Assembly: GCA_015501605.1 (NCBI GenBank)
Contig: JADNRZ010000041.1
Coordinates: forward strand, 124,001-188,000
DNA: 64,000 nucleotides
Source of the DNA: Panaeolus papilionaceus
Lineage: Eukaryota; Basidiomycota; Agaricomycetes; Agaricales
Direction of reading: 5' to 3'
Position 1 is the first letter of the stretch. The number at the start of each line of letters is the position of its first letter. The notes under the pieces were generated by a model, which saw nothing but the letters and a program-made list of their open reading frames with translations, had not been told where the DNA came from and ran no database searches. The translations under genes were made by a program, and so were the position numbers. Positions 1 to 64,000 of the stretch are shown piece by piece.

Positions 1-58
1 CGCATGTAGACATGGATGGTACCATACGACCAAGAAGCAAAAGATAAATCTTCCTCAG

Positions 59-1730
59 TACGACCACTTGGTGCTACAGGGTATAATGTCACGCATCCAG
101 GATGCACAGTTGGCACTCGAGTTGCTCCCCATCACTGCAGCGAAGGAGGGAGACGTCGTACCGCTTTACGATTTGGCATGCAACCTCTACCAGTTCGATG
201 AGGAGGCCTACCGATCAATTTTTCCCAAAGCACCCTGTCCTCCGACATTCACTCATCCGAGGAAGTCACGTATGGAAATATCCTTCCAGAAGTCATCGGA
301 GCGACCATCAAAGTTCGTCAAGCATGTCATTTCTTTCATGGAGAGCCAGCCGTTAGTTGATGAAGTTGGACAACCCCCGGCTGTCGATAGGCAGCCACAG
401 GTCATAAACTCGGAGCAACATTCGGTCCAATTTGAATCGCCAGCAGTCCTCAACATTGATCCCGATTTGGCAGCTGTCATTTCAAAATTGCAAAACCTGA
501 CGGTGTTTGGTGACATTTCAGTTGAGCGTGTGGCTGTAGAGATCCCGGAAAATGCGAAGGTTTATGTGTGAGTTGCCTGCTATCCACATTCACAACAGAA
601 AATAACAATTTTATGCAGCATTATGGGGTTTGTAGGCGCAGGAAAGAGTAGGGTGAGTATGATATTCTTGGGTATCTGTGTCATAGTCTTGAGAAAAATT
701 TATCCCTCTTTCCCAGCTTGTCGAATCTCTGGCAGGAGAGGCACAGGATTTGGGCATATCGAAGGATCAGCTTGCAAGCTATACTCACACTGTCGAGGCA
801 TATCATGTTGTCAACATCTTAAACAGCGGGTGTCCCATTATACTCCTCGATACCCCTGGCTTTGCGGACCATAAAATGTCGGATATGGAAATGATGAGCA
901 TGATACCAGCTTGGATGGAACAGAATGGGTAATGTTGATATTCCCATGGATAGACGTCAGAAGCTGAACTTGACACATGTCAGCATCCATTTTTTTCATC
1001 AGATTTTGTTTCTATCTCCAATCAACAGCCCAAGAATGCCTCCCTCCAGACAAAAAACACTGCAAATGTTGAAGGTCCTTCTGACCGCAACACACGATCT
1101 CGACTCCGTACTTATGGTCACCACCATGTGGGATATACTTCACAGCCAAGTAAGACGGAATCGTGCAGAAAAAAACTTCTTACAAGTATCCGAACTTTCA
1201 CAGGTAATCCTCTGCTAATTATTTATGGGAAGGGCAACACTGATCCTTATTCCTAGGATTTTACTGATCGAGGGGCAGGTATAACTCGCTTCCTGAATAC
1301 CAAGGCCTCGGCACTTGAAATCCTGGACAGGCCACTTCACAAAAAGCGCGCTTTTGATGTGGTTGGCTTTACAACCACACCACATCTGTATCAAAATCTC
1401 CGCGAGTACATCGAACTCACCATCCGAGAAAGGCACAACATTGAGGCACAACCTGAGGTCAAGACGCCTATGCTGGACAGAAACCTTCGTGAAAATGAGC
1501 AGAGGCTCGATAAATTCATAGAGCAATTTATCGAGTATGGCCCTCCACCTGCTCAATTCGCAGATGACCATCAACGCCTATGCGAGCTCGTGTTATCCGT
1601 GCGACCCGGCCTCCAGCACTGCCTTCCACCAAGCGTGGTTATTTCATCCAACGACACTCCATTCACGGCAACTGGTGATCAGATGAATGGAACCCCACAA
1701 TCGGAGGTGCGTAAAACTGGTTTAGTGTGA
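59..1730 (+). CDS. P-loop GTPase-like (G domain) protein, 5' end uncertain
   Basis: The reading frame is open from a possible splice acceptor at 56-58, and no convincing ATG is visible, so the 5' end may lie outside the window. The N-terminal ~170 residues are unrecognised. The next exon carries a P-loop, GFVGAGKS (G1), and is followed by LAGEAQDLGISKDQL and a G3 motif, LLDTPGF. A later exon has VTTMWD, which may replace the usual NKxD of G4. A charged helical C-terminus ends at 1730. Exons are joined by short GT-AG introns (for example 568 to about 615, and about 652-716). The pattern fits the G-domain/AIG1-like proteins common in mushroom genomes, which probably bind GTP in the cytosol; their substrates are unknown. 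A shorter, decayed paralogue lies at 21965-22695. Confidence 0.7.
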
Positions 1731-4700
1731 CAATATACTCATCTAGCCAACAGCTCCACACCACAGGTTTCCGTCGTTTACTCAAGAGGTTTTCCGGTTT
1801 CAAGCGCTAGGCCCACCTTATGCTCCTTAATTGGTGATAAGGATTGTCTGTATGATGTGTCAAGTCCTCAGAAGCCCTGTTCTCGCTATACTTCCATTAT
1901 GTTCATTGAAGCCCTCAGTCACCACAGTCTGTTTCGATTATGTTGTATTCTGGTGAATTTGATGTCTTTGGATTCTGTGTGCTGCTACTTCGGGTTAGGT
2001 TAAGAGTTTCAGAATACGGATACTGATAATGATAATAAAATGCTGAGTTCGATTCGGGTACTCTCCCCCATAAAAGCGTGACCATGTAGTACCATGCAGA
2101 GCGCTGTAGGATCACACACGAGCTGTGCGTCTACAGTGCGCATTAGCACCTCTGTCATCAAAGTCAAAGGCGTATCGCTCTATATACAGTATACTCTATT
2201 AGCCACTGCCAGGACAGTACTTTGTCGTAAATATTTTATATACACAAGCCTCCGATTCTAGTTTTAATTCATGAGACATAACCCACCTTGTTATAATGAA
2301 AGACAACTGATGTCGAAGTCGGGATTCATATTTATCATGTCAGGGAGAGTCTGGTGACTTTCGAATTGTTCCTGAGGTGTGTTTAGAAAACGCTTCTAAA
2401 TAAATATTGAAGACTGGTGTAATTATTGGAGACATGCCAAACTACGGAACCTTGGAGGTAAGCGTCACAGTCTTGTTCTTCTCCAACTTGCGACCTATCA
2501 ATGTATCAGTTGGCGTTACCGTGCACCAAGAATAAAGACGCCTGGACCACAGTATTGATATCTTCTATCACTGTTGCGAGAGAGCAGCCGTGCATAGCCG
2601 TTCCCACCTGTCTGGCTACCGTGCACCATCCGTGCGCCTACCGTACGACTGCTGCGCAAGGGCTGCGTCAGCCGTGTTATTACCGTGAATAGAGGGTGTC
2701 ATTCAAAGTGGCGATGTGATTAATCCCAGACCCATTATTAGCTGGCATGGTGGATTGATTTTGATGCTCCGACGTTGATGTGGGGACGAGAAATACGTTA
2801 ATCTAACTCATGATCAGCTTCACCGCCACCCCACTGTAAAACCATATGAGTCGGGAAAACTGACAGGTAGGGTTTCGAGATGGGAAACTATGACTCGTAG
2901 AGTCAGAAATTACGTAGCCAGAGGATTGGGGTAGGGGTAGCGAAGGGAATAAACCGCCCTGGTTATCTTAGTTAATCATGAGGGTGCACCTATGGTGCAA
3001 AATCTGACCACGGGCCGAGAATTTCGCCCTCGGATCTTCTCCAACTTCACAGTGTGTGGACTTAGAGATATTTCGAAGTCAAACGTTACGACATTAGCAT
3101 GTGACTTATGTTTGTTCGCTATATATGGCTACTTCGACGGATCATCTTCCCAAGTTTCTCTGTCCTTAACCTCCATGATCCTTACACTTTAACTTCACCG
3201 TGGTCAACCATCTCTGTCTATCTGTCTAGCTGATCACCTTTCAGTCCATTATCTACCTATTCACATGTACGTATTCCCTCAAAATCCTCATATACAACTC
3301 TCTAATTGAACTCCTTTCAAGTTTTACAGGTCCTGGATCGTTTCCATGTGCAGAGGATCCAGTTTAGTGCGGGGTGTGGAGATGGTTTAATGCTAGTATG
3401 GCCTCTGTGGTAAGTCCTTAGTTTGTTGTCCCACTCATAACTAGCCTAACACATCACGAAAGTCACCTCATTTCCCATTTCCCCTGCCTTGGTATGTCTA
3501 GACCTTGTATTTTATGAGTAAACTATGGTGCACATCACTTAGACACCACCACTTTGGTACAAGCACTTTGATAAGCTATGGGAGGGCTCAATTTTTCCCC
3601 TTTTTTCAATCACTCCTGGCAAAATGCTTATTTCATTGAGAGGAACATTTTCTCTGGAGGGATTCTTGATTGGGTCAAAACTGACGGAGTTATAGAAATG
3701 TCTTTCGGGCAAATTGGCCACTTACTATATATAGTATGTATACAAAATATTACATAAGAAAATAAGATTATATTGGAGAAGATGCCCGTGAAGGACATAG
3801 TATTCTGTACATTGCTCCGAAACTCAATCCTTGTTGGTTTCGCTTTCATGAAAGCCTTTGCTTACAGCCCAAAAATTCCCAAAAATTACTTTAAATTTTT
3901 TTTTTTTCCCTGCCAGAATTTTGGCCGCTGTCCAAACTGGTGGTGACTAAGCGACGTGCACCATAGAATATGTACATTTGTAGATCATGTATGTTCACTG
4001 TGATGACCAATACAATAAATTTACCATTCTGATCAATGTATGATGCAAGCATGAATTCCCTGCCCCGCCCAACAAAAGCCAAAATTATCCATGGGGTCGG
4101 AAATTTATGGGGTAGGATATTTCGTTCTTATGGGTTGCTTATGGGGCCGCGATTGTTCAATTTGTGGCCGGATTTCCTGACCTTTCGTCTAGGTGGGGGT
4201 GTGAATACCTGGCTTACTGAAATAGCGGAATTTATGACACCTGGGCACATGTTTCCCTCTACCTCCCTCAGAGTCGGGTTTTCTGGCCCCGAGGGTTTCT
4301 CAGTGCCCATCCACATCAGTGCTTGTTCGTAGAATTGAGTCCCTCGAAATTCTTCTCTCGGTGTTCCCATCTTAGAATTCCACATCACCTACAGCGCCTC
4401 ATAAATCCGCTCCTATATTCAACTCCCCGAGTCGAGGCTCATAATACCCTCAAAATGTGTTAATCATCTTAGTTTTTTTTCAGTCCTACCCACCCTCAAT
4501 GTTATCACTCAGTCCGAAATGCAAATATTACCCTGTATTCATTTGTGTACTTTCGTTCGTGATATCATCGTTGAATCATCATTCACAGGTACTCATTCCA
4601 GTCTTCAATTGTCTTCCCCACCGGAATATTAACCTCGATGTGTATCGTTCATCCAAATCATAGGTCATCGACTTTGCACAATTCGGGAGATAACGGCATT

Positions 4701-4738
4701 GCGCTCGAAGGCACATTCAACTTGGATATCCTCGTCCC
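1731..4738. other. gene-poor region, no supported gene
   Basis: About 3 kb without a convincing coding region. Open frames here are short, lack splice-compatible partners and match no family I know. The stretch at 2510-2690 repeats the word CCGTGC/TACCGTG several times, and TACCGTGCACCA occurs twice about 100 bp apart. A T-run sits at 3897-3907. It may hold old relics that I cannot identify. Confidence 0.5.
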
Positions 4739-5251
4739 TAGGACGTCGTCCTCGCACAATTCAAGCTCGTCGACGTCCTACTTAACGAAATGCTCGCCGG
4801 TTTAACTGTTATGTATGGAGCGAATGAGAGGGAATGTCGGAGAATAGGGTCGCGCCCCTTAGGTATCGCAGGCATGGAAATGGCGCTCACGAAGTATCCC
4901 AGGACCGATACGGCGCAGGTGTTTGTTTTTGTGAAGGCGGCACGATATTCTGAGGAATTTTTACTGAATATAGAGACGATGCGGGAGTTGAAGGAGTATT
5001 TTAGGTCGTATGGGCGTGAAGTAGAGGGGTGGTTCAAGAATGTTTATCATTCCGATGTTGCATTGCTCGGAAGTCCAGCTAAAATTTGATTAAACAGCAA
5101 TGCGGCTGCATCCAACTGCAATTCGAAGCTGAGCGAGTTGTTGGACGACGCGAGGAGGTTTTTTCAGGGAGATGGATGTAACGAGGACTTAATGAGTATC
5201 AATGAGTTTAATAGATGTCAGTCTGTTGTATTAATCAAACGCATGGTATAA
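4739..5251 (+). pseudogene. unrecognised protein fragment with an in-frame stop
   Basis: From a possible acceptor (ag at about 4740) the frame reads a protein-like stretch containing NEMLAGLTVMYGANEREC, then KYPRTDTAQVFVFVKAARYS and GREVEGWFKNVYHSDVALLG, before a TGA at 5087-5089. The same frame stays open after the TGA for about 50 more codons with normal-looking residues (for example SKLSELLDDARRFFQGDGC) to about 5251. I do not recognise the family. The composition and length of the open frame suggest real coding ancestry. The in-frame stop and the lack of a clear 5' exon suggest a relic, although an unrecognised intron over the TGA is possible. Confidence 0.4.
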
Positions 5252-5580
5252 TATAGGGTCGTTCTTGTTGATAGTGAAGATGCCGAGAGGTGGGAAGCCC
5301 CGAGGGTCGATCCAGCTAGTAGCTTGTAATTCGTCGTAATTTCGTATTCGCAGACTTGATAAGGAAATGACTACGCGCAGATACGGACACCAGGAAACCC
5401 TCCAAGTTTATGCTGAGGGCCGACTTGGGGACGACGCAGCATGAGAAAGAGGAAGGGAAAGTGCCGAACGGCGAGTTGTGACAATTCCTCGTGACTCGAC
5501 GCGCCTTTGTCACCCGTCTTCGTTGTAACGTTGTTCCTTCAACTTTCACTTTGACTGTCATCATCATCAACGACTGTCAC

Positions 5581-5632
5581 CTCTCTTTTTTTCTTTTCTT
5601 TTTCTCTATCTTTTATTCCCTTTATTTCTCTG
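5581..5632 (+). promoter_or_regulatory. pyrimidine-rich tract immediately upstream of ISWI
   Basis: Roughly 50 bp of almost pure C/T ends five bases before the ATG at 5637. CT-rich tracts near the transcription start are a usual core-promoter feature of highly expressed fungal genes. No clear TATA box is seen just upstream. Confidence 0.5.
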
Positions 5633-5636
5633 AACT

Positions 5637-10773
<5,137 letters not shown>

Positions 10774-13502
10774 AGGTCCATTTAGATTTTGTAGATTTTT
10801 TCCTTCTCGTTTCTCATTCTGTTCGCCTAATCGATGCTCAGTTTCTCTTTCCTTTTACCTCATCGTTGCTCCCTCTCCCGTCCACTGTCGTTTCACCCCT
10901 TTCTACGTCGCTCGTCGTCGTAGCCTTGTTACCGCATATCTCCGTGCTTGTTTGTTTGTATCATCACGTTTAATCATCACTTCTTGTGTTGCTGTTATTC
11001 TGGGAGTGTGCTTTTGATAATGACTTGGATGATGATGATCAGGCTGTAAATTGAACGTTGACTTTGGCCGCTGGGCGTTGGACCAGAGTCCAGGTACATG
11101 GCGCTGGGGAGGTGGATATTCGAGCTTACGTTTTGTCGCAAATTCGCCGGAGGCAGCTCTATCGTCAAGAATGAGTGTCTTACACGGTGGAAGGAACCTT
11201 GTTAGGTCTGTTCATGCTACTGTATGCACAATGCTAGACCCTTATGCGCTGTTTTGAGTGATTTACAGGTGTTCTGGTCCAAGCTAGGTGCATATATGAG
11301 GTTTTTTTTCATGCGATCAACACTGACTTTGCATATAGACGAGGGATGTGGACGCTGGTGAGCCCAATACTAGCACGCTACCCTGGTGAGTCACATATTT
11401 TCCCTCCTCGCCTCCCCTAGTACATCCCCCAGTGCCTGTGTGCATCATCATTGTCCACTCATCCATCTTCGTATCCATCTTTATAAGTCCGCTCCTGCGT
11501 CCTTTTTCATGTATAGCATTGATTTTGTAGTTAGTGTGTACCAAAATGCATGATTTATTTTCTTCTAATGTGTCGAGACGCAAGTGGGATGAATTTCTAT
11601 GCCTCGTCTCGAAGTCCAGCCAATAAACAACAGATGTATATGGACCCTGTATTCACTAAATGTATATGTAAATCACTGACTGAAGTTGGTATATCTGGAA
11701 AAAAATCACATATCTGCCAAAATCAGCTGCGGTGTAAAACCTGGCAGGAAATTGCATATCTGGCAAACGCTGCCTGATGACGAGAACGCAGAGGGCAGGG
11801 GCAGACATACCCAGTTAGTCATATCCCTGCCCAGTTGACACTATCTCTACCCAGTCATAGTATTCTTGTCGCTGATGAGCAGCGCGCTCACCTGAACGTT
11901 AACCCGTAACGCACCCTTTTTACAACCACGCACCTCATGATGCGTACGGGCGTTAAGTCCGTTTATTTCATCATTTTCTTTAACATTTACCCTCTTTTTT
12001 ATACTCCAACTCCCATTTCCCCTCACTTAACCCCTCCGCTTCACCATTTCAAGTTATTTCTCTTGTTTCGAACCCTTCTTGTGCGCCTCGGCGCTTTCCT
12101 ATTTCGTTTCGAACCCCCTTAGTTAGTAGTATAGCCCCGATTCGAGTTTGTACATAGTCTACAGTGCTTCATAAAAATAGAATAGCTCATTTTATGCCCA
12201 CTTTTCGAACCTTTAAGTCACAGCTTTCATCTCAGTCTTAGGAAGTGTCGTTAGCTTCATTTACAGTTCTATCCTATCGATACGAAGGCCAAGTCAACTA
12301 CGGAGACACCCACACGTACCCTCAGAGCGACTCTTGCGACGTTGACCTTACTCCGGTCAACAGTGTGATTTGTTCTCACACCTGAAGACGTCGCGCGCAC
12401 ATCATCGCCCGCATTTTTGCTGATGATTATGGGCCAGCAGGGCAATGACGCGAAGACGGCTTACTTGATCTTAGTACAACTCCAACAGGCAGAGGAGGTG
12501 TTCAGTACTCTTCGGTGTGGGAGCTAGTGGCCCATCAATCACAGCACCATTAATAGTTTGTGGATTCGGGACAGAGGGTTATTACTTTGTACAAAAATTT
12601 ATTCTTATGTTCATTCGTGCTATTCGTGCACTGATAGGAGTAGTAATAAAGAGGACGCTAAATCCGTCTGATGCGAATGATGTGCCCCAACAACGATGTT
12701 ATGATGGCTTGAAATGGCCGAGGATAAAAGTCACAAACACCATACACTGTAACGCACGTGTAAGTGTCAACATCCAAGCGCTAAAAGGCGATTTGACGAT
12801 AGCAGAGCACCCGCCGGACAACCATTTTCCTTTCTGCACCGTAGCATCCCGTGTGAGCGGAGTGATAGGTGCATACTTTGCGCTTGGGAACATTTTGAAG
12901 ACTCCCTTGGGAAGTTAGAGGATAATAATAGATTAGTCTATTATCATATTAGACGGTTCAGCGCAATCATCACGAGGACAAAATCGATGCCTTTCACAAG
13001 CTTGAAGCAATTTTTTCTGTGTTTGATGGTGGGTAAAGTCCCTGCTTATGTTACATGATTTCAGCATCAGTTTCCTTGCGTCTGGATCACAGAAATCGTG
13101 CTAGCTGACCGTGGCCTCAAACGAGTACATCATTAGGCTTATGATATAGATCCTACGCCGTTCCTACGCCACATCTTCGGTGGGAAGTATGGAGTTATTT
13201 TCACGCATAGTGCCATCAAATGAGTTTGTTGTGAGAGTAGAAGCTATTAATCGGGATGCAATACTACCTAAAACCTCAACCTCCCTCGCAAATGGCGATA
13301 CGCTTTGAGGGCTCGAAGCTACGGATTGATGCATTCCACATGTTAACATCCCTGGGCGACTCCCCGACACGGGGCCACTTGAAACTGACGATAAGAATAT
13401 AAAAATAAACATTCGTATATATGCATCCCGTCTGGTGTCCTGAACAGCTGTTGTCTCTTCGCCAGGCGGACCTACAGTACCCAGCTTCTCACAAACTGAG
13501 AC
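10774..13502. other. intergenic region, no supported gene
   Basis: About 2.7 kb between ISWI and the DUF6534-type gene. Its longest open frame (12517-12918) has no recognisable domain and no splice partners. Three CCCAGT words spaced about 20 bp apart occur at 11809-11856. I see nothing else that can be supported. Confidence 0.5.
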
Positions 13503-15147
13503 ATGGATGGCCTCGATGCAGGACCGACGAAGTTCCTCGACCCGACATATGGAGCGTTGCTAATCGGAAGTGAGTAATCCTACGAAGGCACCACATTCAG
13601 ACCAACCTAACTGTCTGATTGCGCTTCAGCGATGCTTGCCATCCTCTTCGAAGGAACCCTGATCGTTCAAGCATACAACTATTATGAGAACTTTCCGTAT
13701 GATAAGCTGCGCACAAAGATCACTGTCTGTATCCTTCCTGTCGAAGTGGAGAACTACTTACTTAGACGCCGCTTTGGGATTAGGTGGGACTGGTATGGTG
13801 AGTTAATATCCTCAAGGTCATCGGCGATGTTCTCGACTGACGACATGATGGCACAGCGTAATAGACACCGTTCATACCATCCTAATATGCAAAGCGATGT
13901 ATGAACTACTCATTACAGACTGGGGATTCATCGGGAGCTTGGACACGGTGCCCATTGAGCTCGGTATCCACCTTCTACTCACTGCATGTTCATGTATCGC
14001 CGTCCAGAGTTACTTCCTAGAACGGTGAGTCATTGACCCCCTTGAGTGCCAGATTTGGACTCAGTCTTATGTTACTACGACCCTCAACCCACTGTAGGAT
14101 TTGGCTGTTCAGTCACAAGAACATCCTGATCGTGTTACCTCTAGTGCTACTTGCGATTGTCCCCGTCGTTCTCGAGCTTCACCTTGGAGTGCTGAGATCT
14201 ATTAATCGTGCTGTAGCTCAATACGCCCAGAACAAGCCAGAGGCGATTACAATTTTCGTTTCCGGAGCATTGTGTGCGTAGCATATTCATTACCTCAGAG
14301 TGCTTGTCACTGAGACCCTTCCATTACCCTATAGCCGATATGCTCATTGCTCTCGTAACTTGCTATTATCTTCGCAGAAACAGCACTTCATTCCCTAAGT
14401 AAGCTCTTCCTACCTACATACCATCACCATAGTTCACTCACAGACTATCGGCTGAAAGGACCCAGAGTGTCATTTCCAGGGCCATACAGCTAGTCATTGG
14501 CAGTGGATTAGCAACCGGGTAAGGAGGCTGCGGAGAGGGGCTCCCTATGGCAATTAAAATAATGCTAACACGATGATTTGATACTTTTAGGTTTATTGCG
14601 ATAGGATCGGCCATTGCGGTATGTCAACACCTTGAATCATAAACCTGTCAGGGATTGACATTCGGCGTTCGTTAAAACTAGTTCTTCGTCCGCCCAAACG
14701 CATTACATTTTGTGGTGAGCGTGTACACCATCATGTTCATATTAATATACTAACCAATCGACGCTCTAGGCCGTTCATTTACAGCTCGGAAGAACGTATA
14801 CGAATGCATTGCTCGCCACGTGAGCTTCCTCCATATTTAACTGAACTGTCTTTGGGATCAACTAACCCATGCCCGCCGAAAACGACAGTCTGAACGCTAG
14901 AAAAGATATGCGTGATATGCTGTCAGAGTCTCACAAGTCCAGAAATGCTACTCACAGGAGTACTCTGCGGGCTGTTGGACGAGTCGAGACCCAGAAGGGC
15001 GCTCTGGGCGACAACACAAATATTGTGTGCATGGTGTCGACGTCTCAGTACAGTGATTCAGACCGTGCCTATAATCAGGAAAAGGGGGAGGCGTTTTCGA
15101 GCAGTGAGATTCGAATGGAGGAGAAGGGTCCCCATCTTGAGGTGTAA
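13503..15147 (+). CDS. DUF6534-type multi-pass membrane protein
   Basis: The ATG at 13503 opens exon 1, which ends ALLIG and splices into TMLAILFEGTLIVQAYNYY, a hallmark-like start for DUF6534 proteins. Later exons add further hydrophobic segments: VIDTVHTILICKAMYELL, the GIHLLLTACSCIAVQSYFLE region, a segment around ILIVLPLVLLAIVPVVLE, ADMLIALVTCYYLRRN and LATGFIAIGSAIAFFV. Together these suggest about seven membrane spans. The final exon reads LQLGRTYTNALLATLNAR, the usual C-terminal signature, then a polar cytosolic tail ending at 15147. Introns are about 50-60 nt. The family is greatly expanded in Agaricomycetes and is GPCR-like in topology; its function is unknown. A second member lies at 29057-32610. 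Confidence 0.85.
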
Positions 15148-15872
15148 AACGACAGGGACATAATCGGAGAACTTAAACGCTTCACTCGCTACCGTGTTGG
15201 TCACTAAGCTCGTGCCATTAAATTATTTTGAAAATATTTATTCCTCCTTAAATCTTGAGCATGGTCGTTTATTGAGTGAAGTGGACGCCGTCATAGCATC
15301 AGCGAAAACCATGGTGGCATGTCTACCAGGTCTGCATAAAAAAAGCCGCGTCTGAGTTCTAAACAGCGTTGACAAGACCTCACCGAAAACCCCTGCAAAT
15401 TATGCCCTTTGTCATTCTCCTCCTGGTTCGCCTTGGGGTATTTGTCACTAGTCACTTGGGGGGCTGGGGAAAGCGATGAAAGGCTCCAAATTACCGCAGG
15501 TACAGAACCCTCTTCAGGGGAGGTTCAACCCCACTCGACAAGGGTGCAGCTTTCGCTGGGGATGATGATGAAAAGCTCCAAATCGCCGAAGGTAGGTAAC
15601 CTTCTCGAGAGGAGGTTCAACCCCATTCGACGGGGGTGCAGATTTCAACAAATAAACGCCAGTACGATGTGGAATATTCCATCTAAAAAGAAGGGTGATG
15701 ACCCCACACCCCTAAAACCCTCTTCTCATTACCTCCTCTGTAGTGGGGTTTATCTCCCATGCACAACTGGGAGGGGTTATAAACCCCCGAGTTGGGCTTA
15801 CAGTGCGTCGAAGTCGCATCGTGCTCTGAAATTGAACGTGAATGGAATCAACATAATGGGCCCAAACTAATC
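15148..15872. other. intergenic region flanking the inverted repeat
   Basis: No supported gene. It contains the ~90-bp tandem repeat listed separately and ends where similarity to the right arm of the inverted repeat begins, near 15873. Confidence 0.5.
15478..15642 (+). repeat. two-copy imperfect tandem repeat, unit about 90 bp
   Basis: Two adjacent segments share GAAA(G/A)GCTCCAAAT at one end and GAGGTTCAACCCCA at the other, and both finish GGGTGCAG. They differ at scattered positions. The word GGTTCAACCCC resembles a Pol III B-box by chance, but no tRNA cloverleaf can be folded around it. Confidence 0.65.
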
Positions 15873-16607
15873 CTTCTTCTCTCTTACGAACTCGTAACGT
15901 GCGTCACCTGCGTGATTTTTTTGTTGATTATCTCAGGGAACCGCACGACTAGAAAAAATAGCATGATGCTGGCTGGGTGGTCGGGTTTATCAGGAGCGCC
16001 ATAGCGGCTCAGCACATGCGATAAACGTAAAAGCAAAATAACGGTGTTAGACATGGCGGGTCATACCATCAGCGAATCATTGATACATTGGAAGAGAGAG
16101 AGTACACAGGTAGAGATTGCAGAGCGTCGAAGAAACACGCGAAAATCTACATAGCTGATGCCATCATTTCGTTACAACTGACGAAGAAATTGAATGGGGT
16201 GTTCTGGACAAGACTCGGAGGGAAAACATGGCATCAATTTGGCGACAACGGATGGAGAAATGAAAGAAGGATACTCTGGCACTCGATTGATGAATAACTA
16301 TTCCAATCACAATCACCACTACTGAGATTCGAAACATTGTTCGATGCCATGAATTACGTGTCTGATGCCGTGTTTGCGTTACATCGACTCCGTATGAAAG
16401 GTACCGTAAGTATTGGTGCTATCGTAAAATAACAATGACTGATGGGAGGACGAAATTCGAATGTTGTACAAGATGGGCGAACGACACGCGAAACGGGGAA
16501 CTTAACTGATCCCTCGAACAGTATAGAAAATTATTTGAATTGCGACGGAATATAAATTACAAAAATAATATACGTGACCATCGCCGAACGTCGCAAGTAC
16601 CAGCTGC

Positions 16608-17582
16608 TTAAGCAATCATAGCGATTGTTTGTTTCTGATAAATGAACCGTTCATCAACAATCTGGCCAGAGCATCCAAAAGAAACAAATGGCAACTCACA
16701 ATTTCCTGATCCGTCTTGGATGCAGCGCATGTCTTGAGGTTATCCGCAATACCCCAGTCAACCAGTTCAACAGTGATAGTTTCGATCGAGGTTCCTTGGA
16801 TCAAAAAGTTTTCCTCTTTCATATCGCTGATCAGAGCAGTCAGTGTCGTTCATCTACCATAAACAGCACAGTAAAAAGTCGCTTACGTGTGGAGAAGCTC
16901 GAAGTCATTCTTATAATGCATGACGCGCTCAAACAGTTTCGTGTGGATTGCAGCGAGGACTTTCTTTTTCGTCTCCCCAGTGGCACCGGTGTAGAGCGGG
17001 AATTCGCTCAGATGTTTCCCATGGATTCGAGTCATCTTGATATAGAAAGAACCGCCGGCTTCGGCCCATCCCTTGAGTTGACCAATGTGCTGCAATCGCT
17101 CGACCTCGGGCTCGACGATATACCGAAGCGCCGCCCCTGGCTTCTTGATGACGACCTCGTTCGGGTTAGTCGCGCACTCGTATACGTCGCCGAAGGCGCC
17201 CCCACCGAGCCTGGGTCCGAGCGCAGGTGCAACTTTCTCCAGCGCAGGCAAAGCTATAGCGAAGGGCAAGGCATTAGTTCATATCAGCGATGGAGGAGCC
17301 TCGGGATTACGAACTTCGACGCGACAACCGCTTCGCTCCGTTAGTTTTCTTAACAGTGCAGACGGGGCCTGCCTTCAAAACTTTGGGGGTGCGTTTCGCC
17401 AACATGCGACCATAGACTGAAACATCTTCGATATCTCTGCTGTCTACGAGGGTGCTGAGCGAATCCCATGATCTTCGAACAGCTTCGAGTGAACCCGTAC
17501 GGGCGTCCAGCTCGACTGGAGCGGCGTTACAGATGGTCAGCACAACGCTGATGGAAGCGAGGAGAGCGTAAGAGAAGCGCAT
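16608..17582 (-). CDS. small secreted protein kinase-like protein, left-arm copy
   Basis: Four exons (reading leftward from the ATG at 17582) give 262 codons, all junctions GT-AG and in phase. It mirrors the right-arm copy at 25282-26256 exactly in every part compared. The protein starts with a signal peptide (MRFSYALLASISVVLTICNA), then a ~70-residue spacer with basic pairs, then a kinase N-lobe: glycine loop LGGGAFGDVYE, a lysine in VVIKK and a glutamate in EPEVERL. A catalytic-loop-like HTDMKEENFLI and a DWG in place of DFG follow. It ends about 20 residues after DWG, so most of the C-lobe is missing. An ER or extracellular kinase or pseudokinase is inferred. It lies downstream of CCT3 on the same strand. 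Confidence 0.72.
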
Positions 17583-17687
17583 CGTCGGTGAGCTGAATGG
17601 GTTTCAAGGTAGAGTGTGCTGCGTAAAGAGATGAGTGAATAGGACGGGACCAGCCTGTCTGAGGAATGTACTATCATTGCAGCCTCG

Positions 17688-17695
17688 TATTTATA
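17688..17695 (-). promoter_or_regulatory. TATA box of the left-arm kinase-like gene
   Basis: TATAAATA on the minus strand lies about 105 bp upstream of the ATG at 17582. It is the mirror image of the box at 25169-25176. Confidence 0.6.
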
Positions 17696-18818
17696 CCCCT
17701 CGTGCCATGTCAGAAAACCTGAAAAGAAAAGACATTGAGTTTCCCAAGGTCGTCTTCACCGCACTTTCGAGCTCACCGTTCACGCCACAGATTTGTATAA
17801 TCAGGTTCGTCTTCGGCACATTGTCACTTCCATTCTCTCTACAACTCTATTCAAATCAGCCACTACCTCAGGGCCATCGATAAAGTCCATCAAAACATAA
17901 CATTATGAATGCAGGTGACACTATCAAAACGTCCAGTTGACATCCACCAGCAACTTTCTGACTTGCGGGTTTGGACTAGACCACACGCTCAAACTGGAGA
18001 CGCAAAACATCACATTCACAAAAGCGCCATCTGGCAGTGTTGATAAGCAGGGTCGCGTCGTATAGCCATACTGTCTCTCTACCCAACACCACCATGAGCG
18101 CATCGTAGCCGCCGTGCCTGCCCGCTCGTATCCAGCGACATTCAATTGCAGTTGACTGTTGAAACTGGCACATCCGCGCGGCGCTATGTTACAGGGGCCA
18201 GACGGTGGGCGCATCAATAGTTTAATTCATGCACCCCTCGCGAATTGAATTGACCCAACAGCATTTACCCATCAGATATCAAACACCATTCATTCAAATC
18301 GTCAGAAGCTCACTGTTATACAAGTACACAATTACGTAGTATCCAGTGTCGGGACCAACTGAATTATATATGTTAGCATACCGGTGCATTGATACAGGGA
18401 CATTACCATCTGTCATGGAGGTTTCGATATGCCGTGTCTGGTATGGGCTATGCAATGAGGTTGCAACTTCAAGACGACTACACGCATATCTGAGTACATC
18501 GTACGGTGCTGCATTCTTTGAATAATACTTTTTTGTATCGTGACCTCAGCTCGAAACGGGAGATAGAAAGGGGAGATATTGATAACACTTGACATTTTCC
18601 TCACGCAACCAGAATTCAAAAGACGAATGAATAATTCAAAAGAGAACTAACAAACTACCAAAACTCGCGACAACAAGTATTTTTAGTTTTCCCCCTCCCC
18701 TTCCCGTCCTTTCCCGCCCACCCTGATTTCTTCCCCTCCCTTCCTGCCCACACTGACTTCTCCCCCTTCTCCTCACAACCCGCCCCGATTTTCTTCACCC
18801 ATCCCACTTCGCCTACGC
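17696..18818. other. intergenic part of the left arm (mirror of 24046-25168)
   Basis: It separates the CCT3 stop from the kinase-like gene and has no supported gene. The short open frames at 17924-18217 and 18413-18619 recur exactly in the right arm because the DNA is copied, not because selection can be shown. A C/T-rich stretch lies at 18690-18810, just past the CCT3 stop. Confidence 0.55.
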
Positions 18819-21644
18819 TCAGTTCTCAGGCACCATCTCCTCCGGCATCGGCTGCCCACCTCCCTCCTTCTCTTTACGAATAGCCTGGACAACATCGTCG
18901 ACGCGAAGAAGCATGCGCGCGGCTTCGATGGCGGTTTTGAGCGTTTGGATCTGCGGTGATGTGAAAAGGGATGTTAGTAGGGGGTTGAATGGGGGACGAA
19001 GAGGAAACACATAGCACAGGTCATCAACGTATCAGAATATAAAAGTCATTAGAAATGAAAAGTCCATGCCATATTAAAGACTCAGAGAAGAGAGAGCCAG
19101 CGAGTTGAGCGATACACACCCAACGACGAACGCGCTACCCATGATCAGGCAAATAACGTCAGGGAAACAAAAACCGCGACCATGCGACTATGCATACGCC
19201 CGCGTCATCACAGAGAAAACCAATGCATCTGGGCGATGGAAGTATGTCTCCCGAAATCGACCGCGTAAGGAGCGCGTGCACGGCTTGTACCGATGAAATA
19301 GCTTCGCGAGGCGGAAATATACACCCAAAACAATGCAAAGAGTTGTAGAGTGCCCATGGGCGCTTCTAATTCAAAAGCTCGCAGAGTCACTGAAACCCTG
19401 CATATGCTTCTCAACAGGATGAAAAAAGAGGTAGAGCGTCTGTACAGACGACCAAAGTGCCAAAACGGGAACCACACCAAAGACGAAAAGAGCAAGGATA
19501 GAAAAGACGAAAAAAAATGCAAGCAAAGACTCGAAAAACCGAGGCGTGGGCAGAAAGACAGAGAAAAGGACAAGGAAGAGGAACAACGCTCACCTTGACA
19601 CTCGCAGACTCATACAATCCATAGGTCTTCATGTCAACAGGTTTACCTGTATTTCCATCTACACCCCACGAGCTCTCTCCAGACGCATGCTTAGCCTACG
19701 CATCGAACAACTCCATCAACCACCGACCCAAACAACTTAGGAAAGGAAAGCAAAAACGTACCCTCAGCTCAGTTAACACCCTGATCGCATTCCCACCCGC
19801 ATTCTGCACCAGCGTGCGCGGAATAACCTCCATCGCATCAGCAACAGCTCTATACGGCCACCCCTCAACACCAACCACGCTCCTCGCCTTCTGATGCAGC
19901 CCCACACTGATCGCCATCTCTGTCGCGCCTCCACCGGGTGCAAGAGTAGGGTCAAAGACGACGTTACGCGCGACAGACATGGCGTCGGCGAGGTTCCTGT
20001 CGATTTCGTTGAGGATGTCTTTGGAGGGGCCGCGGAGGAGGATGGTGCATGCTTTGGGAGTGCTACACTCGGTGAGGAAGGTGAAGTATCTGGAGGGGGA
20101 GAAAAGGTGAGATGGGTGAAGCAGATGGAAAAGAGACCCGGAGAAGGTTGAAAAACGTACTCATCACCGATTTTTTCGATGTGGAACAGGCCACACTTCG
20201 TTCCAACATCAGCATCACGGAGATCTTCAATACGGTTGACGATAGTAGCGCCAACGGCGAGTGCGATACGATTGTTGTCCGATTTGCGAACACGACGAAT
20301 AGCAGAGACGTTATTGGTCTCAAAGACATGTTGAGCGAGATCTATTCATTCACAATCACAATGAGTAACCCAACGACGCTGCAACCAACGGCAACGACAA
20401 AACTCACCAGAAACACCCTTCTCCGTAATAATTAAATCCGGCTTAAACTCCAACAGCCTATAACACAACTGCTTAACCTGCTCTTCTTCAATCTCCTGAG
20501 CCCTCGCCCAATCCGCCTCCTTCGAAAACTCCATATTCGTCTGACTCTCCCCCTTCTTATACTCCAATGGACAATCCAACAATATAATCCTCGGGTTCTC
20601 AATCCTCCTCCTCATATTCGGATGCGTAATATCCTTATTCACCATCACTCCATTCAGCACCTTGCTCTGCTCAATCTCGCCCCCAGGGATCTTCTCCACC
20701 CTCGCATAGCGCTTTATATCCACCGTTTTGAGACCATTATTCTCCTGAGCCACCGTGCGCACGGCTTGGAGTGCGAGCTGACACATGAGATCAGACCAAC
20801 GCGCGACGAACTTTGTGCCGATGGAGGTTTTGATGAGTGCGAGCATTTGAGCGTCGTCGTTGACGTCGATGGGGATGGAGATTCGTTTGATGATGGAGAG
20901 AGCTTCTTGCAGGGCTTTGTTGTATGCTGAAATGATCACGACGGGGTGGATGTCTCTTTCGAGTTGAGAGAGGGATTGTGCGAGAATTTCGCCGGCTGAA
21001 AGAGGTGAAAAAACGAGGAAAAGATCAGTGTCAGTAGGACAAGATATGTGTACAAAGACGAACCCAGGATAATCACACTCGTCGTTCCGTCTCCACACTC
21101 CTCATCCTGTGTCCTGCTTAGCTCGATCATATTCTTCGCCGCAGGATGCGCGACGTCGATCTCACGTAAAATCGCATTGCCATCGTTTGTTAGCCTATCA
21201 TGTCATAGCATAGCACATCAGTAGAAAAAACGCGCAGTTCGGTGAGTGTTGTGTCATAAAGGATGAGAAAAAGCGAGAAAGAGGAGGAGAAACGTACAAT
21301 ATGCCGCCCATAGGATCCAAAATCATCTTCAACATCGCCTTGGGCCCAAGACACGTCCTGATAACATCTGCTACAGTCTGTCCACCATATCCAAAGTCTC
21401 GTCAGCATGTCTCATCCAACACTATAGCTTAAGCTTGAAAATCAGCAACGCACCTTGGCAGCAGTAATATTAGACACCTGCGCTTTCCTCCCCGACGTCC
21501 TCTCGGGGGCAGTGTCTGTAATACACCATACACCACACACACACAACACAAGATCACCCAATGAAACCATCAGCATCTCCCCCTTCCTCCAGAGAAAAAG
21601 CGGAATAATAACGTACTCATCACAAATACGGGCGTTTGGGACAT
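18819..21644 (-). CDS. CCT3: T-complex protein 1 subunit gamma (CCT3 chaperonin)
   Basis: The ATG at 21644 reads MSQTPVFVMNTAPERTSGRK, followed by exons with IRTCLGPKAM, MILDPMGG and DGNAILREIDVAHPAAK. The group II chaperonin nucleotide-binding motif (ECGDGTTSVIILG) is present, as are gamma-type signatures such as NPRIILLDCPLEYKKGESQT and LLRGPSKDILNEIDRNL, and APGGGATEMAISV. The penultimate exon ends YGLYESASVK at 19594. The last exon (18819-18950) reads IQTLKTAIEAARMLLRVDDV and ends PEEMVPEN. The product is one of eight subunits of the cytosolic CCT/TRiC ring that folds actin and tubulin, so the gene is expected to be essential. The last intron (18951-19593, 643 nt) is about ten times longer than its neighbours, and the inner edge of the inverted repeat lies inside it. 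Confidence 0.95.
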
Positions 21645-21964
21645 GGTGGATATGTCGATGGATGAGGAAAATGGGAGAGGAGTGGATGGATTAGAGGTGA
21701 GTTGATCAAAACACGATTCCCTTTTTTTGACTGATGGCCCAGGGCACGACGCGTTTGTGTTACGGCTGGTCACGGTTGTTAGTATTGGTCAGCGTCGTCA
21801 CGCCGGGCTTCGTTGAATGAGAACTCTGCCGAAGCGCTGACATCCAAAATATTCTAACTCTTAACACAGGGATGAAACCACCTCGTGTGTACCACGCACC
21901 ATTATGTCGCAGACATGTCAACACATCCTGAGCATATTCGGCCGCAACCTCACCTCGTTCCACG

Positions 21965-22695
21965 ATGAACGTCCCCGAGCTTAGTAACCTCAAGGTCAAT
22001 GGCGAAATTTCCGTCGAAACTGTGGCTAGCAAACTGCGCATTCGTGTGTGCGTAAGTATCTCGGCGCTCATTGCTTAGTATTGAATGTCACGACGCTGAC
22101 CCCTTGGTAGAATACTGGGACCCACAGGTGTCGGGAAAAGCTGTGTAAGGAAGGCATCATCACTTTCTGAGATGGTCTCCTAAAACTCGCCATCATTTCG
22201 TATAAAGTTTATACAAGTGCTAGCCGGAGATGTGCAGGATTTGGGATTATCAAAGGACCAACTAGCTGGATTCACACAACACGCTTCGGCATGCAAGCTG
22301 ATTAACGTATGGATTCACCGCGACGGAAGACTAAAACCAATTTTTCTGATCGACACGCCTGGGTTTTCAGACCCCAGAATTTCATACCTGGGTGTCGTGC
22401 GTGCCTGGGGTCATTCGTCGGCTCAAACCAACCTCGAGCTTGGCAAGGGACTTCTCGAGAGGAACCATGCAGAGAACGAGAATTGACCAAGTTTGTGGAA
22501 GAGTGGATTGGGGAGTTCAGAACACCGCCAGCGGGACTCGAGGATGGTCATTACGACCTCCTGAAGTCGCTAGGGGGTACTTATATTCCGCACAACCTGT
22601 CGATGCGTGTCTTCCTTCTCCCGTGTTTTCTCGCTCGATGGTTTCGCAATGCTAAGCGTCTGAGACGAAGCAGGTGGTTCGAGCGCAAGTCTTAG
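21965..22695 (+). pseudogene. degenerate P-loop GTPase-like gene, internally deleted
   Basis: The ATG at 21965 starts MNVPELSNLKVNGEISVETV, which aligns with the region before the P-loop in the GTPase-like gene at 59-1730. After an intron comes the G1 motif ILGPTGVGKS. After another intron comes QVLAGDVQDLGLSKDQLAGF and the G3 motif FLIDTPGFSD. The frame then jumps almost directly to sequence matching the C-terminal helices of the first gene (ELTKFVEEWIGEFRTPPAG against RLDKFIEQFIEYGPPPAQ). The region from switch II through G4/G5 is therefore missing. One base is also missing near 22481, which breaks the frame. The gene lies head-to-head with CCT3, with about 320 bp between the starts. Confidence 0.65.
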
Positions 22696-23562
22696 GCAAC
22701 TTACACATTAGTACATGCATTGTATTTATTTCGACGCCGCTGCGCCTGTTGATATCTCATAGAGTCCTGAGCTGCAATCGTTTAGCCCTTTAAGAAGTTG
22801 ATGTCACGTCAAGAGCTACTCTGCATCTGCATCTCCGTTCCCCTTGCACATCGCATCGTGTAGTACTCGTTCAGCTTGTACAGCTCACCCAGCACAACGT
22901 TTCTGTATAAGACTGAGAATCATGGGAGGAATGAATTGCGAGAAGCAGCAGAATGGGGGAACAAGGACTTTTTGATCCCCATTTAGCCATTGTCGAGGGC
23001 CTTTTCTCCATCGTTTTGTCATGGGTAACAGAGCAGTGATCCTTGGGTGAAGGAGGACAGGTGGCGGGGAGACAATGAAAGACGGCACAAAATCAAATAT
23101 AAGGAGGTTACACCCAAGCCCCATGACCAATATAATCTAGGGCTTCTCCTTGCAACCAGTTACAATCTCCCTCAGCATTCTCCACGTGGAAGAATGGGAA
23201 GAGGATCTATGAGGAGGGTTAGGGTTAGATAGTCGAGTCAGGAGGTAGACATAGGTTGGTAGGTGGATACAAGGTATGTGAGAGTAGATGGTAGGGTCCC
23301 AGTAACGTCAGCATGTAGTTTCATATATAAATCTTTCTATGTTGTCTGAGTAGTGGAATGCTATTGACTCGCAGTTGCACCGCGTTAGGTGTGCTCCAAG
23401 TGTCAAATTGAAGGTAAAGAGGATTTGACTAGCGCCTCCAATGTCAATTTAAGAACTGCCAAACCTTTTTTTGCTGGCATTGATATGCATACATTGGGTT
23501 TTGTGACGATTCACTTGCCCTTGCGCGGAAACCCCCGCGCTCTACACATTTTATCATGGAAG
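22696..23562. other. gene-free part of the spacer with a short telomere-like motif
   Basis: No supported gene. At 23217-23229 the sequence reads GGGTTAGGGTTAG, two units of the fungal telomere repeat. The region ends where the right arm begins, near 23563. Confidence 0.5.
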
Positions 23563-23913
23563 TTATTTCATCGGTACAAGCCGTGTACGCGCTCCTCACG
23601 CGGTCGATTTCGGGAGACATACTTCCATCGCCCAGATGCATTGATGTTTTCTGTGATGATGCGGGCGTATGCATAGTCGCATGGCCGCGGTTTTTGTTTC
23701 CCTGACGTTATTTGCCTGATCATGGGTAGCGCGTTCGTCGTTGGGTGTGTATCGCTCAACTCGCTGGCTCTCTCTTCTCTGAGTCTTTAATATGGCATGG
23801 ACTTTTCATTTCTAATGACTTTTATATTCTGATACGTTGATGACCTGTGCTATGTGTTTCCTCTTCGTCCCCCATTCAACCCCCTACTAACATCCCTTTT
23901 CACATCACCGCAG

Positions 23914-24045
23914 ATCCAAACGCTCAAAACCGCCATCGAAGCCGCGCGCATGCTTCTTCGCGTCGACGATGTTGTCCAGGCTATTCGTAAAGAGAAGGAG
24001 GGAGGTGGGCAGCCGATGCCGGAGGAGATGGTGCCTGAGAACTGA
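23914..24045 (+). pseudogene. orphan last exon of CCT3 in the right arm
   Basis: An acceptor (cag at 23911-23913) precedes an exact copy of the terminal CCT3 exon, from IQTLKTAIEAARMLLRVDDV to the stop after PEEMVPEN. No upstream CCT3 exon exists on this strand in the present arrangement, so the exon is silent here. It would become the functional end of CCT3 if the spacer were inverted, because the acceptor, the reading phase and the intron sequence are all preserved. Confidence 0.85.
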
Positions 24046-25168
24046 GCGTAGGCGAAGTGGGATGGGTGAAGAAAATCGGGGCGGGTTGTGAGGAGAAGGG
24101 GGAGAAGTCAGTGTGGGCAGGAAGGGAGGGGAAGAAATCAGGGTGGGCGGGAAAGGACGGGAAGGGGAGGGGGAAAACTAAAAATACTTGTTGTCGCGAG
24201 TTTTGGTAGTTTGTTAGTTCTCTTTTGAATTATTCATTCGTCTTTTGAATTCTGGTTGCGTGAGGAAAATGTCAAGTGTTATCAATATCTCCCCTTTCTA
24301 TCTCCCGTTTCGAGCTGAGGTCACGATACAAAAAAGTATTATTCAAAGAATGCAGCACCGTACGATGTACTCAGATATGCGTGTAGTCGTCTTGAAGTTG
24401 CAACCTCATTGCATAGCCCATACCAGACACGGCATATCGAAACCTCCATGACAGATGGTAATGTCCCTGTATCAATGCACCGGTATGCTAACATATATAA
24501 TTCAGTTGGTCCCGACACTGGATACTACGTAATTGTGTACTTGTATAACAGTGAGCTTCTGACGATTTGAATGAATGGTGTTTGATATCTGATGGGTAAA
24601 TGCTGTTGGGTCAATTCAATTCGCGAGGGGTGCATGAATTAAACTATTGATGCGCCCACCGTCTGGCCCCTGTAACATAGCGCCGCGCGGATGTGCCAGT
24701 TTCAACAGTCAACTGCAATTGAATGTCGCTGGATACGAGCGGGCAGGCACGGCGGCTACGATGCGCTCATGGTGGTGTTGGGTAGAGAGACAGTATGGCT
24801 ATACGACGCGACCCTGCTTATCAACACTGCCAGATGGCGCTTTTGTGAATGTGATGTTTTGCGTCTCCAGTTTGAGCGTGTGGTCTAGTCCAAACCCGCA
24901 AGTCAGAAAGTTGCTGGTGGATGTCAACTGGACGTTTTGATAGTGTCACCTGCATTCATAATGTTATGTTTTGATGGACTTTATCGATGGCCCTGAGGTA
25001 GTGGCTGATTTGAATAGAGTTGTAGAGAGAATGGAAGTGACAATGTGCCGAAGACGAACCTGATTATACAAATCTGTGGCGTGAACGGTGAGCTCGAAAG
25101 TGCGGTGAAGACGACCTTGGGAAACTCAATGTCTTTTCTTTTCAGGTTTTCTGACATGGCACGAGGGG

Positions 25169-25176
25169 TATAAATA
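25169..25176 (+). promoter_or_regulatory. TATA box of the right-arm kinase-like gene
   Basis: TATAAATA lies 106 bp upstream of the ATG at 25282, within GGGGTATAAATACGAGG. The same box is present in mirror image in the left arm, so both copies carry the same core promoter. Confidence 0.6.
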
Positions 25177-25281
25177 CGAGGCTGCAATGATAGTACATTC
25201 CTCAGACAGGCTGGTCCCGTCCTATTCACTCATCTCTTTACGCAGCACACTCTACCTTGAAACCCATTCAGCTCACCGACG

Positions 25282-26256
25282 ATGCGCTTCTCTTACGCTC
25301 TCCTCGCTTCCATCAGCGTTGTGCTGACCATCTGTAACGCCGCTCCAGTCGAGCTGGACGCCCGTACGGGTTCACTCGAAGCTGTTCGAAGATCATGGGA
25401 TTCGCTCAGCACCCTCGTAGACAGCAGAGATATCGAAGATGTTTCAGTCTATGGTCGCATGTTGGCGAAACGCACCCCCAAAGTTTTGAAGGCAGGCCCC
25501 GTCTGCACTGTTAAGAAAACTAACGGAGCGAAGCGGTTGTCGCGTCGAAGTTCGTAATCCCGAGGCTCCTCCATCGCTGATATGAACTAATGCCTTGCCC
25601 TTCGCTATAGCTTTGCCTGCGCTGGAGAAAGTTGCACCTGCGCTCGGACCCAGGCTCGGTGGGGGCGCCTTCGGCGACGTATACGAGTGCGCGACTAACC
25701 CGAACGAGGTCGTCATCAAGAAGCCAGGGGCGGCGCTTCGGTATATCGTCGAGCCCGAGGTCGAGCGATTGCAGCACATTGGTCAACTCAAGGGATGGGC
25801 CGAAGCCGGCGGTTCTTTCTATATCAAGATGACTCGAATCCATGGGAAACATCTGAGCGAATTCCCGCTCTACACCGGTGCCACTGGGGAGACGAAAAAG
25901 AAAGTCCTCGCTGCAATCCACACGAAACTGTTTGAGCGCGTCATGCATTATAAGAATGACTTCGAGCTTCTCCACACGTAAGCGACTTTTTACTGTGCTG
26001 TTTATGGTAGATGAACGACACTGACTGCTCTGATCAGCGATATGAAAGAGGAAAACTTTTTGATCCAAGGAACCTCGATCGAAACTATCACTGTTGAACT
26101 GGTTGACTGGGGTATTGCGGATAACCTCAAGACATGCGCTGCATCCAAGACGGATCAGGAAATTGTGAGTTGCCATTTGTTTCTTTTGGATGCTCTGGCC
26201 AGATTGTTGATGAACGGTTCATTTATCAGAAACAAACAATCGCTATGATTGCTTAA
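25282..26256 (+). CDS. small secreted protein kinase-like protein, right-arm copy
   Basis: Exons 25282-25549, 25611-25977, 26038-26164 and 26230-26256 total 789 nt (262 codons plus stop). Residues 1-20 form a signal peptide. Residues ~21-89 hold basic sites (MLAKRT, RLSRR) that could be Kex2-like cleavage points. The kinase part has LGGGAFGDVYE (glycine loop), VVIKK (the usual ATP-anchoring lysine), EVERL (a candidate helix-C glutamate), HTDMKEENF (catalytic Asp, Lys and Asn positions kept) and VELVDWGIAD (DWG replacing DFG). It ends KQTIAMIA with no activation segment or full C-lobe. Activity is therefore uncertain; it could be a secreted pseudokinase or an effector-like protein. It lies about 1.2 kb beyond the orphan CCT3 exon. 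Confidence 0.75.
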
Positions 26257-26993
26257 GCAGCTGGTACTTGCGACGTTCGGCGATGGTCACGTATATTATT
26301 TTTGTAATTTATATTCCGTCGCAATTCAAATAATTTTCTATACTGTTCGAGGGATCAGTTAAGTTCCCCGTTTCGCGTGTCGTTCGCCCATCTTGTACAA
26401 CATTCGAATTTCGTCCTCCCATCAGTCATTGTTATTTTACGATAGCACCAATACTTACGGTACCTTTCATACGGAGTCGATGTAACGCAAACACGGCATC
26501 AGACACGTAATTCATGGCATCGAACAATGTTTCGAATCTCAGTAGTGGTGATTGTGATTGGAATAGTTATTCATCAATCGAGTGCCAGAGTATCCTTCTT
26601 TCATTTCTCCATCCGTTGTCGCCAAATTGATGCCATGTTTTTCCTCCGAGTCTTGTCCAGAACACCCCATTCAATTTCTTCGTCAGTTGTAACGAAATGA
26701 TGGCATCAGCTATGTAGATTTTCGCGTGTTTCTTCGACGCTCTGCAATCTCTACCTGTGTACTCTCTCTCTTCCAATGTATCAATGATTCGACTGATGGT
26801 ATGACCCGCCATGTCTAACACCGTTATTTTGCTTTTACGTTTATCGCATGTGCTGAGCCGCTATGGCGCTCCTGATAAACCCGACCACCCAGCCAGCGTC
26901 ATGCTATTTTTTCTAGTCGTGCGGTTCCCTGAGATAATCAACAAAAAATCATGCAGGTGACGCACGTTACGAGTTCGTAAGAGAGAGAAGAAG

Positions 26994-29056
26994 CGGGGGT
27001 GAGTTTGAGGTGAATCAAAACAAAGACGATGGATTCTGACGATTTCAACGAAATTAGCGCTTTAAACTATGTACATCACATACCTAATTTATAGAAAATG
27101 AATGGAACATAATGACAATGTCCAAAGACGAGGTATGTGTCATAAACTACGCTAATGCGAGATACAACGGCGCTACTTGCTAGTACGAATGGGGGGGAAA
27201 AGCGCACTTCGGCGTGCGCTGCGCGTGAACGCTGGACCGACGCGAATGGAAATAACAGGAATGGGAAAAGCCGCAAACAAGGGGATGTGGCTAATGGGCT
27301 CATCATCGGTTTCATTGGCGAGTCAAACTTGAGAGATAGATGAAGCTTTGCAATCGCTTTATATAGCTTCACGGACTCGGCGTGCCATGCATCGGCCTGC
27401 TAAAAAGGTCGATACAGCCTCTGGTCGACGCAACTGCAAGAAAGAGGTGAGAGCTAAAGTGGAAGAAGGGGAGTGGGTGATGTGAAGAGAAAGAGGGGGG
27501 GGAATGGGGTAGGGGTGAAAGGGTGTCAGATATGGCACCCTCACTCAGCGCGTTCAATAACGATATCTTCGTTACCCGCAAGAAAGAGCGAGTACTATAG
27601 AGTGATGTACTTTGTACCTTTGTTGCTCATAAGTAAGAGGACGAGCAACGAGGGTGGGGAATTTTAAACATATACTCGGAATCAAATGCTAATGAGTTTA
27701 GGTTAAGCGAGAGCATGTGGTTGGTGGTGACAAGTGCGCGTTGGCCGGCTTACATGGGGAATGGGACAATGACGATTGCCCACGGTGATGATAATCACGT
27801 CGAAAAGGAATCAAACGAGCAAGGGCTGGCAACTGACGGGGGGAAAGTCCAAGTAGGTGGGAAATAAGTAGGGCTGAACATGAGGGAGAGGAGGCCGTTA
27901 GAGTAGGTGATGGATATTTTGGTCGGGTGTATTGAGCAGAGGTCCAGCACAGGTGGAAGCACAGTGGTGCGAAGTCGGGATTTGATACTGTTCGACAGGA
28001 GAGTCAGTATGACCGTCTAGACTTGTAGAGCACTTTGTGCAGCGTCTCTGATGGTGGTTTTCATTATTTTATTTTGGGTTTCATGCGGTGTATGTGGCCG
28101 TCCCTGGCCTGGCGTTTGTTGTCGCTTTCGTTCACCCTGCCCTGTGGCTGTCGCTGTCGTTGTGAAGTGATCTCTAAGCGAAAGTATTCTTGTCTGAAAT
28201 AAAGTACGTTCCTTCAATCTCTTGAGTTTCCGAGCTGTGCAAAGAGTGGTGTGAATACACATCGTTGAACCCACTCCGTCTTCTGGTTGTGGGAACTGCT
28301 GCGCCCACTGAGTCTGGATTTTGGCTATGCCGTCAAGAGCGGGATTACTTCGGATCCAATTCATCTAATCTTATCTCCATGAACTCACGGCCGATGCCGC
28401 CTTCAATGCTCCCTGACACTTCTGGCTTCATTTACCACCAGCATGCTCTTTTCATTCAGCTAGACGAAGAAGAACAGTAACACATCACACCCCGTATACA
28501 CCTCCATGCATCGAGCAGGCATGTAACCTCTTCCATACCCTTGTCTTCCTTAAACCGAAAGTGCCTTCACCCCATCCGACTCGGCAGCCCACAAACCCTA
28601 GATCAACCCTTCAAATCAATCTCCCCGTAAGGATTAGCTCCAATTCAGTCCCCGTCCGTTAAGAATTGAGTTTATGTCACCCCTGCGCACCTTGGGTGGC
28701 ATGATGAGCTTCTTTCAATCTTACTAGCATGTTTCTTTCCTTTGGGCGCTGTCCGAAGCTTACCTACACTCTCTTAGTCCAGTTACACTTACATCCTTAC
28801 ATGCAAGCTTACAACATGAAATAAAATAAAATAAAATTCACATCTCGGGTCATCTCCGCCGGGTCAAGAGGTATACGTAGCACTGATGCCCTATGCACAG
28901 TTATAAATACGTATGAACTTGATTCCATAACCCCCTCCTTCGCTTTTTCATCCAGCCTACGTCCACGACGCTTTGTCCCTCCTTTCCTTTCCTTTCCTTC
29001 CCCTCACCTTCGTTTCTGTTTTCTATTACTAGGTATCGTGATAAGGAGGAATAAGG
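26994..29056. other. intergenic region, no supported gene
   Basis: About 2 kb with only short, non-homologous open frames. It contains a G-run near 27493, a short ATAAA tandem repeat near 28820-28840, and a CCTTT-rich tract at 28980-29005 just upstream of the next gene that probably belongs to its promoter. Confidence 0.5.
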
Positions 29057-32000
29057 ATGTCAGTAGACGTACCTAAAACATTTGGGGCACTGCTCATCGG
29101 AGGACTGTTTGCTTCACTGTACGTTTTATATTTCTTCTGCTTCCTTCGCCTATGAATCGTTGATGCGACGACGCGGCCCAGGCTCTCAGGCGTCGTCATC
29201 ATCCAAGTGCTGCTATACTTCAAACTATACCCCATGGACACAGCAGCTCTCAAACTACTCGTACGCCTCCTCTCCATCCTTCACCTCCTTCCAACTTAAA
29301 TTAACCAACCTCAAAACCCCCAACCAGGTTCTAGCGATATGGTACGTCGCGTCAATCAACGTGGCGTGTCCCGTCACAACACATTGTTTTAACGCACCCA
29401 ACTGACTCACCATTCACCATGTTCACAGGTTTCTCGACAGCGGCCACAGCGCGTTCATCTGGTCGTGTCTCTGGGATTATCTCATCAAGAGTTTCGGACA
29501 CCCAGAGCAGATCGATGATATCCATTGGAGTCTTGCGGTTAGTTCTAACCGCCCCCTGCTCACTATCTGAATTCTGAACCACTGTCGTTACTCATCGCTC
29601 CACCCCACTGTTCATGAATATATCTGTCCCTATCGTCGATGACGGTATCATCGCTATGACTCCTCTATGCGTTTCATATTTGAATCGTTATGTTATGTTA
29701 TCCCGCTCCTTCCTCACTCCACAATTCTTCAAATCTTTCTACGTGCCATAATATGGCTAAACTGTTTATCCTCGCTATCACCTTCCACCCTTCCACTGAT
29801 GCAATCTATTTGGAAATTCGGATGCACAACATCTAGCTCACTATCGTATTCACCGTAAGTCTGTCTTACTCTCCACAACTTTCCGTAGTATGAAATCTGA
29901 CAGAATGCCCTATAACCTATAACATAACGGTACTTTTAAAACCTCCTTCTCCCCGTGCATCGCCACCCTGTATCATCTGATTCCTCTTCCAATTCCCTTC
30001 TCAAACCCCATTCATTCATTCCTCGATTCGTTACGACAGGCCATCTTAACCTTCTTGGTCCACGTGTACGTACCCCCGCATCCTCTCCCCTCTAACATCT
30101 CACATAATTTGATTCTGATCAGCTTCTTTACCCATCGCATTCATACGCGTAAGTTCGTCCCTCCGAAAGACTCGCAACTTTGAGCCAAAAATAGACTCAG
30201 CTGCTGATTTCGTTTTGGATAGTGAGCCAGAGAAATTGGTATCTCACAACCCCTATCGTACGTACCTTCACTTCCTTTACATTTACCATCGGCGCTATCA
30301 GGAGATGATGGCGCAAAATTTGGGGTTCATATTGACTGATTGACTGATTTCGTTTGACCTTAGCTGATACTGGTGGTGTTGCGTCTCCGTGAGTGTCGCG
30401 GTTTGTTTTTTTGTTTTTTTAAATGTTATCCATCACCTCGTCTTTTCTTTCCTTTATTGCGCTGTTCTTGTTATGTGGCCTATCGCAAACCCTCGAGGTT
30501 CTGGTATCAACTCCATGACGGTGTTCACCGGAATCGAGGTTGGATTGGTATTCAATCCCGCGTTGGATGAAGGCGTGCTATTTTTAGCACATGTCCCTCT
30601 TTTTTATTTTCTTTTGGATTTCAATTATTATTCGCGTCTAACTTCATTGGGCCATTCAACGCTAACGGCACGCCATCTTCTTAATCACGACTAACCTATG
30701 CTCTTTTTCCAGTATCAGCAAGTGGTATGTTTCACGCCCCACATTTCTCGCGTTCATAAACGATTTTAATGAAATTCGACGTTCATTTATGATTCCATCC
30801 GGATTCTAGTTTGTACCGCAAAAATGTAAGTATTCTGTTCCATTCTATTCCACCTCAATATCCGATATCCCAATTCTGCCGATGTATGTATATGCTCATC
30901 GCGAGTTCATAGGATCCAACTGGAGACATTCAGCGAATTCAAGGACCAAATACATGTGCGTATTCATTCATTCATCATCCCCACCCCACCTCACTTTTCC
31001 TTTCATTCGCCCTGAACCGACATTAATTCATGTTATGTTCGCTTTTAGTGGATATTCACAACCGGTCTGGCGCTCTCATCAGGACTCGACATCCTCATCA
31101 CAGGTTCGCTTTTTGTGTTGTTGCGATCAAGTCGTACAGGGGCTGCAAAGTACGTTCAGAACCATTTCTTCCTTTGTTTCGTTCTTTCGTTCTTCCTTTC
31201 TTCCTGCTTCACGACCTATCTTCCTTTGTTTTCCACCTTGACGTTCATCTTTGAAGACGCCAACGTCCAACACAACCAATTCGGCTCCCCGCCTCGTGGC
31301 CGTTGTGCACGGCTGCGACCCTGATATTCTAAAACAGAGGGTTCAGAGCTTAATTCATTAATTGAATCTAGACGCTTGATTGTTCGGTTGCTTGAACGCC
31401 GGATGGGTTGCGGCTTCTGGATTCAAGTCGGCTTATTTACATTTTCTATGCGTCGGTGAATTTTCTGGTTTGTCTTTTTTTTTCGTTTTTTGATGGGTTC
31501 GGTTTGCGTAATGGGTTGCCTTGGTTCTCCGCTAGTTTTTCTCTTTTCTTTCTTATTCAATTCAATTTGAACTTTTTTACTGCATTTTTTTTATAACTCC
31601 TCCCGCCGTGTCATACTAACACCACACTGGTAGCCTCAACGCCGTTATCGACTCATTAATTCGATATGCTTTTGAGACAGGGTCGTTGACATGGTATGTG
31701 ACCTCTTTCCCTCACTTTCTCCTAGTTTAGTCTGACAAAGGGACGCATAATAGTGCAAGCACCATCGTCTCAATGATCTGTGTGAGTCTCAGTTAGTATG
31801 GCATTAGGTCAAAATCTGATCTGGCAGCACGTTTCGCAACCAGTGGCTGATCATGCCTAACAACCTTATCTTCATGGGTCTGCATTTTGTGATATCCAAG
31901 CGTACGTCGTGTTCCTCCTGAACTTTAACACCACCAATAGCCATCGCTTATCATCGCTGTGCATATTGACCTGTCAACTTTCTCACCTTCTATCGCAACA

Positions 32001-32610
32001 TCACACATCGGTCATCCACGCTGCGCTTGCGCTCTCTTACAAACCCAGTCTACGCCAACTCACTACTCGTCACGTAAGTAGCACCTCCCCTCCTCTCGCA
32101 CCCTATCTTCATTCTCATTCTCACCCACCATGTATTCCCTCTAGGCTAAACATGCGCGTGCGAATCCGACGTGCCCACTCCATCTCCTCAGGCTCCGCGC
32201 TCAAATCAAACAGATCCCAGAGAACGCCGGTACAGCTCTCCCTAACCGAGGCAGCCGCGAACCGCCAAAGCCGGCGGTACGCCTCTGGGCAATACGCGGC
32301 GGCGCACAATGGGGGCCTGAGCCCGATAAGCCCGACTTTTGGGCTTATGCGTGCGGGGATTAATCAGCCTCAGGAGGGAGGGCAAGAGTATAGCACGAAA
32401 AAGTCGGATGAGGGGAGTGATGAGTATTCGAGAGAGACGGCGGATTTGGAACTTGATGCGAGTGTGAATTCGAGGACGGGGTTGAGGGGCGTCCTACCGG
32501 TGAGATTGAGTTTTTATTAATGGACTTCCTACGTATTGAGTTAAGCTGATGTGATTTTGGTTTAGGTTGAGGTGAATGTTCAGAGGAGTATACAATACGA
32601 TGAAGTATAG
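29057..32610 (+). CDS. DUF6534-type membrane protein with many small exons
   Basis: The ATG at 29057 opens MSVDVPKTFGALLIGGLFAS, followed by LSGVVIIQVLLYFKLYPMDT. The exon FLDSGHSAFIWSCLWDYLIK continues the family pattern. Small exons then supply LTIVFT and AILTFLVH and further segments. Later come WIFTTGLALSSGLDILITGS and a final membrane part with SLNAVIDSLIRYAFETGSLT and MPNNLIFMGLHFVISK. The family signature YANSLLVTLNMR precedes a long polar tail, and the last exon ends VNVQRSIQYDEV at 32610. Overall topology resembles the protein at 13503-15147. The exact borders of the smallest central exons (about 29850-30880) are uncertain. Function is unknown. Confidence 0.78.
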
Positions 32611-34196
32611 GTCATCCCGGGGTAATCTCATTCTTCTTTACTTCACCTCTAAAAGGACCCTAACTATGTATTCGAAATCCAATCCATTCACTCATCATTC
32701 ATTCTACCCATCTACGTGGAACCCACAAATTTTCTTGGTTGATTTCAACTCGCAATGCAATGCGCTTAAACTTCTTGTATCATCACCCATGTACTTCACT
32801 TCACATCCACATCCCCGCTTTACGATCGCTTTCCATCGCTGTCGCTGCCTCGCTCGTTATTTATTCAAGTACTCAAGTATCTGCTCCATTCAGGCTTATT
32901 TATCTAATGTTTCGTATAGTGCGTCTACAGTTGCTTTTTTTATTGGGTTTTCACGTACTATATACGATGCCGGTTATTTTATATCAATATTGAATTCATC
33001 ATGGACATTGTTGAATATCGGCATCTACTTACTGAATGTGAAGAGCAAGTTGTTATTCAGGCGTCGACTTTGTGAGACCATTTATCTGTTCCCCTTGGAT
33101 TCCTGTTACCACATTGAGGAGCCTGTATTTATTGGATTACACTCAATCGCTTATAGATATCCGGACATGCACAGCATTGAATATTGAGTAATGATGCAGG
33201 CAGGTTCGTTCCTAGTCAGCCAGCAGTCCTAGCCCATTTACCATGTAGGCGCATACCTCAAGGTGCGACCCATGCACGAATTCATCGTAAAGTCTGCATA
33301 ATGTTCATAATGCCGAGATGCCACATACAATGCATACATCTCCATCAATATATTTCATCAAACATATCGCCACTAATAACAATATATAGGGGGAACGGTA
33401 CGCGTGTTGAGGAACACCTTGGCTTGACTCGGAGCGCCCGTGACGCCGAATTAGACGAGATGATTTCAGTCGTTTGTTCATCCGAGTCAGTGGTTGGTCG
33501 GAACCTTCTTCAGAGGCTCCTCTTCTACTCCTACGAATGATACCAAACACAAGGCCTTGATCACAATGTTTCGTTGGGGCGTCCGGTACATTCAAATGCA
33601 CGGAATCAGGGGGCGAATATACATTCAGGTGTGGGAAGTCACCGAGGATGCCCTTAGATCAAGGGTTCAGGCGGCCCTGCTGAAACTCGAACAGATGTGG
33701 ACTGAAACTATAAAATCGGATGGGTTGGTTCAGTCATCGCACACCCATTCATTCCTCCTCCCCCGCCATACGTTGATCAACGAGGCTCTTTCGCAACACT
33801 TTACCCCACACTACTAGGATTACACTCCCCCTCTTATCATGCCTCACGGTACGCATGTATCCTCACTGTATTGACCTGGGGTCTTATACACGCTTAAAGA
33901 TACGAGCCGCTCACTCAGTCAACGGATAACAAGTCGTAGCATTGTGAAAACTTCATCATCCGCAGTAGTGTGTTCAGGGTGTGTGTCTTATTCTCCCCTC
34001 GATCATCGTTCCCACTAACCCTTGGCGTTGATTCAGCCCATGTTGCGCTGCATACTGCCCACCAAAGGGGTCTACACACTACCAACACCATGTCTCGTCC
34101 CAACCACACCACTGGTGCGATGATAGATGTGAGAAGCAATCGCATCAGCTCTATCCGGATGAATGTCAATGTCACTTGTGTCTTGATACCCGTGGG
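32611..34196. other. intergenic region, no supported gene
   Basis: Open frames at 32576-33187 and 33494-33817 have no recognisable domains, and the first is rich in residues typical of non-coding AT-rich DNA. Nothing else can be supported. Confidence 0.45.
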
Positions 34197-35129
34197 ATGT
34201 CGCGAGCATACCCACCATCCTACCCTGAACAATTTACTCATTCAGAGAGCTGGAACGAACACAGAGGCAGAACTGGGGAGGCAATTCGAGATTATCATCA
34301 CCCCTGGTCAGGCCCGTCTCTCACTAATCACATGCATCATCGTGCACACAACTACAATTCAGAAGTACGACGCGTAACGCACAACAGGTCGCCGTACCCT
34401 CAATTCCGGTGTTGTGAGATGGATACACGCTCGCAGCAGCAACACCATCAACGAGGACACGACTGGGTGAAAGAGACAAAAGCCAAGGCTTCTCGTCGCC
34501 ATAGCCCCTCTGGGCACCGACACCATTTAGAATCCCGCAACAGGTCCGACTCACCCTTGACTGCGAGACTGTCTATTTCGCCTCGACCAAGCACGACATC
34601 GATATTACACGAGGCTCGCAGTCCTTTACAACACTCTATGCCGATACCAACATCTCTTAACACATACCCGGGGCAAGCTATACCCGAACTTAAACGACCC
34701 AGGGCGCCCAAGAAGAGTCGACTTCCTCTTCCTATATCTGGACCCGGCAGCGGTGGCTATCTTACCTATCGACTTGGAACAAATCCCTTTCCCGTGGTAT
34801 CCCACGCATCCAACGAAAATGTCACAAACCCCTCCATCGCAGACGGCCAAAATGTGGCTATAAAAACAAGCCCGCTCATAGCCTCCCTTTCAGCGAAAAA
34901 GGTTGGTCGTGCTCCTGGCGCAGTGGTGAAACATGTCGAACATCCGACTAAGAGTCAACAGCGAGAAAGGAGAGACACGAGAGAGCGGATAGAACAATCA
35001 GATTCAGAAGGTCTCAACATTGAAATGCGCTACGAACAAGATAGCGAAGGCCCCAAACCCCGGTTTCGTTCCGCGTACGGCCACAACGAGGTGAACGTTA
35101 GTGTAACCCTAAGACCCGCCCGAGAATGA
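34197..35129 (+). CDS. hypothetical disordered protein
   Basis: An uninterrupted frame of 310 codons starts at the ATG at 34197 (MSRAYPPSYPEQF) and ends NVSVTLRPARE. It is rich in Ser, Arg, His and Pro, with basic clusters, SPR/SPL dipeptides and no membrane segment or recognised domain. Most of it is predicted to be disordered. An upstream exon with another ATG (34091, MSRPN) may exist, but no clear splice pair joins it. The length of the open frame in ~50% GC DNA supports a real gene, although this is not certain. Confidence 0.45.
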   Translation: MSRAYPPSYPEQFTHSESWNEHRGRTGEAIRDYHHPWSGPSLTNHMHHRAHNYNSEVRRVTHNRSPYPQFRCCEMDTRSQQQHHQRGHDWVKETKAKASRRHSPSGHRHHLESRNRSDSPLTARLSISPRPSTTSILHEARSPLQHSMPIPTSLNTYPGQAIPELKRPRAPKKSRLPLPISGPGSGGYLTYRLGTNPFPVVSHASNENVTNPSIADGQNVAIKTSPLIASLSAKKVGRAPGAVVKHVEHPTKSQQRERRDTRERIEQSDSEGLNIEMRYEQDSEGPKPRFRSAYGHNEVNVSVTLRPARE

Positions 35130-36227
35130 GTATTATTAGTGTATCCTTTACAATATTTGTGTATCATTATATCCCTCTATTTAATTATACCCATGTTTTG
35201 TGTGTATGGAAAAGGGTTGTCGCCGGTACGGGTCCTCAGTTCAACGCCTTGAGCTGCCATCTTGTCGTTTAAGATTGGTCCAGCGACAAGAGCTCCATCT
35301 GAAGGTCTAAACGGACACCACAAAGTAGCCATGTCAGCTGAGAGCTAGAGAGCGCTGAATCGGATGAGCCGATTCCGTCGATGCACACGAGACGGAGTGC
35401 ACATGCGGACCAAAAAGTCCACCTGCTAACGTTTTACATGACTCTGAAATGAAACACACTGCTCGTCGGACTGGTCAGTGGTCATCAGACGCGAACGACG
35501 CCCGCAACAACCACGTCACCATTTCTAGCAACCCACAGATAGCGTGGCCTACCTATCTATGTGATGAATGGCTCGTGGTCTTATCATTCAGTTATCAGGC
35601 GGCTAAAAATATCGTAAGTGACGTTTCTTGAAATAGCTCAAAAAGTGCTTTGCTGGTTGTCGCCGACACGATGTGGTTATGCTTCTTCTCCATCATGTTT
35701 TGATAGAATGCATGAACACCAGTGCTTCTCGACAGCGACAATGGTGACTCAGGTGGTATCTTTTCGCCTTGTAGAGTGTTTGATCTATGAAATTATCGAT
35801 CTATTTGAGGCGGTAATCGAAAGCAATGACATAGAGCACTGAAAAACTCTCAGAGTAATTTCCCGACTATTCAATTGATATCATAGTATTTGCATTTATA
35901 TGCTATCTTCTGTTATAGCTATTTGGATCATAGCTCAGTGCGAGTGATCGTCGTTCTATAAATCCGAATTATACCCTTGATTGATTGTTAGCCGTGCTAA
36001 AAATAGCAGCAGTCGTCGTACTTGCTACCACCTCAGCACTTCTTGCTCAAGCGCGACACCCAGTATGAGCTCCATCTGCTACCATCCAGCAAGTGGGCCG
36101 GATATTGTCAGCTGGATTATGATTAGCCACGTTTGGCGGGTGCTGAGAGACAACAGCACCTTGTTCATCATGTAATTATGACCATGCGCATTCACTGGTT
36201 ATTCGCGACTCTATCGAGAGACAAAAC
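35130..36227. other. intergenic region, no supported gene
   Basis: Between the hypothetical gene and the protease cluster there are only short frames. Nothing can be assigned. Confidence 0.5.
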
Positions 36228-36238
36228 ATATAAATACC
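36228..36238 (+). promoter_or_regulatory. TATA box of protease gene A
   Basis: ATATAAATAC lies about 65 bp upstream of the ATG at 36300, a typical fungal spacing. Confidence 0.55.
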
Positions 36239-36299
36239 AGGTTCAAAATTTGAGACTCTCTACAGCTCCTCCGAGTCGAAAACATCCAGCATAACCAAC

Positions 36300-37689
<1,390 letters not shown>

Positions 37690-38159
37690 AAGAGTGTAAT
37701 ACACATTCTCCTCTGGTATTGCATAGCTCTACTATATCAACTAAATTTCAAACATCTGTATTATTACCACAAAATAAATTTAACCTCTCTAACGTGTCGA
37801 AGCATCGTAGAGCCGATGATAAGTTGTCAATCTCTTAATTTCAGGGGTTTCTAGAAAGAAACAGGACACCAACGTTACGCGTGTGCCAAGACGCCACAAC
37901 GACGATAGCTGTCATGGCCTATTCAGATGGTGATGGATGCGCAGAATGGGCGTAGAATATATAAACACTATTCAATGCTTATCCGGAACTTGTTACTTCT
38001 TCTCTGATTCTGAGCATATCTTCAGAACTTCTCTAGCTTGCGCTATACAGTTTGCCATGTGCTTTCTGTATTCGCTGAATGGGAGCCAGAGGTATACATA
38101 ATGCTCATACTACGCTTTCGACGCTAGACCCCGGATTCAATACACCAACTGTACGAAAC
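37690..38159. other. intergenic spacer between proteases A and B
   Basis: No gene. ATATATAAAC at 37958-37967 is a possible TATA box about 195 bp upstream of gene B. Confidence 0.45.
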
Positions 38160-39610
38160 ATGTTTCCCATGAGCACAAAGACGCTTATAGTCGTAACTCT
38201 CTGCTTCGCATCCCAGGCCGTTCTGGCGGGCCTCGCTCCATACAGGCGTGGAGTTGAGCGTTATCACGGCGAAACTACAGGTCGACATATCATAACCCTG
38301 AGAGAAGGGGCTCCGCGCACCAACGTCCTCGCTCTCACCAAAGGAACCAACTCTCAAATAGTCACTGAACTGGACATCATCAATGGGTTCTCTGGTCACT
38401 TCGACGAGGACACTCTCACTCAGCTTCGCTCTCATCCGGATGTTACTCTCGTTGCTGAATGGTATCATGCATGCCATGACTAGAGTTATTCAGTAAGACT
38501 TCTAGAGCATCGATAACTCTTCGATGTGTCCCTTTGCTCAAGGTCTCTCACACCTTTCCTAGAACAGATGCGCCGTGGGGTATTACCCGACTCTCATCAA
38601 AAACTCGACTCTCAGGTCCAGAGACCGGTTTAAACTTTACATTCATTTACGATAGCTCTGCAGGTGGATGTGCAGACATCTATGTCGTTGACACTGGTAT
38701 CTATACCACCCATGCTCAGTTTGAGGGACGTGCTCGCTGGGGAGGCACCTTTGGTAATTATACCAGCGGTGACGGAAGCGGTCATGGAACCCATTGCGCG
38801 TGCGCACAGTAAAAGGCATATTCGATGGCGACGGAATTTACTGACAGGTTCTCTGTAATTTGAAACAGTGGCACAGCCGTTGGAAAGCAGTTCGGCGTCG
38901 CCAAGGCTGCCACTGTGTACGCCGTCAAAGTATTGAGCGACGCTGGCAGTGGAACTACTACTGATATGTGCGTTGTGTATCAAATTTATGGGGCATAATT
39001 TACCTGACTTACCTGTCACAGCATCAACGGTCTGAATTGGGTCATGAACAACGTTCGGGCTACGGGTCGGCCAGGAGTCGTCTCCATGTCATTAGGGGGC
39101 GGTGTTTCGACAGCCCTCGACAACGCTCTTACGAGCTTAACAAGCGCGGGGATTCATGTCGCAGTTGCTGGTGGCAACTCCAACGCCGACGCTGGCAACA
39201 CCTCTCCTGCGCGCGTTCCTTCTGCCATCACCGTCGGTGCCACCACATTCGCTGATGCCCGTCTCATGACTTCCAGCTATGGCAGCGTCCTCGATATCTG
39301 GGCTCCTGGCCAGAGCATTATGAGTGCATGGATAGGCTCCCCTACAGCGACGAATATATTATCCGGTAGCTCGATGGCAGCTCCACATGTCGCTGGGTTG
39401 ATTGCGTACCTTATTTGCCTTGAGGGTAATGTTACTCCTGCAGCGATGTCAACAAAGATAAAGAACTACGCTTTGAAGGACGTTATTTCAGGAATTCGTA
39501 ATTCACCCTATTCACCCTACTTTCATTCCCCACCCTACTTTAACTGACGGGAACATATTTCAGCATCTGGGACTGTCAACTATTTGGCACACATGCCAGA
39601 TTTGCCTTAG
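38160..39610 (+). pseudogene. subtilisin-like serine protease B, frameshifted
   Basis: It has the same exon pattern as gene A. The signal peptide follows ATG 38160 or 38169 (MSTKTLIVVTLCFASQAVLA), then the propeptide HIITLREGAPRTNVLALTKG. At 38459-38460 the sequence reads GTTGCTGAATGG, where A and C have GAAGATGG. Two bases are missing, and translation would stop within ten codons. Beyond this the gene is well kept: VVDTGI (Asp), GHGTHCA (His), AGGNSN and SGSSMAAPH (Ser), with good splice sites and the ending LAHMPDLP. The protein is lost unless the deletion is a sequence error. The good state of the rest suggests a recent event. Confidence 0.82.
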
Positions 39611-40236
39611 ATATCACTGAAATGCGAAGTATTTCCATGTGCATTAGGCATATCGTTATGAGCAACTTTAGCCTGTGATCACTTCTGCGCTGATAAGGAT
39701 CAGATATTCGGTCTTATATATACATGGAGTGTTGAATTGTCATTTAATACGGAGAGGATTTGCGTATCAACTAAATTCGATTCGGTGTGATAGTTGATAA
39801 AGAAAGGACGTCCTACTGAATCATGTTGGCGGCTCAATCTTCCATCTCACCCACTACCTCAAGCTCTCGTATCATTCAAGACTTTGGATGAGTGCGCTAA
39901 GTCTGGGTATTGAATGGCTCAAAGTCACTAAAAATATCCGGTATCAAATATTCGCCAAGTCAGTGAGCCCATATGGTGCGATAAAACAACTGTCAGGCTT
40001 CACTCATATCGCACATAGAAGCTGTTTATCTGAACACCGTTGAAATGTTGGAGCATACGTACCCGGAGCTTATGGTGATCCTTCGATGATCTTGGGGTTG
40101 TCTTCAGAACAACTCCATTCTGTCCCATAGAGTGTACCACACGGTTCATCTTTGTTTGCGATTTATTATATTACTAAACCAGGGATACATATAAGTGACT
40201 CTCGCACAGTTCCAACCTCAGACACTCCGCAAACCG
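39611..40236. other. intergenic spacer between proteases B and C
   Basis: No gene. ACATATAAGTG at 40187-40197 may be the TATA box of gene C, about 45 bp upstream of its ATG. Confidence 0.45.
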
Positions 40237-41694
40237 ATGAATTCCCTTATCAGAAAGCTCACAGCCCTAACTCTTTTCGTCGCCATTGTAAATGGAGCGC
40301 TTACCCCATTCAGGCGTGATGTCGAGCGCTATGCAGGCGAAACGACGGGTCGGCATATCATAACGCTGAGGAAAGGAGCTTCACACACTGATGTCCTAAG
40401 CCTCGCCAAAGGAAGTAACTCTCAAATCGTCGCCAAGTTGGATATCATCAACGGCTTCTCTGGTCACTTCGACGAGGCTACTCTCGCCAAGCTTCGTGCT
40501 CACCCAGATGTAACTCTCGTCGCCGAAGATGGAATCATGCACACTATGACCAAAGTGATCCAGTAAGACAGTCAGCTTGTCGTGTCGCCGTGATTGGAAG
40601 TCACCTTCTCTCGTCTCTGTTTTAGGACAGACGCACCGTGGGGTATTGCACGGCTGTCATCCAAGACTCGTCTATCAGGATCGGAGACTAGCCTCACGTT
40701 CACATTCATTTACGATAGCTCTGCAGGTGGATGTGCGGACATCTACATTGTGGATACTGGAATCAACACCAGCCATTCTGATTTTGCGGGACGCGCTCGC
40801 TGGGGTGCCACATTTGGTAGTTACCAAAATGCCGATGGTAATGGCCACGGAACTCATTGCGGGTAAGTTAACCTTGACTTTCAATGGGAATCGACCTAAA
40901 TTGATCACCACAACGTTCAAAACAGTGGCACGGCTGCTGGAGGGCGGTATGGTGTAGCCAAAAAGGCCACTCTGTACGCCGTCAAAGTCCTAAGTGATGC
41001 TGGAAGTGGTTCCACCACGGATATGGGCGTCGTTCGTGTGCTCACAAAACGTTAAATTCGTCTCTTACATTCAAGTTGACGTATATAACGTAGAATCAAT
41101 GGCCTCAATTGGGTCTTGAACAATGCTCGGCTTACAGGCCGTCCCAGTGTCGTATCAATGTCCCTCGGAGGAGGTATTGCTACCGCACTCGACAGTGCTA
41201 TTGCAACCCTTACCAACGCGGGTATCCATGTTGCAGTCGCTGCTGGTAACTCCAACACCGATGCTGCAAACACCTCCCCAGCACGCGCTCCTTCTGCGAT
41301 CACCGTGGGTGCGAGCACGTTTACTGATGCCCGTGCCTCATTCTCCAACTACGGAAGCGTTATCGACATCTTCGCTCCGGGACAGAACATCATCAGTGCG
41401 TGGACGGGCTCGACTACTGCAACGAATATTATATCCGGTACTTCAATGGCAACACCACATGTCGCTGGTCTTATCGCGTACCTCATCTGCCTTGAGGGCA
41501 ATGTTACACCTGCCGCAATGTCTACCAAGATCAAGTACTATGCTATTCAGGGCTCTCTTTCAGGAATTCGTAAGTCGGGGTTGAGTTCAGATGAAATGTC
41601 CCGCTTGGCTTTGTTGGTTTAATTAATCTGACGAAATTTGACTTTAGCGTCTGGAACAGTCAACTATATTGCACACATGCCGGATCTACCTTAA
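40237..41694 (+). CDS. subtilisin-like serine protease C, splice donor damaged
   Basis: The ATG at 40237 begins a signal peptide ([17 protein letters not shown]) and an I9 propeptide ending [13 protein letters not shown]. The catalytic domain has YIVDTGI (Asp), GHGTHCG (His), AAGNSN and SGTSMATPH (Ser), and it ends YIAHMPDLP. Introns 1, 2 and 4 are normal. At intron 3 the donor that reads gtaagt in A and gtgcgt in B is gggcgt here (41025-41030), a change of the invariant T to G. Retaining the intron adds a stop about 11 codons on (TAA at 41053-41055), before the Asn and Ser. A GC donor two bases on would break the frame. The gene is probably inactive unless a cryptic site rescues it. Confidence 0.8.
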
Positions 41695-42596
41695 ATAGTG
41701 GTCCATTTTCGGTTGACGACGCCGCAGTGGTTGAAGCAAGCATGCGCGTTCCTCGTACTTTTGGCGGAGAATCGCCGTATGTAGCCTTTAGTCCATTTGT
41801 ATACATGACCCCTCTCTGGATGTCGTTGATCGGATTTGTACTGATACAGATAAGATAGTTGGTGTGATATATGGAGCGCCTGGGATGAATTGACATTCCA
41901 TACATTGACTGAGCACCGAATTTTGTAGTTTAAGGGTAATTCAGTTCAAAGTACGAAGAAGGGGCACCTTGAAGATGGGTTTGTATTGCACTCCTGTCCT
42001 AAGATGTCGACTCGAGAGCTCGAGCCGTATGCCGCCGCTTCTCAGAAGCCTCCTGCACGAGCTCGGCTGACGATGTCACTGCTTCTCCCACATATCTAAA
42101 AATAACTCAAAAATCCTATCCCCATTGAACGGTTATCCGACACCCGTCCCCCATGTAATGCACCACATAAAGTTATACTCCTCTTGGTGAGAACCCAGTG
42201 ATGCAAGCAACAGGTCAGATGATAGGATGTAGAGAACATTTCGCCTTCAAATGCACCTAAAGTGAAGAGTTGTTGAGGATCGACTAGTTAGGATCTAACA
42301 TTCAAGTAGATGGAACCGAACGTGGGGTTCCTGGACCGTGAATTCCACTGCATGGAGGGATGAGCTGGGGAAGAGAATCATACGTACAATAAAATTAACT
42401 CCATCGTAATCAGTGGCTAATCCAAAGTGGGTTACGCCTATAAGACTCAAGGTAAGGCTTCGCTTAGTCCCAGGATCGTCTTGCTGACCTCCCTCCCCCT
42501 CTTCCCCATACTCCTCGCATTTCTTCATCCCTTTCCCTTCCGTATCCTCTACCACTACCTACATATTATTGCCCTCAGAGGCTTTTAACGACAGTC
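41695..42596. other. intergenic region upstream of the transporter
   Basis: No supported gene. The final 120 bp (about 42480-42590) are C/T-rich, which suits a promoter for the transporter. Confidence 0.5.
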
Positions 42597-45200
42597 ATGG
42601 CGCCATACTTCCTACAAAATTTGGTTCCGAAACGAGAACAACGACAAAATGCGCGACCTCTTCTTACCGTGGTCATGACTTTAACGTGGATTCAGTGGGC
42701 CCACCTCTTCTCTGGGTACGGCATTCTTTCATGACTTTTACTCCAAGAGCATATCGAGGGTGGATGTGATGCGCTCTGCCCTTCCCCCGTTTGGATATTT
42801 TTCCCTCTTCAAGTCGTCTTGGCACGACGCCTTGGCCTGTCATCTTGTTTTCAACCATCATCACCGCCACATCGCACTCTGTTTCTTTCGCTGACATTGT
42901 TTTTCAAGATGGCTGGCCTGGTTGACGGACTCCATGGATTTCTTCTCAGTGTCTCTTAGCGTAACTCGTCTTCAGGACCAGTTCGGAAAGTCAACTCATG
43001 ACATTGTGAGTGACCCGAACAGGCTGCCGATATCGCCCACTCATCACACCACATAGACGACCGCTATCACCCTCACATTGCTTTTTAGATCCGTTGGAGC
43101 TGTAAGTCGATATACACTTGCTCAAACGTATACCACTAATTTCATTTGCGAATAGGTCATATTTGGTGTTCTCTCAGATCGGTTTGGACGTAAATGGCCT
43201 CTCGTCTGGAATCTTGTCCTCGTGGCAATTCTCGAGTTGGGTGCTGGCTTTGTTCAGACATTCCCTCAATTCCTCGCACTCCGCTCACTCTTCGGTATTG
43301 GAATGGGCGGAATTTGGGGATTGGCAGCATCTACAGCACTTGAGAATCTCCCAGTCGAGGTTCGCGGTATCGCCAGTGGTATTTTGCAAGAGGGATACGC
43401 TGTTGGCTACCTTCTCGCCGCTGTTGTCAATTTGTTCCTCGTACCCGAAGTCCCATCTACCTGGAGGAGTCTTTTCTTCACATGCGCTGGACTTTCTCTT
43501 TTCGCAGCGCTCGTTCGTGCCGTCCTCCCAGAGAGTGAGGTGTTCTTGAAGGCGAAGAAGCTGGAAGAGGAACAGGGCACACGGAGGAGCACCAAGGAAA
43601 AGACGAGGATTTTCTTGCATGAAACGAAGGAGATGCTCAAAAAGCACTGGTTACTGTGCATCTACGCTGTACTGCTCATGACAGGTATGTCCTCTATCTC
43701 CCCGTCCATCAGATCCCTCCTGGCCCTTTACTCTCAAAGCACTTTCCCATTTCATGATTTGCCTCACGGAACTTGGAGTTGATCCATTTTTACCTCAGGT
43801 TTCAACTTCCTCTCCCATGGATCTCAGGTACGCTCTATTCTTGAGTTTATTCCCCCGTTTTCGCGTCAGAACAGGAAACTCATGCAGTCTATTTTTTTAA
43901 ACGCAGGATCTGTATCCCACCTATCTCCAGCAATCTAAGGGATTTACATCCCACGACGCGACGGTCGCGACTATTATCGGCAACTGTGTATGTCTCTTAT
44001 TCACAACTCTCCGCGTTATTTCTGTGTCTGATTGCCCTTTCGTCCACTCCAATCCCTCTATCATATATACTTGACTCCTTATCATCGGACATTTATGCCC
44101 TCACGTTCTATTGTCTTCCCGACGTGACCCCACTATCCCTCACATCTCCTCGGACCACTGGAAACCTTTCCATTATTCTCCAACTAAACAGGGCGCTCTT
44201 GCGTAAGTTCAAGTCCAACATTCACAGGTCGTTCTCGCTAACTGACACTAATTCAAGGGGAGGAATATTTGCCGGCTGGCTGAGTCAATACATCGGGCGT
44301 CGCTTAACAATCATGTCCGTTCTAATTTTATCTCCACTGCATACCGGACAGTGGCTGACCTGGTTTCTCTCGTTTTAGCATTCATGTTCTGCTAATTGGA
44401 GGTACGCTGGCATCTTTTGTTAAACAAACGTTGTCATCTCATCAATTTGAATGAACAGCATTCATTCCACTCTGGATCCTGCCATCCTCCTTTAGCTCAC
44501 TCGCCGCTGGTGCTTTCTGCATTCAATGGGGTGTCCAAGGAGCATGGGGTGTCGTACGTCATTTTCCCTTGCCACTGACCTTGTCGTGCAATGTGTATTG
44601 ATCCACTGTATCTCATCTAGATTCCCATTCAACTCGCTGAGATGTCTCCTCCAGCGTTCCGTGCCACCTTCCCAGGTGTGGCGTATCAACTCGGAAACGT
44701 AAGTTCGTTCCTTCCGCATACTGGATGCTCATCTCAATCGTACTTCGCCACTCTTCAGATGGTGTCCTCCGCATCAGCACAGATCGAAGCCAGTAAGTCG
44801 GAATGTCCATTAACGATCAATTCCTCACTAACTTCTCGTCATTTCCAGCTGGAGGCGAGAATCTCCGAACGACTATTATGATCAACGGGAAACCCACCAA
44901 TGTACCCGACTATGCCACTGTGCAAGGTATCCTTATCGGCGTCGTCGCCGCCTTTGTGATCTTCATCACCATTATCGGTCCTGAGTGAGTACTCTCCTAT
45001 CGCATCAAAACGGCCTGCTCAACTGATCTTCGTTCAGGAAACACGGCTCTCATTTCGAGAAGCACAAGACGGCCTTCCTCGAGGGTGCCGCTCAGGACGA
45101 CGCTATCATGGAGGATGAAACTCGTGCACGCGAAGCAGCTGACAACCACTCAAGCGAGGGCGAATCCAAGCATTCAACTTCTGAGAAGGTGTCAGTTTGA
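42597..45200 (+). CDS. JEN1-like carboxylate/H+ symporter (MFS)
   Basis: The ATG at 42597 begins MAPYFLQNLVPKREQRQNAR. About ten exons encode a major facilitator protein with twelve expected spans. The cytosolic loop 2 motif (GVLSDRFGRKWPL) is clear, as are MDFFSVSLSVTRL near span 1, GGIFAGWLSQYIGRRLTI in the second half and IPIQLAEMSPPAFRATFPG near span 10/11. These are features of the lactate/pyruvate/acetate carriers of the JEN1 type at the plasma membrane. An acidic, Ser-rich tail with Lys residues (GESKHSTSEKVSV) could be a site for ubiquitin-driven turnover, which is known for JEN1. It is convergent with the FAD oxidase at 45616. Confidence 0.88.
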
Positions 45201-45615
45201 GGGATTCTCGTCCAAGAATTCTGGTCATCCTCGTGGTGATCTTCACTTTTTTCTTTTCATTTTTTTTGATCTGGTTTACGACACGTGGTTTCAATGACTT
45301 GTATGAATTTCTTGTATATGTAGTACCTCCGAATCAACTCTTCTTTTTCTCTGTCATGGAACTGGCATGTCTTCCATGGTTGGCATCGCTTCAGTACGCG
45401 CTGAGTAGAGTCGGTCCGCAAACACCGATTAAGTACCATGAAGCGAATCGCCTATTATCGGTTTGATTAGCTGCGAAGGCCTCGAAGGCTATTTATTATG
45501 AGGCAATAATCTGACACAGGAAAAGAGTGGATATTGAAATAAGAAATAAATATAACGGTAAATATATGTAAGGTTCCGCGCTGATCGACGGAGTAGGGTA
45601 TCATCGTAAATAAGT
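45201..45615. other. convergent intergenic region (3' ends)
   Basis: About 415 bp between the stop codons of the transporter and the first FAD oxidase. It is T-rich at 45240-45275, as expected for 3' UTR DNA. Confidence 0.5.
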
Positions 45616-47691
45616 TCAAAGTGGTATTTTGAAACCACCCGCCAAGGCCATCACATTCTCCGGATCGACGGCCCTTTTCACTGCCTTCAATTTCTCGATA
45701 TTATCCGTAGGACCAAACACCATCCCGATATCAGTTCCCTTCGGTGCGTAGTTGACATACTTGGGTGCATCTGGACTGATAAGCTGACCCTGGTTGACTG
45801 CGATTTCGCGAATGCGCTTTGAACATGCTTCGACCTCCGAGTGGAAAAGAGCATCGGCGAGGGGTAGAACCCACGCAGCGTAGAGGTTGAGTGGCATGTA
45901 TGGCTGGGTTCGTGTCCAAGGGAATGCGCTGGGTAAGGTACTGTGCGAGTACAGGTCCTGTAGGAAGGGTTCAACGGAGAATGAGAAGAATGTGTTTGTT
46001 CCGAGAGTGAGCTTGGCGCCCATGATCTAAATAAGCAATGCCTTAGATTCAAGTTACTGGGAACAAAATATTTAGATGGGGACGTACAGCAGTTTCCTTG
46101 ATAACGGCATTCACGATATCAGGAGTAATGTCGAGAAGAGGAACTGTATCAAACATGCCCCTGGATGAATCGTTCAAATTGGTAGATTTCATGAGAAACA
46201 AGATGAGATGTCAACATGGTACCGCTTACCGCTGGGAATCAGTGAAATTGGACGGCGACGATTTGACAAGTGATGAGAACGATCTGGTCTTAACATCCTT
46301 CCTCAAGGAGGGGAGATTGAGGAATGCGTCGAATGTGCCGTTTGGCGGCTGTGGTCCGTCGTAAAATAGCATGGCGACAGCCAGTGGCTGAACGATAGAA
46401 CTAAATCAATCATTTTGTACAAGTATATGCGACGAACATTCCTCACCACATTGAGTATAGATCCAAATGTCGTTATAATGCTGGCTTTTGGATCTTTGAT
46501 ATCTTTGTGGAATCCGGCAGTGGCCGCACCGACGGCATGGACATAAGGTAATGTATAATAGATAGTACCTCCCTAAATTTTGAAATCACAATTGGTCTGA
46601 GTGGGGTCTGAAGATATGTGAAGGCTGTCGTACCCAAACTTGAGTTTGAGGGAACGTCTTCAAGGTGAACTTGGTCACGATTCCCTGTTTGACGCGTCCA
46701 GATCAGCGACCTCAAAAGGCATCGGCTGACTTCCAAATGACTCACGAAATTGTTTTGCGCTCCCTAGAAAAATAATCGTCAAATTGAGCTCCAGATTTAT
46801 AGCATGGCAGAACACACCTTCAATGCAAAGAACAACTCAGGTTCCGTCTTCTCAGTCACCGTCACAATAGCACCAGCTGGGGTTACCAACTCGAATGCCA
46901 CGACGGTGTCTACAGTTAAACCATACTGATTTGTCTTCCAAGAGTAGCCTATTGCGAAGTCTAGAAAAGTGCAAGTATAATTGACTGTTCATCTTACCAC
47001 CACCAAGAGTGAAACCCGCTACACCGACGCCTGTCACCCTTCCTCCGACTACATTGACGTTGTGACGCTCGAGTTGGGCGTATACGTCGTCCCATAACAG
47101 CCCTGCGCCTATCTCAACTGTTTGAGAGTCCTCCATATAGTTGACCTCAGAGAAGCGATACATGGAGATATGAACCCCCTTGGTTGATGAGAAGCCGACA
47201 TTGGTTGTATGCCCTCCTCCTTTGACCTGGAAGAAATATTCGTGAATTTGAGAATCAGCGTGCGCGAAGCGGACCTCTTACAGCGAATGGCGTTTTTGTC
47301 TCCCCCACAATTTTCAACTGAACACAAGTTATTCAATGATTCATGAGCTTTGCGATTTGTGAAACCTTCGTACCAATTTTGCGACATCTTCCGCAGTGCC
47401 TGGTTCAACAACGCACTTAGAGAGCTCGCTACTGGATGAAGCCCAGTGGGATACACCTTTGAAATACAACGGGTGTCCTGATGTTGGGTTATGTTGTCAG
47501 CCCAGAAACCAACCCCATTTTCCAGCCACAGTATGCTCACCAAAATAATATACGCCAGAGGATGACGATACAGCATGTTCAATACGAACGCAGATTGGAT
47601 CATGGACGAGATTGGTAACGGGGTCAAGTAAGCCTGCAGCAGCGCTTATGATGTTGAAACACAGCCCCCACAACACTGGTAGAGCAATCAT
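45616..47691 (-). CDS. secreted FAD-linked oxidoreductase 1 (PCMH/BBE-like)
   Basis: The ATG at 47691 starts a signal peptide (MIALPVLWGLCFNIISAAAG), then LLDPVTNLVHDPICVRIEHA. The FAD-binding PCMH-type domain shows PFAVKGGGHTTNVGFSSTKG, VEIGAGLLWDDVY, VVGGRVTGVGVAG and LGGGYSW. The C-terminus has the berberine bridge enzyme-like pattern YVNYAPKGTDIG and the closing VMALAGGFKIPL (stop 45616-45618). Several short introns lie at the same places as in the neighbouring copy. Such fungal enzymes oxidise sugars, alcohols or secondary metabolites outside the cell or in the secretory path; the substrate cannot be told. It is a tandem paralogue of 48103-50193. Confidence 0.87.
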
Positions 47692-48102
47692 GGTTGCCTG
47701 TCCACTGTGGACAGCGACGTATGGGAAGAGTGGGACGAGAAATGTTCAGACCGAATCCAAATATTCAAAGCCCGTTTTCAGCTTTACGTTATACGTACAG
47801 TAGTTGGTTCCGTTTCGTGACACCAGTGAACCGAATAGAATCCATATTCGGGAAATTTGAATATGTTGCCACCCCACTTCGGCAGGCCATGATATTCTTG
47901 GTTAATGCAATTCGACCTGTCATATCTGATGAAAAAAATTGTTGGTGTTGGACTAGTCTACTTCGACTTTAACTTTGCATAAGTACCCAGTCAAGCATCC
48001 AAGTGTGGTCGAATAGTCTAATCATTATTATATCAAACTCCAGTCTTAAGATACGGATTTTCGACTGAAAGTCTAAAAGTCACATAACCAACCATGCACT
48101 AT
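47692..48102. other. spacer between the two FAD oxidases
   Basis: No gene. It is the promoter side of the first oxidase and the 3' side of the second. Confidence 0.5.
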
Positions 48103-50193
48103 TCACGGGCGAATCTTAAAGCCTCCAGCCAGCCCCATCACGTCCTCTGGATCTATTCTTCTCTTGACGGCTCTGAGTCTATCCATGTTCGGCTCAGGTC
48201 CAAATATCGCCCTGAGGTCCGCATCCTGCGGGGCATAGTTGCTGTATAATGGGGCATCAGCGGGTATGTTTTGCCCATCTCTAACAACGAGATCACGAAT
48301 GCGTTGAGCGCACGCCTTCAGCTCTGAGTGGATGAACCCGTCCGAGGATGGAGAGAGCCATGATGCGAAGAGCGTAACTGGGATGTAAACTTGATCACGG
48401 ATCCAAGGGAATGCACTGGGAAGGTTTGTGTGCGACAACATATCGGACTCGAAGGTTTGGGTTGAGATTGAGAACGTCGAACCAGTGGCAGCAATTAATT
48501 TCTGACCCAGAGTCTGGGTGTGATGTTCATAAGCACCTTTAATGTAGAAATCATCAAATTGGATTGAAACGTACCGATGTCTCCTTCAAAATTGCGGACA
48601 TAAGTGAAGGAGTTATGTCGGGTACTGGGATCGTATGAAACGATCCCCTAAGGTTTGCCCGAATGTCTATCAGTTTAAAGTGACGTTGAATATCCGACTG
48701 TATGAACGCCTACCTTTGTGCTGTTGTAATATTAGTAGGTGAAGATCTAACGAGAGACGCTAGGGATCGCGTCTTGACGTCTTGTAAAACGGCGGGAATA
48801 TCCAAGAACGCGTCAAATATACCCTTAGGAGGCTCCGGTGCATCGTAGAAGAACATAATAAAGGATGCAGGCTGCGATAAGGATAGGGTTCAACATAATC
48901 AATCTCAAGTCTACGAAGCTACGTCAGGAAAATAACTTACCACAGAGAGCGCTGAGCCTATGGTTGCTATCATACTCGCTTTTGGATCCCTCACAGTTGC
49001 GTGGAATTTGGCAATTGCAGCAGCCAAGTCCCCCAAGACCGGTGTACCATAGTATATCGTCCCTCCCTTTATTTAAAAAGTCAGCAAAGACAGATACAAA
49101 ATAAAGCCTACACCATACCCAAACGTCTGTTTGTGGGAATGCTTTCAGAGTGAACTTAGTGACGATACCCTTTTGAGAAGATGTTAGTGAATAACAAGGA
49201 CTCTTCATACAGAGAATATAACACACGAAGTTGTTGTTTCCCCCCTGCAAATACACATGTTTGTTTCACAATGTCATCAAACCAACAGCGAATTATTACG
49301 GACCTTTAAAGCAAAGAACAATTCTGGGTCCGTTGTCTGAGTTACGCTTGTTACAGCACCAGAGGGTGTTACCAGCTCGAAGGCAACTACATTGTCGACA
49401 GCAAGACCTAACTGGTCTGACTTCCATGAATAGCCTATCAAGATGTCAGTATCATTGACATGAAAAGGACAACGTCTTCAGATTGGACTCACCCCCTCCG
49501 AGTATCAGACCGGCTACCCCGACACCTGTCATCCGTCCACCGACCACAGTCACCCGATCAGGTTCAAGCTTGTCGTAGACGTCATCCCATAAGAGACCTG
49601 CCCCAACATCCACAGTCTCAGTCGACTTCATGTACTTCACCTCAAAAAAGCGATACATGGAGATATGGACTCCCGTAGTCGAGGAAAAACCAGGGTTGGT
49701 CGCATGACCACCACCCTTAACCTAAGGACAACCCAGGAATGAGCGTGGAGAACAAGAGAGGATTATAGAGACCTCTTACAGCGAATGGTGTTCTGGTATC
49801 CCCCACGATTTTGAGCTGCGAAGGTTGGTGGGCATGATGGACGTGACAAACAGAGCTGAAAAGAGAAAGTCGCTTACCACTGTCGCTACATCCTCAGCAG
49901 TTCCCGGTTCGACAACACACTTGGACAGCTCGCTGCTGGAGGAAGCCCAGTGATATACACCTTTGAAATACGATGGATGACCTATCAATACAATGAGCTT
50001 CAATGGATAGAATTTCGGGATGTAAATTATACAACGCACCAAAATAGTAAACGTCTGAAGAGGCCGATAGGGCCTTTTGAATCTGGACGCAAACCGGGTC
50101 TGATGTGAGATTGCTGATAGGATCCAGCAATCCAGCCGTGACGGATAGAAGATGGAAGCCCAGCAAGGACAGTATGGATTTTTGTATGGCCAT
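48103..50193 (-). CDS. secreted FAD-linked oxidoreductase 2 (PCMH/BBE-like)
   Basis: The ATG at 50193 begins MAIQKSILSLLGFHLLSVTA, a signal peptide, followed by GLLDPISNLTSDPVCVQIQ. The segment HPSYFKGVYHWASSSSELS and the FAD-binding elements GGGHATNPGFSSTTGVHISM, VDVGAGLLWDDVYDKL, VVGGRMTGVGVAGLILGGG and TPSGAVTSVTQTTDPELFF are all present. The end reads YSNYAPQDADLRAIFG and VMGLAGGFKIRP (stop 48103-48105). Intron positions match the first copy. No defect is visible. It differs from copy 1 at many residues, so the duplication is not recent. Confidence 0.87.
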
Positions 50194-50539
50194 AACTGCG
50201 GTCGCCCCTTAATGGAAGAGAAAGGGAGAAGAAAGAAACGCTCATATGCGTTGACGAATTTGCTTTTTATGGTCGTCGGGCCGCTTTTCGGGATAGATAG
50301 TACACGAAATTTTACCTTTGTTAGACTCCATTTACAATTGTACATCCCATTTACTGAAATTCCGAGAACTAATGTTTGGAAGCGAATATGCTAAAAACCC
50401 CCGATGAAAAAATGGATATTGACAACAATGATGAATGATGTTTAAGAGCCTATGATGAATTGATCAAGAATGATGGCAGACCGCAGCATTCTGAGTGTCA
50501 TGGTGCACACCAGCTCATTCGACATCTCACGCGTTTTAC
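50194..50539. other. spacer between FAD oxidase 2 and the tandem duplication
   Basis: About 350 bp without a gene. It should contain the promoter of FAD oxidase 2 on the minus strand. Confidence 0.45.
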
Positions 50540-52821
50540 CTTGAAGGAAAGCGAGACGGGAGCGAGGTCGTTTCTCAAATGTACACCATTTGTTGCACTT
50601 AGAACATATGAATTGTGCTTTAATCATGAAAAGAATATTACTTACTCCCTCCCGTCGCCCATAGACAATATCTTACCTTTATCTCCCCTACCAGTCGGGT
50701 TATCAAGCGTAATACCCGTTATCGCCTCCATCGTCGACGCTAGCACAACCTCGGCAGTCAACACATACTGGTTAGGACCGGGCTTTGGGGGGTCAGGCAA
50801 GTCCAACACCAGAGGTCCACACTTCCTACACCCCATCGCAACAGTGGCCACCACCCTCGGCTTCGAGCCAACATTTTTCTTCAGCACAGTAGGCCCGCTT
50901 TCGCGCTCCTGATATACAGCCTTCGCCCATTCAGTGTTATAGGCTCCGTTGAAGCTGGCAAGGGATAGAAAAACATCATGCGTCTGCATTCCTTGAAATA
51001 AAGCTTCATTGAGCGCGATGGTGGTTGGCTGTATCTGGTGTAGAAAGGGCTTGATAATTGTGGTAATTTGGAGTGTGGGGATGCTCCAGTTGGCGACGAG
51101 AAACACGGAGGAGAGGCGATCGAGGAAGTCTTTGGTAGGGTCGTATTTAGGGTCTCGGAAATAGTGTGAAGTCAGGACTCGCCATCGACGTGAGACGAGT
51201 ACGGATTCTGTTTTGAGATTTTAACCAATGACATAATGCCCTGTACCAAATGAGACGCTTACCAGTTTTCCGCATTCTGCTATACGTCCCCGACATCGCT
51301 TCGGATACCTTACCACTCTCACTAGGCCAATTTGCGATTTCAGGAGCAAAGAATTCAACCATGAACACTCTGAGTGTGATCTCGACGAGCGGTAAACAAA
51401 TTTTGCCCTTTTGGCTAGATTGTTTGACGAGGAGCTCAGTTAGAGGGTCCCCCATCACTCGAGATGCTTTTCGTTTTGCCTTCTCCGTTGTCTCGGGAGT
51501 AGTAGGGGTTCCAGAATGGTCGAGATAGATGTGGGGCGCGAGTGTCTGCGCGGTGTCAAACACAGCCTTGTTAAATGAACCCATGAGCCGCATAATCTCG
51601 TCGAAAGTGATTTTGTCTTTGAGTCCGTGCTCATCAGGATCTCTTGTGAATTGCATTGGCAGCAGGTACAAAACTTACCTGTAAGAGTCTCGGCGACAGG
51701 CTTAATGCTTGTACTAGCCTTGCTTGCGTCCTCCTTTTGCGACTTTTCGTTCTCTTTTTTGAGTTTCTTATTCGCAGCCTTCAATTGCCCAATCTCCTTC
51801 TTCAGCGCTTCATTCTCCATTTCCAGCTCTCTCAGCCTCATACCTCCCCCTATTTCGTCCCCTGGCATGCTCTCCAACTTCGCGATAACAGGAGAGGCAG
51901 CAACAGCAGCGGAACTCTCCGCATACAAGTCCATCAATTCCGCCTCTGTCGACTCTAGTCTTCCCTTGAGGTTATCCCTCTCGCTCTCTGTTTGCATTAG
52001 TCTAAACTTCACAGCTCGCAATTCCACCCGTAGTTTTGATAATACCATTGGCGAATCATCAGCTGGTGTAACCAAACCCGACGAAGATGACTGCGACAAA
52101 CGGGATGCTGTTGTTGACTCGTCGATTACAGATAAGAGAGATGATATCCTCATCTCTTTTTGGCCTATCTCGTCGTCTGACATGAGAGATGGACGTCGTG
52201 GTAGCCGGCGCGGTGACTTTGGTGGTGTGTCTTTGGGTTTTCCTGGCGATTTGGGTTGTGATTTAGGAGGTGAGGATGCAGTGATCTTGTGAGTCTCTTT
52301 GGGCGTTGTTGGTGGTGCAGGTTTAAGTTTAGATGACTTCTGAGCTGGTGATACCTCAACTTTGGATGTTGACATGATTGGGAAGAGCGGGACAATGAGC
52401 GGGAATGTTTTATGCCACAGGAGATATGAAGGGTGGAAGGGAAAGGATAATGCAGTGCACGACGCGGGATCAGGTGAATGAATAGAGGTCATGTCAAACG
52501 AGTCACTGCTGTTCCCATCCCCTCTTGATTGGACACTGCCCTCTATCGAATCGTTGTCCAGTGTGGACGAGCCGACGGCCCGTGCAGGGATATTTATATC
52601 AAGCAAGGATTAACGGTGTGATGGTATTTATAAGTAAATCAAGGTATACACCTAAAATAACCGGCATCTTCAAAGTCGTGTACTATCTATCCTACTATAA
52701 GGTAAGAGGTAGTTAAATGTCAAGCGAAGGGGTGGGTACGACGTGATTATCTGAATCGCGTGAGTCAAGCTATCACCTTGTTGAGAATATATAACCGATG
52801 TAGGGCAGCGGAGGGGATGGG
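50540..52821. repeat. tandem duplication, unit 1
   Basis: This unit matches 52932-55222 in order and orientation, including the coiled-coil gene and both flanks. The 3' flank shares GCGAGACGGGAGCG and AACATATGAATTGTGCTTTA. The 5' flank shares a CTTCAAAGTC stretch, GAGTCA(A/G)GCTATCACCT and GCAGCGGAGGGGATG. The flanks have diverged by many substitutions and small indels. Confidence 0.8.
50642..52375 (-). CDS. coiled-coil hypothetical protein, copy 1
   Basis: The ATG at 52375 starts a disordered, Pro/Ser/Lys-rich N-terminus (MSTSKVEVSPAQ, then PKSPGKPKDTPPKSPRR). A coiled coil follows at about residues 110-225 (ELRAVKFRLMQTESERDNL through ANKKLKKENEKSQKED). A conserved ~280-residue C-terminal part contains TFDEIMRLMGSFNKAVFDTA, LVEITLRVFMVEFFAPEIAN and WSIPTLQITTIIKPFLHQIQ. 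No family is recognised. Copy 2 reads straight through the region at about 51640. This copy carries two extra bases there, so it needs either a 38-nt intron (gtaagt to aag-ag) or it is frameshifted. A second intron (about 51215-51270) separates MRKT from ESVLVSRRW. Confidence 0.6.
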
Positions 52822-52931
52822 GTGGGGTGGGGGGCACCCCCACCGGATGGTCGCTATGGAAGGGATCGCTGGATCAGAAGCCTCTTGACTACAACCTCGA
52901 TGTCATGGTCTCATTGCATCACATGTTTTAT

Positions 52932-55222
52932 CCTGAAGAAAAAGCGAGACGGGAGCGTGGTTGTTTCTCAAATGTACACCATTTGTTATACTCAAAACAT
53001 ATGAATTGTGCTTTAATCATGAAAAGAATATTACTCCCTCCCGTCGCCCAGAGACAACATCTGACCTTTATCTCCCCCACCAGTCGGGTTATCAAGTGTG
53101 ATACCCGTTATCGCCTCCATCGTCGACGCTAGCACAACCTCAGTAGTCAGAATATACTGGCTAGGACCTTTCTTCGGGGGGTCAGGCATATCCAGCACCA
53201 GAGGTCCATACTTTTTACACCCCATCGCAACAGTGGCAACCACTCTTGGTTTCGAGTTCACATCCTTCTTCAGCGCAGCCGGACTCTCATATTCTTGATA
53301 TACAGCCTTCGCCCATTTAGTATCATAGGCTCCGTTGACGCTGGCAAAAGAGAGAAATACAGAATGTGTCTGCATTCCTTGAAACAACGCTTCGTTGAGC
53401 ACGATGGTGGTTGGTTGTATCTGATGTAGAAAGGGCTCGATAATGGTGGTGATTTGGAGTGTGGGGATGCTCCAGTTAGCGACAAGGAATACGGAGTAGA
53501 GACGATCGAGGAAGGTTTTGGTAGGGTCGTATTTAGGGTCTCGGAAATATCGTGAAGTCAGGGCTCGCCATCGACGTGAGACGAGGACTGTTTCTGTTAC
53601 ATTTGAACAGTGAATCATGGTACTTTAAATCAAATGAGACACTTGCCAGTTTTCTGCATTCTGCTATACGTCCCCGACATCGCGTCAGATACCTTCCCAC
53701 TCTCACTAGACCAATTGGCAATTTCATGAGCAAAGAATCCATTCATGAACACTCTGAGCGTGATCTCCACGAGTGGTAAACATATATTGCCCTTTTGACT
53801 AGATTGTTTGACGAGGAGTTCAGTTAGAGGGTCCCCAATCACGCGAATTGTTTTTCGTTTCGCCTTCTCCATTGTCTCGAACGTAGTTGGGGCTCCGGAG
53901 TGGTCGGGATAGATATGGGGTGCGAGTGACTGGGCGGTGTCGAACACGTTCTTGTTAAATGAGCCCATGAGCTGCGTGAACTTGTCGAAGGTGATTTCGT
54001 CTTTGGGTAGTGTTGTTAGGATCTCCTGTAGATCGCATGAGTAATAGGTATAAGACTCACCTGTGAGAGTCTCGGCCATAGTAGGCTTGGTACTTATGCT
54101 GGCCTTGCTTCCGTCCTCCTTTTGCAACTGGTCCTTCTCTTCTTCGAGTTTCTTATTCACCGCCTTCAATTCCCCGATCTCTTTCTTGAGCTCTTCGTTC
54201 TCCATTTGCAGCTCTTTTAGCCTCGCACCTGCTTCGGTTCCATCCCCTGATATGCTCTCCAACTTCACTATTACAGGAGAGGCAACAGCAGCGGAACTCT
54301 CTCTATACAAGTCCATCAGTTCCGCCTCTGTCGACTCTAGTCTTCCCTTGAGGTTATCCCTTTCACTCTCCATTTGCGTTAGTCTAAACCGCACTGCTCG
54401 CAGCTCCATTCCTAGCTTTGATATTACCAGTGGCGAATCATCAGCGAGCGTAATCAGACTAGACGAAGACGACTCGGAGTGCGACAAACAAGATGCCGTC
54501 GTTGGCTCGTCGATTACCGATAAGAGAGATGGCATCTTCATCTCTTCTTGGCCTATGCCGTCGTCTGACATGAGAGATGGACGTCGTTGCACCTGGCGTG
54601 GTGATTTTGGTGGAGTATCTTTGGGGTTTCCTGGCGATTTGGGGTGTGATTTGGGAGGTGAAGATGCGGTGCTCATGGGGGCCTCCTTGGGCGTTATTGG
54701 CTCTGCTGGTTGAGGTTTACATGGGTCCTGAGCTGGTGATGCCTCAACCTTGGCTGTAGATGTGGACATGATTTGAGAAGAGTGGGACGAGGAAGGAATG
54801 AATTACACCACAGGAGAGACGAAAGGTGGGAGGGAAGGGATCATGCGGTGAACAGCGGATGATGAAGTAAATAAATGGAGATCATGTCAAACAATTAGGT
54901 GCTGATCCCATCCCATCTTGATTCGTTGTATGCTGTTGGCAAGCCGACAATCAGGCAAGTCTTTATGTGTGTATTCATATGGTCTAAGGATTAACAATGC
55001 AGTATACATACAGTCAAAGTGTACACCCAATTTAGGCGGCGTCTTCAAAGTCATTGTTCGATTACATACCCTTACCACCTACCCTAAGAAAAAAGGCAGT
55101 CAACCGCCAAAGCAAACGAGACGCTCAACACAACTAACAGAACAGTCGTAAGAATCCCGTGCGAGTCAGGCTATCACCTCATTAAAAATATATAAACGGC
55201 AGAGAGCAGCGGAGGGGATGTA
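52932..55222. repeat. tandem duplication, unit 2
   Basis: The second copy of the unit at 50540-52821, in the same orientation. In both units an ATATATAA word lies about 410-420 bp upstream of the coiled-coil gene's ATG (about 52784-52796 and 55185-55194), next to the conserved CTATCACCT motif. It may mark a promoter or the edge of the duplicated segment. Confidence 0.8.
53031..54769 (-). CDS. coiled-coil hypothetical protein, copy 2
   Basis: The ATG at 54769 begins MSTSTAKVEASPAQ. One long exon runs without interruption from the N-terminus through the coiled coil (SERDNLKGRLESTEAELMDL, then MENEELKKEIGELKAVNKK) to MQKTGKCL, where a short intron leads to TVLVSRRWRALTSRYFRDP. It ends NPTGGGDKGQMLSLGDGRE. 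The C-terminal part is very close to copy 1, while the N-terminal repeats of Ser/Pro differ more. No domain or targeting signal is recognised. The coiled coil and disordered head suggest a scaffold or assembly role, but this is only inference. Confidence 0.65.
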
Positions 55223-55405
55223 GAGGTTAGAGTCATGTAGATTGAACGTGAATGAATCGTGTATCGTGTTTGGGATGAGGTGGATGTTTGAGGACAACAT
55301 AAGTGTCGTCGTTCTGACGACAGGGGTGTCTAGAATAGGGAGCGAATATGAGTGAGGTTCTTCGAGGGATAAACTTGAAGATTGAGACCTACGTCTCTAA
55401 ACCAT

Positions 55406-56215
55406 TTAATTCAAAAGCGCAACACCGACGCTGAACCCAAGAACAGCAGTTGTAACGGCAAGAATCAACGCAGAGACACCACTAACAGTGGCACCTCCTG
55501 TTCCACCAGTATTACCGCCAGTGCTTCCACCATTTCCACCAGTGCTGCCACCGTTTCCAGTGCTTCCTCCATTGCCAGTACTTCCACCGTTTCCAGTAGA
55601 CCCACCGTTTCCGCCAGTCCCGCCACCATTTCCTCCAGTTCCACCTCCATTTCCGCCACCATTACCACCACCGTTGCCACCGCCATTACCTCCTCCACCT
55701 GGAGTAGGGGTGCTGCCACCGCCACCTCCACCACCAGATGCTGGGAATATTGTGCACATGGCGACGGGGGAGACGAGCTCACATTCACCTGTGTACGTCG
55801 CGGTGGGCTTGGCTTGGTCAATGTAGATCATAGAACCGCTCGTGCCGGACTGGATGAGGGTGGCTATTACAGGGAATTTACATGAATGGTAAGAGGGAGG
55901 CGAAGGTGGCGCATCACGACTGAACATACCTGGTCCTGGCTCAACGTTTAGGGAACGAGGTCCATCAATAAGGACGTACGTTGATGCTCCTCCTGATGAA
56001 CCCATTAGCGTGGCAGAGATGGGTTCCTGGTCCGCGTAATCAAATGGAACAAAAATGGGCCCCTCGGCGCCATCCTGAGCGAGAGCAGTGACTATTGGTA
56101 TAATATACACGAATGTCAGAAAAAAATAATCAAAAGTGAGTCAAAATAACTCCTAGAACATACGTGGTAGGAGCAGAGCAGACGCTGCCACTGCAAGACT
56201 TGATTTACTGAGCAT
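55406..56215 (-). CDS. glycine-rich GPI-type surface protein
   Basis: Three exons start at the ATG at 56215. The signal peptide is MLSKSSLAVAASALLLPLTA with likely cleavage after ALA. The mature N-terminal domain (~110 residues) includes GPIFVPFDYADQEPISATLM and two cysteines (GECELVSPVAMCTIFP). A Gly/Asn/Thr/Ser-rich low-complexity stretch follows, built from GGNGGST and GNGGGT units. A hydrophobic C-terminus (VSALILAVTTAVLGFSVGVA) ends LLN. Signal peptide, Gly/Ser linker and hydrophobic tail together indicate a GPI-anchored cell-surface or wall protein. The adhesin-like or structural role is inferred. The opposite-strand frames over the repeat are shadows. Confidence 0.72.
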
Positions 56216-57038
56216 TATGGCTTAACGAAAGGAGGAGAGGATGAGGGAGGGAGGAAAGGAGTGGGGAATGGAAATCGGCGGCATGGTCATGGTTAAAAGC
56301 AAGAAAGGAATTAGATCAGGAACGCACGGACAGCCTCCGCAAGCCTGCATCAGTGCCTCTTGTCCAACATGTTCTTGGCACAGCGGCCGCTACCCTCCAT
56401 TTTGGGTTTTAAACGTTCCTTGCAATGTTTATGGGTCATGGAGTGGCATTTTAGCAACCCGAAGTTGAGTTTTTCGTCGGAAAGAAGATATGGTCTTTCA
56501 CTGGGTTCATACTGGTAATCGATGGAGGTTCCACACGCCAATCAGGTCTTGCTTGGCAGTGCACGACATCAACTGTATTCAAAGCAACCTGTTCAATAGA
56601 AAAATCAATAGGATGTACGAATCTGTCAAAAATCCTTTGATATGGGTTGTCATCAACCTCGAGGTCGTGGAGACAAATAAATGGCTCGGACCCTGACGAA
56701 GGGCATGTTCAATTGTCAGATTGACACACTTTCGGGTAGGGAGGAGCCGGAGTCAAATGATGACTGTGGAGCCTCGCCGACATACTTATAAGTAACAACG
56801 AACAACGGAAGAATAATATAATAAGACTGTACAAATCAATAAAAATTTGAATTGAAAGAATGTCAAACCCTGGAAGGAACCATTGGCAAGAAACCCTGAG
56901 TGTATGATAACGGAGCAAGCTTTGGAGGCGCAGTATAAAAATCGCGCTAACGTTTGGATTTCGCGATCTCCTTAAAACGACCTCGGATCGCTATGAAACG
57001 GCGATAGTTTTAACTACAAAATAACAAAGTAAATATTG
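56216..57038. other. intergenic region, no supported gene
   Basis: About 820 bp without a supported gene. The first 100 bp next to 56215 are purine-rich on the plus strand, so they are C/T-rich on the strand of the GPI gene and may be its promoter. Confidence 0.5.
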
Positions 57039-58180
57039 TCAATCTACTTCAAGTTTCGTCTTGTATCGAATTCTAGCATTCGTCGTCAAGCGATCAAATC
57101 TGGGTTGAAGATCCTTCACCAACTCTGAATGAACCCATTCAATATTGTCTAAAAGGGAAGCATTCTTCCACAACTCAACCGAAAGGTCAACGTCTTCCAG
57201 AGCTGGAAAGCGACTGCTATCCTCGTCCATAGCAATGTCCGTAAGCCACTGTATGTCACAGGCAGCATTCCGAATACACAATGCGAGCTCGGCGCTCCCT
57301 TCACCTTGCTCCTTGTGCACAGTATAAGACAATGCAATCGAAAGCCGCTTGAGCGCAGGAAGGCGGACGAGTGACAATACCTCGACCGAAGGCGAGAGCT
57401 CGTTGTGCCTTGAATCGAAATAACGCCAGTCGAGAGTGAGGGTCTGCAGTCAATGAGCGATAGGCGTCAAAGTACACTTTGGGAGCTGTCCCTTCCACGA
57501 GTGCGTCTGCAAAGCGGGAGTGTGCGAAAGGAATCCGTCCAGGTCTTTGCATCGCCCTCCTGATCCCGGCTTTCTAGGGGGGTAAACCACGTCTAAATGT
57601 CGGAGAGAAGGTAGAGCGGTGACCCAATCGACCCAACTGCATCCAAGATGAAGTCCCACTTGGGGAGTGTGGTGAACTTGCCTGCTTTCAATTGAATGAA
57701 GGGCTGCTGATCCCATTTCGCTTGATAAAGACTGGTCATCTCCTGCGTTGAGGGTAGTACAAGCGCCTCAGAATCTAGTTCGATCTCTTCAAGATCGGTG
57801 CATCGCGCGATCGAGGCAAACTTGATGTTACTGCAGCGTTCCGCAGATAACTTCGTGAGACGGTAGCTCCCCTCTGACAGTTGGGTTTCTCCATGGGCTA
57901 CGAAGCATTGATACAAGTGGAGGCACTTTAGCGTCGGGGAATTGAGGATTGTTTGTAGGGGAAGGTTTCCAATTCCAGATATGATGAGAGTGGAAAGAGT
58001 TCCAGAGTGGAGATACTGCTCAATCAAAGTGCGGCATCCGAATGTTGAAAGAGGGTCATCAGACATGGGATCGTAGTCGCCTTCAACTCGAATCAAGGTG
58101 CCTCTGCTTACACTCAGGGTGCGAAGGTTTGGTAGCTTGAAGAGAGGGCCTAGGTCTCCGTCGTGAGGTTAGACTCAACA
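57039..58180 (-). pseudogene. 5'-truncated F-box/LRR-like relic
   Basis: The minus strand codes in pieces for leucine-rich repeat-like protein: LFKLPNLRTLSVSRGTLIRV, then TLIISGIGNLPLQTILNSPT, VDWVTALPSLRHLDVVYP, LQTLTLDWRYFDSRH and LVRLPALKRLSIALSYTVHK, ending RYKTKLEVD (stop 57039). The pieces lie in different frames without convincing introns at each change, for example near 57625 and near 57465. No ATG and no F-box precede them, because the coding similarity starts just beside the stop of the next gene (58203). The layout and spacing resemble fungal F-box/LRR proteins. I read it as a truncated, frameshifted copy. Confidence 0.5.
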
Positions 58181-58202
58181 GGAGCGTTAGAGGAGAAGTT
58201 GA

Positions 58203-59147
58203 CTACACGAACAAGTCGGGCCAGGTGAGGGCTTGAATCTTATGCGTGATTTCCTCAATTTCGCTGTTGATGAGAGACTGTGTGGGACAAGTTGAGTTTA
58301 GCTCGTGCAAGGGGGAGAGTAGAACATACTCTCTTGACATGGACGTTTTCCTTGTCTGTCAAAACCTCCTGGGTCTGACGAGTGAGCTCCTCCTTCCCAA
58401 GCATCTTAGCAGCGCTTAAGCTTTCTCGACCTTTCTTCTTCCTGCCGTGGGTATGCTTTACCAACAAGACATCTTCCTCACTCACAACACTCTGACTTTC
58501 CTCCTCTTCTTCAGTGAGCAAGCCCCGAGCACCCAACCCAATCCTCTTAAGACCCAACTTGGGGTTGTCGATATTCCGCATCTGTCGTCGTCTTGTTCTC
58601 CTCTGCTCTGCGCTTGGAATTGTCGCGTTGAAACCACGCAGCAAGCTAACATTGGAAGCAACACCTTCAGGTTCGGGGACGTCTGCCTCGAGGAGTTCTT
58701 CTATGTCCTCGAATATTTGCAGATCGCTCGACGTGATTCGTTTGGAGCCAAGACTCAACCTGAGTGGTGCACGACCCAGAGTAGAAAAACCCAGCTTGCC
58801 TCCTTGTATTGAGCTGGCAGCGAGCGAAGTTCGAGGTCTTGACGAGACGGTGGCAGCAGAGATGATCATACGTGGAGTCATTGTTACAGGTGCAACTGTA
58901 GGAATTAATAAGTATTTTATTTAAATTGCGAAGATAACTCCTACATACGGTCAGAGAGGATACGAGTTGAATCGTTCTTCTTGTGGTTGAAAGGTGCCAT
59001 GATTGCCTTGTGCACGATCTCAAACTTGGAGAGAGTTGGAGTTTGAGTTGAAGACGACGAAGGGCCGTCTGTTACAATATTTGTTAAATTTGAGCGATTA
59101 TTCTGGTTCGGTCGCGCATTTGAACGACGCGGTAACTCCATGTTCAT
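58203..59147 (-). CDS. hypothetical Ser/Arg-rich protein
   Basis: Three exons start at the ATG at 59147 (MNMELPRRSNARPNQNNRSN). The second exon begins after an intron at about 58900-58960 and contains APVTMTPRMIISAATVSSRP and LQIFEDIEELLEADVPEPEG. It continues with AEQRRTRRRQMRNIDNPKLG, a basic KHTHGRKKKGRES cluster and DKENVHVKR. The last exon reads SLINSEIEEITHKIQALTWP and stops at 58203-58205. The middle is disordered and the final ~60 residues look helical. The basic clusters may be nuclear localisation signals. No family is recognised. Confidence 0.55.
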
Positions 59148-59449
59148 AAATCAATATACCAGGAGAGAGAAAGTCGACAACTAAATTTTGATGAGTCCGG
59201 TTTCTGACGTCTTTGAGGAGATTCGCTTGGGGCCTCTATTTGGAAAAAATTCGCACGTCGGTGTATGTATAAACAATATTTCTTTATGTAAATTTTTGAA
59301 AAAATAAAATAAGAGGGCTCCTTGAACTCGTACCACCATCATATGGACAGTTTTCCCACGCTAATTCTGGGTCAAGGAGTACGACCAAAAACACACTCAT
59401 TCGTGCAGAACGCACCGTGCTTTAGGAATGAGAGGTCGTAGACAATAAA
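59148..59449. other. spacer before the LINE element
   Basis: About 300 bp upstream of the hypothetical gene. No gene is seen. Base composition changes sharply at about 59450, where the A/C-rich LINE strand begins. Confidence 0.5.
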
Positions 59450-60321
59450 CAGTCCCCCCCGAAATACATACAATTAAAACGTATAAACTACAAAGAACAC
59501 ACAACCTCGATGCCAGACAAGTTATACCAGGCCCCAAAGCCAGAACTTAAAAACTAATAACCACACAGTAGGTAACCAAAAGTCGATAAACGACCTAAAC
59601 AGTATAAGCTTGAGAGCCCCAAACGAAACCAAAAGAAAAAGAGAATAAACACCCGAGAGAAACATCAAGGTAATCTCAAAAGCAGGAAAAAACTCGAGAT
59701 GAACCAAAAATCAACGCACAACGCCCCCCAAAAAACACGCTAGGAGACAGACGAAAAACCACTACAGGCCCCAAACTACCAAAACATACCCAGTGGAGAT
59801 ACCCCGGGACAAAAATAAGAAAATACGAGAGCAAAAACCCTGACCAACAAAGGAACCAATAGCAAGTCGAACAGAACAGAACATCACCGGAAAAAACATT
59901 CAGGACAAGCCTGAAACCCCACTGCGGAGTAAAATAAAAACACGACTACCTACCACCGACAAATTACCAAAACAGATGAATACCAAGCCCCTGCACCTGT
60001 GGAATAAACCAATGAACCGACTACATACCACCGAATTAACCCAAAACGTCGAAACGAAGCTGACCAACCCGCGATACGACCCCAGATAGGACCGCGCCCT
60101 CTGAAAACCCGCAAAAATCAGCTCATAATAAAAACCAAAACCAGAGCGGCACCTAAACAACTAACCGTTAGCACCAACACAAGCGAAGATCCCTAACCAG
60201 CGAAACCCAAACGGAGGGGACGGATAACCAAAACCAAACCACCCTACCAGATAAAGACAAACGCGCGAACGAATACACTAACCACCCATCCTTTCCATCC
60301 ACCCCAACGGTAAACACCAAC

Positions 60322-62338
60322 ATGCAAGCCGAAAACTCTACCAACCCAGCACCAACAGCCATAGTGGACAATGCCCCTACTATCCAGAACAAGGTAGCCA
60401 CCGACAGCCACCTGGAGGAACCAGGACAAGCCAACCCCGTAACTACCAAGCTCGCCGAACCCCTGCCACCCCAACCAACCCCAAAACCAACCAACACGGG
60501 TGCACAACGGACTGTGTCTGCAAACCACCAAACAAGTAAAGAACGCTCCCAACCATACCCTGTCCCCAGCAAAAACGACAGTAATTCCGAGACAAACCAT
60601 CCTGCCCTTCTACCCTCAAAAATGACGAAGAATAGGGAACACAACAGGACCTCCCGCAAAACCAACCCCCACAACACACCAGGCCCCTCACACACAAACG
60701 AGGACACCCAATCCCAACACGACCCAAATGACCTCCCAATGGCTGACCCTGAGCCTGCAGAACAGAGACACGTCCCGAACAGCGGAGGATACACGCAGAA
60801 AGAGGTATACCAACCAGGCGAAGAGTTCGAGAGGTACCCGAACGAACCCAACTGGCCCTCCAGCGGAGAGGAAAGCGACCCGAATCCAAGCAAATACGCC
60901 CCAGTACTCCTTCCCCCATACTCGTCAAGCTTCCGCATCCATTCACCTAAAACTCCACCCCCCAGAACAAGGTCAGATAGGCAAACAGAGGAACACGGAG
61001 ACTCACCACAAGCAAGAATGTCCATCTCCCCAACCCCTACCCAGAAGAGAGCTCCAGTCGCACCAGTGGAGCCAGCCAAGCCAGAACCTAATAGTAAACC
61101 TGTAAGCTGAGCTGTAACCTGCATAAACCAGACCATACCACTAATCACCGTGCCAGTCAAACTCCAACAGATTCCCCACCTTGAAGCCCTATGTAGAGAG
61201 TACAACCAGCCGAACACGCACAACCACCCTCAGCCCCTTCCTGGACCTACCAGACGCCCTACCCACCGTCCACCTAGACAACCAATTCATGTATATGGCG
61301 GTACACGAAAGGTCTCTCGAAAAATGGCGCAGCACCACAGGACCTGGAGTCCTAGCACTACTGTATGGTGCAAGACCCCAGAAAAACGGGTACAACATGA
61401 CGCGTGCCATCCAGGACACCCTAGCCCTAGACCTCCTAGGCGACGACGTCAACGCAAGCGCATGCCAACCAGAACCTGTCAACCGGAATGTCCGGTTCAT
61501 CCCCGCATACCCCTTCCTCATCACAGACCTAACACAGGAACAGGAAGACCTCCTCCTACAGATCCACCTCCGCGCGACTACATCCCATGCCATTTTCTAC
61601 TACCCTATCAAACTCCCCATCAGCAAACATGTCCTATGCATCCAACACTACAATGCCAACCCCGATGAGAAAGGCTGCCAGAAAGTCGCCACAATGATCA
61701 AGTACAGCATCTGCCAAAAGAAAGGGAACCCTGAGAAGTTCGTGGCAACTATCAAGAACATGAACCCAAAATACCTCACCGCAGAAGCCACAAATCAACG
61801 CGACCTCATCGACAGATGCACCATGGTAGTGGAAACCATCAGGGTTAAAGGCTTCATGCTGGGTGGAAAGGAAGACCTAGACGAGAGTGTGAGCTTCCAC
61901 AATAACCGCACAGGACGCCCCATCTTCACAATGTACATTGACTCACCTACAACCGACCACGACGACCATGACAAACTCTTGGAGCTCCTCAGGACCATCA
62001 ATTACGGGGACATCACAAGCAGCGCAGATGTTGTAGTGGCCTTTAACTGCAGCGGCTGCAAAGGGACCGACCATGTTACTGTCCATTGCCCGTTCCGCAA
62101 GATCCCCGGATGGCCGAACCACTCCGTCGAAAAATCCCATCCCCTCCCCACCAATAAAGCCCCACAATACCCTGCCAACCAAGCGAGCCAAGAAGCCCCA
62201 CCTCCACAAGCCTCCACCCATCACCATCCACACCCCCCTGCATCCCCACGCATTGCTACTTTCGAAAAAGCCTACTCCATCTATACCCAACGCGGAAAAG
62301 GACCAAAAGGAAAAGGACGCACCAATTTCAATGCCTAA
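60322..62338 (+). CDS. LINE ORF1 (gag-like, CCHC zinc knuckle), with an apparent intron
   Basis: Exon 1 (60322-61101) encodes 260 residues of Pro/Asn/Thr-rich, disordered sequence from ATG 60322. Exon 2 (61157-62338) continues in phase with SNSRFPTLKPYVES-like sequence (from TCAAACTCC) into a folded part (FMYMAVHERSLEKWR, YNMTRAIQDTLALDLL). A zinc knuckle CSGCKGTDHVTVHC (C-x2-C-x4-H-x4-C) follows, then a Pro/His-rich tail. The two open frames are joined by a 55-nt sequence with donor gtaagc, branch-like CTAAT at 61141-61145 and acceptor gccag. Removing it restores one 653-residue protein. Without splicing, ORF1 stops at 61110. The product should bind element RNA and nucleic acid in a ribonucleoprotein. 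Confidence 0.72.
61102..61156 (+). other. predicted 55-nt spliceosomal intron inside LINE ORF1
   Basis: GTAAGC donor, CTAAT matching the fungal CTRAY branch consensus 12 nt before the acceptor, and GCCAG at the end. The length is typical of neighbouring host genes. Both flanking exons are in phase 0, and splicing removes the TGA at 61108-61110 and a TAA at 61142-61144 (in the frame of exon 2). Confidence 0.6.
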
Positions 62339-62962
62339 ACATGTAGGATAAAACCCCAATAATTAGAACACACCCCCTAGAGCCACTGCCCCATGAATCC
62401 GAAATCCCATGCACATGCCCCCCATTATCCTAAAACCCCCACTCAGACGTCACCCACTGTACATACCATCCAACTAGACACTGCCCCTGCTGAATAAACT
62501 AGCCCACTAATATTATCGCTGAATACACTCCAAAACCTGAAGCATAAACCGGAATGATAAGAAAGTAAAAAAAGGAAAACATAATGACCATACACCAAAA
62601 CAGAAAGTCAGAAACGAGCCAATAAATAATAATAATAAAAAACGAAAAACCGTAACAAGGCACCCTCTAAAGAGCCTGCACGAAAGGGCGATGGACCCAG
62701 ATGCGAAGGTGACGACTTGCCAAATATACCGACCAGAACACCACTGGGACGGGAAACAAGTCACAACCAGACGAGTAAAAAACAAAAGCAAAAACGGAAT
62801 CCTATTTAGGATTAAGATAAGCCGTGCCGAGAGGCTGAAGCATTCGAGTTAAAACCTGACGGAACCCATAACCCATCCAGGTAAAACTCGCCTGCATAAT
62901 CTTCCCCCGTGAGTCTGGGATAAGACTCACCCACTCAAGCGCATGGTTGTACCTTGAGATTG
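62339..62962 (+). other. region between LINE ORF1 and ORF2
   Basis: About 620 nt with stops in all frames except one open stretch at about 62542-62852. That stretch encodes basic residues and includes ATG 62691, with TCQIYRPEHHWDGKQVTTRR ahead of a TAA at 62850-62852. It could be the first part of ORF2 before a frame change or intron, or a small separate frame. Confidence 0.4.
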
Positions 62963-64000
62963 TAAAGCAACCACTACAAACACACATCAGAATGATACAC
63001 CACGGAACACAAACTCTGGTAACAGGACAAACCTCCCCATCTCTGGAGGAGGCGAAGCCTTAACTGCTGGCAACGCCTACAATGACAGACCTGGGGAGAT
63101 CGGCAGCAGAACCACCAGGGAAGAACAGACCTCCCTGAACAGACACACATGGGAAGTAGGCACTGACCAACCACAAGGTCACCCAACACCCCATGCAACG
63201 AGCTCCAGACCACAAAACACCCAGCCTGAAAGGAGCACTAAAGGCACAAGGAAAAAGAAAGCACACCGAAACCCAATAAGAACAAGAGCCTATCTCACCA
63301 TCGGGTCGCTAAACATAAACGGAGGAGGCTCGAGGACGACACAACATAAGTGGGAAAACATGAACCACGTCATAAGAGAGGATAAAATAGATATCCTAGC
63401 AATACAGGAAACCCACCTGACACCAGAGAAAGTCGATAGTCTCCATATACAGTACCCCCGAATACACATCCTGAATTCAATAGACCCAAACCAAACGAAC
63501 TCTAAAGGAGTTGCAATAGTTATGAACAAACACAGAACGAGGTGGAGAGAGACAACGTCCACCGAACTAATCCCCAGAAGAGCAATCATTGTAAATGCAC
63601 CGTGGAAAAATGATGACACACTTAGAATCCTCGCGATCTATGCACCAAACGAAGCCGAATCACAAGTAATATTCTGGGACCAACTATACAAAATAATAGA
63701 GGAAGAAAACATCGGGAAACCAGACTTGATGCTAGGAGACTTCAATGTAGTGGAAAGTAAAATAGATAGGGACCCCCCAAACCAAGACGCACCAGCTGTC
63801 ATTGAAGCACTACAACAATTCCGTACTGAACACGACCTCCAGGATGTGTGGCGAAACGAAAATCCAGGAGAACTAAGCTTTACCTACATGCAGTTCCAGA
63901 ACACAACAAGAAAATCACAATCTAGAATAGACCGTATCTACATAAACGGAGAAAATGCCAAACTGAGCTACAACTGGAAATGCAAACACTCCGGAATACC
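62963..64000 (+). CDS. LINE ORF2, endonuclease domain (partial at the window end)
   Basis: The frame is open from just after a TGA at about 62960 to the window end. A basic, low-complexity stretch (GTRKKKAHRNPIRTR) leads to an AP-endonuclease/exonuclease domain. Its motifs are LTIGSLNINGGG (metal-binding Asn), DILAIQETHLTPEKVDSLHI (catalytic Glu), GVAIVMNK, RILAIYAPN, PDLMLGDFNVVESKIDR (the catalytic GDFN) and QSRIDRIYINGEN (SRIDRIY). This domain nicks target DNA for reverse transcription. No in-frame ATG occurs before the one in WENMNHV, which lies inside the domain, so the true start must use another exon, re-initiation or a non-ATG codon. Confidence 0.8.

Follow-up and report, generated by a model that had tools for sequence, protein, structure and literature searches.

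Nuclear inverted repeats that are homogenised and enclose a flippable spacer are already known, as are human inversions in which identical exons in both repeats lead to the conclusion that the mRNA is preserved. In the flip/flop region of Saccharomyces chromosome XIV, homogenised inverted repeats of 4.2 kb flank a 24-kb region with 15 genes. Both orientations of this region are found in at least four species, which is explained by gene conversion with about 4% crossovers, and zero flips were recorded in ~53,800 mitoses and 950 meioses (PMC9731477). At the human inversions HsInv0124, HsInv0344, and HsInv0393, both inverted duplications carry the exons of the breakpoint genes with 100% identity, and the authors expect the mRNA to stay unchanged upon inversion (PMC3961182). 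Identical inverted repeats of 250 bp enclose a region of 3.6 kb at the MAT locus of Sclerotinia sclerotiorum, and this region reportedly inverts in every meiotic generation (PMC3574095).

Here, we describe a locus of the dung mushroom Panaeolus papilionaceus that adds a further example. It is a sharper one in that the gene lying across the hinge is single-copy and essential. The gene is CCT3 (T-complex protein 1 subunit gamma), which is known from yeast to be essential. Plastid genes such as ycf1 cross an inverted-repeat boundary, leave a partial copy in the other repeat, and are complete in both isomers. Like ycf1, CCT3 lies partly in single-copy DNA and partly in an inverted repeat; the plastid, however, is an organelle with abundant isomers, whereas CCT3 is nuclear.

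With the Saccharomyces region the locus shares a nuclear and fungal setting, a unique segment enclosed by near-identical inverted repeats of kilobase size, and whole genes inside the repeats. The Saccharomyces repeats are homogenised within a genome, and the CCT3 arms may be so as well. The two systems differ in the sizes of spacer and repeats and in that both orientations have been observed in Saccharomyces. Moreover, CCT3 straddles a repeat edge, whereas the available text on the Saccharomyces region mentions no such gene (PMC9731477). The yeast flip/flop region would have a mushroom equivalent in the CCT3 locus, whose sharper feature is an essential single-copy gene that is whole either way. 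The logic of HsInv0124, HsInv0344, and HsInv0393 is also that of the CCT3 locus, but the human orientations were genotyped in people, whereas here the second orientation is only predicted. In the human FLNA-EMD inversion (HsInv0389), repeats likewise flank genes that turn as a block; unlike CCT3, these genes are contained in the segment that inverts, and the available part of the report does not list them as breakpoint-spanning (PMC3961182). The Sclerotinia MAT locus resembles the CCT3 locus in belonging to a filamentous fungus and in having identical inverted repeats, one of them inside a gene. Its flip truncates MAT1-1-1, whereas the predicted flip at CCT3 leaves the gene whole (PMC3574095). 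In the library searched, no paper was found on this locus and none that joins 'Panaeolus papilionaceus' with 'inversion'.

Anatomy of the inverted repeat

The stretch of DNA analysed here (the window) is 64 kb long, corresponds to positions 124001-188000 of contig C36, and belongs to an assembly of 50.85 Mb in 71 contigs. The genome paper of P. papilionaceus gives strain CIRM-BRFM 715 and accession JADNRZ000000000, presumably the same assembly (PMC8480192). Self-comparison of the window reveals a single inverted repeat of this size. The left arm lies at 15873..19305 on the plus strand and the right arm at 23559..26990 on the minus strand. Over 3434 aligned columns the inverted arms show 11 mismatches and 3 gaps, and the spacer between them (19306..23558, 4253 bp) is single-copy. 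The locus therefore consists of long, near-identical inverted repeats flanking a single-copy segment, and chance is ruled out as the source of kilobases of arm identity. A sequencing palindrome arising from a missing adapter is ruled out by the length of the single-copy spacer and by the four differing edge sequences.

The genome was searched with the arm DNA and with the CCT3 protein, and the best candidates alone were scored. Full-length arm DNA is found in two places, both at this locus, and no dispersed full-length copies occur among the matches scored in the 71 contigs. About 107 bp of the arm, around 18032-18138, has 13 further matches listed, of 48-119 bp each. The searches of this one assembly, which represents one haplotype, yielded no second orientation. 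It is highly improbable that the arrangement is a mobile element or a switch driven by a dedicated recombinase: full-length arms are confined to this locus among the genome matches scored, the arm edges carry no visible terminal repeat, and no point in favour of such an origin was found.

CCT3 and its shared last exon

CCT3 occupies 18819..21644 on the minus strand and has nine exons encoding 543 aa. Exons 1-5 are located at 21617-21644, 21454-21515, 21298-21377, 21064-21194, and 20408-20995, and exons 6-9 at 20161-20341, 19762-20089, 19594-19695, and 18819-18950. This gene model is the one open combination among the splice combinations tried. The predicted protein is identical to a public P. 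papilionaceus record (P0002) over 543 aa, scores 884.4 bits against NCBIfam chap_CCT_gamma (cut-off 553.45), and matches the solved structure of a T-complex protein 1 subunit gamma chain (5gw4_g) along residues 3-527. In the protein search of the genome, six matches at the locus make up one gene body and two last exons. Eleven matches elsewhere, among the best candidates scored, have 25-49% identity, and no second CCT3 body was found among these candidates.

The two last exons reflect the position of the gene on the repeat. The last exon (18819..18950, minus strand) is inside the left arm, and the last intron (18951..19593, minus strand, phase 0) spans the inner arm edge, with 288 nt in the spacer and 355 nt in the arm. 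The 228 nt of the intron that adjoin the last exon belong to the part of the arms that is identical. The right arm holds second copies of the last exon and of the 355 nt of intron, with the orphan exon copy lying on the plus strand at 23914..24045 (23914-24042 plus a stop codon to 24045). Both the sharing of the last exon by the two arms and a 643-nt last intron crossing the inner edge had been proposed in the first-pass annotation, and the arm alignment and the exon copy bear them out. The annotation was also right to place the edge in this intron, but its position of 19302 gives way to 19305 in the alignment, where the last mismatch is at 19301.

The CCT3 introns measure 101, 76, 103, 68, 66, 71, 66, and 643 nt. 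A structured RNA was considered as a reason for the length of the last one, but a search of 15000-28000 against Rfam gave no match up to E = 1, and 10000-36000 contains no tRNA. A dispersed repeat within the last intron was considered and rejected, as the intron has matches nowhere but at the two sites within the locus.

Arm identity and inversion of the spacer

The differences between the arms are not spread evenly. In left-arm positions of the alignment, those on the outer side are at 15877, 15912, 15916, 15967, 16073, and 16222, and those on the inner side at 19179, 19204, 19215, 19218, 19220, 19267, 19278, and 19301. All 14 thus lie no further than 350 bp from the outer edges or 127 bp from the inner ones. 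Between them extends an identical core of 2956 bp (16223..19178 on the plus strand; partner 23686-26641). None of the 2956 core positions differ, as compared with 14 of the 478 edge positions (Fisher exact p 9e-13, for a boundary picked after the data were seen). Divergence is 8/127 at the inner edge, and its upper 95% bound in the core is 0.1%. If 14 differences were placed uniformly, a difference-free run this long would have a probability of ~1.5e-11.

Inverted copies that are identical mid-way and different at their edges are the expected outcome of gene conversion between them, and the arms may have been homogenised in this way. The restriction of differences to the edges argues for such homogenisation and against an untouched duplication, unless assembly erased differences in the core. 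Fixed differences in each arm, earlier put forward, together with a single spacer orientation, as the mark of a static duplication, are present at the arm edges and amount to zero in the core.

The core identity could in part be an assembly effect. That it is an artefact of assembly or polishing, with arm differences averaged away where reads lack a single-copy anchor, is quite improbable. Such averaging would fit the location of all 14 differences within 350 bp of single-copy DNA, which is about a short-read insert, and the available text of the genome paper names Illumina and PacBio reads and Velvet, AllPathsLG, or Falcon, none of them tied to this species (PMC8480192). However, the lack of any N in the window and in 29 loci, several of which overlap the window, together with the small number of contigs, suggests long reads. 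In addition, independent long-read assemblies of Saccharomyces are concordant on repeats of this kind (PMC9731477).

Our preferred explanation, which we regard as reasonably probable, is an inverted duplication whose core has been homogenised by gene conversion, with occasional crossovers that flip the spacer and both orientations among strains of the species; the conversion, the crossovers, and the two orientations are what we infer. The duplication would have carried the 3' end of CCT3 (part of the last intron, the last exon, and the 3' flank) and a kinase-like gene across, and the duplicate would have been placed on the far side of the segment with the remainder of CCT3. Gene conversion would since have kept the core of both copies identical, while the edge differences would persist, conversion tracts seldom reaching them. 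A minority of conversion events should finish as crossovers, each inverting the spacer. CCT3 lies across the inner edge, and each arm offers a copy of its 3' end; the gene would therefore be complete both ways, so that inversion should be close to neutral.

The consequences of a flip were modelled by a script that placed a crossover within the core, at 17500 and the matching position 25364, and inverted everything in between. In the modelled isomer CCT3 lies on the plus strand and its coding sequence is unaltered; its last exon, identical in both arms, is that at 23914-24045 and is joined in frame across a last intron of 643 nt. This agrees with the first-pass annotation, which predicted that a flip would put CCT3 on the plus strand and connect it to the right-arm exon with the same intron length. 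Judged from the geometry, a harmless flip of the spacer is possible. Two further effects foreseen there are smaller than supposed. Relocation of the promoter was overstated, as the promoter turns with its gene and the start codon moves merely from 21644 to 21220. A swap of the 3' neighbourhood does not occur at the scale of the gene, because the 3' flank of CCT3 and the kinase-like gene are inside each arm; what the flip alters is the DNA beyond ~2.9 kb 3' of CCT3, on the far side of which would lie either the ISWI gene or the subtilase cluster.

The modelled isomers would differ between 19179 and 23685 alone. Since they turn with the spacer, the inner-edge variants (19179-19301) keep their place beside CCT3; those at the outer edges remain outside. 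Spliced CCT3 transcripts of the two isomers would match in sequence. RNA-seq, which had been proposed for identifying the exon-donor arm by arm-edge variants, fails in this role, because the exon and its adjoining 228 intron nt are in the core and the inner-edge variants invert with CCT3. Short reads cannot tell the isomers apart either, since the difference is limited to 19179-23685 and is bordered by the 2956 bp of identity. Orientation calls at such loci demand reads longer than the identical core.

Homogenisation may also have proceeded without flipping, if conversion lacks crossovers or if inverted products are lost, so that the species is fixed for one orientation. We consider this rather unlikely. 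The assembly does show one orientation, and over the time spans of laboratory work the Saccharomyces region proves stable; yet the flipped CCT3 is whole, which implies no evident cost, and conversion in Saccharomyces has been accompanied by repeated inversion over evolutionary time (PMC9731477). With conversion and occasional crossovers, as we prefer, the rarer orientation is expected to be rare within one mycelium and both are expected among strains. By analogy with Saccharomyces, frequent flipping inside one mycelium is not to be expected.

No biological role is claimed for the flip. A broader proposal is unlikely, namely that the orientations are a common, repeatedly re-created polymorphism of Panaeolus, found also between the nuclei of a dikaryon, in which the facing arm supplies the last exon and selection on CCT3 helps keep the arms identical. 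It is a speculation that selection for a whole CCT3, acting on the arm in use, helps to keep the arms alike. The CCT3 locus offers a simple test of the inversion rate of long inverted repeats in mushroom nuclei. It could also show whether the similarity of two repeats is maintained by a gene that extends across a repeat edge.

Neighbouring genes and the origin of the repeat

Each arm contains the kinase-like gene, whose exon ends are uncertain. The right copy is at 25282..26256 on the plus strand and the left copy at 16608..17582 on the minus strand, the latter coordinates being mirrored from the right copy. The gene scores 35.6 bits against Pkinase PF00069 (cut-off 31.7). In the spacer, a GTPase-like gene or fragment (21966..22700, plus strand, limits approximate and set by eye) is divergent from CCT3 and has a weak match to Pfam MMR_HSR1, below the cut-off. 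To the left of the repeat is the ISWI gene, ending near 10.66 kb of the window, and to the right is the subtilase cluster, from ~36.3 kb.

A staggered-break inversion leaves inverted duplications at both of its ends, as is known from Drosophila. It is possible, although we lean against it, that the repeat originated as a by-product of one past inversion of this type, which would be compatible with later conversion and flipping. The intron that holds the inner edge is unusually long, at 643 nt where the other seven measure 66-103 nt, and may be a junction scar, and the arm has no other full-length copy among the genome matches scored. However, the kinase-like gene has a paralogue further left, which is also consistent with a simple inverted duplication of the left arm. 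This paralogue is on the minus strand of the same contig (C36:116819-117181), ~23 kb left of the left arm, with 39% identity over 106 residues, and is oriented like the left copy; its place and orientation weakly favour the left arm as the older of the two copies.

The gene order in Panaeolus cyanescens speaks neither to the orientation of CCT3 nor to a past inversion, as neither flank gene, ISWI or subtilase, was seen on its CCT3 contig. This contig is 26,679 bp long and carries a partial CCT3 (CVT24_004619) without the residues of exon 1. The P. cyanescens ISWI gene (CVT24_005896) is on a different contig, of 8,478 bp, and a listing of 120 rows includes four P. cyanescens subtilases, all on contigs other than that of CCT3. 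Among examples from other species read by eye, which do not show orientation, CCT3 and ISWI are on different contigs in Agrocybe pediades, Galerina marginata, and Hebeloma cylindrosporum. They are on equal-sized contigs, presumably the same contig, in several others, such as Crepidotus variabilis (113757), Phlegmacium glaucopus (368213), and Leucocoprinus birnbaumii (72150).

The last intron of CCT3 and a short repeat in the arms

The last intron of the chaperonin gene CCT3 (window 18951-19593) is 643 nt long, as against 66-103 nt for the other seven introns. Searches against Rfam and for tRNAs gave no match that accounts for it. Each arm of the inverted repeat also carries a piece of about 107 bp (window 18032-18138 and its partner in the right arm), with 13 further matches in the genome among those listed. 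In this own-genome search, the listed matches are 48-119 bp long and 77-91% identical. The piece is a small dispersed repeat.

GTPase-like DNA of the spacer

The GTPase-like DNA of the spacer (window 22092-22660) has many relatives in the genome. Thirty matches were listed, of which some are fragments of a single copy and one is the spacer locus itself; 27 of the 30 lie on two other contigs, 23 on C25 and 4 on C37, and every one of these 27 has minus-strand orientation. Those listed on C25 lie at about 137-438 kb. These relatives make up a P-loop GTPase family that is expanded in this genome, probably in tandem arrangement.

Paralogues and duplications around the arms

The contig of the arms also carries a paralogue of their kinase-like protein, 39% identical to it, some 7 kb beyond the left end of the window (C36:116819-117181). 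This paralogue is oriented like the left copy. To the right of the arms, three subtilase genes are arranged in tandem (window about 36300-41620), and Pfam Peptidase_S8 was found in both of the two that were tested. Crepidotus variabilis has two relatives, on a contig equal in length to the one that carries its CCT3 and ISWI genes. The window also holds a direct duplication of about 2 kb (50527-52530 and 52919-54923; 83% identity).
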